Shown: in pieces, positions 1 through 64,000 of the stretch
Layout of the letters: every line of letters starts with the position of its first letter
Position numbering within the stretch: the first letter of the stretch is position 1
IMG/VR virus record: IMGVR_UViG_3300036402_000303
Span: 1-64,000 of that record
Source: a virus
Length of the DNA stretch: 64,000 bases
Strand: one strand, 5' to 3'
Notes under the pieces: model-generated
Databases searched by the model: none
Told to the model about the DNA's origin: nothing
What the model saw: the letters and a program-made list of their open reading frames with translations, nothing else
Position numbers and translations under genes: made by a program

Positions 1-897
1 CTAGCACCAAGGAATACAGACACGGTGTCCTCCAACTGTACCAAGATTGATAGGTGGTGGGGCAAGCTGACTAGGATTGTTCGCGATGGAATTTGGGCCG
101 CCTAGTATCTGACCGGGATTGTTAATCACTGAATTTGGACCACCGGCGATCTGGCCTGGCTTGTTGATGACCGAATTTGGCCCGCCCGTAATTTGACTTG
201 GATTATTGATGATCGAGTTAGGACCGCCGGCTATTTGACCGGGGTTATTGAATACAGAATTTGGGCCTCCTGCGACGCCCTTCCAAGCATCCCGTACCGC
301 CTTGACCACAGTGTTGTTGTCGCCAAAACATCCCGATCCGCCGATTCCAATCGTCAGACATTTTTGAAGCTCGTACGTCGTAAGCTGTCCACCTACGCAG
401 CCGGAGAAAGCGAATGGCTGACCGCCGGTTTGGACCGCGCAATTCGCAACCACTGCTTGCTCTGGAGTTAGATTCCTGCCGCCGGCGCATATCGCTGCTC
501 CAAAAACGTTCGTGCCATTGCTGGCTATACACCCCACGAGCCGTTGCTGATCTCTATCGAGGTAACCATAGCCAGCGCATGACGCGGTAGCGGCGGTGTT
601 TCCACCTGACTGAAAGGCGCACGCGGCGAGGCGTTGTTCTGTTTGAGACAAGGGTCTCTGGGTCGCACAGAATACGAACTCCGCCGGAGAGCTGCTTTGA
701 GATACGCAGTCTGCTACTTGTCGCTGCGAATTCGACATCATTTCACGGCTCCAGCAGGCAGAAAAATCATTAAGATTTCTCTCGGTCTGACATCGAGCGG
801 CGGATAGAGTTGGATCGCCCTGCTCTGCTCTAAGAACCGAGCACCCCACGACGAGCCAAGAACAACAGAGAATTGCGTATTTCAAAAATGCTTGCAT
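1..897 (-). CDS. Cysteine-repeat lipoprotein with tandem 14-aa repeats
   Basis: I start this gene at the ATG at 897 because AAAGGAGAG lies just upstream; an in-frame start at 942 lacks this. The first ~20 residues form a signal peptide ending in a lipobox (LVVGCS), so the product should be a lipoprotein anchored in the envelope. The middle consists of about five degenerate ~30-residue units, each with two cysteines (patterns such as ACAFQSGG and GCIASNG), which probably form disulfides in the periplasm. The C-terminus has five 14-residue repeats of the type GGPNSVINNPGQIA, followed by a short tail ending in PWC. No family function is recognised. The repeat section could vary in copy number between strains. 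The stop codon is at 1-3, so the gene is complete. Confidence 0.75.
   Translation of the reverse strand: MQAFLKYAILCCSWLVVGCSVLRAEQGDPTLSAARCQTERNLNDFSACWSREMMSNSQRQVADCVSQSSSPAEFVFCATQRPLSQTEQRLAACAFQSGGNTAATASCAGYGYLDRDQQRLVGCIASNGTNVFGAAICAGGRNLTPEQAVVANCAVQTGGQPFAFSGCVGGQLTTYELQKCLTIGIGGSGCFGDNNTVVKAVRDAWKGVAGGPNSVFNNPGQIAGGPNSIINNPSQITGGPNSVINKPGQIAGGPNSVINNPGQILGGPNSIANNPSQLAPPPINLGTVGGHRVCIPWC
61..270 (-). repeat. Five tandem 42-nt coding repeats
   Basis: Five consecutive 42-nt units encode the 14-residue motif GGPNS-x-x-N-x-P-x-Q-x-x in the lipoprotein gene. They fill 210 nt exactly with no spacer. The copies differ mainly at third codon positions and at three or four residues, so the array is not brand new but could still expand or contract in frame. 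Confidence 0.85.
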
Positions 898-1083
898 GTC
901 TCTCTCCTTTGAGAGGGACGCGGTGCGGCGTCGAAAGCGCATACAATCACCGATTGAGCTCCTCTCGTCAAGGCGTCGCGTGGGGCTTGGAAACAGTTAT
1001 CGTATGCGGGGAAAACCGCCGAACAGAGGTCCCGTAGCTCCGAGTAACCTTCTCCGTCGATCTGGGTTAGCCCTGCATCCCCC

Positions 1084-1902
1084 TTATAGGACGGCCACGT
1101 CGTAGCGGTCGGTGACACGGCCTACGATGCCGAAGCAGCAGGTAAGGCGAAGACCGCGACCATCGGCGTGCTGTGCGGCGGCTTCACGGAGGACTCGCTG
1201 CGGCAGGCCGGATGCGTCGAGGTGTATCCAGGGCCGGTCGCCCTCCTTGCTTGCTTCGGGGACTCGCTCCTCACAAGATAGATCCCATGGCGCGAAGCCG
1301 GCGATGGTCACGGTCTCCCGCTGCGCGCAGGTCTTCTTCACCCAGTCATTGCTTCGCCCGGTCGGGTAGACGCTGTCGCGCACCTTCGGCACCACGCCTT
1401 CCAGGCTGTCGACCTCGAAGCTTTCGCTGAACTGGACGTCGGTCCCGGCGATGATCTTCTTCAGTTCGGCCTTCCGCTGGAACAGCGGCACTTTCCGGAG
1501 ATCGCGCCCGTTCAGATAGAGCAGATCGAAGGCGACCAGAACGATGCTGGTCGACTTGCCCTTGAGCTTGTTCTGCAGCACCGCGTAGTCCTTAATACCG
1601 TCGGCGGCCGGAACTACGACCTCGCCATCGATGACGGCGGAGCCTGCCTTGATGTGCCAGGCGTCGTGGGCGACTTTCTTGAAGCGATGTGTCCAGTCGT
1701 GACCGCGCCGGGAGAATATCTGCAGCTCTTCGCTGGCAAGGTGGACCTGGACCCGGTAGCCGTGGAATTTGATTTCGTGAATCCAGCGGGACCCGGACGG
1801 CACCCTGTCGATCGCGGATGCCACGGCCGGCTCGATGAAGCCCGGCAGCGGCACCTTGATGCTTGATTTCGGCAGATTTCCTACGCTGGAACGCCCCGAC
1901 AA
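1084..1902 (-). pseudogene. Degenerate LigD-type ATP-dependent DNA ligase fragment
   Basis: Residues ~30-215 match the adenylation domain of LigD-type ATP-dependent ligases. The motif I lysine sits in HEIKFHGYR, motif III is close to VAFDLLYLNGRDLR, and a late motif reads LEGVVPKVRDS followed by TGRSNDWVKK. Between the phrase FEVDS and LEGVV about ten residues that the family normally has are missing. After TIAGFA the sequence no longer resembles the OB-fold domain and runs into unrelated residues to the stop. The product would therefore lack the nucleic-acid-clamping domain, and the gene is probably a decaying remnant. Ku or the rest of a repair operon is not present here. Alternatively it could be a translated but inactive protein. 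Confidence 0.6.
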
Positions 1903-2002
1903 ACTCCACGCAACAAGCGGCTCAAACTGGCAGAGATCAGTCTGTTCCGGAACCGGTAAATCCTTGCTCCGTTACTTCGGCACACCGAAAGAGGAGGAAC
2001 CG

Positions 2003-2196
2003 ATGGCAGTAGTAAAAAGACTAAGTCGGCGCGCGGACGCAAACAGGACCGGTCCCGCGTGGCGGGCAAGCAGGACTACGAAGTCCGGTACGAATCCAAG
2101 AAGACCGGGAAGTCAGCGAAGGCGGTGAAGAAAGCGATCAAGAAGGCTGGCAACGTCCGCAAGAGAGTGGAAAAGCGTCTAACCCGAAAGAAGTAG
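2003..2196 (+). pseudogene. DUF3606-like small protein, frameshifted at codon 2-4
   Basis: The frame from 2014 to the TAG at 2194 encodes a lysine-rich protein containing GRKQDRSRVAGKQDYEV and a helical KKAIKKAGN segment, typical of the ~60-aa DUF3606 proteins of Bradyrhizobiaceae. The ATG at 2003, preceded by a strong GAGGAGG site, is one base out of phase with this frame. One base appears to be missing between 2006 and 2013, and no usable start codon exists in the coding frame after its upstream TAA. As read, translation from 2003 would give an unrelated 41-residue peptide. It is either a real inactivation or a sequencing deletion. Confidence 0.6.
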
Positions 2197-2212
2197 GTTT
2201 GCGAGCCCGCCC

Positions 2213-2476
2213 TCATTGCGGCGGGCACTCGGGGCATGTGTCACCTATCGACTCTAGAACTTCCCGGACCTCCGCCTCGGCGACCTCTGGAGAGAGGCCC
2301 GGAGGCGGATCCTGCCGGGCGATATCGAAGGCGTGCTCCCGGGCGTGGGGGTCAGCGCGGTCCTGCATCCATCCGTGCTCTTCGCATTCACGGATGACGC
2401 CGGCCTCGTTGAGGACTGAGATGGCCCAGCCTCTGTGCGTGCGGATCGCTGTTCTTCTGTCTTTGGTCGTCGGCAT
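2213..2476 (-). CDS. Conserved hypothetical protein, 87 aa
   Basis: A small acidic protein beginning MPTTKDRRTA, with the phrases RECEEHGWMQDRADPHARE and ending in CPECPPQ. It resembles short hypothetical proteins of Bradyrhizobium and Rhodopseudomonas as I remember them; no domain or catalytic motif is recognised. The C-terminal CPEC pair could bind metal. It is convergent with the frameshifted DUF3606 gene and stands alone. Confidence 0.6.
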   Translation of the reverse strand: MPTTKDRRTAIRTHRGWAISVLNEAGVIRECEEHGWMQDRADPHAREHAFDIARQDPPPGLSPEVAEAEVREVLESIGDTCPECPPQ

Positions 2477-2672
2477 CGAATACTCCTGCTGAGACGGAAT
2501 CTTTCAACAGGCAGCTTGTTCCGCGCAACTTGAGCGATAATCGGACTGTTCGCAGCCGATGCCAGCTTGCTCCTATCGGACTGGTTGAACTTAGAATATC
2601 CCGCGTCGCGTTCTCGTGGACCCACTTGAACTTCTTGTCCCATCCGACTGACCACTTAGACTCGGCGCTCAG

Positions 2673-5558
2673 TCACGCAGCACTGGGAACGGGATAGACG
2701 TTCATTTTCACTCCGCTTCGGGCGTTTCCGCTCAATTCTATAACCTTCAGGGGTTTGACCAATCCTTCGGGAGTTGACACCGATCCGATGTTCATAAATT
2801 TCTCGACCAAGTGTCGAGCGAAAGCTCGACTTGCAGTCGTCACAACCAAGTTTTGGCGGGAACTGCCCTCCATGACTGTTGCTCGGAATACGTCAAGCAG
2901 TCCAACCCGGTTAAGATCGTCCAAATGTGTCACGGGCTCGTCAAGAAAAAACGTCCCGCCGAGGCTGCGCGCACGTGCCAGGAAAAGCGCGAGCGCTAAG
3001 TCCTGTCGCTGCCCCTGACTGAAATCCGTTCTAGGATCGAGTTGGGCTTCACCAGCTGTCGCTAACCAGTGGAGGAAGTTATCAGCCTGTCCCATCTCGA
3101 TTTCATCAAAAACTCGATTTGCATGCATGCGAGCAAAGAGCGGATTGACGACACAGCTCAGAGCCCGCACCTGCCTTCCACTGATCTCGGTATACGCCTC
3201 GTGAAAAGTCTTGGCTGCGCGCCGAGCAGCCGACAATCGCCTTCGGATGCTCGTGTGTCGCTTTTTCAACGGAGCGATATTTGCTTCAAGCTCAGATAGC
3301 TGCGTCTGCCTCACTTCGGTGGACCACGATTTGCGCGCCGCTGCGATATGAGTATCAATGATCGCAAGTTGAGCCGCTTCCGCCGCAAGTTCGGCCCGAA
3401 CTTCGTTCAAAGCGCTTGGTGTCCATTCGCGGTCGACGGCCGCCTGGGACCACAGCCTCCGCAACCCTTCAAGCTCTCCCGCTGCCGCCGCAATCCGCTC
3501 GCGCAAATTTCGCAAGTTAGATTGAGTCGAGATAAATTCGGCCCGTAGTCTATCGCGTTCTTTGATAGCAGCGCGTTCGTTGGCCGACGCCAAGGCAATA
3601 GTTCTCTCAATCGCCGCGCCACGTCCCTTGGTCAGCTCCGAAAGATGTACAGTGGCGTTCACCAGCGGGATGAAATCAGGGAGAGGCGAACCGACATTTT
3701 TCTCAAAAACCGTCGATGCAAATCGATCGACATTTCTGTAGAGATCAACGAATACCTGCGCCACTAGGAGCCGGTGTTCAAAATGGGTGAGCACGACCCG
3801 GGCGTCAGAACGTTCTATACTGACTCCGAGTTCGCGGTAGTTCTGCGCCCGAACTTGCACAGCCTGAGACACGGCGTTGAGTTCAAATCTCAAAGTTTCG
3901 ACGTCATTGCGGCGCGCCAAAGCGGACTGATGGGTCGCGCGAGCCTCGCGGGCCAAACGGGCTGCATCTGCAGCTGTCCTTTCGGCGATTTTTAGAATCG
4001 CGGGCGCTCCAGCGAGTGTTTGGCTAACCGCCTCTTTTAGATTCTGCAGCGAATTCCAATCATGCCCACATAGAGGACAATCCGACGCCGTTTCACCGTG
4101 CGAGTGCGATAGAAACTCTCGTCCCGCAGCTTGGAGACGAGAAATCGGGGCAGCCATCGAATCAAAGCGATTCCTTGCCTCGGTAGCCCTTGCGTTCGCT
4201 TGGTCAGCTACCCGCCGCAGCGCAGCCATGTTGTCTTCGGACTGCACAAACTTTTGCAACTCTGCCCATCGAGCGTTCAGAAGTTGCAAGCGTTCGCGTT
4301 CAGCTTGCGCTTGGCTGAAATTTGATAGGGCGGTCCTAATTTGCGAGAGTCGATATTGAATCTGATCCAACGTCCATGTGACTTCTGGGAGCGCTTGACG
4401 TAGCTGCCCAAAAGTGGCGTTAGACGGCAACGGAACAGCAGCACTCGCGTTGGCCAAAGTTTGTGATAGCCGCGCTATCAATGGGGGCAACACATCTCGA
4501 ACTTGCTGAAGACCGGGAAGCAGATTTTGAGCGGCCGTCCTTTCTTCTGTGTACCTCGCTACGGCAGCGGCAATCGATCGACCTGACTCCTCTATCTTAG
4601 AAAATTGCAAAGCGAGATTGACTTCTTCGTGACTCAATATTTTGAGTTGGGCCTCCACATCCAACCGATGGTTCCAATCACCAGCAACTCTGTCGAAGGA
4701 TGTCTGACGCTGCAGACGCGCTCGATCTTTTCGAGCGTGTTCAGCAGTTGCAGCCTCTATGCGCCGACCAAGATTTGAGGAACTAGCTCGAGATTGCTTT
4801 GGTTGCGACCCTAGTTGGCGCTCCGCATTCTCGATTTCTGCTAAGCTGGAGGTCACACGAGCTTGACCATCCGGAGAATTGGCGCGGGCAATTTCAAGCC
4901 GAAGCTGTGTTGCCGATTTTTCAAGACTTTGGATAGACGTTGCTATGCTGCGCTCAATACTTGTCAATTCGCTCCGATAGCGGTCGCAGCTTCGCTCGGC
5001 ATCCAATAGATGTCGGATGCCGAGCAAGTCCGCGAACACCTGGGTGCGGCGTTCAATGGTGCTGTCGTCCGTATCCACCAACGCCGAGAGCGCCTCCGCG
5101 GATAGAAACCGCGTTCCTCTAAGCCAGTTTTGGCGAAGGCTGATAGCTGTCTTGTGATGAGCGTCGGCAGCGGCAGCGGCAGGCGCTAAAATAGCCAATA
5201 GGTCCCCGATCCGCGCCGCCTTACCTTTCGGAATTTCTTGGAGCCAAGCACCGGATGCCGTACGAGTCAGCACCCGTTGGTCGGCACCGATACGCAGGTG
5301 GGCTCGCACCATCGGCTCGGCGTCATCGGCAGCGAACTTAGAGTGAAGAACATCTGCATCAAACGTCTGGCCTTCGCGAAGACGTTCTACCTGCGCAGTA
5401 AGAAGCCATTCTACAGCTTCGCACATGGTCGTCTTACCCGTACCGTTTGGGGCAAACACCACCGTAATCGGAGAGCTTAGGTCCAGATCGAGCGGTTCGC
5501 TTATTCCACGAAACGACTCAATGTGAAGTCTAGAGATTCTGATGCCGTCGTGCTTCAC
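2673..5558 (-). CDS. SMC/Rad50-like ABC ATPase of a three-gene cassette
   Basis: This 961-residue protein has the layout of SMC/Rad50/RecN-type ABC ATPases. It has an N-terminal Walker A (APNGTGKTT, ~36-44), long charged helical arms predicted to be coiled coil, a central zinc-hook-like CPLC at ~494-497, a C-terminal ABC signature region (FSQGQRQD, ~846-853) and Walker B with switch residues (TFFLDEPVTHLDD, ~868-880). Such proteins act at DNA ends or on nucleoprotein complexes and are the sensor-motor in many anti-phage systems. Its start overlaps the stop of the upstream gene by 4 nt, so translation is probably coupled. It is the third gene of the operon, with the ~200-aa and nitrilase-fold proteins. 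I infer an ABC-3C-like conflict system; the exact subtype cannot be fixed from sequence alone. Confidence 0.8.
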   Translation of the reverse strand: MKHDGIRISRLHIESFRGISEPLDLDLSSPITVVFAPNGTGKTTMCEAVEWLLTAQVERLREGQTFDADVLHSKFAADDAEPMVRAHLRIGADQRVLTRTASGAWLQEIPKGKAARIGDLLAILAPAAAAADAHHKTAISLRQNWLRGTRFLSAEALSALVDTDDSTIERRTQVFADLLGIRHLLDAERSCDRYRSELTSIERSIATSIQSLEKSATQLRLEIARANSPDGQARVTSSLAEIENAERQLGSQPKQSRASSSNLGRRIEAATAEHARKDRARLQRQTSFDRVAGDWNHRLDVEAQLKILSHEEVNLALQFSKIEESGRSIAAAVARYTEERTAAQNLLPGLQQVRDVLPPLIARLSQTLANASAAVPLPSNATFGQLRQALPEVTWTLDQIQYRLSQIRTALSNFSQAQAERERLQLLNARWAELQKFVQSEDNMAALRRVADQANARATEARNRFDSMAAPISRLQAAGREFLSHSHGETASDCPLCGHDWNSLQNLKEAVSQTLAGAPAILKIAERTAADAARLAREARATHQSALARRNDVETLRFELNAVSQAVQVRAQNYRELGVSIERSDARVVLTHFEHRLLVAQVFVDLYRNVDRFASTVFEKNVGSPLPDFIPLVNATVHLSELTKGRGAAIERTIALASANERAAIKERDRLRAEFISTQSNLRNLRERIAAAAGELEGLRRLWSQAAVDREWTPSALNEVRAELAAEAAQLAIIDTHIAAARKSWSTEVRQTQLSELEANIAPLKKRHTSIRRRLSAARRAAKTFHEAYTEISGRQVRALSCVVNPLFARMHANRVFDEIEMGQADNFLHWLATAGEAQLDPRTDFSQGQRQDLALALFLARARSLGGTFFLDEPVTHLDDLNRVGLLDVFRATVMEGSSRQNLVVTTASRAFARHLVEKFMNIGSVSTPEGLVKPLKVIELSGNARSGVKMNVYPVPSAA

Positions 5559-6160
5559 AGATCTTCTCCGCCGTCTTGCCGGGCGAGCGTGGCCGGGTTT
5601 ACACCCTCCAATTCACGCCATAATCTTTCGGCCTCTTTGTCGAGTCGAGGCCAATAGACATCTGCCGAACCTGCGGTATCCGCAACTGGTAAACCGAGCA
5701 CTGTAACGTCTGCGATCCTAGCCCAAGTGGCATTGGAAGCAACGGGCTGATTGAGATCCTCCGAAGGGCTTGGCCAGATTATGTGTTTGCGGCAGACTCG
5801 AAATGAGAGTTCCAATTCCCTGATCATCACCTGCAAATCTTTCGTCGGCGCGGTCGGTAACGCGAGAATGAGATACCCATCGACCACGCGACCATTCACT
5901 TGCGCTTCTTTTACTCCAAGCAACTCGTCGAAATAGCTTTGGCCTTGCTCTGCCGCCAACTGCAATTCTTCTGCACCAATTTTCTGGATCGGCCAAAGTA
6001 ACAAGCTAGCATAATCACTCGCCCAGAGCGTCGTTCCACGCGGAGGATCAATAGCAAGATTCTTGAACGTGGGAATTAACTCCATTCGAAATCCAACCTT
6101 TTCGCAAAGATCGCTGATCTCTAGCTGAGCGTTCTCAAGAAGATCTGCATTGATGCTCAT
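5555..6160 (-). CDS. Middle component (~200 aa) of the ATPase/nitrilase cassette
   Basis: A 201-residue cytoplasmic protein without signal peptide. Its central part reads VDGYLILALP followed by a helix IRELELSFRVCRKHIIWP. The combination of a conserved hydrophobic strand and a C-R-K-h-h-h-W motif is reminiscent of the small middle components (MC) of ABC three-component systems; this assignment is from memory of the family and needs a profile search. It lies 3 nt downstream of the nitrilase-fold gene and overlaps the ATPase start by 4 nt, which fits a stoichiometric bridge between the two. No catalytic motif is visible. Confidence 0.65.
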   Translation of the reverse strand: MSINADLLENAQLEISDLCEKVGFRMELIPTFKNLAIDPPRGTTLWASDYASLLLWPIQKIGAEELQLAAEQGQSYFDELLGVKEAQVNGRVVDGYLILALPTAPTKDLQVMIRELELSFRVCRKHIIWPSPSEDLNQPVASNATWARIADVTVLGLPVADTAGSADVYWPRLDKEAERLWRELEGVNPATLARQDGGEDL

Positions 6161-6163
6161 CGT

Positions 6164-8284
6164 TCAGGCCGCCTTCGGATTGAAGTATCGTCTAAGACGC
6201 AAGATCAATTCTTTCAGATCTTCCTCGTCTCCGGGCTTGCTCACGTCGTAGTCGGCATAGACCGAATTCACCGCGTCCAGCCTTACGCAAGCGACGGAGC
6301 GCTCGAATTGCGACGCCGTGATATCACTTTTGATTGGTGCAAGACTTCCTCCGACATGCAGGTCATCAGCTCCAGGCGGAGGCTCGCCAAAATTCGCTCT
6401 GCGGCCGCTCTTGACCAATCCTTCAGGCGGCGCGCCGTGCGGGCCATCGCAGAGAACAATGAGCGGTGGGTGATATCCAACGATTGTCTTCCAAGCAACA
6501 ATCTCTGACAAGATCTGACGTTGCGTCCTTTCCGCATCCTGCCAAACAAGGATTGTCAGCTCATCGGCAAACCGCAATTGCCCCTGAATGTCATCATCGC
6601 TTTGCCAGACAATTCCCTTCGACGTTGAGATCGTTGCAAGTGCAAACATCGCATTTCGAAATGAATGCTCGACAGCCGGTACATGCAAGCGGTCCGGGTC
6701 ATGAATTGTTCCCGAGCTAACACCGTGCAAGAGTGTTCGTAGAAGCCGTTCTGACGTCGGCCGATCTCCCGCATCCAAGTGTACGGCCAATCGCTTAAGG
6801 CCTTGGCCCACCCGAGGTGCCCAAGTAACCAGCGGCGGATGTCGATGCAAGAATCGGGCGACTTCGGTTTGGCAGATCGGGGGTGGCTCAGTTACGGGCG
6901 CTGATATGCCGGCGTTAACGAGAGAACAACACAGGCTCGCGTGCCAAACAAAGAGGTTGCCCGTTGGGACATAAGGACTCCACGCTATCGGCCCTCCAAC
7001 GATCTGAGGCCGCGTGTCTCGAACGACGGCCCCCCTAACGTTTTGGCTCTCGATAGCCCGACCAGCCGGCAAATTCTTCTGATTGCGTGGTATTTCTGTG
7101 AAGCGAGCATAGACGCCAGACAGGGAACGCCATTTGTCGGTAGCCTCGTCCGCCAGGTAACAACTATTGGCGATGTTCGCTAGCGCTACCACAGTGGGTC
7201 TGCCGATCGTTGCTACATTGAGCCAATAATTAATCGCCGCATTCCAGTTGTCGTTCTGACGTACTTGATAGGTCGAGCCCGCGACAAGCACGGGACGAAC
7301 GGTGCCTCTACTCGGCACGAGAGACTGTTCGATACGCCTTAGCGCTGTCCCCTCCCCGTCGGCATAAGATTGAACAAGATCAGCACAAATTAGGGGGAAA
7401 ATGTCCAGATCGTTGAAGGCAATACGCAAGAGCATCTGACCACATGCCAGCGCAAGCTGCGCCTCTGCAGTCTGCTCAAGATGGTTTTTCAGGTGTGCAA
7501 TGCACATTGTCTCGGCAGCGAACCCGTGGATCCAACACCACCCGCCGTTAACCCGTAGGACATTGGAGATTGGCTGCTCGTCTTGATCCCATCCCAAATG
7601 GCGCGAGGTTACTCCGGCTGTTGCAGCCCATTGCAGCACGTCCTGGCCCCTAGTCGCACCAAATCCCGCGATAAGAACGAGCGGTTGAGGGCTAGCCCGC
7701 ACCGCCGCATCAATGGCGACCCAATCACCTGAGCCGAAGGCGTACTCGGGAGCAATAATCACCGCTGGAAGATGGCCCGGAGCCAAGTCGCGCAGCACGG
7801 GAGCACCGTGTCGAGCCCCCCCATTGAGTAGGTCGTTAATCACCGCGACCGTGGATGGCCTCGATGCGTCCGATCCAATCCACTCTAGAGGCGTTGGCTC
7901 GGTTTGAAGAATCACAAGATTGAGCCGGCCGTCTGCTAATCTGACGTTTGCGTCAACTGTCAAACTGGCGATTTTTAGATGGGTATCGAATTCAATCACG
8001 GGAGGGGACACTATCAAATTGGTGGGACCAGAATGACTATAACCACCATAGCGGTGGTGCACGAGCACGTCACCAACAGGTTGTAGTGGAGGCGCATATA
8101 ATCGCTTTGTTGAAGGCGGCTTCCATTGCGAGCTTACCATTGACCACAAGGCTTTCAGCAATGTCAGCAATAGCGATGTGACCGCTGACGTCGTAGTCGG
8201 CCCGGTGCGGCAGCAATGCGTCCATCTTTGTTTCCCCCGAGTAGATGCAGTGCACGGGAGGAGCAACTTCAGGCGGTCATCCAT
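6164..8284 (-). CDS. Nitrilase-fold protein, putative effector of ATPase cassette (5' end probably frameshifted)
   Basis: In the continuous frame the carbon-nitrogen hydrolase signature is visible in order: Glu in IIAPEYAF (~180), Lys in IAHLKNHLE (~266) and Cys in FPLICADL (~300). A further ~400 residues of unassigned sequence form the C-terminus. Nitrilase-superfamily enzymes cleave non-peptide C-N bonds; here the likely role is an effector that consumes a small molecule or modifies a partner. The first ~60 residues look unnatural. Another frame, starting at an ATG at 8225 behind a GGGGGAA site, encodes a natural-looking N-terminus (DYDVSGHIAIADIAESLVV), then runs into a stop. The two frames would join near 8095-8115, so a single-base shift (mutation or sequencing error) is likely and the ancestral start is 8225. 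The rest of the cassette lies immediately downstream. Confidence 0.7.
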   Translation of the reverse strand: MDDRLKLLLPCTASTRGKQRWTHCCRTGPTTTSAVTSLLLTLLKALWSMVSSQWKPPSTKRLYAPPLQPVGDVLVHHRYGGYSHSGPTNLIVSPPVIEFDTHLKIASLTVDANVRLADGRLNLVILQTEPTPLEWIGSDASRPSTVAVINDLLNGGARHGAPVLRDLAPGHLPAVIIAPEYAFGSGDWVAIDAAVRASPQPLVLIAGFGATRGQDVLQWAATAGVTSRHLGWDQDEQPISNVLRVNGGWCWIHGFAAETMCIAHLKNHLEQTAEAQLALACGQMLLRIAFNDLDIFPLICADLVQSYADGEGTALRRIEQSLVPSRGTVRPVLVAGSTYQVRQNDNWNAAINYWLNVATIGRPTVVALANIANSCYLADEATDKWRSLSGVYARFTEIPRNQKNLPAGRAIESQNVRGAVVRDTRPQIVGGPIAWSPYVPTGNLFVWHASLCCSLVNAGISAPVTEPPPICQTEVARFLHRHPPLVTWAPRVGQGLKRLAVHLDAGDRPTSERLLRTLLHGVSSGTIHDPDRLHVPAVEHSFRNAMFALATISTSKGIVWQSDDDIQGQLRFADELTILVWQDAERTQRQILSEIVAWKTIVGYHPPLIVLCDGPHGAPPEGLVKSGRRANFGEPPPGADDLHVGGSLAPIKSDITASQFERSVACVRLDAVNSVYADYDVSKPGDEEDLKELILRLRRYFNPKAA

Positions 8285-8829
8285 ATGACCTCTTGTGACG
8301 GGACAGCTTACAGGAAGCGGAATCCTGCTCTGTTCTCGCTACGCGATCTGAAAACGTAGAGAAATCAGCGTCGCGCCTCATACTTGAGGTCCCGTAGCCC
8401 CCGACAAGCGTTGGATTTGCTGCCTGCCCGGATTGATGCCGCCGATGAAGAAGGCGATCGTGTTGTGGATGACCTTGGCGTTGCGGTCGTTCTTAGGCGG
8501 CGGCCATCGACACGGTGCGTGTCTGCATGCCCCCCATCATCGGTGCTCCATCCAATTTGATCAATTTGGCCAGCCTGACCCATTGAATTGACCTTCCAGA
8601 ACACAGGTTGATAGGCCAAACCAAATTTTAGCCCGACAGCGGAGAATGCCGCCGCGCTTAAACCGCGCTTTGGGAACTCCTCGCCAAACATACCGTTCGT
8701 GTGGACAGGCCTGATGCTAGGCATCACCATCTAGGTGATCTCTTCTATTCATGACGGCGTGCCCACTTCCTGCCCTACCCACCAAGAGCCAATCGGCCTC
8801 TTTTGGGCTCCCTCTGTTTAACATCAACC
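8285..8829 (+). other. About 545 nt without a confident gene
   Basis: This stretch separates the ATPase cassette promoter side from the next element. On the minus strand there are two short stretches that read like protein in different frames (around 8560-8720 and 8390-8480, the latter containing VIHNTIAFFIGGINPG), suggesting a decayed gene. I could not assemble them into one frame or recognise a family. Confidence 0.3.
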
Positions 8830-9022
8830 ATGGAGAAAAAACCTGTCCTACATCTACGACCCCTGTAACGATCGACCTGTTCTCGCTGTTCGCCTTAAGA
8901 CCCACGAAATGGCTCGCATCGACGAAGCCCGTCACCGCATGAAGCTCTCGCGAAGCGACCTAGCTCGCCGTGCGTTGAGCAGCCTTTTAGATAAGCTTCA
9001 GGCTGAAGCTGCCGCGAAGTGA
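8830..9022 (+). pseudogene. Small ribbon-helix-helix-like protein, frameshifted in an A6 run
   Basis: The ATG at 8830 opens with ATG GAG and then six A residues. With five A residues it would read MEKNLSYIYDPC and continue as RPVLAVRLKTHEMARIDEARHRMKLSRSDLARRAL to the TGA at 9020, a plausible 62-residue DNA-binding protein of the ribbon-helix-helix type. With six, translation stops after 12 codons. The part from the internal ATG at 8909 (37 codons) remains open. It lies directly upstream of the replication gene, where a small copy-control regulator would be expected. Homopolymer slippage or a sequencing error are both plausible; transcriptional slippage could also restore the frame. Confidence 0.5.
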
Positions 9023-9099
9023 TCCGTCATCACGAGAAAAAGCCCCGAAAGCGCGTCGACGCTCCGGGGCCGATAACCTATTTCGTCACAGGAAACACC

Positions 9100-10104
9100 A
9101 TGCCACAACACAACCGCAAAAACAAATCCAGTAACGACAATAACCGCCCGTCTCCAATCATCACCTCACCGGAAGGTGTGAAGATTCAGATTACCGCTGG
9201 CCGCAAGCTTCAAGCGATCCGCTCCTTTGCCCGTGATCCTGAAATTACAGACGCCCAATTCAGGTCGATAGTCTGCATCGTTGACCGGCTGAATGAGGGG
9301 CGTGGCGAAGAGAGGCTCTGGGGAAGTGCCTATCCGAACTTCGAAACGCTGGCAGCAGATATCGCGAAGGATGTGCGCTCTGCAAAGCGAATCGTCAAAG
9401 AACTGGAAACCGGCCAGCGTGAAACCCGTTCCGACGGAGTAAAGAAGCTGAGCCCCGGCAAGGTCGTTCTGAGCGTCCAGCGATCAAAGGATCAGGACGG
9501 AAAGGACAGTGTTAATGAGTACCGCTTGAAGGAATGGGGTGCGTTCGTTGTCGCAGAACAATTCGAGGAGGGTGCGGTGACCGCACCCATACAGTCCGGG
9601 GAGGGTGCAGTGACCTGTAAGGAAGGGTGCGGTGACCTGTCAGGGAGGGTGCGGTCACCTGTCGGGAAGGGTGCGGTGACCGCACCCGACTCTACCCACT
9701 TACTCTCCTCAGAAACTCCACCCACAAACTCACCTCACATGGCGCCCGCCTGCGTCGAGCGTGAGCCGGTTGCTTCGATTGTTGATGAAGTCCGACCCAC
9801 CCAACCGGGAAATGACAACGATCCAGAATGGCCGTCAGCGGACGATGCCGTCGCCAAGTTCGCATTCCACTACCCCAAGGCAGTAGATCCTTCGAAGATA
9901 CGCAATCTCTTAGAAGAGATCAGGAAAGACGGCCGGACCAAGTTTAAGGATATCCTGCGAGGTGCCAGCCACTACAAGAAAGAGACGGTTGAGACCAAAC
10001 TCGAGTTCATCAAGTGGCCGGAGAACTTCTTGAAGGGCCGGCACTGGGAAGGGTATCAGCGAGACCGCACCAAAACGAGGTTCAAGAAGGTCGTGGCGAT
10101 CTAA
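9100..10104 (+). CDS. Replication initiator-like helix-turn-helix protein
   Basis: I start at 9100, where AGGA precedes the ATG at good spacing; upstream in-frame starts lack this. The 334-residue protein has a winged-helix-like segment (NFETLAADIAKDVRSAKRIVKELE) of the type found in phage and plasmid replication proteins. Its C-terminal domain (FAFHYPKAV..., FKDILRGASHYKK, WPENFLKGRHWEGYQ) is typical of rhizobial replication proteins. Between them lies a low-complexity linker encoded by the iteron array described separately. The likely role is binding those repeats and recruiting replication machinery for the integrated element. It follows the small RHH-like gene and precedes a terminator-like hairpin. 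Confidence 0.65.
   Translation: MPQHNRKNKSSNDNNRPSPIITSPEGVKIQITAGRKLQAIRSFARDPEITDAQFRSIVCIVDRLNEGRGEERLWGSAYPNFETLAADIAKDVRSAKRIVKELETGQRETRSDGVKKLSPGKVVLSVQRSKDQDGKDSVNEYRLKEWGAFVVAEQFEEGAVTAPIQSGEGAVTCKEGCGDLSGRVRSPVGKGAVTAPDSTHLLSSETPPTNSPHMAPACVEREPVASIVDEVRPTQPGNDNDPEWPSADDAVAKFAFHYPKAVDPSKIRNLLEEIRKDGRTKFKDILRGASHYKKETVETKLEFIKWPENFLKGRHWEGYQRDRTKTRFKKVVAI
9570..9681 (+). repeat. Iteron array (five 13-bp repeats) inside the replication gene
   Basis: Five near-identical copies of GGGTGCGGTGACC begin at 9570, 9603, 9625, 9647 and 9669; the second has one change (GCAG) and the fourth has GGTCACC. Spacings are 33, 22, 22 and 22 bp, so all sit on the same helical face. Because 22 is not a multiple of 3 the copies are read in different codon phases (EGAVT, GCGDL, GRVRS), which shows the constraint is on DNA, not protein. 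Copies 1 and 5 extend into a dyad with 9-bp arms around a central G. This is the pattern of replication iterons and resembles the lambda origin lying within gene O. Confidence 0.75.
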
Positions 10105-10116
10105 GGCTGACAATCC

Positions 10117-10148
10117 CCACCGGACCTCGAAAGGGGAGGCCGGTGGTT
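10117..10148 (+). terminator. Terminator-like hairpin after the replication gene
   Basis: CCACCGG followed by CCTC pairs with GGAGG and CCGGTGG across a short purine loop just after the stop codon at 10104, followed by TTTC. The stem is strong but the T tract is short, so it may be a weak terminator or an mRNA-stabilising hairpin. Confidence 0.45.
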
Positions 10149-10471
10149 TCCGTGCGTGGGGCGAAGGATCGACCCTAGGTGTCTCACAGCGCGTCAGCTC
10201 TAGTTTTGAGGCGCCCGCCGGGTGGTCACCTTATCGACCGTGGTACACCTCCCGAGCGGTCCTGAGTGTACTCTCGATTGAGCGTGAGGTGCATCGACCC
10301 GGCTCCTTGCGCACTCCTTAAAGAGAGCAATTGTGATTTTCTTCCGCGGTCGTCCGACTTATGCCTGAAAACAGCGCGTTTCCTCAATTCTGGGGCTCAG
10401 ATCTTGAGATGACATTCGCTGCTATTGCCTAACAGCTGGGTGCTGACATTTGCATCCGGTTTGTGCGCCTC
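10149..10471 (+). other. Intergenic, no gene seen
   Basis: About 320 nt between the hairpin and the next promoter. No open frame with natural composition, RNA gene or repeat is seen on either strand. Confidence 0.4.
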
Positions 10472-10500
10472 TTGACAAAAGAAGGGTATCCCTGTACAAG
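10472..10500 (+). promoter_or_regulatory. Sigma-70-type promoter
   Basis: TTGACA at 10472-10477 and TACAAG at 10495-10500 are separated by exactly 17 bp. The predicted start is near 10507. A terminator-like structure ends about 65 nt later, so the immediate transcript may be a short RNA or an attenuated leader for the genes beginning at 10735. Confidence 0.5.
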
Positions 10501-10534
10501 ACCTGACACCCTGCAAGAATTCTGAAAATCACCC

Positions 10535-10571
10535 AACCCGCAAAACCCCGCCCTCACCGGCCGGGTTTTTT
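10535..10571 (+). terminator. Rho-independent terminator-like structure
   Basis: AACCCG at 10535 can pair with CGGGTT at 10562, the latter running into six T residues (10566-10571). The interior is GC-rich and can fold further (CCGGCCGG). It would end the short transcript from the promoter at 10472. Confidence 0.4.
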
Positions 10572-10734
10572 CCGTTTTGGGGGTCGGAATTTTTGGCCGA
10601 TATCGCATCCGCCAGCCCGATCATCAGCATTTGCCGGGCGGTCCTGCCACCTCTCGCCACACCGCAACCCACCCCTAACGTCCGCACGTCATCGCGCGGG
10701 CAAACCTTGACCCATGTCTCAACTAGGAAATTTC

Positions 10735-10932
10735 ATGCCGCAAGAACTAAACGTAGCAAACATGTGGACCGAACCGACTCGGACTGTCGGCACGGTCTTT
10801 CCTCGATCGATGGTCGATGCGATCGAAGTTCGAGCGAGAGCCGAACTAATTTCTCGATCGTCTTGGATGCGCCGAGTCATCCTCGCCGAGCTTTCGAAGC
10901 GGTTCTCGGTGACTCAGGAACAGAATCGATGA
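10735..10932 (+). CDS. Small ribbon-helix-helix-like protein
   Basis: I choose the ATG at 10735 because AGGAA lies 6 nt upstream; an ATG at 10714 has no such site. The 65-residue product has a short strand (VGTVFPRSMVDAIEVRAR) followed by two helices (ISRSSWMRRVILAELSKRF), which fits a ribbon-helix-helix DNA-binding fold. It is translationally coupled to the next gene by an ATGA overlap. It could be a copy-control or operon regulator. Confidence 0.55.
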   Translation: MPQELNVANMWTEPTRTVGTVFPRSMVDAIEVRARAELISRSSWMRRVILAELSKRFSVTQEQNR

Positions 10933-11189
10933 AGAACTTGGATTTGATATCTGGCTGGTCCAATACGCTTACGGCTTTGCGCTGTTACACTCGGTCACGG
11001 GGTGTTGCACTTTCGTCTGAGCTTGAGAACCAGCTGACGGTCGCGCTTGTCGGCCGCATTAAGTTTGCGACGACGGACGAGCCTGTAGTGTTTGTCGACG
11101 ATAATGGCAAAGAGCACGATCTACTCACTCACGTCCTTGGAAGGCGGCCGGTCACGCCGCGGGCTCAGCTCAAACGAGAGGCAGCGTAA
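10929..11189 (+). CDS. Hypothetical protein, 86 aa
   Basis: The ATG overlaps the previous stop (ATGA), and the next gene begins directly after its TAA. The protein begins MKNLDLISGWSNTLTALRCY and includes FVDDNGKEHDLLTHVLGRRP. No family is recognised. The frame is open further upstream, but the overlap argues for this start. Confidence 0.5.
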   Translation: MKNLDLISGWSNTLTALRCYTRSRGVALSSELENQLTVALVGRIKFATTDEPVVFVDDNGKEHDLLTHVLGRRPVTPRAQLKREAA

Positions 11190-11576
11190 ATGGCCGATCC
11201 TCTCGAAACCTTGATCCTGACAGAAGCCCGCAAGCAGGGCTGTCAGCCGAATACAGACGCAATGCGACAGGCGACCATTCATCTTGCCGGGGCTACCCTA
11301 AACGACCAAGGCCTGATCCATTTACCGAACGTCGGCAGCATCGCTCCGGCCGATTTCATTCGCTCGCTGCGAAGCCAGGCGCCGGAGTCGTTTGCAGCCC
11401 TCAGCGACAAACCGCCGGTCACTAAATCGAGCGGCAATCTGACGGCCGACATGAAGGCCGAAGTTGCTGCAAACCGCCGCCAGCGGGCGTTACCCAGCGA
11501 CTGGTGGGCCGTTCGCTCGAATACCACCGGAACCACGGCCCAGCACATGGCCGAACGCGAAAGGAATTGGAAGTGA
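11190..11576 (+). CDS. Hypothetical protein, 128 aa
   Basis: Starts at the base after the previous TAA and ends overlapping the next start (GTGA). It is soluble, with an N-terminal part about small helices (LETLILTEARKQG) and a C-terminal segment rich in Ala, Arg and Trp (ALPSDWWAVRSNTTGTTAQHMAERERNW). It looks like a small phage or plasmid structural/regulatory protein, but no family is recognised. It is the third gene of a four-gene coupled operon. Confidence 0.55.
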   Translation: MADPLETLILTEARKQGCQPNTDAMRQATIHLAGATLNDQGLIHLPNVGSIAPADFIRSLRSQAPESFAALSDKPPVTKSSGNLTADMKAEVAANRRQRALPSDWWAVRSNTTGTTAQHMAERERNWK

Positions 11577-11854
11577 GACGACCGGGATTTATCGCTCGCC
11601 AGAAGGCGGCGAAATTGAAAGCGGAGGGGTATGACGTTGGCGAAGGCGTTCGGGCCGCTCGTGGCCTTGCCCTCGCGCTATATGATCTCCGCAGACGGCA
11701 ATGCGACGCCGACCAGCGAGTCAATAATGCCCGTGCAAAGCTTGAAGCCGTTGACGTGTCCGCGCTGGAAGTTGAACTTTCCGCCGCGTTGGCGGAACAA
11801 GCAGCAGTCTCGGGCGAGTTGAAGGCGCTAGAGCAGCAAGCGTTGGCGGCCTGA
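11573..11854 (+). CDS. Hypothetical coiled-coil protein, 93 aa
   Basis: Begins at the GTG overlapping the previous TGA by 3 nt and continues RRPGFIARQKAAKLKAEGYD. The C-terminal half is a predicted helix rich in Ala, Glu and Leu (ALEVELSAALAEQAAVSGELKALEQQ), probably a coiled coil. It closes the operon starting at 10735; function unknown. Confidence 0.5.
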   Translation: MRRPGFIARQKAAKLKAEGYDVGEGVRAARGLALALYDLRRRQCDADQRVNNARAKLEAVDVSALEVELSAALAEQAAVSGELKALEQQALAA

Positions 11855-12136
11855 CGGCAAGCGGGTTAGATTTTGGACGGCAGTCACGGCCTCGCCCCCG
11901 GGGGCTGCAGTCCCTGGAGGCGCCGTGGATGATTGATGCTCGAAAGATCCTGGGCTCGCGGCTTTCATGTGCATCACGTCTCCGGCGGTTGCTGACCCTT
12001 ACTGCCGACCGACAAAGGATCGTGACCAGATCGCCAAGGCCGGCAACGTTTCTCCGGTTGGATACTTGGCTTCAGGACTATGCTGCATTCAGTTCATTCC
12101 GACTCGCGACGGGCTTATGCTAAACTCCCCGGCCGA

Positions 12137-12880
12137 TCATGCCCGACTGGATCGTTTGTTAGTACCACCAGCTACTGCGTTTTGTTTCGGTAGTCGTGAC
12201 AAGACGCGCTTCACCTGTACTGCTTGCCACTGACCACGGCCGCGTGGCGTCTCAACGCCCTGATCGCTGAGGCGCGAGGCAATGCCGCTAAGTGACGTTA
12301 CGCCGGCAGCCTGTAGCTCTAGGATGGCAAGTGCAGCATTTGCGGCCTTGGCGTCTGCGCGCTTGGCGATGGTCTCCCTGCCCTTCGCAATCGCATCAAG
12401 AGTTAAAGTGACTGGCTTACCGTCAGCGTGTGTCCGCCGACCGCCAAGCTTCACGCCCCGGGCTTTAGCGGCCTGTAAAGCGGCCGTTGTGCGGGCAGAA
12501 GCCATGCGCCGCTCTTCTTCCGCAACCATTGCCATGATGCCGATGGTCAGCCGGTTGGCGTTGGGCATGTCGGCAGCCACGAAATCAACGCCGTCCTCTT
12601 CCAATCCGAGAAGGAAATGCGCATTGCGGGAAAGCCGGTCCAACTTTGCGATGACCAGCTTCGCACCAAACATCCGGCATGCAGCACGGGCCGCCTCGAG
12701 CTGCGGCCGGTCGGATCGTTTGCCGCTCTCGACTTCCGTGAATTCTTTGACGAGCTTCCAGTCGCCTCCATTCAAATAAGCGGCGACAGCCGCTCGTTGA
12801 GCTTCAAGACCGAGGCCACTTTTGCCCTGCTTGTCTGTCGAGACGCGATAGTACGCGACCCATTTTCCAGTTGCTTTCAT
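12137..12880 (-). CDS. Serine recombinase (resolvase/invertase family)
   Basis: The 247-residue protein begins with the catalytic domain: AYYRVSTDKQ with nucleophile Ser14, the loop GLEAQRAAV, and the arginine-containing LDRLSRNA. It then shows the E-helix (GIMAMVAEEERRMASARTTAAL) and a helix-turn-helix region ending LSDQGVETPRGRGQWQAVQVKRVL. The size is that of small resolvases/invertases rather than large serine integrases. It would cut and rejoin DNA at short dyad sites, such as the one found just upstream. In this element it may resolve dimers or invert or mobilise a segment. Confidence 0.85.
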   Translation of the reverse strand: MKATGKWVAYYRVSTDKQGKSGLGLEAQRAAVAAYLNGGDWKLVKEFTEVESGKRSDRPQLEAARAACRMFGAKLVIAKLDRLSRNAHFLLGLEEDGVDFVAADMPNANRLTIGIMAMVAEEERRMASARTTAALQAAKARGVKLGGRRTHADGKPVTLTLDAIAKGRETIAKRADAKAANAALAILELQAAGVTSLSGIASRLSDQGVETPRGRGQWQAVQVKRVLSRLPKQNAVAGGTNKRSSRA

Positions 12881-12895
12881 CTCGGTCCTTACATT

Positions 12896-12917
12896 CTAGT
12901 CAACGTTCGTTGACTAG
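12896..12917. promoter_or_regulatory. Perfect 10-bp inverted repeat upstream of the recombinase gene
   Basis: CTAGTCAACG and CGTTGACTAG form a perfect dyad separated by TT, 16 bp upstream of the recombinase ATG. The position fits an operator for autoregulation or half of a recombination (res-like) site. No second copy was noticed nearby. Confidence 0.55.
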
Positions 12918-13275
12918 TTTGTATACAGCGGGTGAGGCCTCAGCAACCGAAAACTTGCACACGATCAAAGAATCTTGCTCTCGAATCGTCAGGTCATGAC
13001 GCGGCGGCGGGCGAGGCACCTTGCTGTGTAAGGGCAGGCCCAAACATCCGCTGCATTGATCCATCCACCACGGCTTCCCAGCGCTGCACGTCGACGGCGG
13101 TGTGTCCGCGCGCCCGTGATCGATGGCCGAACTTTTCTGACGGTATGCCGCCGCATCGACCGACCGCTCAACGCAACGAATTCCTAAAAGGCCATTTACC
13201 GGCCCCCCATACGCCCCTCCAAAAGACCCACCCTATTCAGCGGGCCGCTCTAAATCGCTGCCAGAAAGAAAAAAC
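12918..13275 (+). other. Intergenic, no gene seen
   Basis: About 360 nt between the recombinase promoter dyad and the tape-measure gene. Short open frames here have no natural composition. The last ~20 nt are A-rich and could include the ribosome binding region for the gene at 13276. Confidence 0.4.
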
Positions 13276-16200
13276 ATGTCCGAAAACCTATCCGTCATGA
13301 CCAAGTTCACAGCTCATGACGAAGCTTCGCCAGTCGTCAGGAAACTGCTGTCGAACATCCAGCGGCTTGAACGCGGTGTGAAGAACTTCAACAGCGCGTT
13401 TGGTGCATCCGCTGACGCCGGAACTGCCGCGTTCGGCAATTGGTCGAAATTGACCGACCGATTGAACCAATCGTTAAAGGCTTCTGTCCGTGGCGCAAAC
13501 GATTATGGCCGGGAATGGCAGCGGAATCATGAAACCCGTCTGCGTGGCGAACAGCGCTTGCACGCCTCAATCCTTCGCTTGGATCAAATTGCCTTTAATC
13601 GCCGCATGTCGCAGCATGCCGCCATCACCAGGCAGCAATCAAGTCTTACACATCGTGAACCCGCTCCATCGCGCATGACCGGTAGTAGCCGGTACGGCAT
13701 CTCGCCAGTGAGGACCGCAATCGTCGGTGGCATCGCCTCTGCGGGCATCGCGTCGGTCTTCAAGCGCCGAATGGAAATCGACACCGCTGAAGTGAAGGCC
13801 AGAATTTTCGGAGAGCTTTCGAAAGACGATATCAAGCAGTCCCGTCGCTGGATCGATAAAGACTCGATCAAGTACGGAGTTTCGTCTGGCAAGATCGTTG
13901 ATGCCTTTACGGAATCGCTCAAGGCCGGATTCAGCCGGGATGCGGCGCAACAGATCGCGCAAGGCGCTCTGAAGGCCCAGAGCGCGGTCGAACTCGATAT
14001 CGGCCAGCTGATTAAGCTGAGCGGCAAAACGGCAACTATTTTCGGCGGCGACGTTAAAAACACGGATCCAGCCCGCGTCTTGAAATTGATGAATGCCATT
14101 GCCGTGGCGTCGGCTGAGACCGCCGCGGACCCGGATGAGGTCATTGAAGGCTTCAAGAAAGGCAACGCAGCGCTGGCGATGTCGAAAATGTCGGAAGCCG
14201 ACCTTGCGGCGATTCTGTCGGTCGGCATCTCGGGCGGCATCCAACCAAGCAAGGCGGGAAATGCCGTCTCCAATCTGGTCTCGACTATTGTCGGCGGCAA
14301 GAGCGCTCGCGGGCAGAAGGCCCAAGACTTGAACGAAGCCGCCCGCATGCTCGGTTACGGTGGCAAGAACAATCTTTCAGATCGGATGACGAACGATCCG
14401 ACCAACGTCCTGGTCGAGATGTTCCAGCGATTGAACGCCTTGTCGGAGCAGAACAAAACCAAGGTTGCTCGCAGGCTCGGTGGGTCAGAATGGGACGATG
14501 AGATTTTGATGCTGGCTAAGCCGGTCGATCAGATCGTTGCGACGCTCAGGGCCGTGAAGTCCAAAGTAGATATGATGGACAAGTCATCGGCTGAGAAGCT
14601 GAATTCGCTTCAAGGACGGTGGTCTAGCATCTCGGCTGCGTTCGGTCTCGGATTGGAGAAATTTGGAGCAGGCTTCGAAGATCCATTTATCGAGATCTCC
14701 GACTGGTTCCGATCAAAAATCGATAAGCTTGATTTCGATTCCGTCAGGAGGAAATCAAAGCAACTCGTCGACGGATTTAAGGCGGCTTTTGGTATTGCAG
14801 ATATCAAGCAGTCCCTCGACGGCATGCTGAGCAAAATTCAATCCACCAACGTCACGAAGGTTGTTGATTTTGCGGCCGGGGTCGCGTCAGGCATCAAATC
14901 GGTCGCTGACAGTTTCGCAACTGCGATCAGATCCATCGCCAGCGTCATGGGCAAGGATGGTAATGACACCGCAGTCCTCGGCAAACTCACCGGACAGATC
15001 ATCGGCTTGTCCGTAGCGTTAGGATTGCTGGCGCCTGTCCTGACCGTGCTCGCGGGCTTGATTGGCATTGTTCGTGGTGCAGCACTGTTGCTTGGAGTCG
15101 GCACTGCCGCCCGCATTGGTGCACGTACTGCACTTGGAGTGGCCGGTGGACCCGCCGCTGGGATGGCGTTGCTTGGCGACGGTAAGCCCGGCAATAGCGC
15201 ATCCGACATCACCGGGCTTCAGGACGCGATCAAAGCGGAGAGGGAGAGGAAGCGTCTGCTTAAGGAAGCTGGTAAGGGCGATGGCAGAGCCGACCCGCTC
15301 TTCCATCCGACCAGCCTCCGCAGCGACATCGGCGACAAGTTCGATAAGATGGGCGCGAAGCTTGAGCGCATCGCCTTCCAAGGCGGCGGGATGACCGACC
15401 TCAGTTCGAGAAATCGGACCGGTGGCGGCATCCAGAACGCCATAATGGGCGGCGGATCAAGCAGCGGCGGCACCGGTGGTATGACAAAATTGCTCAGCGG
15501 CGTCGGAACTCCGAGCGCTTTGTTCAATGGCGTGCCGGGTAGCGCTTTGCCAAACTTCGGCATAGGCCGCAGCGGAACCATCATCAGGCGAGGCGGAGTT
15601 GGTGGCATCGTCAACCAGGACAGTATCCCGTCGTTCACTGGCGGTGGTGGATCGGTGGCCGACAATGTCGGGGCCGGCTTGTCGGGTAACGCGTTCCTTG
15701 CAGCTCGCCGAGGAAAGTTCGCCGAGGAGATGAAGAACGATCCAAGCCTGAGGATGCATCTCGCTGCCATGCAGCAGACCGAGGGTATCAGCAAAGGCGG
15801 AACTATTGAGAGCCTGATGAACCGCGCGGACATGCAAGGGAAGTCCCTCCGGCAGATGCTTGGCTACAGTGCTGACGGACAGATCAACCCGAGGAGCTTC
15901 TACGGTCCAATCCGTCGAGGTGAACTCGGTCCGGCAATCCGCAGGCTGCAGAGCAACCCGAAGGAGTTCGCGAAGTACGACGGCTACACCCAGCGCGCTC
16001 TTGCGGGCAATCACGCCATTGGCGGTTACACTGACCAGGGCCTGCCCACTGATCCGAACGGATCGAAGAGAACCGGCGGTCGGTTCCCGTTCATGAAGAT
16101 CAGTCCGAAGGACGGTAACGAGTTCACTGATTGGGTTGGACCGGGATCGCAATGGGGTAAGGGCCGTGCCGGTGCGATGAACTATCGCAAGTTCATCGAA

Positions 16201-16446
16201 AACGGCATCGCCGGGTCCGGCCCGGTGACCAGCAACGTGCCTTCAGCTGCTGAGAACATTCAGAACGTCCCGATGCTGAAGCCGAATAACGACGCAGGTC
16301 TCGGCGGCAGGGGCGGTCGTGGCGGCTCGACGATCAATATCAACGGTGGAAGCCATGACGCGGAGTCGCTTGCAACGCTGGTCCAGCGTCGCGTCGACGA
16401 CTCGATGCAGTGGCGAACCCACGACAGCGAGTCTGAATATACATGA
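13276..16446 (+). CDS. Orphan phage tail tape-measure protein with C-terminal hydrolase-like domain
   Basis: The 1056-residue protein has the layout of a TP901-type tape-measure protein. A helical N-terminus is followed by a conserved core (KYGVSSGKIVDAFTESLKAGF, GNAVSNLVSTIVGGKSARGQ, LSEQNKTKVARRLGG), hydrophobic segments at ~575-640 (GLSVALGLLAPVLTVLAGLIG) and a glycine-rich linker. Residues ~800-980 (AARRGKFAEEMKNDPSLRMHLAAMQQTEG, ESLMNRADMQGKSLRQML) resemble a murein-hydrolase-like domain seen in alphaproteobacterial phage proteins. Such proteins set tail length and help penetrate the cell wall. No other tail genes surround it; its neighbours are replication and recombination genes. It is therefore either a leftover of a deleted prophage or part of a satellite-like element. 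Confidence 0.75.
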   Translation: MSENLSVMTKFTAHDEASPVVRKLLSNIQRLERGVKNFNSAFGASADAGTAAFGNWSKLTDRLNQSLKASVRGANDYGREWQRNHETRLRGEQRLHASILRLDQIAFNRRMSQHAAITRQQSSLTHREPAPSRMTGSSRYGISPVRTAIVGGIASAGIASVFKRRMEIDTAEVKARIFGELSKDDIKQSRRWIDKDSIKYGVSSGKIVDAFTESLKAGFSRDAAQQIAQGALKAQSAVELDIGQLIKLSGKTATIFGGDVKNTDPARVLKLMNAIAVASAETAADPDEVIEGFKKGNAALAMSKMSEADLAAILSVGISGGIQPSKAGNAVSNLVSTIVGGKSARGQKAQDLNEAARMLGYGGKNNLSDRMTNDPTNVLVEMFQRLNALSEQNKTKVARRLGGSEWDDEILMLAKPVDQIVATLRAVKSKVDMMDKSSAEKLNSLQGRWSSISAAFGLGLEKFGAGFEDPFIEISDWFRSKIDKLDFDSVRRKSKQLVDGFKAAFGIADIKQSLDGMLSKIQSTNVTKVVDFAAGVASGIKSVADSFATAIRSIASVMGKDGNDTAVLGKLTGQIIGLSVALGLLAPVLTVLAGLIGIVRGAALLLGVGTAARIGARTALGVAGGPAAGMALLGDGKPGNSASDITGLQDAIKAERERKRLLKEAGKGDGRADPLFHPTSLRSDIGDKFDKMGAKLERIAFQGGGMTDLSSRNRTGGGIQNAIMGGGSSSGGTGGMTKLLSGVGTPSALFNGVPGSALPNFGIGRSGTIIRRGGVGGIVNQDSIPSFTGGGGSVADNVGAGLSGNAFLAARRGKFAEEMKNDPSLRMHLAAMQQTEGISKGGTIESLMNRADMQGKSLRQMLGYSADGQINPRSFYGPIRRGELGPAIRRLQSNPKEFAKYDGYTQRALAGNHAIGGYTDQGLPTDPNGSKRTGGRFPFMKISPKDGNEFTDWVGPGSQWGKGRAGAMNYRKFIENGIAGSGPVTSNVPSAAENIQNVPMLKPNNDAGLGGRGGRGGSTININGGSHDAESLATLVQRRVDDSMQWRTHDSESEYT

Positions 16447-16561
16447 TCTATTCCCGGCCCTTCCACTGAGGGGCGGGCTTTGTCTGAATGCAAACGAATA
16501 CAAATCGCTATGCAAATGCGAATCAGTCTGAGTGATCTATCTCAACCAGAGATAGAGGGTC

Positions 16562-17101
16562 ATGAATATGGAAATTGAAAGCAAAGTCGAAACTCTGATC
16601 CATCAACTTTTCAAAGTTGATGGATCAGCCGTTCTCGTCAACGCAGCGCAGTCCTCTGCCTACTCCCTATTGGTATTCCTTGATTTTGTCACAGCGCAGG
16701 AGTCCTTTAACGGAATTGGGCACACCCAGCCGTTACACAACGGCTGGCCGAAACAGTCGCGCTCCGTCATCACGATCTTGAAGGCCGCGTATCCCCCTTA
16801 CCCGAGGGGTAACATGGCGCAGGAGAACAAACTGGCGGCAGCGGAATTGGAAAAACTACGAGGAACGATCGACTTTCAACATATCTTGGACGGCGCAGTG
16901 CGGTATGCAAACAGTCGGCGGGGTCAGAACTGTAGGAATAATGACAGACTTTCGGCGTTCCTTGCCGAACGGAAATGGGAAGTCCAAGATAATTCATCGG
17001 TCAAGCCGCCGGATAATGACAACGATCCAGATGACCGTCGGCGGAAGATGCGGTCGTCATTCTCATCTGCTAGCCCAAGTGAGGAGGCCGCTCGAAACTA
17101 G
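16562..17101 (+). CDS. Hypothetical protein with replication-type C-terminal domain
   Basis: The C-terminal part (SVITILKAAYPPYP, ELEKLRGTIDFQHILDGAVRYANSR, AFLAERKWEVQDN) has the same motif order as the end of the replication gene at 9100 (HYPKAV, FKDILRGASHYKK, FIKWPENFLKGRHWE). I infer a related domain without the winged-helix part. It starts at ATG 16562 behind GAGGGTC. Its role is unknown; it could be a replication accessory protein of the same element or a leftover of a second one. Confidence 0.5.
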   Translation: MNMEIESKVETLIHQLFKVDGSAVLVNAAQSSAYSLLVFLDFVTAQESFNGIGHTQPLHNGWPKQSRSVITILKAAYPPYPRGNMAQENKLAAAELEKLRGTIDFQHILDGAVRYANSRRGQNCRNNDRLSAFLAERKWEVQDNSSVKPPDNDNDPDDRRRKMRSSFSSASPSEEAARN

Positions 17102-17327
17102 AATGTTTTGCAACATGGGTCGCGGAGGAGGCAGGCCGCTCTTGGGGCTCGAGAGTCTCCTGGCGGGAGGTCGCCGGTGTAAATCAGGCAGGGTGCGAGA
17201 GGGGGTACGGCCTTCCAAAAGACTCCACCCCAATCGGGAGGTTCAGTGGCGCGCTGTGCTGCGCATGACCGGCGCGCGCTCCGCGCTGAGAGTCGACAAC
17301 GGCGCCGCCGTCGGGCAGAACAGTTCC

Positions 17328-17564
17328 ATGCGTATCCCTCTGATGTTGCTTGTCACCTTACCCCTCCTGACTGCTTGCGGCGGCGGTTACCACCCCCTCG
17401 AAGGCCCTGTCGCAGACATGCGAGGCGTCGACGCCAACAAATACAATCAGGATCTGGTCGTCTGCCAGGACCAGAAACGCCAGGCGTCGTTCGTAGGGTC
17501 CGCGCAAATGATCTCGAACTGCATGGCCGCGAAGGGTTACACGATCATCGAGCCGAAGGGCTGA
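17328..17564 (+). CDS. Small lipoprotein
   Basis: The 78-residue protein has a signal peptide (MRIPLMLLVTLPLLTAC) with a lipobox cysteine at residue 17, followed by a short Cys-containing domain with DLVVCQDQ, SNCMAAKGYTII. It should be an envelope lipoprotein with one possible disulfide. A second, disrupted copy lies 4 nt downstream. Confidence 0.65.
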   Translation: MRIPLMLLVTLPLLTACGGGYHPLEGPVADMRGVDANKYNQDLVVCQDQKRQASFVGSAQMISNCMAAKGYTIIEPKG

Positions 17565-17568
17565 CGGC

Positions 17569-17817
17569 GTGCGCATCACGCTCGTCCCGCTGACCATCCT
17601 GCCGCTCCTGGCCGCCTGCAGCACCAACAGCGCCCTGGAGACGCCCGTCGTCGACCAATGCGGCGTCCCCCATGAGGAGTTCACGGCAGACTAGGCCGAG
17701 TGCATCGATCGCGCGGCCCAAAGCGCCCCAGTGTCGTTCGGCGCGCCGATGACCGCCTGCATGCGCGAGAAGGGCTACCCGATACTGGCGGGCAGGAGCC
17801 GAGGCGATCGAGTGTAG
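17569..17817 (+). pseudogene. Tandem lipoprotein paralogue with an in-frame amber stop
   Basis: From the GTG at 17569 the frame gives RITLVPLTILPLLAACST, then VDQCGVPHEEFTAD, a TAG at 17692-17694, and continues AECIDRAAQ, FGAPMTACMREKGYPIL to a TAG at 17815. The pattern (lipobox, paired cysteines, C-M-x-x-K-G-Y) matches the preceding lipoprotein, so this is a tandem duplicate broken by one codon (probably CAG or TGG to TAG). Confidence 0.65.
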
Positions 17818-17870
17818 CGAGGGCTGCGCCCTGAGATGACAATTATGCCGGTGGCGCGTACCTTCCGGAG

Positions 17871-18335
17871 ATGGCCGTCATCAAGATACCAACGAGCGAA
17901 CAGCAGAAGGAAGCCGAGGACGGCTATGCCATCCTTGTCGGAAGGGTGAGCCTGCTGTGGGCAAAGATCCACGAAGACTTGGCTCAGATCTACATCTACA
18001 GGTTCAACTCTGCTGCAGCCAGACTGGCCGAGGCCGATTGGTATTCGCACAGGTCGGACAGCGCGCAGCGCGAGCTGCTGACGAAAACGATCGAGCGGAT
18101 GGATATCCGCGGCGCCGAAACCTTTCCAAATGCCAAAGGGGACTTGCTCTGGTCCATCGGCCGGATCAACACGCTCGCCAGGATCCGCACGGTGAGGTCG
18201 GTCGCTTCGCGCCCGTGCATGTGCGCCATGACCTGGCCCAGGTCACGCTTGTCGACCAGCGGCCCGCAGATATCGCAATTCCCGAAGTGCTCGATCTCGG
18301 GGCGGCTGGGGTTCTCGACGTCGGTGCCGGTGTAG
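17871..18335 (+). CDS. Hypothetical protein, C-terminally truncated by a deletion
   Basis: Residues 1-103 (VSLLWAKIHEDLAQIYIYRF, SAQRELLTKTIERMD) read like a natural helical protein. From about 18180 the frame enters DNA that is antisense to another gene's start, so the remaining residues are not native. The gene lost its 3' part in a fusion of two convergent genes. Function unknown. Confidence 0.45.
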   Translation: MAVIKIPTSEQQKEAEDGYAILVGRVSLLWAKIHEDLAQIYIYRFNSAAARLAEADWYSHRSDSAQRELLTKTIERMDIRGAETFPNAKGDLLWSIGRINTLARIRTVRSVASRPCMCAMTWPRSRLSTSGPQISQFPKCSISGRLGFSTSVPV

Positions 18336-18352
18336 CGCGGGATCTTCGGCAT
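18185..18352 (-). pseudogene. 5' fragment of a small zinc-finger-like gene
   Basis: On the minus strand from ATG 18352 the protein begins MPKIPRYTGTDVENPSRPEI, followed by HFGNCDICGPLVDKRDLGQVMAHMH. A C-x2-C and an H-x3/4-H pair suggest a zinc finger. The natural sequence ends at about 18185 where it meets the truncated gene from the left. It is a truncated remnant. Confidence 0.45.
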
Positions 18353-18671
18353 GGCTGATTTCTATGCTGGCCAGTCAGCCGAGCAGCCGGCTTAGCGCGA
18401 CGGCGGCGGCGGTGACCAAACGTGAGAACGCTGGCTGCGGTCGGGATAAGGAAGGCGCGGTCTATGCGGGCACTCCAGGCTCACTGTGCCGGGGCCGCGG
18501 CAGTCGCACCGGAACATGGCACCTGGTTGCCGGATTTCGGATCGATCGCTCGGCTGCAATGAGCACAGGTGGGCGGAGGCTTCGTCTGTATTGATTCGCC
18601 ATCGGCTTGTGTAGGGTAGCGAGCGCTCCGCGCATCCCCTATAAGCGAGGCGCTGCAGCCGACGAGGTCCC
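18353..18671 (+). other. Intergenic, no confident gene
   Basis: About 320 nt. A short plus-strand frame (about 18466-18567) and a minus-strand frame containing PPPTCAHCSRAIDPKSGNQ can be read, but neither has a start codon with a ribosome site. I see no RNA gene. Confidence 0.3.
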
Positions 18672-19106
18672 GTGAAAATCGAGAAGCCGAAGATCTATCA
18701 CATCGCCAAATATCCGCCGCCGGTCGGCGGTCGCGTGAAGGTCTGGTTCGACAAAGCAACGTCCCATCTTCTGGTTGAGGACGAGACCGGTCGCGTCGGC
18801 TGGGACATCTATGGCGTGCCGCTGTCCGACGTCGTGTTCGAGACCGAAACGACGCCGCGCGGCGCCGTCCGTTGCCTGGCTCGTGGCACAATCATCGCAA
18901 CCTCGAACACCAGAGCGGACCAAGAAGCGAGAGCCAACATCATCACGACTGGCCGCCCCATCGAGTTTTACTGGACCCGCGATAAGCAGTGGCCAATTGC
19001 GTCCGCCCGCGTGGCGCTCATAAGCAAGCCAGACGGCGGCTTCACCTCGTGCTACGCCGTCGATCCATCGCCGAGGGTAGCGAGCGCTCGGTCAGGCCAG
19101 CTGTGA
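18672..19106 (+). CDS. Hypothetical protein, 144 aa
   Basis: Begins at a GTG (18672) with the peptide KIEKPKIYHIAKYPPPVGGR. The sequence looks like a mixed alpha/beta soluble protein (VKVWFDKATSHLLVEDETGRVGWDIYG). No family is recognised. It sits alone between the deletion scar and the integrase, facing the integrase gene. Confidence 0.5.
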   Translation: MKIEKPKIYHIAKYPPPVGGRVKVWFDKATSHLLVEDETGRVGWDIYGVPLSDVVFETETTPRGAVRCLARGTIIATSNTRADQEARANIITTGRPIEFYWTRDKQWPIASARVALISKPDGGFTSCYAVDPSPRVASARSGQL

Positions 19107-19169
19107 AGCGTTACGGATGAGCGGGGGCCGCTAAGCAGAATAGGGAAGTGCCCGCCGCATAGCTCTCTC

Positions 19170-20852
19170 TCATTGATGGGCAGTAAAGCCGCTGAGGAGT
19201 TCCGGGTCTGACGGATTGGCGACCTTGGGTATGGCGTCGATCACGCGGGTCATAGCCATCACAGACACGTCGCCATAGTCATCGCCAGATGTTCGCGCCG
19301 CATGACCTTGGATGGCATCAACGACTCGCGGATCAAACCCAAGGTCGCGGCTGATCGTCTTGAAGCGATGCCGCCATGCATGGTTAGGCTGGACTCGTTC
19401 GTCGGTGACAACCGTCCGTACCAGAGCTACGACTTGAGTGTAGCAGCCCTCTGCAAACAGCGGCCCGTCATCTGACTCATCAACGAACTCCAATAGGCCT
19501 AATTCGATCAGGTGTTGGTGGATCGGCACGAGTCGAAATATCCCGGTTTTGATCCCGCCAGCCAGCGGGTTCAGGTCGAAAATTTGACGTCCGGACTCTT
19601 CACGGATGTCCTCCTTGCGAAGCTGCAAGGCCTCGCTGATCCGGCAGCCAGTGTAAGCGGCAATAAGAGGAGACCACCGCTTGGTTGCCGCCGTTCTGGG
19701 ATACTCTTTCGGTTTTCGCACGTAAGACAAGCACGCGCGGAAAACAGCTGCCGATTCCTGATCCGTGAACCCCTTTTTCCGGGTTACAATTTTCTTCGGC
19801 GCTTTGATTTTAACTGCATCAGCCGGATTCTTGGTTAGCTTTCGATTGTCCACGGCCCAGCCGAGCACCGACTTAATCCCCGGCAGATCGCCGTCTTTGA
19901 AGGTCTTTGCGGTCACCACCTTGAGACGGGCATCCTTGTATTCAAGCATGTTTGCCTCTGTCAGGCGGCTTGCATCATCGTGATCAAGATGTTTAACGAG
20001 CCTGTCGATGGCGCCCTTGTAAGTGTCATATGTGCTTTGGGTACGTCCGGTAGCCTTGGCTTCCTTCCACCACAGGTCAAGCAATCCCGTGATCGTCTGC
20101 TTTCGTTTCGCCGCTGCGACGGTTTCGACCAGCGGGAAGCGAATGGCCTTTGGGTCAGGGCTGTAGTCGCCCTCTGCATTGCGTTTCAGTTGCCAACCAG
20201 CATCTAACGAGGCCGTCCCGACGAGGCGAAGGAGGCGTTGCCGATCTTCCGGGACAAGGTGAATGCGATGCCGAATTAATACGTAGTCCGTCAGCAAGCC
20301 GAACCGCTCTTGGAGGACGTTGTACTGCCCGGCAGGGAAGGCGTTGATCGCCTCCGTCAGGTTTCCAGTCCCGAATAGCTCTTTCGCGAGGGCCGCCTCA
20401 TTCACCTTAAGAGTGGCGGGTGGAGTACTCGGGATGCGTCCCTCAATCGCCGCTCTATGGAACGCTTTGTGGTAAGCCCAGACATCCGGCTCTCCGGGAT
20501 CATTCCCATGAACTTCCTGATAGAGCCGGTATGCCTCGCCGCTCAGTGCCACCATATCCTTGTGCGACAAGCTGACAGGACCAGCGGCGGTCATCTCAAA
20601 TAGCCGCTGCAGGTGCTCAAGGGCGTCCACATGACGCGCCTTGGCAATGCGTTCGTCGCTTTCCCCAAGGGAGAATGCAACGTCGGTCCCGATGGTCACG
20701 ACCTTGATGTAGGCCGGTCCAAGCTGGCTCGACAGGTGCAATAGAACTTTCATGCCGCGTAGCCGGTCAACAACTTTGGCCGGGACGCGACAGCGGAATT
20801 GGGGGACGCTGGATCGGGAACGCTTATCCATCAAGTACTTTAAGGAAACCAT
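19170..20852 (-). CDS. int: Tyrosine integrase of the left element
   Basis: The C-terminal catalytic domain carries the tyrosine-recombinase residues: Arg in TGCRISEAL, the H-x-x-R box HAWRHRFKT, His in QGHAAR and Tyr in DDYGD. The N-terminal part resembles the long SAM-like arm-binding regions of rhizobial integrases (about 560 residues in total). An in-frame ATG at 20879 is also possible; I prefer 20852. The start is 73 nt from a tRNA-Thr 3' fragment, which is the expected attachment site for this enzyme. It probably integrated the element on its left side. Confidence 0.85.
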   Translation of the reverse strand: MVSLKYLMDKRSRSSVPQFRCRVPAKVVDRLRGMKVLLHLSSQLGPAYIKVVTIGTDVAFSLGESDERIAKARHVDALEHLQRLFEMTAAGPVSLSHKDMVALSGEAYRLYQEVHGNDPGEPDVWAYHKAFHRAAIEGRIPSTPPATLKVNEAALAKELFGTGNLTEAINAFPAGQYNVLQERFGLLTDYVLIRHRIHLVPEDRQRLLRLVGTASLDAGWQLKRNAEGDYSPDPKAIRFPLVETVAAAKRKQTITGLLDLWWKEAKATGRTQSTYDTYKGAIDRLVKHLDHDDASRLTEANMLEYKDARLKVVTAKTFKDGDLPGIKSVLGWAVDNRKLTKNPADAVKIKAPKKIVTRKKGFTDQESAAVFRACLSYVRKPKEYPRTAATKRWSPLIAAYTGCRISEALQLRKEDIREESGRQIFDLNPLAGGIKTGIFRLVPIHQHLIELGLLEFVDESDDGPLFAEGCYTQVVALVRTVVTDERVQPNHAWRHRFKTISRDLGFDPRVVDAIQGHAARTSGDDYGDVSVMAMTRVIDAIPKVANPSDPELLSGFTAHQ

Positions 20853-20924
20853 GGTCTGTGTGGCACCATTGTGTGGCACTCAGGACCGAATTTCCAATAA
20901 AATCAACATCTCCAATGGGATGAG

Positions 20925-20977
20925 TGGTGCTGCCAGACAGGATTGAACTGTCGACCTCTCCATTACCAATGGAGTGG
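20925..20977 (-). other. tRNA-Thr(GGT) 3' fragment, attachment site
   Basis: On the minus strand this reads as the anticodon arm (CTCCA-TTGGTAA-TGGAG, anticodon GGT), variable loop, T-arm (GACAG-TTCAATC-CTGTC) and acceptor end (TGGCAGC-ACCA). The D-arm and 5' acceptor strand are absent: the match ends at 20977. This is the classic footprint of integration at a tRNA 3' end. Two integrase genes lie on either side within 75 nt, so it is the junction of two tandem elements. The intact tRNA should lie to the right, beyond the right-hand element. Confidence 0.8.
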
Positions 20978-20993
20978 GCGATTTGACATAAAC

Positions 20994-22325
20994 TCATGCG
21001 GGACGGGCCTTTCTTGGCTTTGCTACACCGTCGCGTGTCAGGTTCGTGCCCATATCATCCAGCTCATTCACCAGCTGGCGCCGGTATTCCGGGGCGTCGT
21101 GCGAATAGCCCATGACCGACCGGATATCGAGCCAGCCGCCTTGCTCCATTGCCGCGCGGGGGTCTCGCCGCAGCATCTTCTGAGCCAGCATGTGCCTGAA
21201 CCAGTGCTGCGTCACCTTGCCGATCAGGGCGGCGTCGGCGCCGGCCTGGTCCCGCGCTTCGGCAGCGGCCTTACGCTGGCCCGCCTTCATCAGCCGCGTA
21301 TAGGTGGCCTCGCCAGCGTCGATAATGGCCGCAGCGGCCCGGCGCTTTGCTGCATTGAAGCCGGTCTTGTTCTGGCCACCGCCTGCCTTGCCATTGTCGG
21401 CGTAGGGCTGGCGGCGGTAAGTCAAGAATAGCGGTGCCTCCCGGTCATGCAGCTTGCCACGCCATTTCAGATAATCCTTCAGCACCGCCACCGCGGTCGG
21501 ATCCAGCGCCGCGGAAACGTCCTCGCCGTTCTTCGTGGCGGGGAATGTGATCTGCTCCCGGCCCTTGGCAAGGATCAGGTCGCATACTCTTGCGGCATAG
21601 ATGATCGAAGACACCCTGGCACCGGTGGCCCGCTCCACAGCGAGCTGCGCCCTGATGCTGATGTGGCAGGCATCAAACAGCGCCCTCACCAAGTCCGGCC
21701 GCAGATCCGTCACCCGCCGGCGGACCCGCCGGTTCGGATTGCGGGCAGCCTGATCGCGTTCGAACTTCGGCACCTCAGCAAGGCCGTGGTTTCGCTGAGA
21801 ATAGTGCAGAAAGGACAGTAAGCCGCCCAGGAAGCGTTCGCGGGCCGACGCTGTGTTGCCCGTCATCCGGCCTGGGAACGCGCTGCCGTCAGGCTTTGCG
21901 CCGCCGTCGATCCATTGCTTCCACTCGTCGGGCCGCAGCTCGTTGAACCGTCGAGCGCCGAACTTCTTGACCGTCTCCTTGACGATATTGACCGAGGTAG
22001 CGCCAAGCGGCCGGCGCCTGGGCATTGCCAGGTAGGCCGCGGCGGCTATCGCAACTGGATCACCTCGCCCAGCTTTGCCGGTGACCTTCGCTTTGACGTC
22101 CTCGATGTAGGAATCGAGCGCTGTTTCTGCTTCGGTCTGGCTGGTGGCCGCAACGGCCAGGCCAAGACTTTGTCGGACGCGGACTGAACGGCCTGCGACC
22201 CGTAGGGTACCGACTGCGTGCCAGTTACCGTCTCGCTCTTTGAGCGCGATCCCGCGAGCACGCCGCCCGGGGCGCTTTCCCTTTCGATCGCCGCCTCGAG
22301 ATTTTGGAACGCAGTCGCCGACCAT
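20994..22325 (-). CDS. int: Tyrosine integrase of the prophage
   Basis: The catalytic residues are visible: Arg in ATGARVSSI, HWFRHMLAQ, and the final GYSHDAPEYRR. The N-terminus (ALKERDGNWHAVGTLRVAGRSVRVRQSLGL) fits an AP2-like arm-binding domain. The frame is open to 22403, but I place the start at about 22325 because upstream residues overlap the excisionase-like gene in another frame and look unnatural. The stop is 17 nt from the tRNA-Thr fragment. It is the last gene of a minus-strand early operon running from 26490. Confidence 0.8.
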   Translation of the reverse strand: MVGDCVPKSRGGDRKGKRPGRRARGIALKERDGNWHAVGTLRVAGRSVRVRQSLGLAVAATSQTEAETALDSYIEDVKAKVTGKAGRGDPVAIAAAAYLAMPRRRPLGATSVNIVKETVKKFGARRFNELRPDEWKQWIDGGAKPDGSAFPGRMTGNTASARERFLGGLLSFLHYSQRNHGLAEVPKFERDQAARNPNRRVRRRVTDLRPDLVRALFDACHISIRAQLAVERATGARVSSIIYAARVCDLILAKGREQITFPATKNGEDVSAALDPTAVAVLKDYLKWRGKLHDREAPLFLTYRRQPYADNGKAGGGQNKTGFNAAKRRAAAAIIDAGEATYTRLMKAGQRKAAAEARDQAGADAALIGKVTQHWFRHMLAQKMLRRDPRAAMEQGGWLDIRSVMGYSHDAPEYRRQLVNELDDMGTNLTRDGVAKPRKARPA

Positions 22326-22474
22326 ATCCGTTTCCGTCCGCGCATCGTGTGAAACTGAAACCGCCGATCGTCGATGGCGCGCAGCAAGTCTGCCGCCAGC
22401 CATCCGTCAAGGGTGCGCTTGCCGATTCTAAGATCGGCCGCGACCTCGTCCATTGTGCGGTCGCCTGCAGCCAT
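22046..22474 (-). CDS. Excisionase-like helix-turn-helix protein
   Basis: The first ~70 residues (TMDEVAADLRIGKRTLDGWLAADLL, then RRFQFHTMRGRKRIWSATAFQNLEAAI) form a winged-helix MerR/Xis-like DNA-binding domain with a terminal contact strand, as in phage excisionases. The remaining residues overlap the integrase gene in another frame and may be only partly meaningful. Its ATG shares one base with the stop of the 29-codon gene upstream (TGATG), and it lies just before int, as is typical for xis. Confidence 0.6.
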   Translation of the reverse strand: MAAGDRTMDEVAADLRIGKRTLDGWLAADLLRAIDDRRFQFHTMRGRKRIWSATAFQNLEAAIERESAPGGVLAGSRSKSETVTGTQSVPYGSQAVQSASDKVLAWPLRPPARPKQKQRSIPTSRTSKRRSPAKLGEVIQLR

Positions 22475-22563
22475 CAATCAAGCCTTATCGCGGTGATGTG
22501 GCCCGGAGGCCCGCTCGTCTTGAAACCGGGCGCGTCGGGGTACTGCTCGGGAAGGCGGCTCAT
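22474..22563 (-). CDS. 29-aa small protein, translationally coupled
   Basis: MSRLPEQYPDAPGFKTSGPP followed by GHITAIRLD. The ATG overlaps the upstream stop (ATGA) and the TGA overlaps the downstream ATG by one base, so it sits with no spare base between two early genes. No known motif. The exact fit makes it likely to be translated. Confidence 0.5.
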   Translation of the reverse strand: MSRLPEQYPDAPGFKTSGPPGHITAIRLD

Positions 22564-23306
22564 TGCTGCGCGGCCCTCAACGCCTGCAGCGCGATGGTGG
22601 CTCGCTGCAGGAGTTCGGGACTGGCACCGTTCCAAAGCATGTGAGACCGTCCGATAAACTCGGCGGCGGTCACCAAGGCGATAGCATCATCCAAAGTGTT
22701 GACCGGCAGCAACCGCACCGTCTCGTAGGCGACGGACATTGCCCGGAGCGCGTCACCTTCTTTGCGCTGCTTGCTGAGAATATGGTGGCGGCGGCGAACG
22801 CCGTTCACCTTCGCAAGATGCTTTCGCATTGCAGTGCGCAGTCGCTTCGCCTCTTTTGGAATCAGCGGCCATCTTTCGAGGTTCGCCGCGAGGCTCTGGC
22901 GAACCTCATACGCCAAGGCATCCTTGGGGTGGCGGCGCAGCCATGCGCGATGGTGGGCATTCTCTTGGCGAATATAGGATCGCTGGCGCTTTTCCGCTCG
23001 GTCGATTTCATCAAGCGAGCTGATGTTTTTATGTCCGTGGAAAAGCGTTCGGCCAAAAATGGCGATGTCGACAAAAAAATCAAACCGGCCCGCGTCTCCC
23101 ATGGCATCTTCGGTGTCTCTGCAATCCTTGCGCGCCGCCGCCGCCGCGTCGATTTTCTCGATCAGTCGCGCCACTGCGCGCGGCAGTTGGCCCTGCCGAG
23201 CAGAGCGCTCGCGGACTTCCTTCGCTCCGTGGGCCATGTCGGCAATCTGTGCGCGGGTGAAGCGCGGCGCTGCTGGCGCTCTCGTCGGGAGTTGTAGGGT
23301 TGCCAT
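22560..23306 (-). CDS. Hypothetical early phage protein, 248 aa
   Basis: A basic, helical protein (RFTRAQIADMAHGAKEVRERSARQG; EAKRLRTAMRKHLAKVNGVRRRHH). No catalytic motif or transmembrane segment. Start overlaps the preceding gene's stop (TAATG). Related sequences probably occur in rhizobial prophages, but I cannot assign a function. It belongs to the minus-strand early operon. Confidence 0.6.
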   Translation of the reverse strand: MATLQLPTRAPAAPRFTRAQIADMAHGAKEVRERSARQGQLPRAVARLIEKIDAAAAARKDCRDTEDAMGDAGRFDFFVDIAIFGRTLFHGHKNISSLDEIDRAEKRQRSYIRQENAHHRAWLRRHPKDALAYEVRQSLAANLERWPLIPKEAKRLRTAMRKHLAKVNGVRRRHHILSKQRKEGDALRAMSVAYETVRLLPVNTLDDAIALVTAAEFIGRSHMLWNGASPELLQRATIALQALRAAQQ

Positions 23307-24136
23307 TAGCGCGACCCTCCCTTGCGGGCCTTGCGCGCGACCGGATCGGTGGTGCGCTCGGTGTCGATCTTCAAGCTTTTGAGGACCGATCGCGCGCGGG
23401 TGGTCAGCGTGTTCTCGTCAAAGAAGGGGTATGCCTTCCGGCGGCGTTGGCTGCAGCGGTGCTTCACGCGCTGATTAACCGCGTCGTCCTCGATCCGGAA
23501 GGTGAACGCGAACTTGGCCTCGCCGTACAGATTCCAGCCGACGGTTTCCAGTTCCTGGATCAGGAAGGCTTGGTATCGATAGAGCAAGCCGGCGCGGGTC
23601 AATGTCGTGCCACGCGCAAGCCTGCCAATTTCTTTCTTCGGCAGCGTCGGCTCTGCCGCCTTGCGCGCGATTTCCGCCAGTCGAGTAACGCGCGTTTGTG
23701 TCAGCGGGGTTTCTTCCTCGTCGTTGCTGAACGTGGCCATGTGCCGAACGATGATGCGAAACAGGAAGTCGAGGTCGCCGGCCCGCGTCGCCCTGGCCTT
23801 GAAAGCGGCTTCGAAGATATCCCATCGCGTCTCGTAGAGAACATTATAGGTGGCGTCGTCGTCTTCGATATCCTTGCCGGCCTTATCCATTGTCGCTTCG
23901 TACGCAGCCTTTAGCGCGCTGGCTTTCTCGTGCCAGAAATTCAGCATCGGCAGGCTTTGCCGTTCTAAGGTGAAGCCGTCCCGGCCCATGGGCGTGGCGC
24001 CATAGATCGGATGAGGCTCGGACTTCGCCACAACGATGACGGGCGGGGAGGCTGTGGCGGTTGTCGTGCGTGCCTGGCTGGCAGTCGTTTGAGCCCGGCG
24101 TGGTCGCCGCGGTGCCGTTGCGATAGCGGTCTGCAT
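23306..24136 (-). CDS. Hypothetical early phage protein, 276 aa
   Basis: Residues ~1-40 are low complexity (Ala/Thr/Arg), followed by a helical domain (FWHEKASALKAAYEATMDKAGKDIEDDD, TYNVLYETRWDIFEAAF). The C-terminal end is basic. No known motif. It is separated by 27 nt from the small membrane protein gene upstream and coupled to the gene downstream. Confidence 0.6.
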   Translation of the reverse strand: MQTAIATAPRRPRRAQTTASQARTTTATASPPVIVVAKSEPHPIYGATPMGRDGFTLERQSLPMLNFWHEKASALKAAYEATMDKAGKDIEDDDATYNVLYETRWDIFEAAFKARATRAGDLDFLFRIIVRHMATFSNDEEETPLTQTRVTRLAEIARKAAEPTLPKKEIGRLARGTTLTRAGLLYRYQAFLIQELETVGWNLYGEAKFAFTFRIEDDAVNQRVKHRCSQRRRKAYPFFDENTLTTRARSVLKSLKIDTERTTDPVARKARKGGSR

Positions 24137-24163
24137 GGCTAAAACTCCAACGGCTCGCGGCCG

Positions 24164-24271
24164 TTACGCTCCGCACAAAAGGGCGGACAAAACTGCAAGG
24201 GTTCCAAGAAAGAGGGTGAGCGCGGCTAAGGTCATCAAACCACCAGCCGCGCGCTGGAATGATGCTGTCAT
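24164..24271 (-). CDS. 35-aa single-span membrane protein
   Basis: The ATG overlaps the TGA of the 354-aa gene (ATGA). The product begins MTASFQRAAGGLM and is then one hydrophobic span (TLAALTLFLGTLAVLSALLC) ending GA. It has a basic residue before the span and almost nothing after it, so the N-terminus probably faces the cytoplasm. It could be a small inner-membrane moron, for example an exclusion protein. Confidence 0.5.
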   Translation of the reverse strand: MTASFQRAAGGLMTLAALTLFLGTLAVLSALLCGA

Positions 24272-25332
24272 CGGCCGCGCTTCGATTTGCCGGCCTGCTT
24301 CGCCTCGCGGGCCTGAACCGCCGCTTTGGTCTGGGCTTCGAAATCCCTCGCGAACTTGGCCAAGCCAGTGGCTTCAAGGGTCGACCAAAACAGGACCATG
24401 CGACCGCTGTTGCCATCGCCCATTGTCCATTCTTCGTGCATGGCCGGCGTATAGTTGCGGAACGAAATGAGCGTCCACGCCCGCAGGGCAGTGGTGGAAC
24501 CTGACGCCGGCAGCTTCGTCAGCTTGCCCTCAAGTCGGTCGATGGTGTCGCCAATAGCGCACATTTGGTTGTTCAATTCGCGATAGGCTTTGCTGCCAGC
24601 CGTCGCTCCCGCCCATTTCACGCGCGCGGCGGCATACTCGCGGACATTCTTTTCGATATCTCCAGCCAACGCCTTAAGGGTTTCCTTGGCCTTGGCGTCC
24701 TTTGCTGCCGTCGCCCTGGCCCGGAGTGGATCGGCCCCGAAAATGTTCTCGTTCGGATCGTGCAGCAGCGTTGTGCGGTCCAGCGACTTGAATGCATTTC
24801 CGCTGTCGACCAGTGCGACGAATTGCGTACCCATCTCGGTGGGGTCGGCCGAACTTCTGATCGCGCACGCTGCAGCCGCGACGCTGCCCATGGTGGACTG
24901 GAGGGCACCGCCGATCTCCAGCATGAAGCCCAGCGCGATTGCGTCGATGCAACGTCCCGTACTCGCCGGCTCGGTCCCTTTCCGGCCAGCCTCGGCCATG
25001 TCGCAGACGATCCACCCGAGGGCAACAGGCCCAAGATTGTATGCCATCAATGGGAGGAAATAGCGGGCATAGCCTTTGCCGGTTTCGAGGTCTTTGGAGT
25101 AATCCCCGGTGGGCTTCACATTCCACCACGGGGTGTTGTCCTTCGTCCGCTTGGTGTGGAACGGCAGAGCGTTGACGAGGACATCAACGGCGGACTTGTT
25201 GGCTCGGCTCCTGGTAGTCGGCTTGGCCGCGGCAAATTTCCGAACCGATGAGCCGTGGCGCGGCATGAGTGGCGGCGCGACGGCGCCGGTGCTGAAGTTC
25301 GGTGTGTTCGGCGTAATGGTCACTGCTGGCAT
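24268..25332 (-). CDS. Hypothetical early phage protein, 354 aa
   Basis: The open frame continues upstream into 25875 only because of a frameshift in the preceding HNH gene. The natural start is the ATG at 25332 behind AAGGA, giving MPAVTITPNTPNFSTG. The body contains PLMAYNLGPVALGWIVCDMAEAG, DAIALGFMLEIGGAL and a lysine-rich helical C-terminus (AQTKAAVQAREAKQAGKSKRGR). No enzymatic motif is recognised. Part of the coupled minus-strand operon. Confidence 0.6.
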   Translation of the reverse strand: MPAVTITPNTPNFSTGAVAPPLMPRHGSSVRKFAAAKPTTRSRANKSAVDVLVNALPFHTKRTKDNTPWWNVKPTGDYSKDLETGKGYARYFLPLMAYNLGPVALGWIVCDMAEAGRKGTEPASTGRCIDAIALGFMLEIGGALQSTMGSVAAAACAIRSSADPTEMGTQFVALVDSGNAFKSLDRTTLLHDPNENIFGADPLRARATAAKDAKAKETLKALAGDIEKNVREYAAARVKWAGATAGSKAYRELNNQMCAIGDTIDRLEGKLTKLPASGSTTALRAWTLISFRNYTPAMHEEWTMGDGNSGRMVLFWSTLEATGLAKFARDFEAQTKAAVQAREAKQAGKSKRGR

Positions 25333-25743
25333 TCCTTGCGGTTGCGGTTGCGGAATAGAGTTGGTCGGATTTTCTGACGATCGGGCGGGACGCTGTGAGC
25401 TGAGGCTTGCGGCGCGGAAAGCCGCGCGACTGCATCCGGGGTCCGGTGCGAAGGTCGATGCCGGCGTGAGCTGCTGCCTTGTGGTAGACGGTCGACTTCT
25501 CAGCGACGTCGGCGGCGGTCTTGGTCTTGTCGCAAGCCTCGTGGATGGCCCGAGGTTGGCTTCGCGGTTTGGTCCGCCATTGATGATGGCAATGCGGTGA
25601 TCGCAGACCCAGCGCTTGCCGGTGATCGGCGTCGTGCATTCCTGGCAGATGCGGTCGAACCGGATCAGCACGCGTAAGCGGACGCGCGGCGGAACGGGCG
25701 TGTCATCGGTGGCGCCGATCCATTCTTTCGGGGTGCGGCTCAT
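25330..25743 (-). pseudogene. HNH endonuclease gene with a single-base frameshift
   Basis: The gene begins at ATG 25743, overlapping the upstream stop (ATGA), with MSRTPKEWIGATDDTPVPPR. The HNH core is clear: ICQECTTPITGKRWVCDHRIAIINGG and NREANLGP. Just after NLGP (about 25550-25560) the phase changes. The other frame continues the family pattern: IHEACDKTKTAADVAEKSTVYHKAAAH. One base is missing. Phage HNH enzymes of this size often accompany terminases or nick DNA. As sequenced it is truncated unless the deletion is an artefact. Confidence 0.65.
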
Positions 25744-25961
25744 GGCAGGGGCCTCCGCACAAAACGGAAGGGGCGGACCCGACGATAGCTCAACGGGACG
25801 GAAGGGTTGTGATTTGGAGGGGGCGCGTCGACTGCAATAAACGTGTCGCCATTCAGCATCACGACTTCGGGACAACCTTTGTCGTCGACAACGACGTGAC
25901 CGAACTCGACAAACTTGTCATCGACGCCGATCAGCTTTATGGCCTGGGAGCGGATCATCAT
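25740..25961 (-). CDS. Hypothetical protein, 73 aa
   Basis: MMIRSQAIKLIGVDDKFVEF, then VVVDDKGCPEVVMLNGDTFIAV, ending in a Pro/Arg-rich tail. Probably a small beta-rich protein. Both ends overlap neighbours by 4 nt, placing it firmly in the early operon. Function unknown. Confidence 0.55.
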   Translation of the reverse strand: MMIRSQAIKLIGVDDKFVEFGHVVVDDKGCPEVVMLNGDTFIAVDAPPPNHNPSVPLSYRRVRPFRFVRRPLP

Positions 25962-26155
25962 GACACCGCCAGATCGTTGGTGGCTCCGCGGAGCTCGCGG
26001 GCGCGTTCGGTGGCGGCGTCGGAATGAGTAACGATGTCACCGGCGCTGTTGCCAGCGGACTGCAGCAGGCGCATCACGGCCCGCTCGTCGCCAAGGTCGA
26101 CGTCGGCGCTGGCGAGAAGCGACGCCATGGATTGGCGGATCGAGACGAGCGACAT
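25958..26155 (-). CDS. Hypothetical protein, 65 aa
   Basis: Starts at the ATG that shares one base with the upstream TGA (TGATG), giving MSLVSIRQSMASLLASADVD. It is a short helical protein with no motif. An upstream in-frame start exists at 26224 but overlaps the previous gene without a ribosome site. Confidence 0.55.
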   Translation of the reverse strand: MSLVSIRQSMASLLASADVDLGDERAVMRLLQSAGNSAGDIVTHSDAATERARELRGATNDLAVS

Positions 26156-26490
26156 CACGCCACCCGCTTGATGATGGGCTTCGACCATTCCCGCGGTGCC
26201 GCCCAGCCGAACAGCCGCCCCCAAAGCAATTCGAATTGATCCATGAACGTCTTGAGGGTTTCGTTCTCAAGATCGCAGACCACATCCTGCTGCTCTATGG
26301 GCCAGTCTTTGGTGGGGACGTAGGTATTGATCTGGCCGAGCGTGCCGAGGCGGACGGCCAGGATGCCGACGCGGCGCTGCTCTGTCGGGCTGAGCCGGTC
26401 CCACGCCGCGTTGGCGTCGAAGCCGTCGATCTCGGTGAAGGTGGGAAGGCGGTCGTCGGGGGATACTTCGGTTAGGGCTGGCTGCGACAT
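26155..26490 (-). CDS. Hypothetical protein, 111 aa, first gene of early operon
   Basis: The protein contains AAWDRLSPTEQRRVGILAVR and DLENETLKTFMDQFELLWGRL. No known motif. It is the promoter-proximal gene of the minus-strand operon running through to the integrase. Its start lies about 26 nt downstream of a promoter that carries a CI-type operator, so it should be repressed in the lysogen or tuned by it. Confidence 0.6.
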   Translation of the reverse strand: MSQPALTEVSPDDRLPTFTEIDGFDANAAWDRLSPTEQRRVGILAVRLGTLGQINTYVPTKDWPIEQQDVVCDLENETLKTFMDQFELLWGRLFGWAAPREWSKPIIKRVA

Positions 26491-26515
26491 GTAGTGGCTC
26501 CGCTTTGCTGAGCGG

Positions 26516-26545
26516 AAAGTAGGTTATGCCTACCTACCTTGTCAA
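26516..26545 (-). promoter_or_regulatory. Early leftward promoter
   Basis: On the minus strand TTGACA (26545-26540) and TACTTT (26521-26516) are separated by 18 bp. The spacer contains the 15-bp operator at 26519-26533. It would drive the minus-strand operon that ends with the integrase. Confidence 0.6.
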
Positions 26546-26568
26546 ATGGAAAAGTAGGCAACGGCTAC
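26519..26568. promoter_or_regulatory. Two CI-type operators at the early promoter
   Basis: Sites GTAGGTTATGCCTAC (26519-26533) and GTAGGCAACGGCTAC (26554-26568) are the same 15-bp dyad type as those found between the CI and Cro genes. Their centres are 35 bp apart. The first overlaps the leftward promoter. I infer binding by the repressor encoded at 28334-29005. Confidence 0.65.
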
Positions 26569-26641
26569 TTATTTTAGTTCTTGCTTTGTTCTTATCACCG
26601 GAGTCACAATCCGGGCCTAACGAGGATTTAGGGAGCCAGTC

Positions 26642-26908
26642 ATGAGTAAGGCCGCTGCCACCACCGGAGCCAAGGTCGTCACCTATTACGTCGTGCAGCC
26701 GTTTGAGCTGAGCCCTAAGGGGCGCTACAAGGTGGGTGCGCCGCTGCAGGCACAGAGCCGTGACCAGGCCGTGCGGCGCGCTGAGCGGCTCGCAAAAGAG
26801 CAGGGCGGGGCCATTGCCTTCAGCAGGACCGGTGACCCCGAGTTCGGGGATTTCGAGGACGCGGTGCTACTCGGCAAGTTCGGCGACGTGCCGGACGAAT
26901 TTCAATAA
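26642..26908 (+). CDS. Hypothetical protein, 88 aa
   Basis: MSKAAATTGAKVVTYYVVQP, then LSPKGRYKVGAPLQAQSRDQ, ending FGDVPDEFQ. It resembles small rhizobial prophage proteins with an alternating strand-helix pattern. It starts divergently from the early operon, about 75 nt from the operator pair, and may be repressor-controlled. Function unknown. Confidence 0.6.
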   Translation: MSKAAATTGAKVVTYYVVQPFELSPKGRYKVGAPLQAQSRDQAVRRAERLAKEQGGAIAFSRTGDPEFGDFEDAVLLGKFGDVPDEFQ

Positions 26909-26997
26909 CAACGCTTGGTTCGGTTCCGCATACGTTCCTGATTACCGCTCCCGCAAAATTCGTTATTGGTAGACCCATTCTAACGGGAGTTGTTTTT

Positions 26998-28092
26998 ATG
27001 GCCACGGCCGAAGAGGTTGCCAGTTTTTTGGCATATGAATTTTTACGAAATGGTAATTACAGTGCGGCATCGGGGCCAGTGGAGGTTCCGAAGTTGGCTC
27101 AGATGGGAGCGGCCGCCGCAGATCTGGCCTTTGACGATGATCGGGAGGCCGCCGACGTCTTTGCAAACCTAGCGGTGCAATCGGTTGGACATGAGGAAGG
27201 CGTGCCTGATCCAAAGGTCCACATCTACCTGACTAGGGGATCGTCGAAACTGATCAAAGCGTTACCTACAGAACTCGATGGTGTCCCTGTTAGGGCGCAT
27301 AAAATGGGAGCGATAACTGTGCGGCCGGAAAGCGCAGCCGCCTCGACAAATCGAGGGCATTTGTTCGAAAGAAACAGCCGGGTATGCTGTGGCAGTTCTT
27401 GTGCGCCGACATCAGAGAATATTTCTGGAACGTTCGGCGCAATCGTTACGAAAGCTGGCGGTCCAGACCTTTTCTTATTGTCCAATAACCATGTTTTTGC
27501 CGGCTGCAATCACGTCCCGAGGCAGCAGCCTATACTTTCGCCAAGCAATATGGATAGCAGCCCGAATGTTCGCGCTCCTACCGAAATCGGTCGCCACCAT
27601 GAAATCCACGAATTGCGTAGCGGGGATCCCAACCTAGTGAATCCGTGCGACGCGGATCTCGCCATTGCGGTTGCAACTAATCCTGGCTCGATATGTTCTT
27701 GGCAGGGTGATGACACTTCAGGTTACGACACGCCGCAACATGCGATTGTGGCTCGATCGAATATGAAGGTTAAAAAGTTCGGACGAACTACGGCACTGAC
27801 GTTCGGGCAATTGGAAGCAAAAATTGGCACACCACAGGCGATTGCGTATAAGGCAAATCATTTTAAGGGAAAGGTTTGGTTTAAGGACGTTTGGTCGATC
27901 CGAGCACCCGCAGGTGAGGTGTTTGCCTTGTCCGGTGATTCCGGAAGTTTGGTTGTGACCGAGGATGGTCAACATGCTGTTGGTCTCGTTTTCGCAGCTA
28001 ATCCTGCGGGGGATTATGCGCTCATGATCCCGATGGCCTGCGTCAGCGCCTCGTTTGGCGGCCTTCAACTTGTTGGCGGACATGGAGTTTAG
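26998..28092 (+). CDS. Trypsin-like serine protease (lysogenic conversion gene)
   Basis: The chymotrypsin-fold triad is visible: His165 in LLSNNHVFAG, Asp220 in CDADLAIAV and Ser315 in LSGDSGSLVV. Before it, residues ~65-110 form a small domain (PDPKVHIYLTRG, ALPTELDGVPVRAHKMGAI) often found in bacterial trypsin-like proteins and also forming the whole of the next gene. There is no signal peptide, so the protease should act in the cytoplasm. GC content and codon use are lower than the surrounding phage genes, a sign of separate acquisition. Its position beside the CI gene in opposite orientation is typical of genes expressed in the lysogen. A role in abortive infection or exclusion is inferred. 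Confidence 0.75.
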   Translation: MATAEEVASFLAYEFLRNGNYSAASGPVEVPKLAQMGAAAADLAFDDDREAADVFANLAVQSVGHEEGVPDPKVHIYLTRGSSKLIKALPTELDGVPVRAHKMGAITVRPESAAASTNRGHLFERNSRVCCGSSCAPTSENISGTFGAIVTKAGGPDLFLLSNNHVFAGCNHVPRQQPILSPSNMDSSPNVRAPTEIGRHHEIHELRSGDPNLVNPCDADLAIAVATNPGSICSWQGDDTSGYDTPQHAIVARSNMKVKKFGRTTALTFGQLEAKIGTPQAIAYKANHFKGKVWFKDVWSIRAPAGEVFALSGDSGSLVVTEDGQHAVGLVFAANPAGDYALMIPMACVSASFGGLQLVGGHGV

Positions 28093-28093
28093 G

Positions 28094-28333
28094 ATGGTGA
28101 CCTCCGAATTAGCGGCGAAGGAACTCGATGCACGGCTGCGGGAGAACGCTTGGTATCTCTCAACGGGGGTTGGCGAAACGCGTGACGGGAAACCCGCTCT
28201 GTATGTTTATGTTAAAACCGCACGGCACCGAGAACTGACGCAACTTAGGTGTTGGATGGGATTTCCGGTCATGATTAGAGCGATCGGTTCGATCAAACCT
28301 TTAACAGCACTATCCAATAGGATCTCCGCTTAG
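28094..28333 (+). CDS. Small partner of the trypsin-like protease
   Basis: The ATG at 28094 follows the protease stop by one base. The 79-residue product reads WYLSTGVGETRDGKPALYVY, then ELTQLRCWMGFPVMIRAIGSI. The pattern (glycine turn, D-G-x-P, strand, G-x-P-V, I-G-x-I) is the same as residues ~65-110 of the protease. It is probably the same domain as a stand-alone protein, possibly an inhibitor, sensor or substrate of the protease. It shares the protease gene's lower GC content. Confidence 0.55.
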   Translation: MVTSELAAKELDARLRENAWYLSTGVGETRDGKPALYVYVKTARHRELTQLRCWMGFPVMIRAIGSIKPLTALSNRISA

Positions 28334-29005
28334 TCACCGCCTGTTGTACTTTCCGACCACCCGGTGACAGATCGGCCAATCGACGCGATCGACACTGAAT
28401 TTCCGCTCCGGATTGAACTGTTCCAACCGCCATTTGTCGGCGGTGTAGGACAACAGGTTCTTGATCATGGATTCGCCCTCGCCCGTCTTGGGGTCGTGGT
28501 CGTAGAAAACGTGAACTTCGTCATTCAACGGCTGCAGGCCGGGGTGTATCAGCGCCATGTCGCCGTGGCGGTAGGCGGGGGCCATCGAATTGCCGGTGAT
28601 GAGGATGCCGTAAGCGCCGGTGACGCCTTCAAGGTTTGCCGGGCGCCGGACGCGCTCGATGACGTCGGTGGTGACGATCATGTGGCCGTCGCCGCCGGCG
28701 GTCGCGGCGTAGATCGGAAAGTCGCGGTCGCCGACGAGCTCGGCGCCGGGGATGATCTGCGGGGTGAAGGTGTCCGGTTCCTGTGCCCGCGCCTTTGGCG
28801 GGTCCCCGACGCCTTCCATCAGCCACGGTAGACTGACCTTCAGAACGACCGCCAGCGCTGGCAGCTTGTCGGGATCCGGCCGGGTCTTACCGGCCTCCCA
28901 TTGCGTCACGGACACGCGGGCCACGTCGAAATGCTTTGCCAGCTCGTGCTGCTTGAGGCCGGCGGCGCGGCGGGCTAGGCGGATACGGTCACCGAGATCT
29001 GTCAT
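28334..29005 (-). CDS. CI-like repressor (HTH plus S24/LexA-type peptidase)
   Basis: Residues ~5-60 are an HTH_XRE domain (LKQHELAKHFDVARVSVTQWEAGK). The C-terminal half is an S24 peptidase fold with Ser140 in GNSMAPAYRHGDM and Lys182 in SMIKNLL. An Ala-Gly pair (YAATAGG, ~103-104) lies 36 residues before the serine, the spacing found in LexA and lambda CI. RecA-stimulated self-cleavage and SOS induction are therefore likely. I start at ATG 29005 (GTG 29011 is also in frame). The gene diverges from the Cro-like gene, with operators between them. Confidence 0.85.
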   Translation of the reverse strand: MTDLGDRIRLARRAAGLKQHELAKHFDVARVSVTQWEAGKTRPDPDKLPALAVVLKVSLPWLMEGVGDPPKARAQEPDTFTPQIIPGAELVGDRDFPIYAATAGGDGHMIVTTDVIERVRRPANLEGVTGAYGILITGNSMAPAYRHGDMALIHPGLQPLNDEVHVFYDHDPKTGEGESMIKNLLSYTADKWRLEQFNPERKFSVDRVDWPICHRVVGKYNRR

Positions 29006-29014
29006 TTCCACAAT

Positions 29015-29077
29015 GTAGGCAGAACCTACGCTCCCGTCACCTACGTAGGCCTTGACTGCGAGGTAGGTGACGCCTAC
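29015..29077. promoter_or_regulatory. Immunity operator/promoter region between CI and Cro genes
   Basis: Two 15-bp sites, GTAGGCAGAACCTAC (29015-29029) and GTAGGTGACGCCTAC (29063-29077), flank a perfect palindrome CCTACGTAGG (29040-29049). A rightward promoter TTGACT (29052-29057) and TACCTA (29075-29080), 17 bp apart, contains the second site. A leftward -10 (TACATT, 29018-29013) overlaps the first. Predicted starts fall at or within a base or two of the ATG codons of both genes, so both mRNAs may be leaderless. Confidence 0.65.
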
Positions 29078-29087
29078 CTATGGGCCC

Positions 29088-29423
29088 ATGCTTGATTTGG
29101 TTAAACAAGGCGTCCGGGAGGCTGGCGGCATTACAAAGCTCGCCAAGGGCCTACGCGTCCGCCATCAGTCTCTGTACAGCTGGAAGCAGGTGCCGGCCGG
29201 CCGCGTGCTTATGTTTGAGACCTTGACCGGCATTTCCCGGCATGTGCAACGGCCGGACATCTACCCGCTTCCGGTTAGTGCAAAGAGTACCCCAGCTGCC
29301 GGTGATACAGCCGACCGTGCTGGCGCTGCATGTCCCGATCCCATTCCTGAAACCTCCGAATCGCCGACGCCCTCTCGTGGTGTCGCAGATCCCGTCGTGA
29401 CGCCGGCTCCTGCCGACGGCTGA
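29088..29423 (+). CDS. Cro/YdaS-like regulator
   Basis: The sequence LVKQGVREAGGITKLAKGLRVRHQSLYSWKQVPAGRVLMFETLTGI ends in RPDIYPLP (quoted in parts), matching the YdaS/Cro-like family, where the RPDIYP tail is a hallmark. The C-terminal 50 residues are Pro/Ala-rich and probably disordered. I choose ATG 29088 over GTG 29067 because it fits the family start and the predicted transcription start. It should oppose CI and open the lytic programme to the right. Confidence 0.7.
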   Translation: MLDLVKQGVREAGGITKLAKGLRVRHQSLYSWKQVPAGRVLMFETLTGISRHVQRPDIYPLPVSAKSTPAAGDTADRAGAACPDPIPETSESPTPSRGVADPVVTPAPADG

Positions 29424-29485
29424 CCCGCGCTGTCCGGCGCCGTGCGCGCTGGCCCTGTTGTGTGCGTTCCATGGTGTGACCTTTC

Positions 29486-30121
29486 ATGAGCAAACCGATG
29501 CGCAGAGCCTACGCAGGCCACCCCGGAATTTCCAAATCGGAGCCTATCCAAAACGGATACGGATTATCCGTTTTGGATCAAGTTTCGACCATCCATCAGG
29601 CGATCACCGAGTTCTTCGTTCAACTGCAACCCCTTAAAACGTGGGGCTTAATCCAAAAAACACTGGGCTTGAAAGAACACGCCGCCAAGCACCGCGCAGC
29701 GAACCACCGCGACTACTCGGTGGAGGAATTGCAGATGCTGCTGCACGGCGACAACGGCGACCAAATCCTCGATCTCTTGATGAAGACGGCAAACCCGGTG
29801 CCGCTCTGGTGGCAGGAGCATCAGGCGACGCGGACCCTCACGTATGCCCGAGGCCTGCAGGCTGCATCTCGCCAGTTGGCGCTCAGCATCGACAACGCTC
29901 CGATGGAGCAACCCACCCGGCGCAAACTCAGAAAGTTTATCGATGCCGACCGAACTATCAGTGCCGCCCGATCCGAAGCGGAAGCTACCGTGGGCCTTCG
30001 GTACCAGAACCCTGATCGGAGCCTGGATCCTGATATCGGCCGAGTGGCGCCTGCGAGTAGTCGCGCCTTGGCTGCGACCGCCGGCAAAACCGGCCTCGGC
30101 CGAGTCAGTGCACGACGATAA
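29486..30121 (+). CDS. Phage early regulatory protein (hypothetical)
   Basis: The core (STIHQAITEFFVQLQPLKTWGLIQKTLGLKEH, SVEELQMLLHGDNGDQILDLLM, VPLWWQEHQATRTL) resembles a CII-like or replication-associated regulator family of rhizobial prophages. Residues 1-35 are encoded across a perfect hairpin, so a start at TTG 29573 (LDQVSTIHQA) is possible. The last ~60 residues overlap another frame and may not be native. It is the second gene of the rightward early operon. Confidence 0.55.
   Translation: MSKPMRRAYAGHPGISKSEPIQNGYGLSVLDQVSTIHQAITEFFVQLQPLKTWGLIQKTLGLKEHAAKHRAANHRDYSVEELQMLLHGDNGDQILDLLMKTANPVPLWWQEHQATRTLTYARGLQAASRQLALSIDNAPMEQPTRRKLRKFIDADRTISAARSEAEATVGLRYQNPDRSLDPDIGRVAPASSRALAATAGKTGLGRVSARR
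29546..29578. repeat. Perfect 14-bp inverted repeat with 5-nt spacer
   Basis: ATCCAAAACGGATA (29546-29559) and TATCCGTTTTGGAT (29565-29578) pair completely around CGGAT. It lies near the start of the early regulatory gene. No T tract follows. It could be a DNA operator or an RNA hairpin that hides the translation start at 29573. Confidence 0.7.
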
Positions 30122-30158
30122 TCATTTCGAGCAGGGAGTGAAGAATGAAAAACGCTGA
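29943..30158 (+). CDS. Possible small membrane protein, 71 aa
   Basis: MPTELSVPPDPKRKLPWAFG, followed by a hydrophobic segment TLIGAWILISAEWRLRVVAPW and a polar tail. G/C at third positions is somewhat higher than in the overlapping frame of the previous gene. It overlaps that gene's 3' end and the next gene's first 14 nt. It is either a real overlapping membrane protein or a shadow; I cannot settle this. Confidence 0.4.
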   Translation: MPTELSVPPDPKRKLPWAFGTRTLIGAWILISAEWRLRVVAPWLRPPAKPASAESVHDDNHFEQGVKNEKR

Positions 30159-30510
30159 GGAAGCTATTGATCAAGATCGCCTGCATCTGGTGTCGGCAGT
30201 GGATGCCGAACACGCTAGTCGGGAAGCTGTGCACCCGGAGGAGGGGCTGCCCCGCCTGGCCGCAACCCAGCCCCACGTTGAAGACGACCACTGGAGCCAC
30301 AGTAACCCGGATTTGGTCATTCCGGAGCAGCGCGCGACTTGCGTCTACGCGAACAAATTCAACGCCATCGTGATCCGGCAGGAGAAGTCGTGGAATGAGG
30401 AGGATGACGCCTGCATCTATATCCATCCGCAGCATGTCGACGCCCTCGTTGAAAAGCTGATGCAATACAAAGCGCTCTGCGAGGAAGCGATTAGCGACAG
30501 CCGCAAATGA
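30145..30510 (+). CDS. Hypothetical protein, 121 aa
   Basis: Starts behind GGGAGTGAAGA. The acidic protein includes NKFNAIVIRQEKSWNEEDDA and IYIHPQHVDALVEKLMQYKA; the second half looks like a strand followed by helix. No family recognised. Its stop overlaps the start of the ParB-like gene (ATGA). Confidence 0.6.
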   Translation: MKNAEEAIDQDRLHLVSAVDAEHASREAVHPEEGLPRLAATQPHVEDDHWSHSNPDLVIPEQRATCVYANKFNAIVIRQEKSWNEEDDACIYIHPQHVDALVEKLMQYKALCEEAISDSRK

Positions 30511-31670
30511 CCCATCGGCCGATCGCACCAATTGACATCAACGGATTCGAGCCCGGCGGAACGCCCCGCTCGCTGCCGATCTTCGAGTCGGTGAAGCCGG
30601 AGACGCTGCTGGTCGACGACGCCTATCAGCGAGACCCCAGCGAACGAACGCTTAAGCTGGTTCGCAAGATCGTGTCGGGATGGGATTGGGCGCGGTTCAA
30701 GCCACCGGTGGCGGTGCTGACCGATGCCGGCCTTGAGCTGATTGACGGACAGCACACGGCAATCGCCGCCGCGACGCATCCGGAGATCGCCGAGATTCCG
30801 GTGATGATCATCGAAGCCCCGGAGCGAGCCGACCGGGCCGGTGCCTTCATCTCGCACAATCGGGACCGTGTCGCCGTTACAGCAATGGCGTTGCATCACG
30901 CGGCCGTCACCGCCGGCAACGCCGACGCCCAGGCGGTGAACCGCGTCTGCGCCGAGGCCGGCGTCGAGGTGCTTCGATCGCAGCCCGGTTCCGGCAAGTA
31001 CAAGGCCGGCACCACGGTTGCCGTCACCGCCATCGCAGCGCTGATCAGGGGGCGCGGCGAGGATGTCGCTGTCCGCGTATTGTCCGCGTTGGCGCGTGCC
31101 GGCTGTTCGCCGATCGTCGGCGTCCAAGTGAAGGCGGCGGACCTACTGCTGAACACGGAGGAATACTGGGGCCAGATCACGGCGGATTCGTTGGTCGCAT
31201 CGGTCCTGGCAATGGCGCCGAAGATCGATGCCGAGGTCGCACTGTTCCGCGCCGCCCATCCGTCGACGCCGGTCTGGAAGGCGATGGCCATCCTGTGGTT
31301 CAGAGCCCGCAGGGGCGCAAGAGCCGCAAGTAGCCCTTCGGCCCCGTCTAGTCCGGGGGCGAGCGCTGCTGTCACAAGCGGCGGCGCCGGTATTCGCCAA
31401 GGGGCGCGCGTAGATCGAGCGGACAGGCCGGTGCCGCCGGTTCCGCCTACGGCGGAAGAGAATCGGCCGCGCGTGCTGCTGCAGCCGGAGCGCAAGGGCG
31501 AGACGGTCATGGCCATGGCGAAGAAGGACAGCCGCGAGGAACTGGGCTGTTGGCAGCCTGGCAATCATCTGCGTCGGTGCGGACCGTGCGGCACGCCGTT
31601 CATCGGTGGGAGAAAGGCTGAACATTGCGCGGATTGCGCCTACCGGGCAGCGGAGGTGCTGCGAGCATGA
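30507..31670 (+). CDS. ParB-like nuclease-domain protein with C-terminal zinc ribbon
   Basis: Residues ~25-110 match the ParB/sulfiredoxin fold (VDDAYQRDPSERTLKLVRKI, LELIDGQHTAIAAATH), with a further helical domain to ~275. A Pro/Ser-rich linker (~275-330) leads to MAMAKKDSREELG and a zinc-ribbon-like CGPCG and CADC pair. The linker looks like out-of-frame DNA, and the zinc part has its own ATG run near 31509. The protein may therefore be a fusion of two ancestral genes. ParB-like proteins in phage replication modules bind or nick DNA and some hydrolyse nucleotides. Confidence 0.65.
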   Translation: MTHRPIAPIDINGFEPGGTPRSLPIFESVKPETLLVDDAYQRDPSERTLKLVRKIVSGWDWARFKPPVAVLTDAGLELIDGQHTAIAAATHPEIAEIPVMIIEAPERADRAGAFISHNRDRVAVTAMALHHAAVTAGNADAQAVNRVCAEAGVEVLRSQPGSGKYKAGTTVAVTAIAALIRGRGEDVAVRVLSALARAGCSPIVGVQVKAADLLLNTEEYWGQITADSLVASVLAMAPKIDAEVALFRAAHPSTPVWKAMAILWFRARRGARAASSPSAPSSPGASAAVTSGGAGIRQGARVDRADRPVPPVPPTAEENRPRVLLQPERKGETVMAMAKKDSREELGCWQPGNHLRRCGPCGTPFIGGRKAEHCADCAYRAAEVLRA

Positions 31671-31903
31671 GCGCTAATACAGTTCCTTACGGTGACCAGA
31701 ACTGCGGCAACTGCGTGTTTTACGTCGGGAATCGCGGCCTGGCCGAGCGCGTCAATCTCGGTATGAGCACGGGCCACTTGTTGACGTCCGGCCAATGTCG
31801 GCAGCGCCCGCCGCGACACAAGGAACCGCTTTGGCCCGAAGTCGATACGACACTCTGGTGCGGCGAGTGGAAGCACCAGCCTAACGGCGAGGGGCAGGAC
31901 TAA
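31667..31903 (+). CDS. Cysteine-rich small protein, 78 aa
   Basis: Starts with an ATGA overlap and reads MSANTVPYGDQNCGNCVFYV, later SGQCRQRPPRHKE and DTTLWCGEWK. Four cysteines (CGNC, C, C) could bind zinc. Its stop shares a base with the next ATG (TAATG). A small nucleic-acid-associated protein of the replication module is plausible. Confidence 0.6.
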   Translation: MSANTVPYGDQNCGNCVFYVGNRGLAERVNLGMSTGHLLTSGQCRQRPPRHKEPLWPEVDTTLWCGEWKHQPNGEGQD

Positions 31904-32793
31904 TGCTCGACGCCCGCAAGATTGCTCACACGATGGGCGGCGACGTGACGGGACGCGATAGCGTCAACGTTCCGGGGCCAGGTCACAGTAAGTCGGATCG
32001 ATCTCTGTCGATCCGGATCAACGCCCGCGCGCCGGGCGGCTTTGTCGTCTACAGCCATGCCGGCGATGATCCTATCGAGTGCCGGGATTATGTTCGCGAA
32101 CGCCTTGGGCTCGAAGCCTGGGGGCATTCTGGCGGTCGGACACGGCAGACCCCGTTCGCGGCGACCGACGCCGGGCCTGACCCGAAGAAAGAGCGGAACA
32201 AGCAATTCGCCCTGCGCATCTGGTCTCAATGCGTCGATCCGCGCGGCACCATCGTCGAGCGATACCTTCGCGAACACCGACATCTCGACCTTGACCCAGC
32301 GCTAGCCGGCAGGGTTATCCGGTTTCATGGCTCCTTGTTCTACAGCCCGGAAGTGCGCCACCCCGGCATGGTCTGCCTGCTTCGCAATATCGAGACCGAT
32401 GAGCCGACGGGCATTCATCGGACTTACCTTGACCGGGAGACCGCGGCCAAAATCGATCGGAAGATGTTCGGCATAGCGAAGGGAGCCGCGATAAAGCTGG
32501 ACCCGACATCGAGCGATCAGGCGCTGACGATCGGCGAAGGCGTCGAGACCGTCATGTCGGCGCGGCAGTGGGGCTACAGCCCGGCCTGGGCGCTCGGCAC
32601 CAGCGTGGCAATCAGGAACTTCCCAGTCCTGAAGCGGCCGGCCGAACTGACCATTCTGGAGGAGAACGACCCGACCAGCCGCAGAGATGTGCGCATCTGC
32701 ACCAAGCGATATCTGGCGGCGAAAAAGCCGGTCAACATCCTGACTTCAAAGGTCGGCAACGACATCAATGACGCATGGAGGGCTACCAGATGA
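31903..32793 (+). CDS. Toprim-domain primase-like protein
   Basis: N-terminal half has a primase-like zinc-free region (VPGPGHSKSDRSLSIRINA, GGFVVYSHAGDDPIECRDYV). The C-terminal half holds a Toprim-like domain (GIHRTYLD, ALTIGEGVETVMSARQWG, AELTILEENDP), where the Glu of GEGVET and the acidic END are the expected metal ligands. This family supplies primers in phage replication modules, with a D5/P4-type helicase encoded next. The two genes overlap by 4 nt. Confidence 0.75.
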   Translation: MLDARKIAHTMGGDVTGRDSVNVPGPGHSKSDRSLSIRINARAPGGFVVYSHAGDDPIECRDYVRERLGLEAWGHSGGRTRQTPFAATDAGPDPKKERNKQFALRIWSQCVDPRGTIVERYLREHRHLDLDPALAGRVIRFHGSLFYSPEVRHPGMVCLLRNIETDEPTGIHRTYLDRETAAKIDRKMFGIAKGAAIKLDPTSSDQALTIGEGVETVMSARQWGYSPAWALGTSVAIRNFPVLKRPAELTILEENDPTSRRDVRICTKRYLAAKKPVNILTSKVGNDINDAWRATR

Positions 32794-34166
32794 CACTGGT
32801 GACGCCCGACATCATCGCGACCCGGCGCGCCGAACCGACCTTCGCAAACGACGTCATCAGCGAGGACGCAACCGCCATGGCGTTCATCGCCGAACACGGC
32901 GAAAACCTGCGCTTCTGCAAGAGCCTCGGGAAATGGTTCCGGTGGACCGAAACCCGCTGGATCGAGGACAGCAACAATCTCGCCTTTCATTTCGCCCGCG
33001 AGATTGCGCGTCGAACGGCTGAGGACGCCGACGAGCGCACCCGAGTGAGTGTCGGCCGATCCTCTTTTGCTTCCGGCGTCGAGAAATTCGCACGAGCGGA
33101 TCCGGTCGTCACCGTGGAGGTAGATCATTGGGATAGCGACCCGTTCCTGCTCGGCACGCCGGACGGCACGGTTGATCTTCGCACAGGGGCCTTGCGGCCG
33201 AGCTTTCGCGAAGATGGCATCACGAAATCCACGCTGGTGGCACCGGTCGACGCTGAGTGTCCGCGGTGGCTCGAGTTCTTGCAATATGCCAGCAACGACG
33301 ACGCCGAGCTTGTCCGCTTCTTACAGCAGTGGTGCGGCTACTGTCTTACCGGCAACACGCAGGCGCATTCCCTCGTGTTCGTCTACGGTGCGGGCGGCAA
33401 CGGCAAGGGCGTATTCATCAACGTGTTCTCGAACATTTTGGCCGACTACGCCACCATGGCCGCCATGGACACCTTCACGGCGTCTAAAAACGACAAGCAC
33501 AGCACGGAGCTTGCCCGCCTTCGCGGATCTCGCCTCGTTACAGCTTCGGAGACCGAGCAGGGTCACGCATGGGCTGAAGCCCGCATCAAAACACTGACGG
33601 GCGGCGACAAGATTGCGGCGCGCTTCATGCGGCAGGATTTTTTCGAGTTCCTGCCGCAGTTCAAGCTGACCATCATCGGCAACCACAAGCCAGTCCTTGC
33701 CAATGTCGATGACGCAGCTCGACGCCGGTTCCTTATCGTGCCGTTCGTCAGGAAGCCTGAGAAGCCGAACCTGCAGCTGGAGGCCCAACTGATGGAAGAA
33801 GCGCCCGCGATCCTGCAATGGATGATCCGCGGCTGCATCGATTGGCAACAGAATGGCCTGATCAAGCCCGCCAGCGTGTTGGCTGCCACGGAGCAATACT
33901 TCAGCGACCAGGACATGTTCGGTCAGTGGCTGGAGGACTCGTGCGAGGTGCAGCTCGGCAACGAACGCATATGGGAGAAGTCAGCCGACCTCTTCGACAG
34001 CTGGACCGAATATGCGGTGAAGGCCGGTGACGTTCCCGGCACGAAGAAGGCGTTCGGTCAGGCGATGCAGCGACGAGGCTTTGAGGCCTATCGGGTGCCC
34101 GGTGTTGGGACGCGAGCCTTTCGGTTTGTTAGGCTCCGGACGGCCTCTGCTGGATTCGATCAATGA
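32790..34166 (+). CDS. D5/P4-family primase-helicase (superfamily 3)
   Basis: The 458-residue protein has a D5_N-like region (WFRWTETRWIEDSNN, LLGTPDGTVDLRTG), Walker A at ~199-208 (YGAGGNGKGV), an SF3 core (GSRLVTASETEQGHAWAEARIKTLTGGDKI) and sensor/arginine residues (TIIGNHKPVL, DAARRRFLIVPF). It is the helicase of phage and plasmid primase-helicase systems and unwinds the replication origin. I start at ATG 32790 (ATGA overlap) rather than 32775. Confidence 0.85.
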   Translation: MTLVTPDIIATRRAEPTFANDVISEDATAMAFIAEHGENLRFCKSLGKWFRWTETRWIEDSNNLAFHFAREIARRTAEDADERTRVSVGRSSFASGVEKFARADPVVTVEVDHWDSDPFLLGTPDGTVDLRTGALRPSFREDGITKSTLVAPVDAECPRWLEFLQYASNDDAELVRFLQQWCGYCLTGNTQAHSLVFVYGAGGNGKGVFINVFSNILADYATMAAMDTFTASKNDKHSTELARLRGSRLVTASETEQGHAWAEARIKTLTGGDKIAARFMRQDFFEFLPQFKLTIIGNHKPVLANVDDAARRRFLIVPFVRKPEKPNLQLEAQLMEEAPAILQWMIRGCIDWQQNGLIKPASVLAATEQYFSDQDMFGQWLEDSCEVQLGNERIWEKSADLFDSWTEYAVKAGDVPGTKKAFGQAMQRRGFEAYRVPGVGTRAFRFVRLRTASAGFDQ

Positions 34167-34483
34167 CGCGCAGCGTGCTTCCCAACCGACGCTATCACGA
34201 GGTCCGCGAGTTCGAGCTCGATCGCATCCGCTACACCGTAGGAATCAGCCGGTTTCCTGACGGGTCACCGTCTGAAGTCTTCATGAACAGCAACAAGGCT
34301 GGCTCTGCCGCCGACACCAACGCTCGCGACGCAGCAATCCTGATGAGCTTCCTGTTCCAACACGGGGTCAACGTCGGGGACTTTGCTCCTGCCCTTGCGC
34401 GGGGTACCGACGGGAAGCCGCTCGGTCCGATCGGCATCGTTGCCGAGATGCTACAGGCAGAAATCGAAGGCAGCGCATCATGA
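34163..34483 (+). CDS. TSCPD-domain protein
   Basis: The 106-residue protein reads IRYTVGISRFPDGSPSEVFMN and NKAGSAADTNARDAAILMSFLFQHGV, matching the TSCPD domain usually attached to ribonucleotide reductases, here as a stand-alone phage protein. It may bind nucleotides or associate with a host reductase. Overlaps both neighbours by 4 nt. Confidence 0.6.
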   Translation: MTRSVLPNRRYHEVREFELDRIRYTVGISRFPDGSPSEVFMNSNKAGSAADTNARDAAILMSFLFQHGVNVGDFAPALARGTDGKPLGPIGIVAEMLQAEIEGSAS

Positions 34484-35304
34484 TGCACCGATATCATCGG
34501 CATGAGCGATTTCCGAAGGCGGTCCGATCCGATCCGGCCGGCCAGATACTGCTGGAGATCGCGCGACAGCAACAGCGCGATTTCATCTTGGATTGCTTCG
34601 ACCTGGTTGAGGGGCGACCCACCGCCGGTGCCAAGCGAGCGGAAGCGGAGCGTACTCGGCTTCTAAAACTGGCCCGGGAAGCAAAGCGAAGGGCGCTGTG
34701 TGGCGCCGACCCGCTCAACATCACAAACCACACCGGCGGGAAGAAGGCGAAGCAGATCCTTGGCGCCGATCCCATCGAATACGTCGGGCCGTTAGCGCGT
34801 GTCCGGCCGGCCATGTCCCGCCTGACCGGTAAGAACAAACTGGACCAGCAGCAGGTGTTGGCCGCTGACACTTATCGATCTGCGTTCGAAACATTGCACT
34901 CCAGCCTCGGCGGATCGATGGATTTCAACCGCGTTCGTGGAAGCGGCCGCGGCGGCGGACATTCGGAAGCGGCCGCCGACGCCAGCCTGACCATGCAGGC
35001 GGCCCGCAACCGCGTCGGCGTCCGCGCCATCGTCATTATAGAGCAGGTGGTTTGCCACGGCCGTACAGCCGAGGAATGCGCCAAACTGATCTATAGCTAT
35101 ACCGACGGCGAGACCGTTGCTGCGCGCGACATCAACTTTGTAGGGCGATCACTTCGAGAAGCCCTGTCGGAACTCGGCGAGCTTTGGTATCCGACATCGT
35201 CCCGCAGTCAACGGTCACGCACTTTCCGGCCTGCGGAGAGCCGACCGGGCGCCGGTCAGGCTGGCACGGTGCCGCTCAAGGGCGGGGCCTACGTATCGAG
35301 GTAG
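34480..35304 (+). CDS. DUF6456-like late-early regulator (tentative)
   Basis: The second half (LAADTYRSAFETLHSSLGGSMDF, NRVGVRAIVIIEQVVCHGRTAEECAKLIYSY, LREALSELGELW) resembles a domain common in alphaproteobacterial phages and regulators. Its helix-turn-helix-like region (TAEECAKLI) fits DNA binding. Being the last early gene before the cos region and late operon, it could act as the late-gene activator or antiterminator. This role is an inference from position only. Confidence 0.55.
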   Translation: MMHRYHRHERFPKAVRSDPAGQILLEIARQQQRDFILDCFDLVEGRPTAGAKRAEAERTRLLKLAREAKRRALCGADPLNITNHTGGKKAKQILGADPIEYVGPLARVRPAMSRLTGKNKLDQQQVLAADTYRSAFETLHSSLGGSMDFNRVRGSGRGGGHSEAAADASLTMQAARNRVGVRAIVIIEQVVCHGRTAEECAKLIYSYTDGETVAARDINFVGRSLREALSELGELWYPTSSRSQRSRTFRPAESRPGAGQAGTVPLKGGAYVSR

Positions 35305-35307
35305 CAG

Positions 35308-35901
35308 CTAAAAGTACCCATTTTTGAAAGCGTAGACGATGGTGGTTAGATTTTCCGCTGGTTTGGTGCAGTAGCGATTCCAAAGGGCAGTGAATTTGCT
35401 GCCTTCGCTCGATGCGGCGGACTTGCCTGGGCCGAACACCGCCTGCCCGGGGATGATGGCATTGAATGAATTTGTGGCTCGATACTCGAAACAATAGAAG
35501 CCCTCGCCGGTGCGGCGCGCCACCTCCAGCTTAAAGCTGTCGGGATTTTTCATGCTCTTTTTTAGGGCCGTTCCGTAGACTGCGGCTTCCTGAAAGTACC
35601 TTTCCCTGAGTGCCTTGTCAGCATCAGCTTCGGCCTTGGCTTTGGCGACAGCGGCGTCGCGTTTCGCCTTTTCGATCTTGGCCTCGTCAGCGTCCGCAAG
35701 CAACTTTAGGCGATAGGGCGGCGCCTCGTTAAAACCCTTGGCGGCCGCAGCCTTTCGCTCGGCATCGTCGGCAAAGCCCGCAGCTTGCGCCGCCGCATCC
35801 ACTTGCCGCTGCTCATCCCTTGCAACCATTCCGGCATAATACAGAAAGCCGATAGATCCCGCGACAAACAGGACAGCAAATGTTCGTCGACCTGGTTTCA
35901 T
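35308..35901 (-). CDS. Membrane-anchored hypothetical protein (moron)
   Basis: N-terminal signal anchor (RTFAVLFVAGSIGFLYYAG), a long charged helix rich in Ala, Lys and Glu (~30-100), and a C-terminal domain with VYGTALKKSMKNPDSFKLEV and YCFEYRATNSFNA. The last part looks like a host-type protein with a conserved KNPDSF motif. It is oriented against the flanking phage genes and lies between the early and late regions, as moron genes do. Confidence 0.6.
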   Translation of the reverse strand: MKPGRRTFAVLFVAGSIGFLYYAGMVARDEQRQVDAAAQAAGFADDAERKAAAAKGFNEAPPYRLKLLADADEAKIEKAKRDAAVAKAKAEADADKALRERYFQEAAVYGTALKKSMKNPDSFKLEVARRTGEGFYCFEYRATNSFNAIIPGQAVFGPGKSAASSEGSKFTALWNRYCTKPAENLTTIVYAFKNGYF

Positions 35902-36079
35902 AGGATCACTTAAGTTGAGCGTCGCTTAAAGCTTGCACGGAATCCGGCACGTCAGGCAGGTGGAGCCGAATAACTTTTCTCGTGACAAATCGTCGCACTT
36001 AATTGTGGTCGAGTAAACCGAACGGACGTTTTTACGACCTCGCATTGGGCGCGGCGATAGTCATCCCGAGACAGCACAA

Positions 36080-36234
36080 TGCGTCACGATGCGTCACCCC
36101 TCGAAGGCAGTAGGTATCCTGCGGCCGCATTGCGTGACACGTGACGCATTGTGACGTGTTTATCTTATGATCGCTCACACGCGCGCGCGTAAGGCGGAGA
36201 TAGGAAATTTGCGTCACGATGCGTCACGCGTCAC
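36080..36234. repeat. GCGTCAC repeat cluster, candidate cos/terminase-binding region
   Basis: TGCGTCACGATGCGTCAC occurs at 36080-36097 and again at 36210-36227, with a third GCGTCAC at 36228-36234. An inverted pair (GTGACGCATTGTGACG) lies at 36141-36156, and a near copy in GCGTGAC at 36132. The cluster lies in the ~570-nt non-coding stretch directly upstream of the terminase small-subunit gene, where lambda-like phages keep cos and the TerS-binding R sites. An alternating purine-pyrimidine run (about 36174-36190) lies between the repeats. Confidence 0.6.
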
Positions 36235-36311
36235 CCGCCGGGTTCAGGGCGCTGCCGTTGACAGTCTGACAAACATCGGGCACTGCTGTGGCAAGCGTGC
36301 AGCTGCGCCTG

Positions 36312-36343
36312 AAACTCTCCCGGAAAACGCGGAGAGTTTTTTT
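36312..36343 (+). terminator. Rho-independent terminator
   Basis: AAACTCTCC (36312-36320) and GGAGAGTTT (36331-36339) form a 9-bp stem with a 10-nt loop, running into seven T residues (36337-36343). It would stop rightward transcription entering from the cos region before the terminase genes. Confidence 0.75.
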
Positions 36344-36472
36344 GTGGGCGAATGGGATCGTTGCGTTGGTACCCATAGCCCCCCCGGTTGGGTCCTTCCC
36401 GGTAACCGGAAGCGGACGCAGGGTTGAACCGAGCCGTAAAACTAGCGTCAGACCCCCAAAAGGTGTTCGCAG

Positions 36473-36958
36473 GTGCAGGGAATCAGCAGGCGCGAGTTTG
36501 CAAAGCGTGACGGATGCTCCGAAACGCTGGTGCGCAGAGGCCTTAAACAAGGGCGTTTGGTCGCTTACGACGACGGCACGATTGATCCGTCATTGGCCTG
36601 CACCCCGTGGCGCGAACGGGGTGCGAACAGTTCGCAGGGTTCGCAGCAGGATGAGGGTGGTGAGCTTGTAAGCTACGCCGAGGCGCAGCGTCGCAAGGAA
36701 AACTATCTAGCCCGGCTCCGACAACTCGAGTTCGAAATCAAATCGGGCAAGCTGGTCGACGCCGAGGCAGCACGGAAGGCCGTCTTCGAACTTTCGCGGC
36801 AGGACCGTGACAGCTGGGCGAACTGGCCGTCCCGCGTAGCGCCGCTGATCGCCGCTGAACTCGGGGTCGATCTCGTCAAGCTGGCGGTGATTTTGGAAAA
36901 GCATGTCAGAGACCAGCTCGCCGAACGAGCCCAGCCAACGTTACGAATGGCAGGCTGA
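36473..36958 (+). CDS. terS: Terminase small subunit
   Basis: Starts at a GTG. The N-terminus is a winged-helix/HTH of the Nu1 type (ISRREFAKRDGCSETLVRRGLKQGRL). The C-terminal half is helical (LVSYAEAQRRKENYLARLRQLEFEIKSGKLVDAEAARKAVFELSRQ, quoted in parts) as in small terminase subunits that recruit the large subunit. It overlaps the large subunit gene by 56 nt. It should bind the repeats upstream and start DNA packaging. Confidence 0.75.
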   Translation: MQGISRREFAKRDGCSETLVRRGLKQGRLVAYDDGTIDPSLACTPWRERGANSSQGSQQDEGGELVSYAEAQRRKENYLARLRQLEFEIKSGKLVDAEAARKAVFELSRQDRDSWANWPSRVAPLIAAELGVDLVKLAVILEKHVRDQLAERAQPTLRMAG

Positions 36959-38855
36959 AGTTCTGACGCGCATCGCTTGGTGCGATGGGCAACGACCGGA
37001 ACCTAGTCTTACGGTCAGCGAGTGGGCGGACGAAAACCGGTACCTGTCGCAGAAGGCGGCGAGCGAGCCGGGGCGGTGGCGTACTGAACGGACGCCGTAT
37101 CTTCGGGCGATCATGGATGCCTTGTCGGCGTCCTCGCCGGTGCAGCGGGTGGTATTCGAGAAGGGCGCGCAGATCGGCGCGACCGAGTCGGGGCTGAACT
37201 GGATCGGGTACGTCATCCACCAGGCGCCGGGCCCGATGCTGTCGGTGGCGCCGACGGTCGACATGGCCAAGCGCTATTCGAAGCAGCGCATCGCGCCAAT
37301 GATCGAGGAGAGCGCGGCGCTGCGGGATCTGGTCGCCGATGCGCGATCGAGGGACAGCGGCAACACGGTATTGGCTAAGGAGTTCGCCGGCGGCGTGCTC
37401 GTGATGACGGGCGCCAACAGCGCGGTCGGTCTCCGATCGATGCCGGCGCGGTATGTGTTCCTGGACGAGGTCGACGGTTACCCGGGTGATGTCGACGGGG
37501 AAGGCGACCCGGTTGCATTGGCCGAGGCGAGGACGCGAACGTTTCAGCGGCGCAAGATTTACATGGTCTCCACGCCGACGATCGCGGGCCGCTCACGGAT
37601 CGACAGGGAGTTTTCGAAGTCGGACCAGCGCCGGTTCTTTCTGCCGTGCCCGCATTGCGATGCCTATCAGACGCTGAAGTTCTCGCAGCTGAAATGGCCG
37701 AAGCAGGATCCGTTTAAAGCAACTTACTGGTGCGAAGAATGCGGCGCCGAGATCGGCGAGCAGCACAAGACGGAGATGCTTCGTCGCGGCGAGTGGCGGG
37801 CGACTGCGGAAGGCGACGGCCGCACGGTCGGGTTTCATCTCTCCAGCATGTACAGCCCGGTTGGCTGGATGTCCTGGGTGGAAATCGCACAACGCTGGGA
37901 AGCCGCACAGGGCGACCCGGAACTGTTGAAGGAGTTCATCAACACCGTTTTGGGTGAGGTGTGGCAGGCCAAGGGTGACGCCCCGGAATGGGACGTCGTC
38001 TACAACCGCCGCGAAACCTATCTCAGCGGCACGGTGCCGGCCGGCGGACTGGCGTTGTTCGCCGGTGTCGACGTTCAGAAGGACCGACTCGAAGTCGGCA
38101 TCTGGGCCTTCGGCCGCAACCGGGAGCGATGGCTAATCGCTCACGTAGTGTTGCCCGGCCAAACCAACCGGCCGGAAGTCTGGGCCGATCTGGCCAAGAT
38201 GTTTGACGAGCCATGGGAGCACGAGTCCGGCGCCCAGATGATGGTGAGAGATTGGGGCATCGATTCCGGAGCGTTCACGGCAGAGGTCTATGCGTTCGTC
38301 CGAAGCCATGGCGGCCGCGCCAACGTCCACGCGATCGACGGCCAGGACAAGTACACCGCCGCGTACCTCGGTGTCGGAAGCAAGGATGCGGACACAAAGG
38401 GCAAGAAACTTCGCCGTGGTCTGAAGACGATCAAGATCGGCGTCTCGTTTTGCAAACAGGAACTGGTCGGCCAGCTCGCGTTGCAACGCCCGGAGGAAGG
38501 TGCGTTGCCGGCGGGTTATGTCCATCTGCCCAGGGACATCACCGAGGACCAGGCCAAGCAGCTGACCGCGGAATCGCTGGTCACGCGCATGGTCGGCGGC
38601 CGGCAGCGACGCGAATGGCAGGTGATCGAAGGTCGCCGCAACGAAGTGCTCGACTGTGCGAACTACGCGCGCGGTATCGCCGCCCTTCGAGGGTGGGACC
38701 GATGGAAAGACCACCAGTGGCGGCAGCTAGAAGAATTGTTGTCGCTGGACGGTGCGCGAGTTGAGAAGCCTACAAACGAACCGTTGCCGCCAGCGAGATT
38801 GACGTCGCCGTCTGAAAAGAGGCGCGTGGTCCGAAGCGGTTACATGAACGGATGA
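36903..38855 (+). CDS. terL: Terminase large subunit, GpA family
   Basis: The 650-residue protein has a Walker A-like segment (EKGAQIGATES, ~86-96), Walker B (YVFLDEVDGYP, ~184-194), a CPHC and CEEC zinc-like pair in the middle and nuclease-region motifs (LFAGVDVQKDRLEVGIWAFG; VRDWGIDSGAF). This is the lambda GpA family, which cuts at cos sites and powers packaging. Size and domain order are normal. Confidence 0.9.
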   Translation: MSETSSPNEPSQRYEWQAEVLTRIAWCDGQRPEPSLTVSEWADENRYLSQKAASEPGRWRTERTPYLRAIMDALSASSPVQRVVFEKGAQIGATESGLNWIGYVIHQAPGPMLSVAPTVDMAKRYSKQRIAPMIEESAALRDLVADARSRDSGNTVLAKEFAGGVLVMTGANSAVGLRSMPARYVFLDEVDGYPGDVDGEGDPVALAEARTRTFQRRKIYMVSTPTIAGRSRIDREFSKSDQRRFFLPCPHCDAYQTLKFSQLKWPKQDPFKATYWCEECGAEIGEQHKTEMLRRGEWRATAEGDGRTVGFHLSSMYSPVGWMSWVEIAQRWEAAQGDPELLKEFINTVLGEVWQAKGDAPEWDVVYNRRETYLSGTVPAGGLALFAGVDVQKDRLEVGIWAFGRNRERWLIAHVVLPGQTNRPEVWADLAKMFDEPWEHESGAQMMVRDWGIDSGAFTAEVYAFVRSHGGRANVHAIDGQDKYTAAYLGVGSKDADTKGKKLRRGLKTIKIGVSFCKQELVGQLALQRPEEGALPAGYVHLPRDITEDQAKQLTAESLVTRMVGGRQRREWQVIEGRRNEVLDCANYARGIAALRGWDRWKDHQWRQLEELLSLDGARVEKPTNEPLPPARLTSPSEKRRVVRSGYMNG

Positions 38856-38859
38856 GCGA

Positions 38860-39075
38860 ATGACCCGTGAAGAGATCGAAGCGGCGATAGCTCAGATCGA
38901 AATGCAGCTGAACTACGGGATCTCGCGGTCCGATATCTCCGGCGTCGGCTCGACCGAGTGGGATATCGCAGCGCTCCGGAAGCGCCGCGGCGAACTTCAG
39001 GTGGCGCTGGCTGGTATGAACCCTGACAGGCCGATCGTGCGCAGTATTCGAACCTATTCGGACAAGGGTTTATGA
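38860..39075 (+). CDS. Head-tail joining protein, gpW-like
   Basis: A 71-residue protein (MTREEIEAAIAQIEMQLNYG, then TEWDIAALRKRRGELQVALAG). Size, helices and position between terminase and portal match lambda gpW. It overlaps the portal start (ATGA). Confidence 0.7.
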   Translation: MTREEIEAAIAQIEMQLNYGISRSDISGVGSTEWDIAALRKRRGELQVALAGMNPDRPIVRSIRTYSDKGL

Positions 39076-40598
39076 CTGTGAAGAAGCAGGTAAAACGTAA
39101 GCCTCTGCCCACTTCGAAGGCAAAGGCTTCGAAGGCCACGGCCCTGATGCCGATCGGGTACGAGGCGTCCCGCCTCGGTCGACGTTTGAAAACATGGAAT
39201 GCCGAGCGTCGCAACATCAACGCCCTCCTGCAGTCCGGCGGTGAGCTTTTGCGAGCGCGGGCTCGGCAACTTTGCCGTGAGAACCCTTATGCAGCGAATG
39301 CGTGTGAGGAATTTGTTGCCTCCACCGTGGGAACCGGAATCAAGCCGTCCTCTTTAGTTGGTGATCGAAAACGAAAAGCCGAAATTCAGAAGGCATGGCT
39401 GCGATGGACTGACGAAGCTGACGCGGACGGCCTGACCGACTTCTATGGCTTACAGGCGCTCGCCGCCCGCGCCATGTTTGAAGCGGGAGAATGCTTTATC
39501 CGGTTTCGGCCGCGCCGCGTTGAGGATGGCTTATCGGTCCCCCTCCAGCTCCAGCTTCTGGAGTCGGAGCACTTGCCGTTCGACCACAACGAGGACACCA
39601 AGTACGGCAACACGATCCGCTCCGGTATCGAGTTCGACAAAATCGGTCGTCGCGTGTCCTATCAATTTCTTCGCAATCACCCGGGCGACAATATCGTCGG
39701 GCTCGGCGGCAACCTCGATAAGGCCATCGTTCCCGCGTCCGAGGTGTTGCATCTCTACAAGCCTTTACGGCCCGGCCAAATCCGCGGTCAGCCGGGCCTC
39801 ACGCCCGGGATGGTGCGGCTTTATTTGCTCGATCAGTATGACGACGCCGAACTCGACCGTAAGCGCGTGGCTGCGATGTTTGCGGGTTTCATCACGAAGC
39901 CAAGGGCAGAAGACGATGGACCGGTCCCAACTGAATCGACTGACGTGCTCGGCGCGGCAGTAGCAGGCCTGGAGCCGGGCACGCTGCAGGTGTTGCTCGA
40001 AGGCGAGGACATCAAGTTTTCTAACCCGGCCGAGGTTGGTGGATCCTACGAGGCCTTCCAGTGGCGGACGCTGCTTTCGTGCTGTGCAGCAGTGGGCATT
40101 CCTTATACGGCGATGACCGGGGACACGTCGAAGGCAAACTACTCCAGCGAGCGGTCCGCGCAGGTCGTATTTCGCCGGCGCGTCGAACAGTTCCAACACA
40201 TGACCCTCGTTTTTCAGATGTGTCGGCCGGTCTGGTTGCGCTGGATCGAAACAGCGGTGCTGTCGGGCGCTCTAAGCTTCAATGCCCGCGAGTTCAATCG
40301 CAATCGGGTTGAGTTGTCAGCCGCCAAATGGATTCCCTCCAAGTGGGAATGGGTCGATCCGAAGAAGGACGCCGAGGCCGAGAAAATCCTTGTCGACAAT
40401 ATGTGGAAGGCCGACTCCGACGTGATCGAAGCAACCGGTTACGATCCGGACGAGGTCTACGAACGAATTGCAGCGGACAAGGAACTCCGCGCCGACCGTG
40501 GCCTGACCAAGACGGTGCTGCCCGGCACTCCCGTGCCTGATGCTGCTCCGAGCGACGATACGGTCCCGGACGATAAGCGGTCCCAGGACGCTGCATAG
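39072..40598 (+). CDS. Portal protein (lambda gpB family)
   Basis: The 508-residue protein shows the Phage_portal_2 pattern: NINALLQSGGELLRARARQLCRENPYA, WTDEADADGLTDFYGLQALAARAMFEAGE, VLHLYKPLRPGQIRGQPGLT and YTAMTGDTSKANYSSERSA (quoted in parts). It forms the dodecameric DNA gate of the capsid. Its order after gpW and before the protease is as in lambda. Confidence 0.88.
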   Translation: MTVKKQVKRKPLPTSKAKASKATALMPIGYEASRLGRRLKTWNAERRNINALLQSGGELLRARARQLCRENPYAANACEEFVASTVGTGIKPSSLVGDRKRKAEIQKAWLRWTDEADADGLTDFYGLQALAARAMFEAGECFIRFRPRRVEDGLSVPLQLQLLESEHLPFDHNEDTKYGNTIRSGIEFDKIGRRVSYQFLRNHPGDNIVGLGGNLDKAIVPASEVLHLYKPLRPGQIRGQPGLTPGMVRLYLLDQYDDAELDRKRVAAMFAGFITKPRAEDDGPVPTESTDVLGAAVAGLEPGTLQVLLEGEDIKFSNPAEVGGSYEAFQWRTLLSCCAAVGIPYTAMTGDTSKANYSSERSAQVVFRRRVEQFQHMTLVFQMCRPVWLRWIETAVLSGALSFNAREFNRNRVELSAAKWIPSKWEWVDPKKDAEAEKILVDNMWKADSDVIEATGYDPDEVYERIAADKELRADRGLTKTVLPGTPVPDAAPSDDTVPDDKRSQDAA

Positions 40599-40607
40599 GA
40601 ATTAGCA

Positions 40608-41645
40608 ATGTCAGTTTTGGTGAACGGAAACGAGATCGTGCTCTCGGGCACGGTCGGCGACCTTTATTTCGAGGATTGCTTCACGGCGTCTGACGTCATC
40701 GTGGCGTTGGCGCAAGTAGGCGATGCAACCGACGTGACGATCCGACTGAACAGCGGCGGCGGCATAGCGACCGAGGGCTCCGCGATCCATTCGGCTATCG
40801 CGCGGCATTCGGGGAGGAAGACGATCATCGTCGAAGGCATTGCCGCATCGGCTGCCTCGGCAGTCGCTATGGCGGCCGACGAACTCGTCATGTCGCTCGG
40901 CGCTATCATGATGATTCACGATCCCAGCGACTTCACCTTCGGAACAGCTAAGGATCATCAGCTATCGATCGATATGCTGACGTCGCTCGGCGACGCCATG
41001 GCGTCTATTTACTCCAAGAAGTCCGGTCGTTCGCAAGCCAAATGCCGCGCCGATATGGAAGCGGAAATCTGGCTGACCGCGGATGAGGCTGTGAGGCTGG
41101 GCTATGCTGATAAGGCACTCGGCTCCGCCAACGACAACGAACCGACGGCTTTTAATTACCGAACTTACAAGAATCCTCCCGAGCGCATCGTTGCGCTCGC
41201 GGATGCCCGCGCGTGGGCCAAGCGCGCACCGAAGGCGGCGTTGTCCGCCGCCATTCTCAACACTCAAGAGGAGCCTTCCATGGCTAAAGACCCGGCGGAC
41301 CAAACCGCACCCGCAACTACCGATGCACCTGCCGCAACGGCGGCAACAGCGACCAACGTCGTCGACCTCGACGGCGCTCGAACCCAGGGCCGCAATGAAG
41401 CTTTGGCTTATATGCGCGAGATCAATGAAATCTGCGCCCTGGCCGGCCTGCCGGAAAAGGCTCAGGCCTTCATCGAGAAGGATGCGAAGCCTGTCGACGT
41501 CCGCAAGGAACTGCTGGAAGCGCGGGCGTCTGCCGATGCCGCGCGCGCTATCAGCAACAGCCCGCCCACCAACCAGAGCCAGAAGCCAACCGCAAAGGTC
41601 GACCTCGTCGCCGACATGAAGCGTCGGCACGGCATCACCGCTTAA
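40608..41645 (+). CDS. ClpP-like head maturation protease with scaffold domain
   Basis: Residues 1-200 are an S49/ClpP-type head protease: Ser81 in GIAASAASA, His104 in MMIHDPS, and the flanking SGGG. Residues ~225-345 are an Ala-rich, helical scaffold-like region. The protease processes the prohead. A nested start inside gives the scaffold alone, as in lambda C/Nu3. Confidence 0.85.
   Translation: MSVLVNGNEIVLSGTVGDLYFEDCFTASDVIVALAQVGDATDVTIRLNSGGGIATEGSAIHSAIARHSGRKTIIVEGIAASAASAVAMAADELVMSLGAIMMIHDPSDFTFGTAKDHQLSIDMLTSLGDAMASIYSKKSGRSQAKCRADMEAEIWLTADEAVRLGYADKALGSANDNEPTAFNYRTYKNPPERIVALADARAWAKRAPKAALSAAILNTQEEPSMAKDPADQTAPATTDAPAATAATATNVVDLDGARTQGRNEALAYMREINEICALAGLPEKAQAFIEKDAKPVDVRKELLEARASADAARAISNSPPTNQSQKPTAKVDLVADMKRRHGITA
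41280..41645 (+). CDS. Nested scaffold protein (Nu3-like) from internal start
   Basis: An ATG at 41280, in frame with the protease gene, follows AGAGGAG at 6-nt spacing. Translation from it gives a 121-residue protein (MAKDPADQTAPATTDAPAAT, then GRNEALAYMREINEICALAG) comprising only the C-terminal scaffold domain. This matches lambda, where Nu3 is translated from an internal start in gene C. Confidence 0.65.
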   Translation: MAKDPADQTAPATTDAPAATAATATNVVDLDGARTQGRNEALAYMREINEICALAGLPEKAQAFIEKDAKPVDVRKELLEARASADAARAISNSPPTNQSQKPTAKVDLVADMKRRHGITA

Positions 41646-41657
41646 GGAGCAACGGAA

Positions 41658-42332
41658 ATGGCATTGACCACTCTCTCCTACAAGACGGACGTTGACGTCG
41701 TGAAGACGGAAGGTCCGAACCGCATCTCTCGTGACGAGGGCATCCTTGCCAGCGGCGCGTCCATCGCGGTATCCATCCCGGGTCTCGTGGTTGGCCGGAT
41801 TGCCGTCGGCGCGGCGACCCCGGCCGCGAAATCGGGTGGCAACACCGGCAACGGCGTCCTGACCATGGATGGTACCACGCCGGTGCTCGCCGGTGCGAAG
41901 CCGGGCGTTTACACCGCCCGTCTCATCACGGCCGCCGCCAACGGTGGCACCTTCCGCGTCATCGACCCTGACGGCTTCGTGCTGGGCGATGTTGCCGTCG
42001 GCGCCACGTTCTCCAACGACATCAAGTTCGCGGTCGCCGATGGCGCCACGGACTTCGTGGTCGGGGATGGTTTCGACATCACCATCGCCACTGGCTCCGG
42101 CAAATATGCCCCGCTCAATCTCGGCGCCAACAATGGCAGCGAGAAACCAGTGGCGATCCTGCTCGAGACGGTCGACGCATCGGCCGCCGACCAGCGTGTC
42201 GTGCTGCTGGCGCGCCATGCCGAAGTTGCCCTTCAGGCCCTTGTCTGGCCCGTCGGCATCACCACCACCCAGAAAGCCGCGGCGCTAGCCGCTCTCAACA
42301 ACCAGGGCATTGTCGCCCGTATGGGAGTTTAA
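41658..42332 (+). CDS. Head decoration protein with inserted beta domain
   Basis: The outer parts (MALTTLSYKTDVDVVKTEGP..., VAILLETVDASAADQRVVLLARHAEV) match lambda gpD-like head decoration proteins. Between them lies a ~100-residue Gly/Asp-rich beta segment (GNGVLTMDGTTPVLAGAKPG, TFRVIDPDGFVLGDVAVGATF, DFVVGDGFDI) that is a common insert in alphaproteobacterial phage proteins. It stabilises the mature capsid. Confidence 0.75.
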   Translation: MALTTLSYKTDVDVVKTEGPNRISRDEGILASGASIAVSIPGLVVGRIAVGAATPAAKSGGNTGNGVLTMDGTTPVLAGAKPGVYTARLITAAANGGTFRVIDPDGFVLGDVAVGATFSNDIKFAVADGATDFVVGDGFDITIATGSGKYAPLNLGANNGSEKPVAILLETVDASAADQRVVLLARHAEVALQALVWPVGITTTQKAAALAALNNQGIVARMGV

Positions 42333-42335
42333 TCC

Positions 42336-43379
42336 ATGGCTACGCCGCTCGATCTGCTGAATGCTCCCGAGTTTGCCGATGATCGGCTGACCGACAGCAT
42401 CAATATCCCGCCCTACGTCACCGGCCGGCCGGCCCAGCTCGGCATCTTCCGGGACACGCCCATTCACACGACCTACGTGAAAATGGGCATCTCCGGCGAG
42501 GAAATCACTATCATTCCGTCGCGCGAACGCGGCGGACCGGCGAACAAGAACATGCGGAACGACCGTCAGACGACGTATTTCGAGATTCCGCATTTTCCGC
42601 TGGATGACGCGATCTCGCCGGCTGACATGCAGAACCTCACCGCCTTCGGTGATGGTTATGTGATGCAGACTCTCGCCAACGTCGTGAACGAAAAGCTGAC
42701 GACGATGCGGTCGAAGCACGACGCAACCCACAATCATCTCGACTGGGGTGCGTTGAATGGCCTCGTGATCGACGCTGCCGGGGTTCAGTTGATGGACCTC
42801 TACAGTCAGTTCGACCTGACTCAAGAGAGCGTCAACTTCGCCCTCGGCACGCCAAGCACTGACGTTGCCGGCAAGAACCGCGCCATCAAGTCGTCGATCC
42901 GGAAGCAGTTGCGTGGCGCGCCGTCGAATGGCGTCCGCGTATTCGCCAGCCCGGAATGGTTCGACGCCTATGTCAACCACGCCACGGTCAAGGACGCCTA
43001 CAAGTATTACTCGACCACGGGCAACCAGCAAAACCCGGCCCGTGACGACATCACCGACGGTTTCACGCACGCCGGCCTCACGCTTGAGCGCATCGACGAG
43101 GAGTTCAGCTACCGCCAGGAAAATGGAACGTTCCTGACGAAGCTGGCTGTCCCCGCCGGCGAAGCTATCGCGGTTCCGCTCGGAACGCCGTACTTCAAGC
43201 GTTATGTGGCGCCGCCGGACACCATCCAGGACGCCAATACCGCGCCGGCGCCCGGATCGAAGATCTTCGTGTCAACGCACGACCTGCCTCACGGTAAGGG
43301 CCGCGACGTCCACAGCGAGAGCAATGTGCTGCCGATCTGCCAGCGTCCGCAGATCATCATCCGGCTGACCAACACTTAA
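42336..43379 (+). CDS. Major capsid protein (lambda gpE family)
   Basis: The 347-residue protein has typical gpE phrases: PIHTTYVKMGISGEEITIIPS, FEIPHFPLDDAISPADMQNL, FASPEWFDAYVNHATVKDAY and the ending LPICQRPQIIIRL (quoted in parts). It forms the HK97-fold capsid shell. Lies 3 nt after the decoration gene. Confidence 0.88.
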   Translation: MATPLDLLNAPEFADDRLTDSINIPPYVTGRPAQLGIFRDTPIHTTYVKMGISGEEITIIPSRERGGPANKNMRNDRQTTYFEIPHFPLDDAISPADMQNLTAFGDGYVMQTLANVVNEKLTTMRSKHDATHNHLDWGALNGLVIDAAGVQLMDLYSQFDLTQESVNFALGTPSTDVAGKNRAIKSSIRKQLRGAPSNGVRVFASPEWFDAYVNHATVKDAYKYYSTTGNQQNPARDDITDGFTHAGLTLERIDEEFSYRQENGTFLTKLAVPAGEAIAVPLGTPYFKRYVAPPDTIQDANTAPAPGSKIFVSTHDLPHGKGRDVHSESNVLPICQRPQIIIRLTNT

Positions 43380-43392
43380 GAGGAGAACAGAC

Positions 43393-43611
43393 ATGCAGAT
43401 CCGCTCATTGAAGTCTTTCTCCTACCAGGTAGGAGACGGCAACGTTCGTGTTCCGCGCGGCCTTTCGGTTAATCTTCCCGACGATGCTGCCAAGGCCGCG
43501 ATTGCTGCGGGAGAGGCCGTGGCCGTTGGCGATCAACGCCCGGCGCCGTTGACGAAGGTGGATGTTGCCGACGACAAGAAGCCGGTAGAGCGCAAGCACG
43601 CGAAGGTGTGA
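43393..43611 (+). CDS. Small head protein, hypothetical
   Basis: A 72-residue protein behind AGAGGAG. SYQVGDGNVRVPRGLSVNLP then DDAAKAAIAAGEAVAVGDQR. The position after the capsid gene is that of the head-completion protein FI in lambda, but no sequence similarity is seen. C-terminus is lysine-rich. Confidence 0.6.
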   Translation: MQIRSLKSFSYQVGDGNVRVPRGLSVNLPDDAAKAAIAAGEAVAVGDQRPAPLTKVDVADDKKPVERKHAKV

Positions 43612-43952
43612 TGCTTCGGATGACTCCCGAGTTCCTCCAATCCACCTTTGCCATGGCGGCGAAGCTCGAGATCGGCATGAAAGGGGAGATGGTGACCTTT
43701 CGCCGTCTCCCATCCACCGACGTCACTGTGCGCGCCAAGGTGTCAGGCTACAAACCCGACGAACTCGGCGGCGGAATACAGCAGGGCGACCGCAAGATCC
43801 TCGTCAACGCCAGTGACATTCCGTTCGATCCTGCACTGAAGCGCGGTGACAAGGCCATCGCTGTTGCGGACGGCCGGCTTCTGAACATCGAGATCGTCGA
43901 CTCCGCCTCGATGCGGGCGGCCGGCGTGCTCATGATTACGGCCCGCGGCTGA
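43611..43952 (+). CDS. Head-tail connector protein, hypothetical
   Basis: ATG at 43611 shares one base with the preceding TGA; a GTG at 43608 is also in frame. A 113-residue protein (VTFRRLPSTDVTVRAKVSGYKP and GDRKILVNASDIPFDPALKRGD), beta-rich like small connector or FII-type proteins. Overlaps the next gene by one base. Confidence 0.6.
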   Translation: MLRMTPEFLQSTFAMAAKLEIGMKGEMVTFRRLPSTDVTVRAKVSGYKPDELGGGIQQGDRKILVNASDIPFDPALKRGDKAIAVADGRLLNIEIVDSASMRAAGVLMITARG

Positions 43953-44551
43953 TGGCGGTGCGAACCAAGATCGAGCGTATCGATACCGACATTGCGCTGT
44001 TCATGGAGGATGTCTCACCGGCAGCGCAGAGTGAGGCCCTCGCGGACTTCGCGGAGGATCAGCTAGCCCGTGCGCTCGAAGGCAATCGGTCGGCCATCGG
44101 TGCTGAACCGGCATTCGACACATTCGTCGATGGCCGAAGAGATGCCGCACTGACGGACGTGCGCCCGGATGGGTCGATCGTCTTCGAATTTCATATTCTG
44201 TCGGACGTCATCGTCTGGATCGATGGGATGCTGATCGAGTTCTCTCCAGTCAGGACCGGACGGTATCAACGGTCTCACGTCCTGTTCGTCGATGGCGCCC
44301 CCGTCGATCCGCAAGGTGTCATTCCGGACGGAAAAGAGTTCGTTCTGCTCAATTTACAGCCCTACGCTGAGGAAATCGAAAACGATCTCTCGAAACAGGC
44401 GCCGGATGGCGTGTTTCAGGCCGTCGCGGTGCTTGCCAATGAGAAGTTCGGGCAGATCGCGGCCGTCGAGTTCGGCTACCGCGACGCTCCCGCAAATGCG
44501 CCGCGCGGCGACAATAATCGGCGCCCGGCTATCGTCATAAAGGCGCGCTGA
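43952..44551 (+). CDS. Tail completion/minor tail protein, hypothetical
   Basis: A 199-residue protein (DIALFMEDVSPAAQSEALADFAEDQLARAL; SPVRTGRYQRSHVLFVDG). The phrase S-P-V-R-T-G-R-Y fits the HK97-gp10/lambda-Z group of tail completion proteins. Starts and ends with one-base overlaps, consistent with order connector - Z - U. Confidence 0.65.
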   Translation: MAVRTKIERIDTDIALFMEDVSPAAQSEALADFAEDQLARALEGNRSAIGAEPAFDTFVDGRRDAALTDVRPDGSIVFEFHILSDVIVWIDGMLIEFSPVRTGRYQRSHVLFVDGAPVDPQGVIPDGKEFVLLNLQPYAEEIENDLSKQAPDGVFQAVAVLANEKFGQIAAVEFGYRDAPANAPRGDNNRRPAIVIKAR

Positions 44552-44958
44552 TGGCCAGCAAGGAAGTGGTCGACGCCGTCAAGAACCGGCTCTCGGGATG
44601 GACCGATCTCCCGGTCGTGCATCCTAACGAGACGGTCGAACCTCCAATCGACGGCTCGCCCTATGTGCGGGTGGAATATCCCGTTTCCCGGTCAGAGCAG
44701 GCCTCGGTCGGATCGCCCGGTTCGAACTTCTATCGCGAGGAGGGCGCTTTTCGCCTCGTCATATATTCGGCCCGGGGAATCGATGTCGCCGCGGCGCTGG
44801 CTACTGCCGGGAGCCTCGCCGCGCTTTTCCGCGGCAAGTTCTTTGATGGCGTGCATACGTTCGCGCCATCGCCACCGGCGACCAACGACGGGTCAGAGAA
44901 CGGGAACTATTACGTCCTGGCCGTGGCGGTGCCCTACCAGTTCGACACTCTCGGCTAA
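44551..44958 (+). CDS. Tail terminator protein, gpU-like
   Basis: A 135-residue protein (VVDAVKNRLSGWTDLPVVHP, VRVEYPVSRSEQASVGSPGS, FRLVIYSARGIDVAAALATA). Alternating helix and strands with a hydrophobic V-E-Y-P segment match the gpU/DUF4128 tail terminators that cap the tail tube. Position between gpZ-like and tube genes agrees. Confidence 0.7.
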   Translation: MASKEVVDAVKNRLSGWTDLPVVHPNETVEPPIDGSPYVRVEYPVSRSEQASVGSPGSNFYREEGAFRLVIYSARGIDVAAALATAGSLAALFRGKFFDGVHTFAPSPPATNDGSENGNYYVLAVAVPYQFDTLG

Positions 44959-44988
44959 CGCAACCCACATTCATCACGGAGAAACATC

Positions 44989-45912
44989 ATGGCCATTGCA
45001 TCGGGCAGCGGACGGCGCATCGCGTACATCGCCGAAGCCACCTATGGGGCGACACCGGCAACGCCCACGTTCAAGGTGCTGCGAGTCACGGGCGGGGGTC
45101 CGCGCACCACCAAGGCGACCGACACTAGCAAGGAAATCCGCCAGGACCGCAATGTCTCCGACGAAATGCAACTCGGCCAAGATGTCGCCGGTGACTATGA
45201 CTTCGAGCTCACCTACGGCACCTTCGACGACATGCTCGAAGCCGTGATGCAGGGCGCTTGGGCCACCAACGTGCTGAAAAACGGCGTCACGCCGAAGTCG
45301 TTCACCTTCGAGGAAACCCTCGAGATGGGCGCGACCGACAGTTTCAGCCGGTTCACGGGCATCATGGCAAATTCGATGAGCCTCGCGATCGCGGCGCGCG
45401 CCGTCGTCACCGGCTCCTTGTCGCTGATGGGGCAGAAGGAGCTGCTGGACACGGCAATCATCACCGACGCGACGTATACCGCGGCGAACACGGAGCCGGT
45501 ATGGACGTCATCCGCCAGCGTGGCCTCGCTCTCGGTCCTGGGCGGGACGCCAAAGGTGCGCTCGCTCAATCTGGAACTGAACAACAACCTGCGGACCCGG
45601 ACTTCCGTCGGCAGCCTCTATTCGGAGCAGTTCGGCTCCGGCTCATTCGACGTGACGGGGACGGCCGAAATTTATTTCGAGAGCAACGCGCTCTATCAAT
45701 CCGTGCTCGACCACGGCGGCGGTGCGCTGTCCTTCACGATCGGCACCACGACGCTGAAGAAATACACTTTCCTGATGCCGAAGATCATTCTCGGCAACGG
45801 CGAGCGGCGTCCAGGCGGCAATGACGACGATGTCATGGTCTCGCTGCCGTTCCGCGCCGTGTACGACGCCACCGAGGCTTGCAGTCTCAAGATCACCCGC
45901 GCCGTCGCCTGA
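44989..45912 (+). CDS. Major tail tube protein
   Basis: A 307-residue protein (RRIAYIAEATYGATPATPTF, GDYDFELTYGTFDDMLEAVM, SFSRFTGIMANSMSLAIAAR, FGSGSFDVTGTAEIYFES) typical of phage tail tube (TTP_2-like) proteins. It polymerises around the tape measure. It follows a 30-nt gap after the terminator gene. Confidence 0.8.
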   Translation: MAIASGSGRRIAYIAEATYGATPATPTFKVLRVTGGGPRTTKATDTSKEIRQDRNVSDEMQLGQDVAGDYDFELTYGTFDDMLEAVMQGAWATNVLKNGVTPKSFTFEETLEMGATDSFSRFTGIMANSMSLAIAARAVVTGSLSLMGQKELLDTAIITDATYTAANTEPVWTSSASVASLSVLGGTPKVRSLNLELNNNLRTRTSVGSLYSEQFGSGSFDVTGTAEIYFESNALYQSVLDHGGGALSFTIGTTTLKKYTFLMPKIILGNGERRPGGNDDDVMVSLPFRAVYDATEACSLKITRAVA

Positions 45913-45947
45913 TCCGCGCGGTCCGCATTCCTCAGGGAGCAGCGTTC

Positions 45948-46130
45948 ATGTCGATTAAAATCACCCAGAATTTTACCGGCTATCCGGACGGCAAGAAGCG
46001 GCGTGACTTCACCGTCGGCGAAACGCCGTCCGATCTGCCCGAAGCCTACGCCGAGTTGCTGGTCACCAAGGGTCATGCAGTTCGTGCCGATGGCGAAACA
46101 CGTCCCTCGCGAAAGGAAGCCAGCAAGTGA
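45948..46130 (+). CDS. Small tail protein, 60 aa
   Basis: Starts at ATG 45948 behind AGGGAGC: MSIKITQNFTGYPDGKKRRD then ETPSDLPEAYAELLVTKGHA. Probably a small tail accessory protein; a similar module is seen between tube and chaperone genes in related phages. It overlaps the chaperone gene by 4 nt. Confidence 0.6.
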   Translation: MSIKITQNFTGYPDGKKRRDFTVGETPSDLPEAYAELLVTKGHAVRADGETRPSRKEASK

Positions 46131-46540
46131 AGCTCTCTGAACTGAAGGTTAACTCCGCGCGCGCCGAGAAGGGCGCCTGGGTCGGCGATATCCCGGAAAT
46201 GCCGGGCGTGCGCTTCAAGGTCCGCGGCTTCAACAATGCCGACGACAAGAAGATCGTCACCCGCGAGATGGAGAAGATTCCTGCGCGCCGGCGGCGCCGC
46301 GGCCGGATCAACGATGACGAACAGAAGGCGATCCTCAACATTCGCATTAAGGAGTGCCTATTGACGGACTGGGACGGCCTGATCGGCGACAACGATCAGC
46401 CGGTCCCGTTCTCCGCCGAGATGCTCGACACGTTTCTGACGGATCCGGATTACGCAAAGCTGCGCGATGGCATCGTCTGGGCGATCAGCATAGTCGCTGA
46501 GGACGACGCCGAAGCCAACGAGGCCGACGCAAAAAACTGA
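46127..46540 (+). CDS. Tail assembly chaperone (G-like)
   Basis: The 137-residue product (MKLSELKVNSARAEKGAWVG, MPGVRFKVRGFNNADDKKIV, AILNIRIKECLLTDWDGLIG) sits just before the tape measure and ends at TGA 46538-46540 immediately after a canonical slippery heptamer. In lambda the equivalent gpG binds the tape measure during tail assembly. The longer frameshift product is listed separately. Confidence 0.8.
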   Translation: MKLSELKVNSARAEKGAWVGDIPEMPGVRFKVRGFNNADDKKIVTREMEKIPARRRRRGRINDDEQKAILNIRIKECLLTDWDGLIGDNDQPVPFSAEMLDTFLTDPDYAKLRDGIVWAISIVAEDDAEANEADAKN

Positions 46541-46875
46541 CCGAGGCCCTCGTCTGGCACCTCAAGTGGGGCGACAAGATCGCCTGGCTTGAGGATCTGG
46601 CCGAGGAGGAGGGCCGCGAACTGAAGGCGCTGGCCGACCGACCTGAGGTCGACGAACACCTGGAATGGGTCTGGCAAGCGTTCTGGGATCTTTGCAGCGA
46701 TCGGCATGTCGGCTTCGGCGAAGGCCCGATCCAGTGGACTTCAATCGACGCCTACGCCCGCAGGCACCGCCTGCGTGATGACCGGTTCGATCGCCTGCTG
46801 TTCCTTTTGAGACAGATGGACCGAGCGTATCTCGGCGCGCGGGCTACACCCACCAAAGAGAAGCAAACGCGATAA
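46127..46875 (+). CDS. Tail assembly chaperone GT-like -1 frameshift fusion
   Basis: A -1 shift on A-AAA-AAC (46531-46537) lets ribosomes bypass the TGA and continue in a frame that has no start codon near its beginning: LTEALVWHLKWGDKIAWLED, then ELKALADRPEVDEHLEWVWQ, ending TPTKEKQTR at TAA 46873. The fusion is about 249 residues. The downstream frame is fully open for 112 codons with natural composition, and its TAA overlaps the tape-measure ATG, as in lambda G/GT and most siphophages. Confidence 0.85.
46531..46537 (+). promoter_or_regulatory. Programmed -1 frameshift site (slippery heptamer)
   Basis: A AAA AAC is in the correct phase (GCA AAA AAC TGA). It is the X-XXY-YYZ form for simultaneous tandem slippage and is followed at once by the zero-frame stop. 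Confidence 0.85.
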
Positions 46876-49800
46876 TGGCGACATCCCTGCAAACCATCCG
46901 ACGGATGACCATCGAAAGCCGCGCTGTCGGCGTCGATGAGACGTCGCAGAAGCTTGCCCGGTTGGGGCAGGCGCAGGACGCCGTTGCGGAATCGTCGGAG
47001 AAGGCCACCGCGCAAACCTCGGCCTATGAGCGCGCGCTGGACAGTCAGCGTCGCGCGCTAGACATGACCACTAGGCTAAGTGCTGAACTGGCGCGCGACC
47101 GTATGGCGATGAGCGCGCAGCTGCAGCAGCAGAACGCTATGCTTGTCGCAGCCAACGACAACAGCGCAAAAAGTTTCACTGTCATGGGCTTGGAGGCCGC
47201 GGAAGCCGCCAACCATCTGCGCGTCGCCGGCGAGGCCGCCTACTTGTTTTCTCCAGCCTTCCGGGAAGTCGTGAACGGCATGGCCGCGCCGGCCCTGCGA
47301 GGGGCGTCCGTGGCGCTGGTCGCCGTCGCCGGTGGCATCGTCACGGCCACCAACCTTGCCGGAACAGGCCTTGTCAAGCTGGGCACGTCGGCCGCGCTGG
47401 CCAGTACCGGCCTTACGCCGGTCGCCGCCAGCATCACTTCCGCCGGCCTCGCCATGCAGGCATTCAATCCCTCTGTCGCTGGAGTTGCCGCCACGATTCT
47501 AGGCAGATTGCTGCCCGCACTGCGCCTGCTCGGAACCGTCGGTCTCGTCGTCAACGCCGCGATGATGGTGGCGGACGCGTGGGAGCTCGGCGGCAAAAAG
47601 CTGGAAGAATACCGCAAGATCGCCGAGAAGGCCGCAGCGACGGACCTGTCGACCGCCTTCTTCCAGCGCATCACCAAGGCGGCTACCGACGCCAAGTTGC
47701 CGGTCGACGACCTGACGGCTTCTATGAGGAAGTTGTCCGAGGTCAGCGCCGAAAAGCTTGGCGGCAGCGATCTGCAGAACCGTCTCGACCAGTTGACCAA
47801 GGCCGGCAACTTCAAGGGCAATACCGGCGTCGGCCAGCTGGCCGCCGCCAACACCACCGAGGAAAAGTTCCGAGCAATCGTCTCCCTGGTCGACCAAGCC
47901 ATGCTGAAAGGCGAGCGTCTCGCCGCTCTGGACCTGACGTCGAAATTCCTCTCCCCGGCGACGCAAGAGGCACTGACCAAGGATAGCGAATACCTCGGCA
48001 AGATGCTGGCCTCGGCGGACAAGATCAGCGCCACCAAGCTGGTGTCGGATGAGGATATCGGCGCGGCGCTGGAGCTGCAAAACCGCTACGACGCCGCTGT
48101 CAAGATCCTGGAGACGCGCTGGCATCCGATACAGGACCTGCTCACGGCCGCCGGCGTTAAGATGCAGACAGCGTGGGTTGGCATCGTTGAGGCGGTTGCC
48201 ACCGCCGTCGACTGGATCACCCGACTGGTGATGAAGATCGGCGAAATTCCGCAGACTTTCTGGGATTATATAAAGAAAGGTGCCGCAGCATCGGTCAGTT
48301 TGGCAGTCGGAGCCGTGCCGGTGGTCGGGCCCGCCCTCAGCCTGGGCGCCCGCATTGCCACCAGCGGTGGCGAGGGCGACGTCGCTGCCGTCGACGAGAA
48401 GACCAAAGCTTACGGCCGGCTGGCGGCGGGGTTGCGCAATGTCAACGCCGTGCAGCAGAAGACAGCTGAAATCAACGCCATCCAATCTGCCGTCTGGAAG
48501 GATGCATCGAAGCCGATCGAGACCGCCACAAAAGCGGCCCTGGAGCACAAGGATGCGCTGATCCGCGCTATGGATGCCGTTGAAAAGTACATTCTCACGA
48601 CCGAGGCAGCCGCCAAGTCCGTGGGTGCCGGCGTGTTCGAACAGGAGAAGGCAAAGGTTGTCGCTCAATTAACCGCGGCTGCGCAGCGGGATGGCAAGAC
48701 CAACCTTGCACAATACGCGGCAGCCTGGGACGAGCTGGGCAACCGCGCCGGCGCAGCGGCGCAAAAGCTGGCGCTGGCCAACGCGCAGTCGCAGGCTGAT
48801 TTCGCCGGAAAAACCATGTTCATGTCGCCATCGGATCTGGCGGCTGCGAACGTGATGAAGAACATCTATGGCGACGCGTGGCAGTCGCACATGGACGACG
48901 CGCTTGCCAAACAAATCAAGATGAACAGCCTGTTGGGCGACGTAAAGAACACCGCCCAGCAGTTCGCGCAAACCTTCGTCCAGGGTCTTATGCAGGGCAA
49001 AAGCGGGATGGATGCGCTGGTCGCCGCTGCCGACCAGCTTGCCGGCAAACTCGCGAATGACGGCATCGCGAACCTGATGAGCCTCAATCCTGAACAAATG
49101 GGTGTGGGCGCGCTGCAGCTCGGCGCCTCGGCGCTGATCAGCATGTTCACCGGCGATCAAAAAGCCAAGAAGCAGCTCGAAGAGGCGAAGAAACAATGGG
49201 AGGGGATGACGAGTCAGGTCAACGCCTTCAACGCAGCAGCGGCCGGCGTCGATCTGGGACCTCTAACCAACGAACTGAACTCGCTGTTCTCCAGCTTTAG
49301 AACGTTGGCACATGCTGCCGCGGAAGCCCACGACGAGGCAGGCCGAACGAGGGTCGGCAATACGCTTTATAAGGGCGCGATGCGCGTTATCTCAGAATTT
49401 GAACGCGGCACCGATACGCTGAATCCGCTGCAGCAGTCGATCAAGGCTGTCAATGATGAGGCTGCCGGCCTGAAAGACACCCTTGCAGAGATTTCTGCGG
49501 CCAATCACTGGAGTTTTGACACGTCCGGGATCGACGCCGCGGTCAAGGTGAAGATTCAAAACCTCATCAAGAATGCAATGGATACGTTTACCGACAGCCT
49601 GACCTCGCGGCTCAACGCGGCCAACGGGCAGGGCTATCTCAATGACGCCACGGCGCTGGCCAAGCGGCGCCAGCAGGACCTGTCGGACGCGGCGATCCTC
49701 GGCAACGATCCGGCGCTGCTGGCGCAGATCTCCGCCGTTTTCCACGCTGAGGCGCAGAAGATCGTAAATGACGCCGGCCTGGTCGGCGCTGAGTTCGCCG

Positions 49801-50474
49801 ACTTCACCGCGCTGTTTCCGGATTTTGCCGGCGTGGTCACCGAATCCGCCGATGCGCTGGCCGCGGCCAACGACCGCTTCAAGGCGATGACGGAGACCAT
49901 CAACGACTATCTCGACAGCCTGCAGCTCGGCGACAAGTCGATCCTGAACCCGCAGGAACAGCTGAAGGCCGCGCAATCCCAGTTCAACGCCCAGCTGGCG
50001 CTGGCGCAATCCGGCAACGCCGATGCGATGGGGACCATCACGCAATATGCCTCGGCACTGCTGGATCAGGCCAAGGGTTTCTATGCATCGTCGGCGGGTT
50101 ACGGCGATGTCTACAGCGCGGTGACGGAAGCGCTTCGCGGCCTCACCGGTGGGCAGGGTGTGATTGCGGGCACCGGCGCAGCGATGCTGCAGCAGACCAG
50201 CCTGGCGGGTCCGCAGCTGCAGTCCAATGCCGCGCTCGCGGTCACGCAGCCACTTGCATCGCGGATCACCGCAAGCAACGACAACGGCCAGTATTTCGTC
50301 AATCTCGGCCAGCAGCTGGTGCAGGCCATGGCCGGTTGCTCGATGGGGGAAATCAGCGCGATGCGCGAGGAGAATGAAAAACTGCGCGCCGAGGTGCGGA
50401 ACCTGATCACGGCGGTGGAGGGCAACAGGCCGAGGGCGCCGCGGCCCTCGGCACGCACGGGGACGAACGGATGA
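46875..50474 (+). CDS. Tail tape-measure protein of the prophage
   Basis: A 1199-residue helical protein: N-terminal coiled-coil region (ETSQKLARLGQAQDAVAESS), hydrophobic stretches at ~130-220 (SVALVAVAGGIVTATNLAG, LLGTVGLVVNAAMMVADAW), a second hydrophobic region near 470-500 and a long Ala/Gln-rich helical tail (SILNPQEQLKAAQSQFNAQLALAQ). Its length would set the tail length. It is unrelated in sequence to the orphan tape measure at 13276. Confidence 0.85.
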   Translation: MATSLQTIRRMTIESRAVGVDETSQKLARLGQAQDAVAESSEKATAQTSAYERALDSQRRALDMTTRLSAELARDRMAMSAQLQQQNAMLVAANDNSAKSFTVMGLEAAEAANHLRVAGEAAYLFSPAFREVVNGMAAPALRGASVALVAVAGGIVTATNLAGTGLVKLGTSAALASTGLTPVAASITSAGLAMQAFNPSVAGVAATILGRLLPALRLLGTVGLVVNAAMMVADAWELGGKKLEEYRKIAEKAAATDLSTAFFQRITKAATDAKLPVDDLTASMRKLSEVSAEKLGGSDLQNRLDQLTKAGNFKGNTGVGQLAAANTTEEKFRAIVSLVDQAMLKGERLAALDLTSKFLSPATQEALTKDSEYLGKMLASADKISATKLVSDEDIGAALELQNRYDAAVKILETRWHPIQDLLTAAGVKMQTAWVGIVEAVATAVDWITRLVMKIGEIPQTFWDYIKKGAAASVSLAVGAVPVVGPALSLGARIATSGGEGDVAAVDEKTKAYGRLAAGLRNVNAVQQKTAEINAIQSAVWKDASKPIETATKAALEHKDALIRAMDAVEKYILTTEAAAKSVGAGVFEQEKAKVVAQLTAAAQRDGKTNLAQYAAAWDELGNRAGAAAQKLALANAQSQADFAGKTMFMSPSDLAAANVMKNIYGDAWQSHMDDALAKQIKMNSLLGDVKNTAQQFAQTFVQGLMQGKSGMDALVAAADQLAGKLANDGIANLMSLNPEQMGVGALQLGASALISMFTGDQKAKKQLEEAKKQWEGMTSQVNAFNAAAAGVDLGPLTNELNSLFSSFRTLAHAAAEAHDEAGRTRVGNTLYKGAMRVISEFERGTDTLNPLQQSIKAVNDEAAGLKDTLAEISAANHWSFDTSGIDAAVKVKIQNLIKNAMDTFTDSLTSRLNAANGQGYLNDATALAKRRQQDLSDAAILGNDPALLAQISAVFHAEAQKIVNDAGLVGAEFADFTALFPDFAGVVTESADALAAANDRFKAMTETINDYLDSLQLGDKSILNPQEQLKAAQSQFNAQLALAQSGNADAMGTITQYASALLDQAKGFYASSAGYGDVYSAVTEALRGLTGGQGVIAGTGAAMLQQTSLAGPQLQSNAALAVTQPLASRITASNDNGQYFVNLGQQLVQAMAGCSMGEISAMREENEKLRAEVRNLITAVEGNRPRAPRPSARTGTNG

Positions 50475-50835
50475 GCGCGCTGATTTCTAGTTTGGCTTCG
50501 TTTGGTCGCGAACTTCCCCGGTCCTTAGAATTGCCCGATCTAAGAGGTCGGAAAGGACCGATTTTGCCTCGTTCTGAATTTCTTCGGGATATTGGTCTAG
50601 CCCAGCTGCGAAGTCTGATTGGAGGGCCTGCAACAGGGCTTTCTGCTTCAACTGATCCGGATCGTTGCCCGCCATCGCGAATAGAAGGCCCATTGTGCAG
50701 ATGGCCATGGCTTCGCTCGCCGCGAGACGCGCGATCACCTGTTTCTCAAAATTACTCATGTTCCGTCCCCCCTCGTGAGATCCCCGAGTCTGGTGGTGCT
50801 GGCGGCTCTGTCAAGAGTGACGGCGGATGAGCGCG
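50468..50835. repeat. 12-bp direct repeats flanking a moron gene
   Basis: CGGATGAGCGCG occurs at 50468-50479 (end of the tape-measure gene) and at 50824-50835 (start of the next tail gene). Both copies contain an ATG in a start-codon context, and between them lies only the opposite-strand gene 50487-50759. The arrangement suggests the moron was inserted between tape measure and the following tail gene with a duplication of the junction. Confidence 0.5.
50487..50759 (-). CDS. Moron: hypothetical protein, 90 aa
   Basis: The only minus-strand gene within the tail operon: MSNFEKQVIARLAASEAMAI then PDQLKQKALLQALQSDFAAG and SVLSDLLDRAILRTGEV. A helical, soluble protein of unknown role. Lower GC and direct-repeat flanks suggest late insertion. 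It may be expressed from the lysogen. Confidence 0.65.
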   Translation of the reverse strand: MSNFEKQVIARLAASEAMAICTMGLLFAMAGNDPDQLKQKALLQALQSDFAAGLDQYPEEIQNEAKSVLSDLLDRAILRTGEVRDQTKPN

Positions 50836-51219
50836 ACCAGCTACGCCCGCCGCAAGATCGTCGATGATCTCACCGGCGTTGCTTCCTATTCACCGCCGCC
50901 GCTGTGGCTGTCACTGCATACCGCCGATCCTGGTGTCAGCGGCTCGCACGCCTTCGAAGTCAGCGGCGGCGGCTATGCGCGCCAGCCGCTGGCCGGCGTC
51001 ATGGGCGCGGCGGACGCCGACGGGATCAGCGTCAATACCACTGTGATCAATTTCGGGCCGGCCAGCGCCGACTGGGGCACCATCATCTATCTCGCGATCG
51101 AGGATGCCGCCACGGGCGGCAACATGATGTCTCCCGGCGTACCGGCGATGCCGCGCACCATCACCTCGGGACAACCGCTGCAGATCCCGGTCGGCCGGCT
51201 GCGGCTGCGACTGACCTGA
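50827..51219 (+). CDS. Tail protein, 130 aa (paralogue 1)
   Basis: Reads SYARRKIVDDLTGVASYSPP, WLSLHTADPGVSGSHAFEV and DWGTIIYLAIEDAATGGNMM. The phrase S-L-H-T-A-D-P-G is shared with the next gene (A-L-H-T-A-D-P-G), so the two are diverged paralogues of a common phage tail/fibre-associated module. Confidence 0.65.
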   Translation: MSATSYARRKIVDDLTGVASYSPPPLWLSLHTADPGVSGSHAFEVSGGGYARQPLAGVMGAADADGISVNTTVINFGPASADWGTIIYLAIEDAATGGNMMSPGVPAMPRTITSGQPLQIPVGRLRLRLT

Positions 51220-51277
51220 CCACTCTCATTTCTCCAACCTCAATCCGCGGCTCTCCAGCTTCTGAAAAGGAAAACCT

Positions 51278-51709
51278 ATGTCCAAGGGCGACACTTTCGA
51301 AAACGATCTCATGAAGCTGATCTTCAACGCCACGGCGATCGCCAACATCGCGGACAACGCGGCATCCTCGCCGCTGACCAGCCTCTATGTCGCCCTGCAC
51401 ACCGCCGATCCCGGCGAGGCGGGTGTCCAGACCACCAGCGAAATCTCCTACACCGGCTATGCCCGCGTGGCGGTGTTGCGCACATCAGGTGGCTGGACGA
51501 TCGTCGGCAACAGCGTATCGCCCGTGGCCGATATCTCGTTTCCGATTTCGACCGGCGGCACCGGTGGCACCGCGACCCATGCGTCCGTTGGCGTGGCCGC
51601 CAGCGGCGGCAGCAAAATTCTTTATAGCGGTGCGCTGTCGCCGAACATCGTGGTCACCACCGGCGTCACGCCGATTATCACCACGGGTTCCTCCATTTCC
51701 GAGGACTGA
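51278..51709 (+). CDS. Tail protein, 143 aa (paralogue 2)
   Basis: Reads FENDLMKLIFNATAIANIAD, SLYVALHTADPGEAGVQTTS and YTGYARVAVLRTSGGW. Same order of motifs as the preceding gene (helix, L-H-T-A-D-P-G, Y-A-R). Starts behind AAAGGAAAACC. Probably a structural tail-tip component. Confidence 0.65.
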   Translation: MSKGDTFENDLMKLIFNATAIANIADNAASSPLTSLYVALHTADPGEAGVQTTSEISYTGYARVAVLRTSGGWTIVGNSVSPVADISFPISTGGTGGTATHASVGVAASGGSKILYSGALSPNIVVTTGVTPIITTGSSISED

Positions 51710-51743
51710 TCGGTCCTTCAACCCCTCTTAAAGGGAGGGACCG

Positions 51744-52475
51744 ATGTTTCTCAGGGGTCCGTTTACACAATTTCCGTTCCTGGATGCCGGCGCGCGCGGT
51801 GCGCAGCTGGTCGCAGCCAGCACGTCCGTTGTCGCTTTCGTCGGCAGCTCCGGCGGCACGATCTGGAACGCGTCCGGAACCGGCACGGCGTCGTTCCGCG
51901 GCAGCTCCGGCGCGGTGTGGTCGGCAAACGGGACCGGTAGCAGCGTCCTTAAGGCCGCCTCCGGCGCGCGGCTGACAGCAGCTGGTACCGGTTCGACCGC
52001 CTTTAAGGCGGCTTCCGGCGCACGGCTCTCCGCGGCCGGCAGCGGCGCGGCGCTGTTTCGGTACGGCGTCAAGTTCACGATGCCGGGCGCTGCCACGTCG
52101 GCGCTCAAGGGTGCGGCAGGCGCGCGTTGGTCCGCGGCCGGTACTGGCAGCACAAGCTTCAAGGCGGCGGCCGGCGCGCGGCTGTCGGCGGCTGGTTTGG
52201 CCACAAGTTCGCTCAAGGCGTCATCGGGCGCGCGCTGGGCGCCAGCTGGCGCGGGCTCTACTACCTTCCGCGGCTCTACCGGCGCGCGGCTGCTCGCGGC
52301 AGGGCAGGCGTCCTCGCTGCTGTTCAGTGCCGGCGGCACCCGCTGGATCGCGACCTACAGCTCTACGGCGATCTTCGCCGGCTCCACCGCCTGGGACGTC
52401 ATGCTGTCCGACGACCATGCGCCGATCGCCTATTTCGCCGAAATTGAGCCCTGGGTTCTTACCGACAGGTCCTGA
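51744..52475 (+). CDS. Repetitive Ala/Gly/Ser-rich tail protein
   Basis: After MFLRGPFTQFPFLDAGARGA the protein consists of eight or more ~22-residue repeats of the form GTGSTxFKAASGARLSAAG, then a short globular tail (DDHAPIAYFAEIEPWVLTDR). The repeats are likely beta-helix or spacer-like, as in tail fibre shafts. Its stop shares one base with the next ATG. Confidence 0.65.
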   Translation: MFLRGPFTQFPFLDAGARGAQLVAASTSVVAFVGSSGGTIWNASGTGTASFRGSSGAVWSANGTGSSVLKAASGARLTAAGTGSTAFKAASGARLSAAGSGAALFRYGVKFTMPGAATSALKGAAGARWSAAGTGSTSFKAAAGARLSAAGLATSSLKASSGARWAPAGAGSTTFRGSTGARLLAAGQASSLLFSAGGTRWIATYSSTAIFAGSTAWDVMLSDDHAPIAYFAEIEPWVLTDRS

Positions 52476-54064
52476 TGATGTTCTCCGGCTATCCCATCAG
52501 CTCACAGCCCTTGTCCGCCAGCGGACGGGAGATGCGCGTCTATTTCGACATGGGGCTCGATCTCGGCGCGGACCTGACGCTGAAGATCTATGTCACCACA
52601 GCTGCAGGCTATGCCACGCTGCCGACGGATTCACCTGCGAGCCAGCCGTTCAAGGGCGTGCTGAAAAGCTTTTCATTTCAGCGCTCGATCATGCAGGGGG
52701 ACATCGGCCAGTTCGCTACCGGCACGGGTACGCTGGTGATCTCCAACGACGACGCGGATTATGACTATCTGCCGCTGAGCTACGCGATCGACGGGCGCCC
52801 GATCACGATCCGGGTCGGGAGGCGCGACGGCTCCTATGCCGACACCTTCCGGCTGGCGCGGCTGACGGCGAGCGGCTGGAAAATCGGCGTCGATAACATC
52901 ACCATCAATCTGGTCGACTTCAGCTACAAGCTCGAAGTGCCGATGCAGACCAACGTCTATGGCGGGACGGGTGGCGTCGATGGCGGCGCGGACTTGGCCG
53001 GTAAACGCAAGCCGCTGTGCTTTGGCAGCACCCTGAACGTCACCGCGGTGTTCCTGGTTCCGAACCTTTTCATCTACCAGGTGCATGACGGCGCGGTGCA
53101 GGCGATCGACGTCGTCTATATCAGGGGCATCGCGCTGACGCTGGGTTCCAACTATGCGAATTACGCGGCGCTCGTGGCAGCCGCGGTTCCGTTCGGTCAG
53201 TACGCAACCTGCACAGCACTGGGCCTGTTCAAGCTTTCGGTGGCCGCCGATGGCCAGGTCACGGCCGACGTCAGGGGCGACACGCTCGACGGTTATATCG
53301 TCAGGACTGCGGATATCGTGCGCTGGGCGCTGCGACACCGGACGGTGCTCCTCGATCCCGACGATCTCGACACCGCTTCCTTCGCGGCGGTGAACGCGGC
53401 GCAGCCGGCGCCGATCAATTATTTTCTCGGGCCCGACGACAATCTGACCGTGGCGGCCTTCATCGAGAACATCATGGGCGGCATCGGCGGCTGGGGTGGC
53501 CACAAGCTCGACGGCACTTTCGAGGTTCGCATCTTCCGCGCGCCCGCCGGCAACCCGCTGGCGCGCTTCAACCGCGGCGACATGGTCGGCGACGGCGATA
53601 TCGAACGCGACGAACTGCCTGCGGCTTACAACCCGCCGCGCTGGCGCTGGCGCGTGATCTATGCGCGGAACTGGACCGTGCAGCCCGATCTGTCCGGCAA
53701 CGTCACGGCCGCCCACAAGGCCTTCGTCGCCGAGCCCTATCGCCTGGCGGACGCGACCAGCACCACCATCCGGACCGATCATCCGTTCGCCCAGGATCGC
53801 GATCCGGTACCCTCGTACTTTTCGCTCAAGGCCGATGCCGACGCGGAAGCGGCGCGGCTGATCGCGCTGTTCAAGACGACGCGGGCGATTTACCGCTTTC
53901 CGGTTCCCCGCCGCGGCCTGCGCCGCGACATAGGAGACGAAATCGAGGTGACGCACCCCCGCTTCGATCTCACCCAGGGACGCAACATGATCGTGGTCGA
54001 AACCGGCGTCAAAGTCGTGACCTCGGCCGATATCGATACTGTCGAGATGTCGGCTTATGGCTAA
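52475..54064 (+). CDS. Tail tip/hub protein, 529 aa
   Basis: Reads RVYFDMGLDLGADLTLKIYV, SFSFQRSIMQGDIGQFATGT, YDYLPLSYAIDGRPITIRVG and ends with HPRFDLTQGRNMIVVETGVK. It is a mixed beta protein that fits the baseplate hub family of siphophage tail tips in size and position. No catalytic motif seen. Overlaps the next gene by 8 nt. Confidence 0.6.
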   Translation: MMFSGYPISSQPLSASGREMRVYFDMGLDLGADLTLKIYVTTAAGYATLPTDSPASQPFKGVLKSFSFQRSIMQGDIGQFATGTGTLVISNDDADYDYLPLSYAIDGRPITIRVGRRDGSYADTFRLARLTASGWKIGVDNITINLVDFSYKLEVPMQTNVYGGTGGVDGGADLAGKRKPLCFGSTLNVTAVFLVPNLFIYQVHDGAVQAIDVVYIRGIALTLGSNYANYAALVAAAVPFGQYATCTALGLFKLSVAADGQVTADVRGDTLDGYIVRTADIVRWALRHRTVLLDPDDLDTASFAAVNAAQPAPINYFLGPDDNLTVAAFIENIMGGIGGWGGHKLDGTFEVRIFRAPAGNPLARFNRGDMVGDGDIERDELPAAYNPPRWRWRVIYARNWTVQPDLSGNVTAAHKAFVAEPYRLADATSTTIRTDHPFAQDRDPVPSYFSLKADADAEAARLIALFKTTRAIYRFPVPRRGLRRDIGDEIEVTHPRFDLTQGRNMIVVETGVKVVTSADIDTVEMSAYG

Positions 54065-54839
54065 TTGCAGCATCCTCATCGACAACCTCGCCGATGACGG
54101 GACGGTGGCGGCTTCCAGCCAGGAGCTGACCATGCCGGCGTCCAACCTGAAGACGCCGCACCCCTCGATCCGCTGGCGCAGCCGCTCCAGCGCCGACTGG
54201 TTCGTGCTCGACAAGGGTAGCGTCCGCGTCGCCGATATCGTGATGGTGGGCGGTCTAACGTGCGGCCCCAACGCCACGGTGCGGTTGCGGCTGTCCTCGA
54301 TCGACGCGGCGGGGGTAGCCGCCGACATCCTGGACACGGGTCCGATCGCCAACGGCGATCGGCATTTCGACATCGAATATGGCTCGTTCGTCTGGCAATT
54401 GGCGGCCCCTGACGCATGGCGCTACCAGCGCTTCGATATCAGCGATCCCGATGCGGATTTCGTCCAAGCCGGCAGCGTGGTCGACGGCCTCTCCGATACC
54501 TTCCAGTATAATTTTGCCCCGGGCGGATCAATCCAGCATGTCGATCGCAGCCGGGTGGCAGGAACGTCTTCCGGTATCACGCTGACCTGGGACGACAACA
54601 CCTTCCGCCGGATCGACCTGTCGTTCGACTGGGTGACGGCCGCGCAGCGCTATGGCGTGATCGAGCGGCTCGACCGCGTCAAGGGCCGCAAGCGCAACGT
54701 GCTGCTGATCACGGATCCGGAAAGCGACAACCTGCCGCGGGATTCGATTTACGGCCTGGTGACCGAGCAGACGCCGATCAACTTCGGGCCGGTGTTCGAC
54801 ATTTTCGGCAAGCAGCTGCGCATCGACGAGAGGATCTAG
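54057..54839 (+). CDS. Tail tip protein, 260 aa
   Basis: A beta-rich protein (SILIDNLADDGTVAASSQEL, RVADIVMVGGLTCGPNATVR, SFDWVTAAQRYGVIERLDRV). Found after the hub-type gene; likely a tip or receptor-contact component. No family assigned. Confidence 0.55.
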   Translation: MANCSILIDNLADDGTVAASSQELTMPASNLKTPHPSIRWRSRSSADWFVLDKGSVRVADIVMVGGLTCGPNATVRLRLSSIDAAGVAADILDTGPIANGDRHFDIEYGSFVWQLAAPDAWRYQRFDISDPDADFVQAGSVVDGLSDTFQYNFAPGGSIQHVDRSRVAGTSSGITLTWDDNTFRRIDLSFDWVTAAQRYGVIERLDRVKGRKRNVLLITDPESDNLPRDSIYGLVTEQTPINFGPVFDIFGKQLRIDERI

Positions 54840-54841
54840 AG

Positions 54842-55066
54842 GTGAGGCCGGAACAAGAGCAACACGACGATCACTGTATGATGCGTGAGTTTTACATTCG
54901 TCTCACACGCGAACGGCGGCGAGACCGTCTCTGGTACCGCGGGACGGTGTCGAGGATGACGCAGCTGAACCAACTCGCCCGACGTGGCGATGCCGCTTGC
55001 TATGGCTGGCTCAAGGATTTCTGGCGAAGGCAGCTGACTGCTTCGAAACTTCAAAGGACCTGCTGA
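54842..55066 (+). CDS. Small basic protein, 74 aa
   Basis: Begins at a GTG two bases after the previous stop: RPEQEQHDDHCMMREFYIRL then TRERRRDRLWYRGTVSRMTQ. Rich in Arg and Cys. Its stop overlaps the next start. Unknown role; it could be a tail chaperone or moron. Confidence 0.5.
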   Translation: MRPEQEQHDDHCMMREFYIRLTRERRRDRLWYRGTVSRMTQLNQLARRGDAACYGWLKDFWRRQLTASKLQRTC

Positions 55067-55929
55067 TGGCCTTCATTCCGCCGAAGGACCGGGTGCTCGA
55101 GCGTTCGACCTCGAACAGCCAGTCCGTGTTCACCGTGACCGGTGCGGCCGACTCCTCGTTTAACGCCTTCAGCGCCTCGATGGCGGTCGGCGATTTCACG
55201 ACCGGAGGCGTGGTGGAAGCGGGCGTCGCTTTCAAATCGGGCAAGCTGACCTATACCGCGACTAACGAGATTACCATCGACAGCACCGGGTTCGAAAGCA
55301 AAGGCACCTTCTCGCCCGGCGGCGTCAAGGAAGTGTTCATGGGGCTTCCGGGCTCGCGCGCGCCGCTGCTCGATCGCCCCGCCAGCTTCACCGATACGAC
55401 CGATGCGTCGTCTTCAAGCGCTGGCGGCGCCTTCACCATCGCGGGCGGCCTTGCCGTTGCCAAGAAGCTCTACGCCGGCGCGGCGTCGTTCTTTACGGGC
55501 ATTGCGTCGTTTTTGAACGCGACGGCCTCGACGTCGACCACGACAGGCGCTGTGGTGATCGCTGGCGGCTTGGGTGTCGGCGGGCAGGTTACGGCAAACA
55601 ATTTTGTCGGGACGGCCTCGCCTTTCACGCTGGACGGTAGCCCTCAAGTCGGCGTGAATGTCACGGCTGGCAGCAGCGGGATAATCATGCCCGTCAGTCA
55701 ATATGCCCTGCTGTTCATTGCCGAGCAGACGTCGATCGGCGCGACGGCGTTTGTGATGATCACTAACACTGTCGCGACCATCGTATCGCAATCTAATCCG
55801 GGTCAGTACATTACTGGCACGTCTCCCGGCAGCGTCTTTTCTATCGGCCAGGACGGCACGAATTTCAGGATCTACAACGGGACCGCCGCGTCGCACTTGT
55901 TCAAGTGCCTTATCATTCGCGCGGCCTAA
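55066..55929 (+). CDS. Tail fibre protein, 287 aa
   Basis: Starts at ATG 55066 (MAFIPPKDRVLERSTSNSQS). The N-terminal ~105 residues (TGAADSSFNAFSASMAVGDF, SFKSGKLTY, KGTFSPGGVKEVFMGLPGSR) are shared with the collar-domain fibre at 56275, so they form a common attachment domain. The rest is beta-rich with Thr/Ser repeats and may be a short fibre tip. Confidence 0.65.
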   Translation: MAFIPPKDRVLERSTSNSQSVFTVTGAADSSFNAFSASMAVGDFTTGGVVEAGVAFKSGKLTYTATNEITIDSTGFESKGTFSPGGVKEVFMGLPGSRAPLLDRPASFTDTTDASSSSAGGAFTIAGGLAVAKKLYAGAASFFTGIASFLNATASTSTTTGAVVIAGGLGVGGQVTANNFVGTASPFTLDGSPQVGVNVTAGSSGIIMPVSQYALLFIAEQTSIGATAFVMITNTVATIVSQSNPGQYITGTSPGSVFSIGQDGTNFRIYNGTAASHLFKCLIIRAA

Positions 55930-55942
55930 CAGGGGGAAGCAC

Positions 55943-56269
55943 ATGGCACTAGCACTTGGCACGGAAAGCGTCGTCGTGACGTCGCAGGAGCGGACCTGGC
56001 GCATCAACATCGAGACGCCGCTCGGCGGCGATCCGGTTGTGACGATATATCGCGAGACGGTGCGGACCGCGGTGGATGGAACCCTGATTTCCAGAGAGAC
56101 GGCTGCGGGTGTCTCCCGCTCGCTGTCGGATGTCGCCGCGCAATCATTGTCGGTTGCCGGCAACAAATACACCACGGCGGAAATCGCAGGCGTTATCGCG
56201 GCCATTGCCGACACTTGGCGGCAGGAAGATATCGACGCGGCGGCGGCCGCCGTGCGGCCGGGAGCCTGA
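55943..56269 (+). CDS. Tail fibre-associated protein, 108 aa
   Basis: Reads VVTSQERTWRINIETPLGGD, VTIYRETVRTAVDGTLISRE and TTAEIAGVIAAIADTWRQED. Located between two fibre genes; it may be a fibre assembly chaperone or structural linker. No family recognised. Confidence 0.55.
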   Translation: MALALGTESVVVTSQERTWRINIETPLGGDPVVTIYRETVRTAVDGTLISRETAAGVSRSLSDVAAQSLSVAGNKYTTAEIAGVIAAIADTWRQEDIDAAAAAVRPGA

Positions 56270-56274
56270 CACCG

Positions 56275-57432
56275 ATGGCATTCGTTCGTCCCCGCGCGCG
56301 CATCCTCGAAATCTCGACCACGTCCGGCAACGGCCCCTATACGGTGCCCGGTGCCGGCGTCGATCTGTCCCACAACAGTTTTGCGTCGTTCATGAACGTC
56401 GGCGACAGCACGGAAGGCTATGTTGCCGAGCCTGGCGTTGCGATGTGGACGGGGATCCTTACCCGTAGCGCGACCAACCAGATCACATTGACGGCGGTCG
56501 AAGAGGCCAAGGGCACCTTCGGCGCCGGCACCAAGGAGATCGGGGCCAGCCCCCTGGCATCGAGGGCGATGCTTCGCGAGGACATTGCTGGCGCGATCGT
56601 GACCGGCGGTAACGCCGTCAACTATACCGTGTCGAGCTATCGGAAATATTCAACGCTGGCGGAACTCGATGGCAACATCATTGCCTTCACGCCGCACGCT
56701 ACAAACACCGGATTATGCCAGCTCAGTGTGGACGGCATTGGCTTCAGGCCAATGCGCGCCGTGCCGGGGGTCGAGTTGTTTGCCGGCACGTTGATTCAGG
56801 GCACGCCCTACCTGGTGCTCTACAACAACACCGACCAGGTGTTTTATCTGCACGGCATGTTCGGTAATCGGTACAATGTCCCGCTGTTCGGCGGCATGGA
56901 CTACTGGGACACGATCGCTCCGAACAGCGCGTTTATTTTCCCCGCAGGGCAGGCGATAAGCCGAACCGTCTACGCCGCTGCCTTTGCTCGTTGGGGGACG
57001 ACGTATGGTCCGGGCGATGGATCGACGACTTTCAACGTGCCGGATAAGACCGGCCGCGTTTCAGCAATGAAGGAAGCGACGGCGACGCGGCTGACGTCGA
57101 CTCATTTCGGGGGAAATTCGGTGAATCTTGGGGCGGTTGGCGGCTCTGAAAGCCACACACTGACGACTGCCCAACTCGCCTCGCATACGCACGTCAACAC
57201 ATTGATCGATCCGGGGCATGTGCACGCCGAGGGCGCAGATAGTGGTTCAGGTGGGCTTGGCGGTAGAATCGTCGGCACCACGGGTAGCGGAACTAATTCT
57301 GTGGGTAACGGGAATACAACTCAAGCCGCCAATACCGGGATCACGATCACCAATGCCGCTCAGGGTGGCGGTGCTGCTCATCCCAACGTGCCGCCGACCA
57401 TCATCTGCAATTACATCATACGGGTAATATGA
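56275..57432 (+). CDS. Tail fibre with phage collar domain
   Basis: Starts at ATG 56275 (MAFVRPRARILEISTTSGNG). N-terminal domain shared with the previous fibre gene. Residues ~220-262 form a phage tail-collar domain (FPAGQAISRTVYAAAFARWG, FNVPDKTGRVSAMKE), followed by a Gly/His-rich end (LASHTHVNTLIDPGHVH, HPNVPPTIICNYIIRVI). Such proteins contact the host receptor. Confidence 0.75.
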   Translation: MAFVRPRARILEISTTSGNGPYTVPGAGVDLSHNSFASFMNVGDSTEGYVAEPGVAMWTGILTRSATNQITLTAVEEAKGTFGAGTKEIGASPLASRAMLREDIAGAIVTGGNAVNYTVSSYRKYSTLAELDGNIIAFTPHATNTGLCQLSVDGIGFRPMRAVPGVELFAGTLIQGTPYLVLYNNTDQVFYLHGMFGNRYNVPLFGGMDYWDTIAPNSAFIFPAGQAISRTVYAAAFARWGTTYGPGDGSTTFNVPDKTGRVSAMKEATATRLTSTHFGGNSVNLGAVGGSESHTLTTAQLASHTHVNTLIDPGHVHAEGADSGSGGLGGRIVGTTGSGTNSVGNGNTTQAANTGITITNAAQGGGAAHPNVPPTIICNYIIRVI

Positions 57433-57436
57433 GCGC

Positions 57437-57607
57437 CTACCAAGCGTCTAGCTCTTCAAACTCCTCGATTTCAGCAGGAGTCGGTTCTCGATATTCCCAT
57501 TCGCCAGCGCTGTCCCGGCGCCGCATTTTAAGATCGCTCATCGGCCGGGAATAAAAACGCCAGTCGCCTGGGCCGGCCATCTGGAAAATCTTTATCAGGT
57601 TCCACAT
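57437..57607 (-). CDS. Small protein, 56 aa
   Basis: From ATG 57607: MWNLIKIFQMAGPGDWRFYS then RPMSDLKMRRR, SAGEWEYREPTPAEIEEFEE. Soluble, acidic C-terminus. A shorter start at 57541 is possible. It lies on the minus strand 17 nt after the next gene's stop and forms a two-gene moron with it. Confidence 0.5.
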   Translation of the reverse strand: MWNLIKIFQMAGPGDWRFYSRPMSDLKMRRRDSAGEWEYREPTPAEIEEFEELDAW

Positions 57608-57624
57608 TCCGCGAACCTGCCGAT

Positions 57625-57795
57625 CTAGCCGAAACTACGCCGTATCTTTCGATCGGCATCTTGCGCCGCCCGATCGGATTCGGGGATGGGCAAAATGTCG
57701 ATGGCCCGCCGTTTAATGCGTCGCTCTTGGACCCTGTAAGTAACGGCAATAGCTGCAAGCAAAAGTAGACCGGCTGATAGCCAATCATTCCACAT
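57625..57795 (-). CDS. Small membrane protein, 56 aa
   Basis: ATG 57795 behind GGGGGAA: MWNDWLSAGLLLLAAIAVTY, then RVQERRIKRRAIDILPI and a polar tail. One N-terminal membrane span followed by a basic region. Minus-strand moron between fibre and lysis genes. Confidence 0.55.
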   Translation of the reverse strand: MWNDWLSAGLLLLAAIAVTYRVQERRIKRRAIDILPIPESDRAAQDADRKIRRSFG

Positions 57796-57900
57796 AATGT
57801 TCCCCCTGCCTTAAACGGCACGGAACCTACCACCACAACCCCACAGCGAACAAGGCCCCTCCGGGGTCGATAACACCCTTAAGAGAAGGGACTTTGGACT

Positions 57901-59415
57901 ATGGCTACTTGGCCAAAAGACAATCAGGAAGCCCGCAACGCCTTCTACGGCGACCCCGGCAAGGGCGAGATTGAGCGCCAGATGGTGCCGGTTACGCCGC
58001 CCTTCGCGATGTACTACGAGGGCAAGCGGGTCAACACGATCCGCTTCCACAAGAAGTGCGCGCCGGCGCTGCTCGCAGCACTCAATGAGATCTGGGATTA
58101 CTGCCAGCACGACCAGGCGAAGATTGATGCGTCGGGCGCGTCGAAGTTTTTCGGCGCCTACAACCCTCGCAAGGTGCGCGGCTCAGAAACCAAATGGTCG
58201 AACCACGCCTATGCTGCGGCGATCGACCTCAACGCGGGACAGAACGCGCTCGGCAAGGTCGGCAACATGCCGGACTTCATCGTCGATGCCTTTGTCCGGC
58301 AGGGGGCGATGTGGGGCGGGTGGTACAAGAACCGGCCGGACTGGATGCACTTTGAGTTCGTCGACAACGGCGGCCGGCAGCCCAAGTCGGCGCGGCCGGT
58401 CCCTGGTGTTGTCGAACCCGTGACGGCAAAGGTGGTGCCGACCGCCGATCGTCGCACCCGCATGGGTCGCGTCATCTTGGGCTATGAGGCGCGGCGCGAC
58501 AAGGCCGGTCACCTGGCGGTCTACAAGCTGCCGGCGAACGACGGCGGCGGGACCTATGAAGTCGGCGGCATCAATGACCGTTATCATCCGGTGCAGGCGG
58601 CGCACCTGCGCGACTTGATCGCTACTGAAAAATTCGACGAGGCTGAGGCCTCGGCGGCCGAATACCTGAAACAGTACACCGATGCCGCGGCGGGCTGGTC
58701 GACGAATGCCGGTGTGGAGTTCTTCCTTCGGGATTGCGTCTTCAATCGAGGTCCGACCGGTGCGGCGAAGATCCTGCAAATGGCCCTCGGCGTCGGAGTT
58801 GACGGCACGGTCGGGACCGAAACGCGTGACGCGCTGGCCAAGATTGAGCCTGGCGCGTTGCTGGAAAAGCTCCGGGCGGCGCGGGAAGCCTATGAGGATG
58901 AAGTCGCCGGGCCGCGGCCGAACTTGCGCAAGGGCCTGATCAACCGGTGGAACAACGCGCTGGCGGACGCGAAGAAGTTCGCGGCCGAAACCCCGACCAG
59001 TTCGCAAAAGACAGCCGATGATCTGCTGAAGGGAGCAGTTGTTGCGGGTAGCTCCGGCGGTATCGCGACGGGCTTGCACAAGGGCTGGAGCCTGCTGGAG
59101 TGGGTCACCTATGCCGGCGAAGCGGTCCTGTTGGTCATGGTCCTCTATCTCGCCTGGCGCCACGGCTGGCCCATGCTGAAGGCGTGGCTGCATCGCGATC
59201 CGACTTATCACGACAAGCTGCTGGACGGCGCTGCGAAGGTGCAGGACGCGCCTGGCGCGTCGATGCCGGCACTGCCACCGGCAAGGCGCAAGCGCGCGCC
59301 ACGCAAGCCCGCGGCGAAGCGTAGGGGCAAAGGAAAGCCCGCAAAGAAACCGGCCGGGAAGGCCAAGCAACGGGTCGCTGGGAAACCCCATTTAACGAAA
59401 CGAAAGGCTACCTGA
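57901..59415 (+). CDS. Multi-domain endolysin (M15 peptidase, lysozyme-like, membrane anchor)
   Basis: Residues ~95-155 form an M15/VanY-type peptidase with zinc ligands His102 (SNHAYAAAIDL), Asp109 and His150 (PDWMHFEF). Residues ~185-370 resemble a GH108-like glycosidase with peptidoglycan-binding region (GYEARRDKAG, GINDRYHPVQAAHL, FFLRDCVFNRGPTGAAKILQ, GVGVDGTVGTETRDALAKI; quoted in parts). A membrane span (TYAGEAVLLVMVLYLAWRHG, ~410-430) and a Lys/Pro-rich tail follow. It should cleave both peptide and glycan parts of the wall. The membrane anchor is unusual for an endolysin and suggests a SAR-like or tethered form. Confidence 0.75.
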   Translation: MATWPKDNQEARNAFYGDPGKGEIERQMVPVTPPFAMYYEGKRVNTIRFHKKCAPALLAALNEIWDYCQHDQAKIDASGASKFFGAYNPRKVRGSETKWSNHAYAAAIDLNAGQNALGKVGNMPDFIVDAFVRQGAMWGGWYKNRPDWMHFEFVDNGGRQPKSARPVPGVVEPVTAKVVPTADRRTRMGRVILGYEARRDKAGHLAVYKLPANDGGGTYEVGGINDRYHPVQAAHLRDLIATEKFDEAEASAAEYLKQYTDAAAGWSTNAGVEFFLRDCVFNRGPTGAAKILQMALGVGVDGTVGTETRDALAKIEPGALLEKLRAAREAYEDEVAGPRPNLRKGLINRWNNALADAKKFAAETPTSSQKTADDLLKGAVVAGSSGGIATGLHKGWSLLEWVTYAGEAVLLVMVLYLAWRHGWPMLKAWLHRDPTYHDKLLDGAAKVQDAPGASMPALPPARRKRAPRKPAAKRRGKGKPAKKPAGKAKQRVAGKPHLTKRKAT

Positions 59416-59416
59416 C

Positions 59417-59956
59417 ATGACCTTCACCGTGATCGTGCTGCTCGCCGTCGTGCTGATGGGCGCGTGGATCCTGCGGCCGGCATACAAGCGCTGGCGCGAC
59501 TACCTGAAAGACGCTCCGGAACTGAAAGACGCGCCATTCGGCACCCGGGTCCTGGTCCTGTTCAAGGGGCTGCGGACGAAGATGCTGGCCCGGTTGATGG
59601 ACGGGCTCGGCGTCGCGCTGCCGGTGATCAACGCTGCCGGCGAATGGATCGGCGGCGGCGGAATCGACCTGAACGGCATTCTGCCAGCCATCCCGATCGG
59701 GCCAGCGTCCGTTCTTACTCCCGGCCAGTATGCGCCGCTGATCTTCCTGGCCATCGGCCGGCTGACCGACTATCTGCGCAATCACACCACCACGCCGCCG
59801 GACACGATCGACGCCAACCTGGCCAAGACGGTGGCGACGGAAAGCAACTATGTGCAGGGGACCAGGCCGTCGCCGGCGTTGTCCGCCATCGTTGCGCCAG
59901 CCGTGCCGCAGAAGCTACCAAAGCTTCCTAAGCCTGCCAAGAAGAGGGCGCGCTGA
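59417..59956 (+). CDS. Membrane protein of the lysis cassette, 179 aa
   Basis: N-terminal membrane span (TVIVLLAVVLMGAWILRPAY), a hydrophobic patch near 105-115 (YAPLIFLAIGRL) and a Pro/Lys-rich tail. Starts behind GGCTACCTGAC, right after the endolysin stop. Probably a lysis or spanin-like partner. No family recognised. Confidence 0.55.
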   Translation: MTFTVIVLLAVVLMGAWILRPAYKRWRDYLKDAPELKDAPFGTRVLVLFKGLRTKMLARLMDGLGVALPVINAAGEWIGGGGIDLNGILPAIPIGPASVLTPGQYAPLIFLAIGRLTDYLRNHTTTPPDTIDANLAKTVATESNYVQGTRPSPALSAIVAPAVPQKLPKLPKPAKKRAR

Positions 59957-60447
59957 TGGGTGCGCTGTTCACATGGTTGATGGGAGGCGCGGCCAGTGCC
60001 GCGATCGGTGGCGTCACGTCGATCGCCGGCAAGGTCGCGGACGGCTGGGCGGCCAAGCAAAAGGCTATGACCGATCAGCACGGCATCACCACAAAGGCCG
60101 CGACGGAAATCACGGTAGAGGGCTTCAGGACCGATACGCGATTTGCCGAGCTGCAGGCCACGCTGGCGCTTGCCGATCGCGCGGACCGGCGAACGTCATG
60201 GATCAGGCCGGCCTATGTCGCGCCGGCTTGGGTCTGGTTCGTCTGCCTGGTGCTGAACCATACCATGCCGGGCGTCGCGAAGTTCATCGGGATACAAGTC
60301 ACCGATCTGCCGTTCCCGTTTGACTATCTGGCGATCGGGATTCCGCTGGCAATTTTCGGGCTTCGACCCTTTGAGAAGAGCGCCAAGGCGAACACCGTGA
60401 CGAAGGCGCAAGCGACTATTGCGCAGGCGAACGCGGCTAAGAAGTAG
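59956..60447 (+). CDS. Holin, three-transmembrane type
   Basis: Three hydrophobic segments: residues ~5-22 (FTWLMGGAASAAIGGVTSIA), ~80-105 (PAYVAPAWVWFVCLVLNHTM) and ~122-140 (FDYLAIGIPLAIFGLRPFEK). The layout and length match the 3TM holins of rhizobial phages. It starts with a one-base overlap and ends with a basic tail. Confidence 0.7.
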   Translation: MGALFTWLMGGAASAAIGGVTSIAGKVADGWAAKQKAMTDQHGITTKAATEITVEGFRTDTRFAELQATLALADRADRRTSWIRPAYVAPAWVWFVCLVLNHTMPGVAKFIGIQVTDLPFPFDYLAIGIPLAIFGLRPFEKSAKANTVTKAQATIAQANAAKK

Positions 60448-60457
60448 CGGGAACGAG

Positions 60458-60643
60458 ATGCTGCCGGAATGGCTAGAAAAATTAGCGACGGCATCGCCGG
60501 CCCTGATCTTTGCCGCTTTGTGGTGGCTGGAGCGGTCGGATCGGAAAGCGGCCTCTGCGAAGTTGGAAACCTTATCGGAGCGAACCCTTGTGCTGCTCAC
60601 CGAATTGAAGGGTTTGCTGTCAGGGAAACGGAGCGGGACATGA
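60458..60643 (+). CDS. Small membrane protein, 61 aa
   Basis: ATG 60458 behind GGGAACGAG: MLPEWLEKLATASPALIFAA with LWWLERSDRKAASAKLETLS. One membrane span then a charged helix, as in Rz-like or antiholin proteins. Overlaps the next gene by 4 nt. Confidence 0.55.
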   Translation: MLPEWLEKLATASPALIFAALWWLERSDRKAASAKLETLSERTLVLLTELKGLLSGKRSGT

Positions 60644-60867
60644 GCCTGCGTTCTTGGCTCCTCGGTCAGAACAAAGGTCACCACAAAGCCGACGAGGCAA
60701 TTAACCTCGCTGAAGAGCTGACTCTGAAGATGCGGGAGCGAGCAAACCAGCGAGACCCCTTTAAGGCGGTGTTAGCCGATCTATTCTTTCAGGCACACGA
60801 TCCTGCGTTGGTCGCCGATGCCTTCGAAATCAGTCAAGAAGCGCGCATCTACAAGGGGCCGGAATAA
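60640..60867 (+). CDS. Small helical protein, 75 aa
   Basis: Starts with an ATGA overlap: MSLRSWLLGQNKGHHKADEA, then NLAEELTLKMRERANQRDPF. Soluble and charged. Function unknown; part of the lysis operon. Confidence 0.55.
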   Translation: MSLRSWLLGQNKGHHKADEAINLAEELTLKMRERANQRDPFKAVLADLFFQAHDPALVADAFEISQEARIYKGPE

Positions 60868-61295
60868 TGATGCTCCGCCTCGATCCGTCGCTGACGCTGG
60901 AAATCCTAAATGGCGTCGGAGTAATTCTGGCCGGGTGTTTTCTGGTCTTCCTGACGGTGTACCTCGCGCGTGAGCACAAGGCCCGCAACCTTCGTTTAAG
61001 AGATTGGTTCTTTCGGTTGCCGCCGAGTATGCACCTCGTTGTCGCGATCTATGTCTTTGACCTCGGCGTTGTGGTGAGAGCAGGGGTCATATGGATCTGG
61101 CGCCGGTTTTTTGAAGGCGGGAGCATGAGCCTCATGCAGCTGATGCTTCTGCTTGTCGGCGCGGTGATAATCGCCATCGGGTCGCTGTGTAAAATCCGCG
61201 CGGTGTCGAAACCCAGCTTCGGCAATTGGCCCTGGCTCGCCTCCCTGGCATTGGTCGTGGCCTACCTCGTCGTGGAATCCCCCCGGCTATTCTAA
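60867..61295 (+). CDS. Membrane protein, four spans, 142 aa
   Basis: Four hydrophobic segments: LNGVGVILAGCFLVFLTVYL, MHLVVAIYVFDLGVVVRAG, MQLMLLLVGAVIIAIGSLC and WLASLALVVAYLVV. Likely an accessory lysis or exclusion protein. Starts overlapping the previous gene by one base. Confidence 0.6.
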   Translation: MMLRLDPSLTLEILNGVGVILAGCFLVFLTVYLAREHKARNLRLRDWFFRLPPSMHLVVAIYVFDLGVVVRAGVIWIWRRFFEGGSMSLMQLMLLLVGAVIIAIGSLCKIRAVSKPSFGNWPWLASLALVVAYLVVESPRLF

Positions 61296-61311
61296 ATCTA
61301 GGAAGCATCAC

Positions 61312-61536
61312 ATGATCAAAACCGTGTTTACGGTGGCTTTGGCGTGCCTCCTGCCATCCTGCTCGCTGCAACCCGCCTTCGCAAAGGGCAAGCCGGATGA
61401 CCCGTCGGCGGTCTTCTGCTGGCTCGCACGGGGCTGCCGAGCGATGGCGAATAGCGACAAGCAAGCCGAGACAGAGGCTAGAGCCCGCGGCGTTTCGGAC
61501 AATGATATCGCGAAGGCCAAGAGGTGCCGGCGATAA
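61312..61536 (+). CDS. Small lipoprotein or secreted protein, 74 aa
   Basis: Signal peptide MIKTVFTVALACLLPSCSLQ with a lipobox-like Cys, then AFAKGKPDDPSAVFCWLARG. Behind AGGAAGCATCAC. It could be the outer-membrane (Rz1-like) part of a spanin pair with one of the preceding membrane genes. Confidence 0.55.
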   Translation: MIKTVFTVALACLLPSCSLQPAFAKGKPDDPSAVFCWLARGCRAMANSDKQAETEARARGVSDNDIAKAKRCRR

Positions 61537-61699
61537 CGACCAATCTCGACTGCGAAAGCGGCGAGGGTCGGAACGCTGTAACGTTCCGGATCCACGGGGC
61601 AGTGTTGAGGCCGTCCCGCCTGACATCAATTGGGCTCAATGCCAGCTCGCCGAGCACCACGCTAGGGCCGGGGAGCTTGCTATCAGGTTGAGCATCACA

Positions 61700-62509
61700 A
61701 TGAACAAGGACTTAAGAACCGTCGTGCCGGTGCGCCCAGCCGCGGCTTACATTGGCGGGAAGAAGAGGCTAGCCGAACGGTTGGTCGAAGAGATTGTAGC
61801 GATTCCACACGACCTGTATGCGGAGCCATTCGTCGGGATGGGCGGGGTATTCTTCCGCCGGACCAAGGCCGCGAAATGCGAGATCGTCAACGATTTTTCG
61901 CGTGACGTGACAACGCTGTTCCGGATTTTGCAGCGTCACTATCCGCAGTTCATGGAGACGCTGAAGTTCCAGATCACGTCACGGCGAGAATTTGAGCGCC
62001 TGATCGGCACCGAGCCGTCCACCCTGACGGACCTGGAGCGCGCGGCGCGATTCTTGTACCTCCAGCGCCTGGCTTTTGGCGGGAAGGTTGCCGGCCGCAA
62101 TTTCGGGATGGAAAAGCGCGGTCCTGCTCGCTTTGATGTTCAGCGCCTCGGCCCGATCTTGGAGGCCATCCACGAACGACTGTCCGGCGTGATCATCGAG
62201 TGCTTGCCATGGCAGGCATTCATAGAACGATACGACCGGCCGGGAGCGCTATTCTATCTGGACCCGCCGTATGCCGGCTGCGAAACCGACTACGGCACGG
62301 GCATGTTTTCGTTCGATGATTTTGAAGTGATGGCAAAAACGTTGGGGAGACTGAAGGGCGCCTTTGTGCTGTCAATCAACGACACGCCCGAAATCCGGAA
62401 AGTGTTCGCCGGCTTAACCGTGAGGCCGGTGTCCACCCGGTATTCCGTCGCTGGAGCGGGATGGTCCGAAGCCAGCGAGCTGCTCATTACGCCGGCAGGA
62501 GGTCGTTAA
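61700..62509 (+). CDS. D12-class DNA adenine methyltransferase
   Basis: The 269-residue protein shows the Dam/D12 order: AAAYIGGKKRLAERLV (motif X), AEPFVGMGGVFFR (motif I), FYLDPPYAGCETDYGTGMFS (DPPY motif IV) and a C-terminal FVLSINDTPEIRK. The enzyme should methylate adenine in a short DNA site and protect phage DNA or alter host regulation. I start at ATG 61700; the frame is open further upstream without a ribosome site. Confidence 0.85.
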   Translation: MNKDLRTVVPVRPAAAYIGGKKRLAERLVEEIVAIPHDLYAEPFVGMGGVFFRRTKAAKCEIVNDFSRDVTTLFRILQRHYPQFMETLKFQITSRREFERLIGTEPSTLTDLERAARFLYLQRLAFGGKVAGRNFGMEKRGPARFDVQRLGPILEAIHERLSGVIIECLPWQAFIERYDRPGALFYLDPPYAGCETDYGTGMFSFDDFEVMAKTLGRLKGAFVLSINDTPEIRKVFAGLTVRPVSTRYSVAGAGWSEASELLITPAGGR

Positions 62510-62584
62510 CCGGCGGTTAACCATAAGCTCCGATCATCAAACCATCGCGACGGAACCGGCCAGCCGGAGCCGGCAGTCGCACAA

Positions 62585-62619
62585 GAGGCCGTCCGGCGTA
62601 ACGCCCGGGCGGCCTTTTT
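62585..62619 (+). terminator. Rho-independent terminator after the methyltransferase
   Basis: AGGCCG(T)CC.GGCG pairs with CGCCCGGGCGGCCT around a TAA loop, followed by five T residues (62614-62618). It closes the late operon and is the last strong phage signal seen. Confidence 0.7.
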
Positions 62620-62651
62620 GCGTTTTGCGGCTTCTCGCGCATACTCCCCCG

Positions 62652-62927
62652 ATGACCGATTTTCTGTTCGCCTTGCATGAAGGCGCCACGCTGCAGCAAG
62701 AATCGATTGTTAGCGACGGGCTCGAAGCTCGCTTCCCGGGCCATAAATTCATCGCGTCCGGCGCGGACGAGGGGCTGGAAGATGCGATCGTTCCAGTTGT
62801 GGGAACTCCGCATCCGACTGAACCCGATGCGGTCGTTATGATTATGCCGCCGGATAGTTTGGTCGGTGAAGTCCGCGAAGCGTTTGCGGAACTGTTGGCG
62901 GTCGCGTGGTTCGCCAAACCTTCATAG
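62652..62927 (+). CDS. Hypothetical protein, 91 aa
   Basis: ATG 62652: MTDFLFALHEGATLQQESIV, then LEARFPGHKFIASGADEGLE and PTEPDAVVMIMPPDSLVGE. A soluble mixed protein, possibly host-type. Unknown role. Confidence 0.55.
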   Translation: MTDFLFALHEGATLQQESIVSDGLEARFPGHKFIASGADEGLEDAIVPVVGTPHPTEPDAVVMIMPPDSLVGEVREAFAELLAVAWFAKPS

Positions 62928-63039
62928 CATTTGACTTACCGCTCGAAAGTGGTTGGATGATTTTGGGCTCGTGGTTGGCCGCACCTTCCGCGCGCTCTAC
63001 CCGACTTCGGCGCCGGGCTGATGCTTGTCGCCGAGGCGG

Positions 63040-63219
63040 TTACTCTCGCGCGTGCTTGAACGCCTCGATTTTCCGGTCAGCCTGCCAGAGTTCTACATCG
63101 TGAGCGTCAACGAGGTTCTTGGCGTATTCTTTAGCGGTCTCATCGTCCGGGCATATGAGGTCGATCGATCGCATGAAACGACCGTCGTGCCCAACTATAT
63201 ACGCGCGATACTCAGCCAT
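63040..63219 (-). CDS. Conserved hypothetical protein, 59 aa
   Basis: I start at ATG 63219 behind GGGGAGCC: MAEYRAYIVGHDGRFMRSID, then DDETAKEYAKNLVDAHDVEL. This pattern (AYxxGxDGxF...DD..A...A) belongs to a family of small rhizobial proteins common near mobile elements. An inverted repeat GGTTCCT/AGGAACC lies just upstream. Confidence 0.65.
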   Translation of the reverse strand: MAEYRAYIVGHDGRFMRSIDLICPDDETAKEYAKNLVDAHDVELWQADRKIEAFKHARE

Positions 63220-63231
63220 GTGGCTCCCCGG

Positions 63232-63249
63232 GTTCCTAATAAGGAACCA
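63232..63249. promoter_or_regulatory. 7-bp inverted repeat upstream of small gene
   Basis: GGTTCCT and AGGAACC separated by AATA. It lies within about 15-30 nt of the ATG at 63219 on the minus strand, a position suited to an operator or 5'-UTR hairpin. Confidence 0.35.
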
Positions 63250-63376
63250 GCCATCATGTGTCTGTTCACTTGTGTACACTATCCAAATTAGGCCAGTTGT
63301 ATTTTCAACTTAGGCCACTCGGGATGGAAACAGGCCAGCACCCGGCCGTGGGGGTTTCTTCGTCCTTATCAGGGCT

Positions 63377-63823
63377 TCAGTCGTCAATAACCATTTCAAG
63401 CAGCTTCGCAATCTTATCTCTCGTCAGATCGCCGGAGTTCGAGATGTAAGGCTCGGCTTCGGGCGCGTAGACGAAGGGGGTGCCCTTCTTCGTTCCGCTG
63501 TCGCCGACGCGTGTCACGATGATATTTCCAAAGGCGGTTGTGATACTGGTCGGAGCTCCGTTACCGACGATGAACGAGACTCCAACAGGACGATGGTCGT
63601 TTCTCTCGATCTGGGTTGCGTAAGAGAATTGATCGGCGCCGAAGTGATGCTTCACTTCCTCCAGGAAAGGTATGACCTCCTTCTCCATCGCGTTTCGGCA
63701 ATGCTCCATGTCAGCCGTTCGCTTTGCCTCATTGTCGTGTGCAATCACTTCTTGCCTGTCCTTTTCGACAACGGCCGCAGCTACTTTCAGTCTGAATTTA
63801 TGGGCGAGTTCCTCGGCGTTCAT
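63377..63823 (-). CDS. Hypothetical protein, 148 aa
   Basis: ATG 63823 behind GGAAACCAA: MNAEELAHKFRLKVAAAVVE, then EKEVIPFLEEVKHHFGADQF and RPVGVSFIVGNGAPTSITTA. Helix then beta domain. No family recognised. Likely host or element cargo. Confidence 0.55.
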   Translation of the reverse strand: MNAEELAHKFRLKVAAAVVEKDRQEVIAHDNEAKRTADMEHCRNAMEKEVIPFLEEVKHHFGADQFSYATQIERNDHRPVGVSFIVGNGAPTSITTAFGNIIVTRVGDSGTKKGTPFVYAPEAEPYISNSGDLTRDKIAKLLEMVIDD

Positions 63824-63955
63824 TTGGTTTCCAATTGCGTCAGGGGGTGTGTCTGATTCGAGTATCGCAGATGACTGCGGTTTATCGGCGACGCACCGTT
63901 GCACGATTCAAGGGAACTGAAGGGACTGGGGAGGGGCAGCACGCTTTATGAATGT

Positions 63956-64000
63956 ATGAAGGACAATGAACCAGTTGATCCCGTCGGCAACGAGCCCTCG
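63956..64000 (+). CDS. Possible start of a gene running off the window
   Basis: MKDNEPVDPVGNEPS is open to the last base. There is no clear ribosome site within 10 nt. Too short to identify. Confidence 0.25.
   Translation, partial: MKDNEPVDPVGNEPS

Follow-up and report, generated by a model that had tools for sequence, protein, structure and literature searches.

A Candidate Lambda-O-Type Replication Origin within the Initiator Gene of a Small Integrative Element

Organization of the Locus

The DNA analyzed here, which we refer to as the window, comprises positions 1 to 64,000 of the 76,726-bp record IMGVR_UViG_3300036402_000303. Between about 8.8 kb and about 19 kb it contains a block of genes encoding a small ribbon-helix-helix (RHH) protein, a replication initiator (Rep), a second RHH-like protein (RHH2), a 128-aa protein, a resolvase and a tape-measure-like protein (Table 1). 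Most genes of this block recur in related elements, those of Nitrobacter and of three genomes (G197, G125 and G294), and in the window, Nitrobacter and G197 rep is immediately preceded by the RHH gene. The RHH gene of the window probably begins with a CTG start codon, which aligns with a TTG in Nitrobacter.

To the left of the block, at 1084-8284 on the minus strand, is ABC-3C/Lamassu-like cargo (a 961-aa SMC-like protein matching LmuB, a 201-aa protein and a 706-aa CTD3 protein) that is probably a defense system and is adjoined by a gene for an ATP-dependent DNA ligase. The cargo neighboring the G197 element is also defense-like, a type I restriction system. To the right, two tandem tyrosine recombinases, two unknown genes and an HNH protein (19170-25875, minus strand) lie between the element and a separate prophage at about 28-64 kb, which has a GpA terminase, a lambda-type portal and capsid E. 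As this prophage brings along replication genes of the Toprim and D5 types, it is unlikely to be served by rep.

Table 1. Features of the rep locus and of the element that carries it (window coordinates).
Feature	Position	Strand	Description	Basis
RHH (CopG-like) protein	8843..9022	+	Small protein, upstream of rep	RHH_1 E=0.0014; homologues with 58-70% identity at the corresponding position
Hairpin and T-run	9037..9071	-	Terminator-like; between RHH gene and rep	Position of lambda oop terminator
rep	9100..10104	+	334-aa replication initiator: HTH_36-type N-domain, array-encoded linker, C-terminal domain	phrog_270, HTH_36, homologues
Iteron 1	9570..9588 (13-mer 9570-9582)	+	Extended to dyad GGGTGCGGTGACCGCACCC	
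Iteron 2	9603..9615	+	GGGTGCAGTGACC, 1 mismatch	
Iteron 3	9625..9637	+		
Iteron 4	9647..9659	+	GGGTGCGGTCACC, 1 mismatch	
Iteron 5	9669..9687 (13-mer 9669-9681)	+	Dyad extension like iteron 1	
G-poor, C-rich flank	9688..9749	+	Directly right of the array	Position of lambda AT-rich tract
Second RHH-like protein	10714..10932	+	Small protein	Kept across element family
128-aa protein	11190..11576	+	Conserved	Kept across element family
Serine recombinase	12137..12880	-	Resolvase/invertase	PF00239 E=1.2e-28
Tape-measure-like protein	13276..16446	+	Orphan phage protein, 1056 aa; marker of element family	PF10145 E=1e-17

The Initiator Protein

Profile searches with the window Rep returned phrog_270 (replication initiation protein; E=1e-5) and Pfam HTH_36 (E=5.8e-5 over aa 74-103, just below the gathering score). 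Its homologues scored better: the Nitrobacter protein matched phrog_391 ("replication initiation O-like", E=5e-12) and phrog_1032 (E=6e-13), and the G197 initiator matched phrog_270 with E=6e-11. The phrog_270 match of Rep itself and the phrog_391 match of its Nitrobacter homologue place the protein in phage replication-initiator families. Scans of viral and genome contigs for close relatives with the single protein found none, searches with small alignments found the Nitrobacter protein only, and the phage collection held no Rep homologue. Weak class-level matches (L037-L039) were set aside as not initiator-like. A search of PDB sequences gave chance matches only, and a structure prediction from two sequences (pLDDT 35) was too poor to use.

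An Iteron Array in rep

An earlier note on this DNA had described five 13-bp repeats within rep, and we found them as claimed: GGGTGCGGTGACC occurs at 9570, 9603, 9625, 9647 and 9669, with a spacing of 33/22/22/22 bp. There is no further copy elsewhere in the 76,726-bp record, and the pattern read backwards gave 0 matches. The array occupies nt 471-588 of the 1005 nt of rep (aa 157-196), behind the helix-turn-helix, and so lies between the DNA-binding and C-terminal domains, as in a lambda-O-type initiator. Copies 1 and 5 do extend to 19-bp dyads with 9-bp arms (GGGTGCGGT-G-ACCGCACCC); copies 2 to 4 do not form complete dyads. As to the proposal that the repeats lie on one helical face, it holds for neighboring copies, as 22 bp corresponds to 2.1 helical turns and adjacent copies thus face nearly the same way, but is only approximate for the array as a whole.

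The copies are in codon phases 2, 2, 0, 1 and 2, and all three reading frames are therefore used; the note had stated that the phases differ. They translate as EGAVTA, EGAVTC, GCGDL, RVRSPV and KGAVTA. Because the repeat is read as different peptides, the protein cannot be what keeps the copies alike. The note's view that the repeat is conserved as DNA was likewise borne out when we compared rep with recoded versions of itself: in 150 synonymous resamplings the best 13-mer cluster reached three copies, and that once, versus five in the real gene. The period-22 self-similarity of rep exceeded that of all 200 codon shuffles. Clusters of more than two copies of a 13-mer were present in only 1 of 64 one-kb chunks of the window, the one holding the array. 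The iterons within this initiator gene are thus real and constrained at the level of the DNA.

Arrays in Related Initiators

We compared rep with three direct homologues, found by tblastn and profile searches, and with three more initiators taken from syntenic elements. The direct homologues are those of the Bradyrhizobium elkanii plasmid pUSDA76 (L005), Nitrobacter winogradskyi (L013/L026) and G197, a genome of the same family. The B. elkanii and G197 initiators carry an array of AAACGGTGAAC with a spacing of 14/30/21/21/22 in the same place as the window array, and the Nitrobacter initiator carries AAACCGGTCAC with a spacing of 35/21/21/21/22, again in the same place in the gene. In all four genes a wider gap near the start of the array is followed by two-turn spacing, and in the three homologues the outermost copies, judged by eye, continue into dyads that are either complete or imperfect.

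The initiators of the syntenic elements G294, G125 and G026 are too diverged to be found with the window Rep as a query, and were reached by using the tape-measure-like protein as a lead. In every one of them the corresponding region of the gene holds an array, with units that we read from the printed sequences: GCGACAAAyTGTCGG in G125 and GAGCACACCyCTGCTCAG in G294, both with a 22-bp period, and CGGAAAGAATCTTCCG in G026, with a 23-bp period. G026 also has a second O-like initiator fragment directly upstream of its rep (L050, 11264-11767, minus strand), perhaps a decayed or duplicated initiator. Among distant HTH_36-like genes, in-gene repeats at about 22-25 bp were found with spacings of 25/23/24 (L033), 38/22/23/22 (L034), 36/33/22/23 (L035) and 23/22/23 (L036, suggestive only, its copy number being not above its small null), and clusters of dyads were observed inside two others (L018 and L020).

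All seven initiators, that of the window included, have retained an array with a period of 21-23 bp directly behind the DNA-binding domain, and neither the repeat sequence nor the linker amino acids are conserved among them, apart from the repeat shared by the B. elkanii and G197 pair. This is the comparison for which the earlier note had called, and its outcome favors the DNA: the linker sequence was lost and the 21-23 bp array kept, not the reverse. For five of the seven initiators, enrichment of the period over codon shuffles reached p<=0.005. The other two, G197 (p 0.6) and B. elkanii (p 0.03), have a 21-bp period that keeps the reading frame and repeats amino acids as well, which leaves the test with little power.

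That in-frame repetition, together with the low complexity and poor conservation of the linker, is what would be expected if the repeats were a protein-level or neutral feature, a disordered linker grown by slippage whose DNA has no role. We regard this as the least probable of the alternatives considered here, since the one window 13-mer translates to GAVT, GCGDL or RVRSP depending on the frame, the synonymous null is rejected, and arrays with the same period and unrelated sequence recur at the same place.

The Protein That Would Bind the Repeats

The RHH gene offers another candidate for the function of the array. CopG/omega-like RHH proteins bind iterated sites, and the position of the gene directly upstream of rep in three of the loci would fit a site for partition or control to which this neighbor, and not Rep, binds. 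The distribution of the repeats, however, does not follow the RHH protein. The window and G197 RHH proteins are 70% identical with a conserved N-terminal strand, yet their iterons are completely different and their Rep N-domains are only 31% identical. Conversely, B. elkanii and G197 share the same repeat and have Rep N-domains that are 66% identical with the same recognition-helix region, while their RHH proteins are unrelated. The repeat thus tracks the DNA-binding domain of Rep, which argues for Rep as the binder, although this is a correlation from few genes. On these mismatches we rejected the RHH protein as the repeat binder, and a partition or control site for it seems very improbable.

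Flanks of the Array

Folding indicated a strong hairpin just upstream of the initiator gene at all seven family loci and, in lambda, at the matching position, that of the oop terminator. The quality of the T-rich tail that follows it on the minus strand varies among loci, the hairpin of the window was not listed by a stricter terminator scan, and we recognized no promoter on the minus strand that could drive an oop-like RNA. The hairpin suggests termination of an antisense transcript. To the right of the window array the DNA has an AT content of 43%, compared with 68% in lambda; the least stable segments are in other places, and no AT-rich unwinding region was found beside the iterons in the window. 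The array of the window, like those of the three homologues closest to it, is directly followed by a G-poor, C/T/A-rich, strand-asymmetric stretch that is not AT-rich.

These flanks bear on the possibility that the array serves only to control rep transcription, as an operator or roadblock within the gene to which the initiator or a repressor binds, with the true origin elsewhere. Rep dimers of iteron plasmids bind dyad operators, and the first and last copies in the window are dyads; the terminator-like hairpin hints at regulated antisense transcription, and the missing AT-rich tract would also be in keeping with an operator. An origin is nevertheless the better fit to five or six copies with two-turn spacing that lie deep in the gene, at the place of the proven lambda origin. 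We consider an operator improbable, if less so than slippage or an RHH site.

A Proposed Origin Embedded in the Initiator Gene

We propose that the window array is an origin of the lambda-O type that lies inside the gene for its own initiator and is carried by a small integrative element, a reading to which we assign a probability of roughly 80%, with the origin function inferred from sequence. The earlier note had reached a similar view, and the homologue comparison, the initiator profiles and the layout of lambda O lend it support. In its favor, the repeats rotate through the three codon phases and exceed the synonymous nulls. Against it, there is no AT-rich tract beside the window array, no P-like loader was recognized among the downstream genes scanned, the inner copies are not full dyads, the HTH match is below the Pfam gathering score, and codon shuffles are weak or uninformative in G197 and B. 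elkanii.

Under the embedded-origin model the element would first excise. The winged-helix N-domain of Rep would then bind the iterons of its own gene and wrap them into an O-some-like complex, which would open the DNA next to the array, and the C-terminal domain would recruit the replicative helicase. Rep binding, unwinding, helicase recruitment and origin activity are all inferred.

The Carrier Element

The orphan tape-measure protein (950-1120 aa) is conserved in the G026, G125, G197, G294 and Nitrobacter elements. The same family occurs in true phages, including Bradyrhizobium phage contigs of about 120 kb, in which the tape measure is flanked by a tail chaperone and downstream tail genes; the integrative elements have neither. 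The boundaries of the element are clearest in G026, where 13,171 bp containing rep and the tape-measure gene lie between 22-bp repeats, one of them inside a tRNA-Met adjoining the integrase gene. This relative therefore combines a small integrative element, an integrase and its own replication module, as satellites do. Searches for att repeats or ends around the window element and those of G197, G294 and G125 found none. In G125 an integrase is located beside a tRNA-Lys, and the G197 and G294 elements adjoin a gene whose product we take to be ribosomal protein S18.

The element family possibly represents phage satellites. A more specific proposal, which we hold tentatively and at less than even odds, is that it is an undescribed phage-satellite-like family of Nitrobacteraceae with an O-type origin inside the initiator gene, whose orphan tape measure, homologous to those of the approximately 120-kb Bradyrhizobium phages, re-sizes or hijacks helper tails or hinders their assembly. 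The one hint of packaging in, or remodelling of, a helper particle is the tape-measure homologue that the elements have in common with these phages. Among the titles and abstracts listed in literature searches, none described a satellite that carries its own tape-measure gene.

Comparison with Known Systems

The closest families to Rep are the HTH_36, phrog_270 and phrog_391 phage initiators, and the distant members that we sampled likewise have in-gene repeats. The Rep subfamily differs from them in having an extra N-terminal motif, ITSPxGVxIQITAG, and in its location in a small integrative element.

The lambda origin, situated mid-way in gene O, consists of iterons and an AT-rich tract; an O dimer binds each iteron, which is a dyad of 18-19 bp, and the DNA-binding and P-binding domains of O are joined by a flexible linker (PMC7466680, PMC6022878). 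Lambda O and its lambdoid relatives share with rep the order of an N-terminal DNA-binding domain, an iteron-carrying linker and a C-terminal domain, and their four to six iterons are likewise in mid-gene, spaced 20-24 bp apart and falling in mixed codon phases (PMC7466680, PMC6022878). In our lambda O control the annotated iterons were at nt 349-433 of the 900-nt gene, with a spacing of 20/24/23 and mixed codon phases. A further likeness is the terminator-like hairpin that closely precedes the gene on the opposite strand. As lambda O shares this layout, that of the window is of a known kind. There are also differences: every lambda iteron is a hyphenated dyad, whereas in the window only copies 1 and 5 are; lambda has an AT-rich tract beside its iterons and the window does not; and the iteron sequences are unrelated. 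No DnaC- or lambda-P-like loader was recognized among the downstream genes scanned, including those for RHH2 and the 128-aa protein.

Iteron plasmids (mini-F RepE, pSC101 and RK2 types) have direct repeats with a period of ~22 bp bound by a winged-helix initiator, and dyad copies beside the directly repeated ones, but their iterons lie outside the rep gene, unlike those of the window, and the window protein has no Rep_3-type match. The repABC plasmids of Alphaproteobacteria do have the origin inside an initiator gene, repC; RepC, however, belongs to a different protein family, and no RepA/RepB partition genes were seen at the window locus.

Phage satellites (PICI/SaPI, PLE and P4-like) are small, have an integrase and a replication module of their own, often carry defense cargo, and occupy tRNA or housekeeping loci. 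The window element family resembles them in size, integrase, replication module, defense cargo and tRNA integration; it differs in that no capsid-redirection or packaging gene was recognized, and an orphan tape-measure gene is present instead.

An array within an initiator gene is therefore already known, and its carrier is the more unusual part: small integrative elements with an orphan tape measure and sometimes defense genes. The layout recurs with different repeat sequences across this little-known family of small integrated elements, which appears to combine an autonomous replication module with an orphan tape-measure gene. Among the related initiators the geometry of the array is kept while the repeat changes, and the change follows the DNA-binding domain, which makes the family a compact alphaproteobacterial test case for the co-evolution of initiator and origin.

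Follow-up and report, generated by a model that had tools for sequence, protein, structure and literature searches.

A tRNA-Thr(GGT) fragment as the very probable junction of two elements integrated in tandem at different subsites of one gene

The tRNA-Thr fragment and its surroundings

The window analysed here spans bases 1-64000 of a virus record, linear and 76,726 bases long, and contains a 3' piece of a tRNA-Thr(GGT) gene enclosed by two integrase genes. This piece is, very probably, the junction of two elements, A on the left and B on the right, integrated in tandem at one tRNA-Thr(GGT) gene in the chromosome of a Bradyrhizobium-like (Nitrobacteraceae) soil bacterium. A and B leave tRNA pieces of different length, which indicates different crossover places in the same gene and not one attB. 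The junction is real, and what is already known accounts for most of it; element A is less ordinary than the tandem.

The fragment (20925-20976, minus strand) is an exact 52-nt match to the Nitrobacteraceae tRNA-Thr(GGT), covering tRNA positions 24-75, CCA included. An earlier, sequence-only reading had named the tRNA correctly, from anticodon arm to CCA, but had counted 53 nt; at base 20977, the match to the host gene has already ended. Among the matches listed, the same gene occurs in Bradyrhizobium, Afipia, Nitrobacter and related genomes. A 34-base part of the fragment has a single occurrence in the window and was matched at three or fewer mismatches in none of 100 shuffles. Both the window and the remainder of the 76.7-kb record lack an intact tRNA, a repeat search inside the window gave no further copy of the fragment, and an Rfam scan of the window gave zero matches. 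The longest other match to the tRNA in the record, a 12-nt word at 28410-28421, was judged to be at chance level. Based on the exact match and the shuffles, the fragment is assigned as the attR of element B and, at the same time, as the left attachment site of element A.

Integrase A (19170-20852, minus strand; PF00589, phrog_1) starts at the ATG at 20852, 73 nt to the left of the fragment, and the stop of integrase B (20994-22403, minus strand; PF00589, phrog_1) lies 17 nt to its right, both as read before. These assignments are supported by profile matches and by relatives. A longer open reading frame of integrase A, with a GTG start at 20879, has an extension that is not conserved in relatives. 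The ATG and much of the preceding 72 bases are conserved among them, and the region between the tRNA CCA and this ATG (20853-20924, minus strand) is designated the attachment-site arm of element A. The conserved part includes two GTGCCACACA repeats (20870-20879 and 20857-20866), which could be arm sites of the integrase. The two integrases have only the tyrosine-recombinase family in common, with no significant BLASTP similarity to each other (best E 2.7).

Integrase A and its target subsite

Integrase A was matched at E≤1e-40 in 66 of the 265 Bradyrhizobium genomes searched, and in 12 of these at 67-74% identity; at most five candidates were scored per genome, so absences are soft. All 12 close relatives adjoin tRNA-Thr(GGT) sequence. 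This is a perfect gene at nine loci, a gene with one mismatch, still called tRNA-Thr by ARAGORN, at one (L182/G195), and only a fragment at two (45 nt in L178/G027 and 28 nt in L184/G177). An 18-nt match to this tRNA was found at none of 18 loci of more distant relatives (L190-L207).

The far end of the A-type elements is a copy of tRNA positions 49, 50 or 51 to 75 in all ten elements for which the second copy was fetched. The piece left by these elements is thus 25-27 nt long, and the crossover accordingly lies close to the T loop. Their lengths are 22.4, 22.2, 21.3, 21.6, 21.4, 14.5, 21.6, 24.4, 42.2 and 50.7 kb, the 21.6 kb of G108 being based on an inner copy with one mismatch, with a perfect copy 43 kb from the tRNA. 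Since 20.9 kb of element A are inside the window, its far end should fall a short way past the left edge of the record.

Several loci show variations around this site. About 100 nt are in common between the attachment region of element A and loci L087 and L096, where no integrase A was found. The Bradyrhizobium genome G013 (L052, L066) has a pair of intact tRNA-Thr(GGT) genes 13 kb apart, with an integrase A relative (about 40%) beside one of them, and L056 is a decayed A-type remnant at tRNA-Thr(GGT). In L184/G177 (contig C188), integrase A is followed by a series of nine related ORFs, each about 330 aa long, which are probably repeated insertion sequences.

Prophage B and its target subsite

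Element B is a prophage, probably siphophage-like. On the plus strand, it encodes a phage primase/helicase (32775-34166), the terminase large subunit (36903-38855; phrog_15), a portal protein (39072-40598; phrog_21), a major head protein (42336-43379; phrog_29), an endolysin (57901-59415) and an adenine methyltransferase (61397-62509), of which a homologue is found at the same relative place in record G007. The genes expected of a temperate phage for terminase, portal, head protein, lysis and integration are thus all present. No contractile sheath was matched among the scanned proteins, which are part of those of element B. The nearest integrase in the phage collection is that of Labrenzia phage vB_LagS-V1 (PP058680), 50.6% identical over 88%. 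In its terminase, portal, head and endolysin genes, B resembles the temperate siphophages of Rhizobiales; unlike them, it occupies tRNA-Thr(GGT) in a host of the Nitrobacteraceae.

Ten relatives of integrase B were found in virus records, six of which extend more than 100 nt past the integrase stop. Three of these six (L033, L035 and L038) carry a tRNA-Thr(GGT) fragment of about 48 nt, and no tRNA fragment was recognised past the stop in L039 and L040. The remaining one, L037 (50% identity), adjoins a fragment of a different tRNA (CAC anticodon, by eye), a target change within the integrase B family. In isolate G087 (contig C107), an integrase-B-like gene (35%) adjoins a 50-nt fragment, and the contig also has the intact tRNA, at a distance of 206 kb. 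B-type integrases therefore leave about 48-52 nt, and these lengths, together with G087, place the crossover near the anticodon loop. A close relative of integrase B (>40% identity) was seen in none of the 265 Bradyrhizobium genomes, with at most six candidates scored per genome.

The right end of B was approached through its relatives. Two parts of the record, 64.7-65.6 and 73.0-73.5 kb, contain genes whose homologues lie close to the border of a B-like prophage in G168; this prophage has a shortened tRNA-Asp on one side and a full one on the other, at a distance of 42 kb. This homology suggests that B would reach at least 73.5 kb, with its intact tRNA beyond the record, although the ligase homology at the edge could come from host paralogues instead. 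ATP-dependent ligase-like genes are present toward the outer ends of both elements, at 1084-1902 of the window and 64715-65635 of the record (L002:4715-5635). Larger spans are also seen at this tRNA: in G252 (contig C1), tRNA-Thr(GGT) copies are 186 and 52 kb apart, and integrase-B-like genes (35-38%) lie between or beside the copies of both G087 and G252, possibly marking very large islands.

Tandem arrangement and order of arrival

The succession of integrase B, tRNA-Thr fragment and a member of the integrase A family recurs in two further virus records, the last gene being 31.5% identical over 574 positions in L033 and 29.7% over 249 in L035. With the fragment between the integrases and this arrangement in relatives, the earlier claim that two different elements stand in tandem, each equipped with an integrase, is well supported. 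L038/G007 has the tRNA-Thr fragment and no detectable integrase A behind it; a candidate for a decayed copy there was dropped, as its best match (E 0.043) covers 18 residues. The tandem count in virus records is biased, because such records are often trimmed at host genes, which favours those with a following integrase. In the genome collection, 4 of 80 tRNA-Thr matches are followed within 2.5 kb downstream by a match to the integrase A family, a figure not fairly comparable with the virus records.

An analogous array is complete in isolate G027. It consists of the intact tRNA, an 18-kb element whose own integrase lies next to the fragment, the 45-nt fragment, integrase A with a 24-kb element, and a 25-nt copy, so that all three tRNA copies are present, both outer ones included. 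The 18-kb partner differs from B and carries a 344-aa integrase, assigned by reading its sequence. Of the intact tRNA and second fragment for which the sequence-only reading had proposed a search, neither is in the 76.7-kb record, which leaves the array open at both ends here; probably A and B each run past the record.

In the proposed mechanism, the integrase of prophage B would cross over at the anticodon loop of tRNA-Thr(GGT), regenerating an intact tRNA at its own right end and displacing the 52-nt 3' piece to its left end. The integrase of element A would cross over near the T loop and use as its left attachment site either this displaced piece or the intact gene, before B had arrived. 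The far end of A would then be a copy of about 25 nt, a short way past the left edge of the record. Such a 25-nt end is devoid of the anticodon loop, so B cannot enter there. Consequently, either B entered the intact gene after A, or A entered the piece displaced by B. Both orders of arrival give an identical map, and the record cannot separate them. The sequential insertion proposed earlier is thus retained with regard to the tRNA gene and corrected with regard to the single attB, as A leaves 25-27 nt and B about 48-52 nt. Two integrases acting on one tRNA gene at different subsites imply that neither element blocks the site for the other, and this subsite sharing predicts the possible insertion orders.

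Tandem insertion itself is of an already-known, ordinary kind. In the available text of the Islander study (PMC4383910), 125 tandems of two or more are given among 3919 tRNA/tmRNA islands, with 2083 anticodon-centred sites and 1836 in the T-stem/junction class. In those tandem arrays, every member carries an integrase and a 3' tRNA fragment of its own; here, likewise, there are two integrases, and the fragment lies between the members in tRNA orientation. Unlike the arrays in that text, the members here differ in crossover subsite within a single tRNA gene, and the array ends outside the record.

Other origins of the junction have to be weighed against this tandem insertion. A single element carrying both integrases, the fragment being the internal attP of an unintegrated circular genome, would agree with the absence of an intact tRNA anywhere in the record and with its classification as a virus. 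It is largely refuted and has very little probability left: A-type elements stand alone with integrase A at an intact tRNA-Thr in 9 of 12 cases, the genomes that carry them have no close integrase B (0/265 at >40%, at most six candidates per genome), L038 combines integrase B and the fragment in the absence of integrase A, and the A-type element of G027 has a different partner. A false joining of two metagenome contigs is hardly more probable. The 52 nt that they would have in common are a natural point for such a join, and both expected outer tRNA copies are missing; yet 52 nt is short for a false join, and two other virus records show this order too, as does an isolate genome in which the partner is a different one.

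It is also improbable, though somewhat less so, that the junction is a relic of an older insertion with A or B immobile. Decayed A-type remnants, such as L056, are known at this tRNA. Here, in contrast, both integrase frames are open and full length and contain the R, HxxR, H/W and Y residues (by eye), the arm sequence of A is conserved, and B has replication, packaging, head and lysis genes. Under tandem insertion, A and B would both still be able to move.

Gene content of element A

Element A encodes, from its integrase outwards, a tape-measure-like protein (13276-16446, plus strand), above the cut-offs of PF10145 and TIGR01760, a serine recombinase of the resolvase/invertase type (family c2; 12137-12880, minus strand), a conserved small protein (c5; 11190-11576, plus strand) and a replication-initiator-like protein (9019-10104, plus strand; HTH_36, phrog_270). 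Inside the initiator-like gene, 22-nt repeats (9563-9687, plus strand) form a possible internal origin. A three-gene operon (2673-8284, minus strand; genes 8284-6164, 6160-5555 and 5558-2673) resembles ABC-3C / Lamassu defence systems (CTD3 PF20395, LmuB models) and represents cargo. A ligase-D-like gene fragment (1084-1902, minus strand) lies near the expected far end.

The tape-measure-like protein is present in 11 of the 12 elements with an A-type integrase, that of the window included, and is lacking from the 13 kb read of the G177 element. It is under purifying selection: dN/dS is 0.11-0.37 in 39 of 39 pairs at 60-99.9% identity, pairs for which the window copy is too divergent. The protein has no sequence match among solved structures. 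An origin from the 1199-aa protein of prophage B was discarded, as the two show no similarity (best E 0.60). Several A-type elements also have in common the serine recombinase and the initiator-like gene with internal repeats.

The anti-phage cargo varies between A-type elements. It was surveyed in 79 proteins of five relatives, drawn from 118 ORFs of at least 100 aa in seven elements after leaving out five ORFs that cross locus ends and all ORFs of G266 and G108. Defence genes of the type IIG and type III restriction, DrmMI, Shedu, GmrSD and reverse-transcriptase kinds are included in this cargo. Among 25 listed of the 49 PHROG families of these 79 proteins, none is a capsid, portal or terminase family, and ten scanned proteins of the window's element A gave matches to the integrase and initiator only. 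The satellite hallmarks AlpA, Sid and PICI packaging redirection were not seen among the matches listed.

Element A as a putative phage satellite

By analogy, these features fit a phage satellite with a retained tail gene and exchangeable integrases and cargo; element A may also be a genomic island of the usual sort that has picked up a phage gene. As far as the available text on PICI and P4-like satellites (PMC11364771) goes, A is similar in having an integrase, an initiator-like gene, exchangeable anti-phage cargo and a size of mostly 21-24 kb, and in giving no capsid or packaging match among the families listed. It differs from them in its tape-measure-like protein, the only conserved tail gene found, and in the hallmark genes, not found among the listed matches. 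The available text of open-licence papers on satellites with tape-measure proteins or on Bradyrhizobium tRNA-Thr islands contains no description of element A.

We tentatively propose, as a reading with somewhat less than even chances, that A belongs to an undescribed satellite family of Bradyrhizobium and relatives. Its core would be an initiator with an intragenic origin and a tape-measure protein, coupled to different integrases and accompanied by exchangeable anti-phage systems. The tape measure would act on the tails of a contractile-tailed helper, by taking them over, changing their size or blocking them, and docking behind prophages at the same tRNA, on a different subsite, would allow the satellite to share the site without excluding phages. 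The junction has led to a group of mostly 21-24 kb Bradyrhizobium elements, in which sets of anti-phage genes change and one phage tail gene is kept under purifying selection.

Of the 265 genomes, 26 have a homologue of the tape-measure-like protein, which in 11 cases belongs to an A-type element at tRNA-Thr; at most two candidates were scored per genome, so absences are soft. Seven other loci were fetched, four with the initiator-like gene and five with the small gene c3. G243 and G102 have a homologue with neither the initiator-like gene nor c3, and the G243 locus resembles a real phage, given the contractile sheath gene near its homologue. In G145, G090 and G071, integrase A is absent, and an integrase related among these three is located within 10 kb of the homologue. 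The module of initiator-like gene with 22-nt repeats, c5, c3, serine recombinase and tape-measure-like gene (window 9019-16446; loci L217-L230 and L271-L280) is found in A-type elements and, in part, at other loci with other integrases. A tape-measure homologue is also encoded by Bradyrhizobium phage BDU-MI-1 (31.5% over 68%).

Follow-up and report, generated by a model that had tools for sequence, protein, structure and literature searches.

A temperate phage carries two adjacent genes that encode an intact serine protease resembling NARROW LEAF 1 (NAL1) and, directly behind it, a free-standing relative of the N-terminal domain of that same protease. The two genes probably constitute a protease–regulator module with the small protein as a dedicated control partner, since the same pair occurs in unrelated bacteria, plasmids and phages. 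Our preferred reading, to which we assign a probability of roughly 0.5, is that the free domain would act in trans on the protease as a pro-domain-like inhibitor or folding partner, by analogy with known pro-domains.

The pair lies in a stretch of 64,000 nucleotides (the window) inside an IMG/VR virus record of 76,726 bases. Matches to terminase, primase and integrase families, together with a CI-type repressor, identify a temperate phage in the window. The locus comprises the following features.

26642..26908, + strand: upstream open reading frame (ORF) of 88 aa, uncertain as a member of the unit (GC 0.64, unlike the pair)
26998..28092, + strand: NAL1-like serine protease, 364 aa (PF25819 Nal1_C; AlphaFold model)
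27175..27324, + strand: N-terminal domain of the protease, residues 60–109, NAL1_N-like, alpha-beta-beta-alpha-beta (leave-one-locus-out HMM; model)
27376..28080, + strand: chymotrypsin-fold catalytic domain, residues 127–361 (fold match; invariant triad)
27490-27492, 27655-27657 and 27940-27942, + strand: assigned catalytic triad H165, D220 and S315, respectively (invariance in alignments)
28084..28087, + strand: GGAG, likely ribosome-binding site of the partner, inside the 3′ end of the protease gene (sequence)
28094..28333, + strand: partner protein, free-standing domain copy, 79 aa (AlphaFold model; relatives adjoining proteases)
28334..29011, − strand: CI-type repressor, context outside the pair (Pfam HTH_3, Peptidase_S24, Phage_CI_repr)

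The protease and partner ORFs are separated by 1 nt, with the GGAG 6 nt ahead of the second ATG. A family-model search with the 88-aa upstream ORF gave no convincing match, and a promoter scan at the locus detected no site on the + strand. Further from the pair, the window encodes a 961-aa SMC/RecN-like ATPase (2673-5558, − strand) whose best PADLOC match is LmuB of Lamassu (E 5.5e-32); it is a possible defence gene, located to the left of the phage genes. Positions 12137-22403 hold a serine recombinase, a tail tape-measure/baseplate-hub-like ORF (13276-16446) and two tyrosine integrases (19170-20879 and 20994-22403). This region is separate from the main structural block, which has a large tape-measure-sized ORF of its own at 46875-50474, and the two are perhaps two elements, or remnants of them, lying side by side.

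The 364-aa protein is an intact NAL1-like His-Asp-Ser serine protease with a predicted chymotrypsin fold. It matches PF25819 (Nal1_C) with 28.0 bits against a curated cut-off of 26.1, and 12 of the 13 members of its alignment match this family at E up to 0.1. The AlphaFold model (pLDDT 85.7) aligns with rice NAL1 over the full length (VIA Z-score of 24.8 and rmsd of 3.8 over 296 residues), and the catalytic domain alone superposes on alpha-lytic protease and the streptogrisins with Z-scores of about 21–22 and an rmsd of about 2. H165, D220 and S315 are invariant in close and distant relatives (alignments A5 and A8). A hydrophobic signal segment was sought in the protease and none was seen, in agreement with the cytoplasmic location given in the original prediction. 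The window protease itself does not match PF25608 (NAL1_N), which is matched by 4 of the 13 alignment members, all distant relatives. A profile of the N-domains, that of the window protease included, finds the NAL1 N-terminus in a search of the whole PDB at E 1e-7, with all other entries above 0.06, and the N-domain of the window protease is recovered with its own locus left out (HMM E 9.6e-10, residues 60–109). The first ~30 residues (26998-27087) are strongly conserved among the close-clade proteases (AYEFLR-G-Y-A--GPVEV); despite this conservation, confidence in the model is very low just past the first helix.

On profile comparisons and predicted structures, the 79-aa protein is a free relative of this NAL1_N-like domain. 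It had been proposed to share a short motif order with protease residues ~65–110, and the common segment was indeed located at residues 61–107. A direct BLASTP comparison of one protein with the other tells little (E 0.18). Comparison of small alignments with hhalign gives P-values of 6.3e-6 (protease residues 61–107) and 2.8e-7 for the shared segment, and profile–profile comparison of larger alignments (A9 versus A10) gives 4.8e-11. A profile built from free copies only, searched against six-frame genome translations, retrieves the Stella protease by its N-domain (E 1.4e-5). The AlphaFold model of the 79-aa protein (pLDDT 83.2) contains H4-15, E21-28, E34-40, H46-49 and E57-63; the N-domain in the protease model contains H48-55, E59-65, E74-80, H83-88 and E96-102. 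The models, compared by the order of their elements, thus have the same succession of helix, strand, strand, short helix and strand, so that both structure predictions contain the common fold whose absence would have spoken against a shared domain. A fold search with the small protein lists the NAL1 N-domain (8pn1_A, residues 94–173) with a Z-score of 5.0, a value that is unspecific, and an rmsd of 3.2 over 63 residues. The free-domain profile finds nothing below E 0.43 among PDB sequences, and the free-domain proteins compared one by one with PF25608 do not reach its cut-off. The small partner genes have no family model among Pfam, NCBIfam, PHROGs and PADLOC, and the pair is therefore invisible to present annotation.

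The pairing recurs well beyond the window. In a leave-one-locus-out analysis of 48 loci, 47 of them with a protease ORF above 200 aa, the free domain was detected at E < 1e-4 at 30 of these 47, every time within 230 bp of the protease; the 79-aa ORF of the window was recovered at E 2e-16. Of the remaining real ORFs the best had E 0.045, and none of the about 10,000 shuffled or reversed ORFs did better than 0.29. The training free domains had been chosen in a previous round from these very loci, a few of which are interrelated, and the procedure guards against self-training, not against kinship of loci. A profile of protease N-domains only, never shown the free copies, also ranks the adjoining small ORFs first, and in its final version no reversed ORF falls below E 0.6. 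In every close-clade relative (L007, which is a second phage; another viral contig; Stella; Mesorhizobium; and one bin each of Rhodospirillales and Planctomyces) the partner directly follows the protease; among the distant relatives, found on plasmids and in Alphaproteobacteria and Planctomycetota, its position may be downstream, upstream or divergent. Among 240 alphaproteobacterial genomes, six contain the free domain, and in all six a protease is next door. Searches with tblastn gave no match in phage records and only distant proteases in plasmids. An alignment of all distant proteases, intended for pattern scans, was dropped as too diverse.

The two proteins also diverge together: protease and partner distances correlate over 27 loci with r = 0.60 (0.52 without the close clade), a value reached in 0 of 5000 permutations. 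In two secreted planctomycete NAL1-like proteases that have neither an N-domain nor a free partner, the domain is fused C-terminally (L050, residues 355–412, E 1.5e-6; L062, residues 313–367, E 7e-5), and the order of the fusion, catalytic domain and then domain, is that of the gene pair. In another locus (L045:193-759, − strand), a partner encoded divergently from a large protease has a lipobox-like signal segment (AAAAGCGERAG) and, judging from this segment, may be exported to the same compartment as the protease. Two Rhizobium plasmids carry radical SAM and HEXXH peptide-modification genes ahead of the protease, with a divergent free domain (L002:1235-3570 and L003:1258-3560), and on a Rhizobium plasmid represented by L006 (L006:3614-6212) the protease, the partner and a phospholipase-D-family gene with DrmC-like PADLOC matches stand in a row.

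Pairing is not absolute, as partner-less viral loci and orphan or tandem copies indicate. Eight virus-encoded NAL1-like protease loci were searched for a free copy and have none. Four Planctomycetota loci (L078, L084, L090 and L093; L071 and L087, near contig ends, are left out of this list) encode the free domain with no protease within about 1–1.5 kb on each side, and a 515-aa frame (G506, L086:1153-2700) contains four tandem copies with no protease detected in its flanks. In a domain tree that is rough and built on few columns, partners mostly group with partners and not with the N-domain of their own protease, which points to an old duplication that has been kept; L040 and L057 have upstream copies that branch among the N-domains, which suggests that this old duplication occurred, or was exchanged, more than once. 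The notion that the partner replaces a lost N-domain was rejected because most partner-carrying proteases keep a detectable one.

For a free homologue of the front domain that is kept adjacent to a protease and diverges with it, the simplest role is action on this protease. In the mechanism that we favour, an intracellular chymotrypsin-fold protease would carry a small alpha/beta domain ahead of its catalytic domain, and the second gene would supply the same type of domain in free form. The free domain would bind the protease and either restrain it or aid its folding, like a pro-domain in trans; were it lost, diluted or displaced, protease activity would change. Physical binding, inhibition over activation, and the trigger are all three what we infer. 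Domain homology, recurrent adjacency, co-divergence, the C-terminal fusions and the fold matches were counted for this reading, which is preferred because the front domain is positioned like a pro-domain, the catalytic domain is of the alpha-lytic/streptogrisin type, and Foldseek matches the small protein to pro-regions. These matches, to the alpha-lytic protease pro region at ranks 1, 4, 5 and 6, are weak (E 0.02–0.06, probability up to 0.99), and the corresponding VIA superposition (Z-score of 5.0, rmsd of 2.2 over 57 residues) is tied with those on unrelated ribosomal and other alpha/beta domains; the fold link, made on a predicted model, is suggestive only. The Pro_Al_protease family (PF02983) gave no match at E up to 1 with 24 free-domain members, and its profile found nothing in 58 + 299 genomes; it was likewise absent from the control genomes, which left no comparison set for a sequence link to the alpha-lytic pro-domain. 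The alpha-lytic pro region is required for folding of its protease and inhibits the mature enzyme (PMC2605481, PMC2829044). Given such a likeness, binding of the free domain to the catalytic domain is no less likely than the competition or sensing put forward in the original prediction. Against the pro-domain-like reading, a domain of this type is already present in cis, so that a second could do another job, and the partner-less viral loci, the orphan domains and the four-copy tandem protein have to be accommodated.

Next in probability, and possible, is that the free domain serves as a subunit for activation or oligomer building, which would pair with the cis N-domain in a mixed oligomer or deliver substrates and without which the protease would be inactive. 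Adjacency, co-divergence and fusion fit this arrangement equally, most partner-carrying proteases do retain a cis N-domain with which to pair, and PDB entries of NAL1 contain as many as six chains of identical sequence and, by their titles, include 'open' and 'close' forms. The existence of partner-less relatives with an intact triad argues the other way, as activity in general seems not to need the partner. It is unlikely that the free and cis domains instead vie for a ligand or phage protein, with release of the protease on infection as the outcome, as in abortive infection or exclusion. The low GC and the cargo position beside a repressor in two phages would suit such a role, trypsin-like peptidases are components of bacterial conflict systems (PMC7159879, PMC13236601), and the DrmC-type matches of the gene that follows the pair on the L006 plasmid offer a hint; PADLOC defence models, however, are unmatched by the pair (at E up to 10, by the protease, the partner and the 88-aa upstream ORF alike), and some relatives, such as that of Stella, stand among housekeeping genes. 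Least probable of all is a small protein without any regulatory part, serving chiefly as a substrate or surviving as a decaying duplicate of the N-domain. It is a duplicate by origin and orphan copies are known, but the intact ORF is conserved across phyla and, within the limits of the rough, few-column tree, the mostly clustered partners indicate a duplication that was retained.

The phage context supports the view that the pair is prophage cargo, with the lowest GC of the phage and a place beside CI in two phages. Both genes are on the + strand, between a leftward gene block and the repressor gene, which is convergent with the pair and directly abuts the partner gene; the original prediction had placed the pair beside the CI gene. 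The lower GC noted there also holds: 0.528 for the pair against a mean of 0.614 for the phage part, and the only intervals of lower GC overlap the pair. In the second phage, L007, the pair follows immediately on a repressor-like ORF of the same orientation, and on a third viral contig an endolysin-like ORF precedes it (both from translations read by eye). Deviant GC and placement beside the repressor fit cargo that is expressed in the lysogen, and the pair is probably made there. Of the original prediction, the common domain, the recurrent adjacency and the cargo-like placement in two phages are supported, whereas a part in lysogenic conversion, superinfection exclusion or abortive infection would be conjecture. 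Nor is the pair confined to phages, being found also on plasmids and in bacterial chromosomes, in Stella for instance between housekeeping genes (neighbours read by eye).

The protease family is already known (NAL1; Pfam Nal1_C and NAL1_N), and NAL1 is a major yield gene of plants. What would be new is a protease with a putative propeptide-like partner supplied in trans; a literature search for such a protease with a free-domain partner found no description in the papers searched. A 2026 paper terms NAL1 a plant-specific protease (PMC12915138), whereas phages and bacteria prove to have this architecture as well. Should the protease be under the control of the free NAL1_N-type protein, the NAL1_N domain would acquire a testable function and the repertoire of prophage cargo a protease–regulator pair. 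More speculatively, the two genes may be a previously undescribed, widespread system, with a free homologue of the N-domain acting as the switch of an intracellular NAL1-type protease; beside a prophage repressor, this system would serve as a lysogen-expressed immunity or cell-fate switch, fired when infection removes or captures the free domain; we consider this extended version doubtful. Were the two-gene switch real, it would provide a simple bacterial model for the regulation of plant NAL1.

Of the known systems, rice NAL1 (PF25608 NAL1_N, PF25819 Nal1_C) is close in architecture, with an N-domain followed by the catalytic domain, a full-length fold match (Z-score of 24.8) and the N-domain profile match at E 1e-7. 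It differs in that identity is 17% over the structural alignment, the genes of the pair are bacterial or phage genes, and the pair has a free second domain in a separate gene; a plant-type substrate is not expected. The trypsin-co-occurring domains Trypco1 and Trypco2 of bacterial conflict systems (PMC7159879) are likewise found in small proteins encoded beside a trypsin-like peptidase, whereas the phage small protein has a homologous domain within the protease itself. Identity with them was rejected, as PF19493 and PF19631 were matched neither by the 24 free-domain members nor in the six genomes or records searched. Alpha-lytic protease (S1 family) shares the catalytic fold (Z-score of about 21 and rmsd of about 2.2), and its pro region is among the best Foldseek matches of the small protein. 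That enzyme is secreted, with a pro region made in cis and then cleaved off, whereas the phage protease is intracellular, with an extra domain in trans that is unmatched by the PF02983 sequence family. Propeptide-like protease inhibitors, such as those of the subtilisin I9 type, are free relatives of a protease pro-domain. Although they belong to other fold families and act in other protease clans, they offer the analogy that the phage small protein would follow, that of a free copy of the protease's own front domain.
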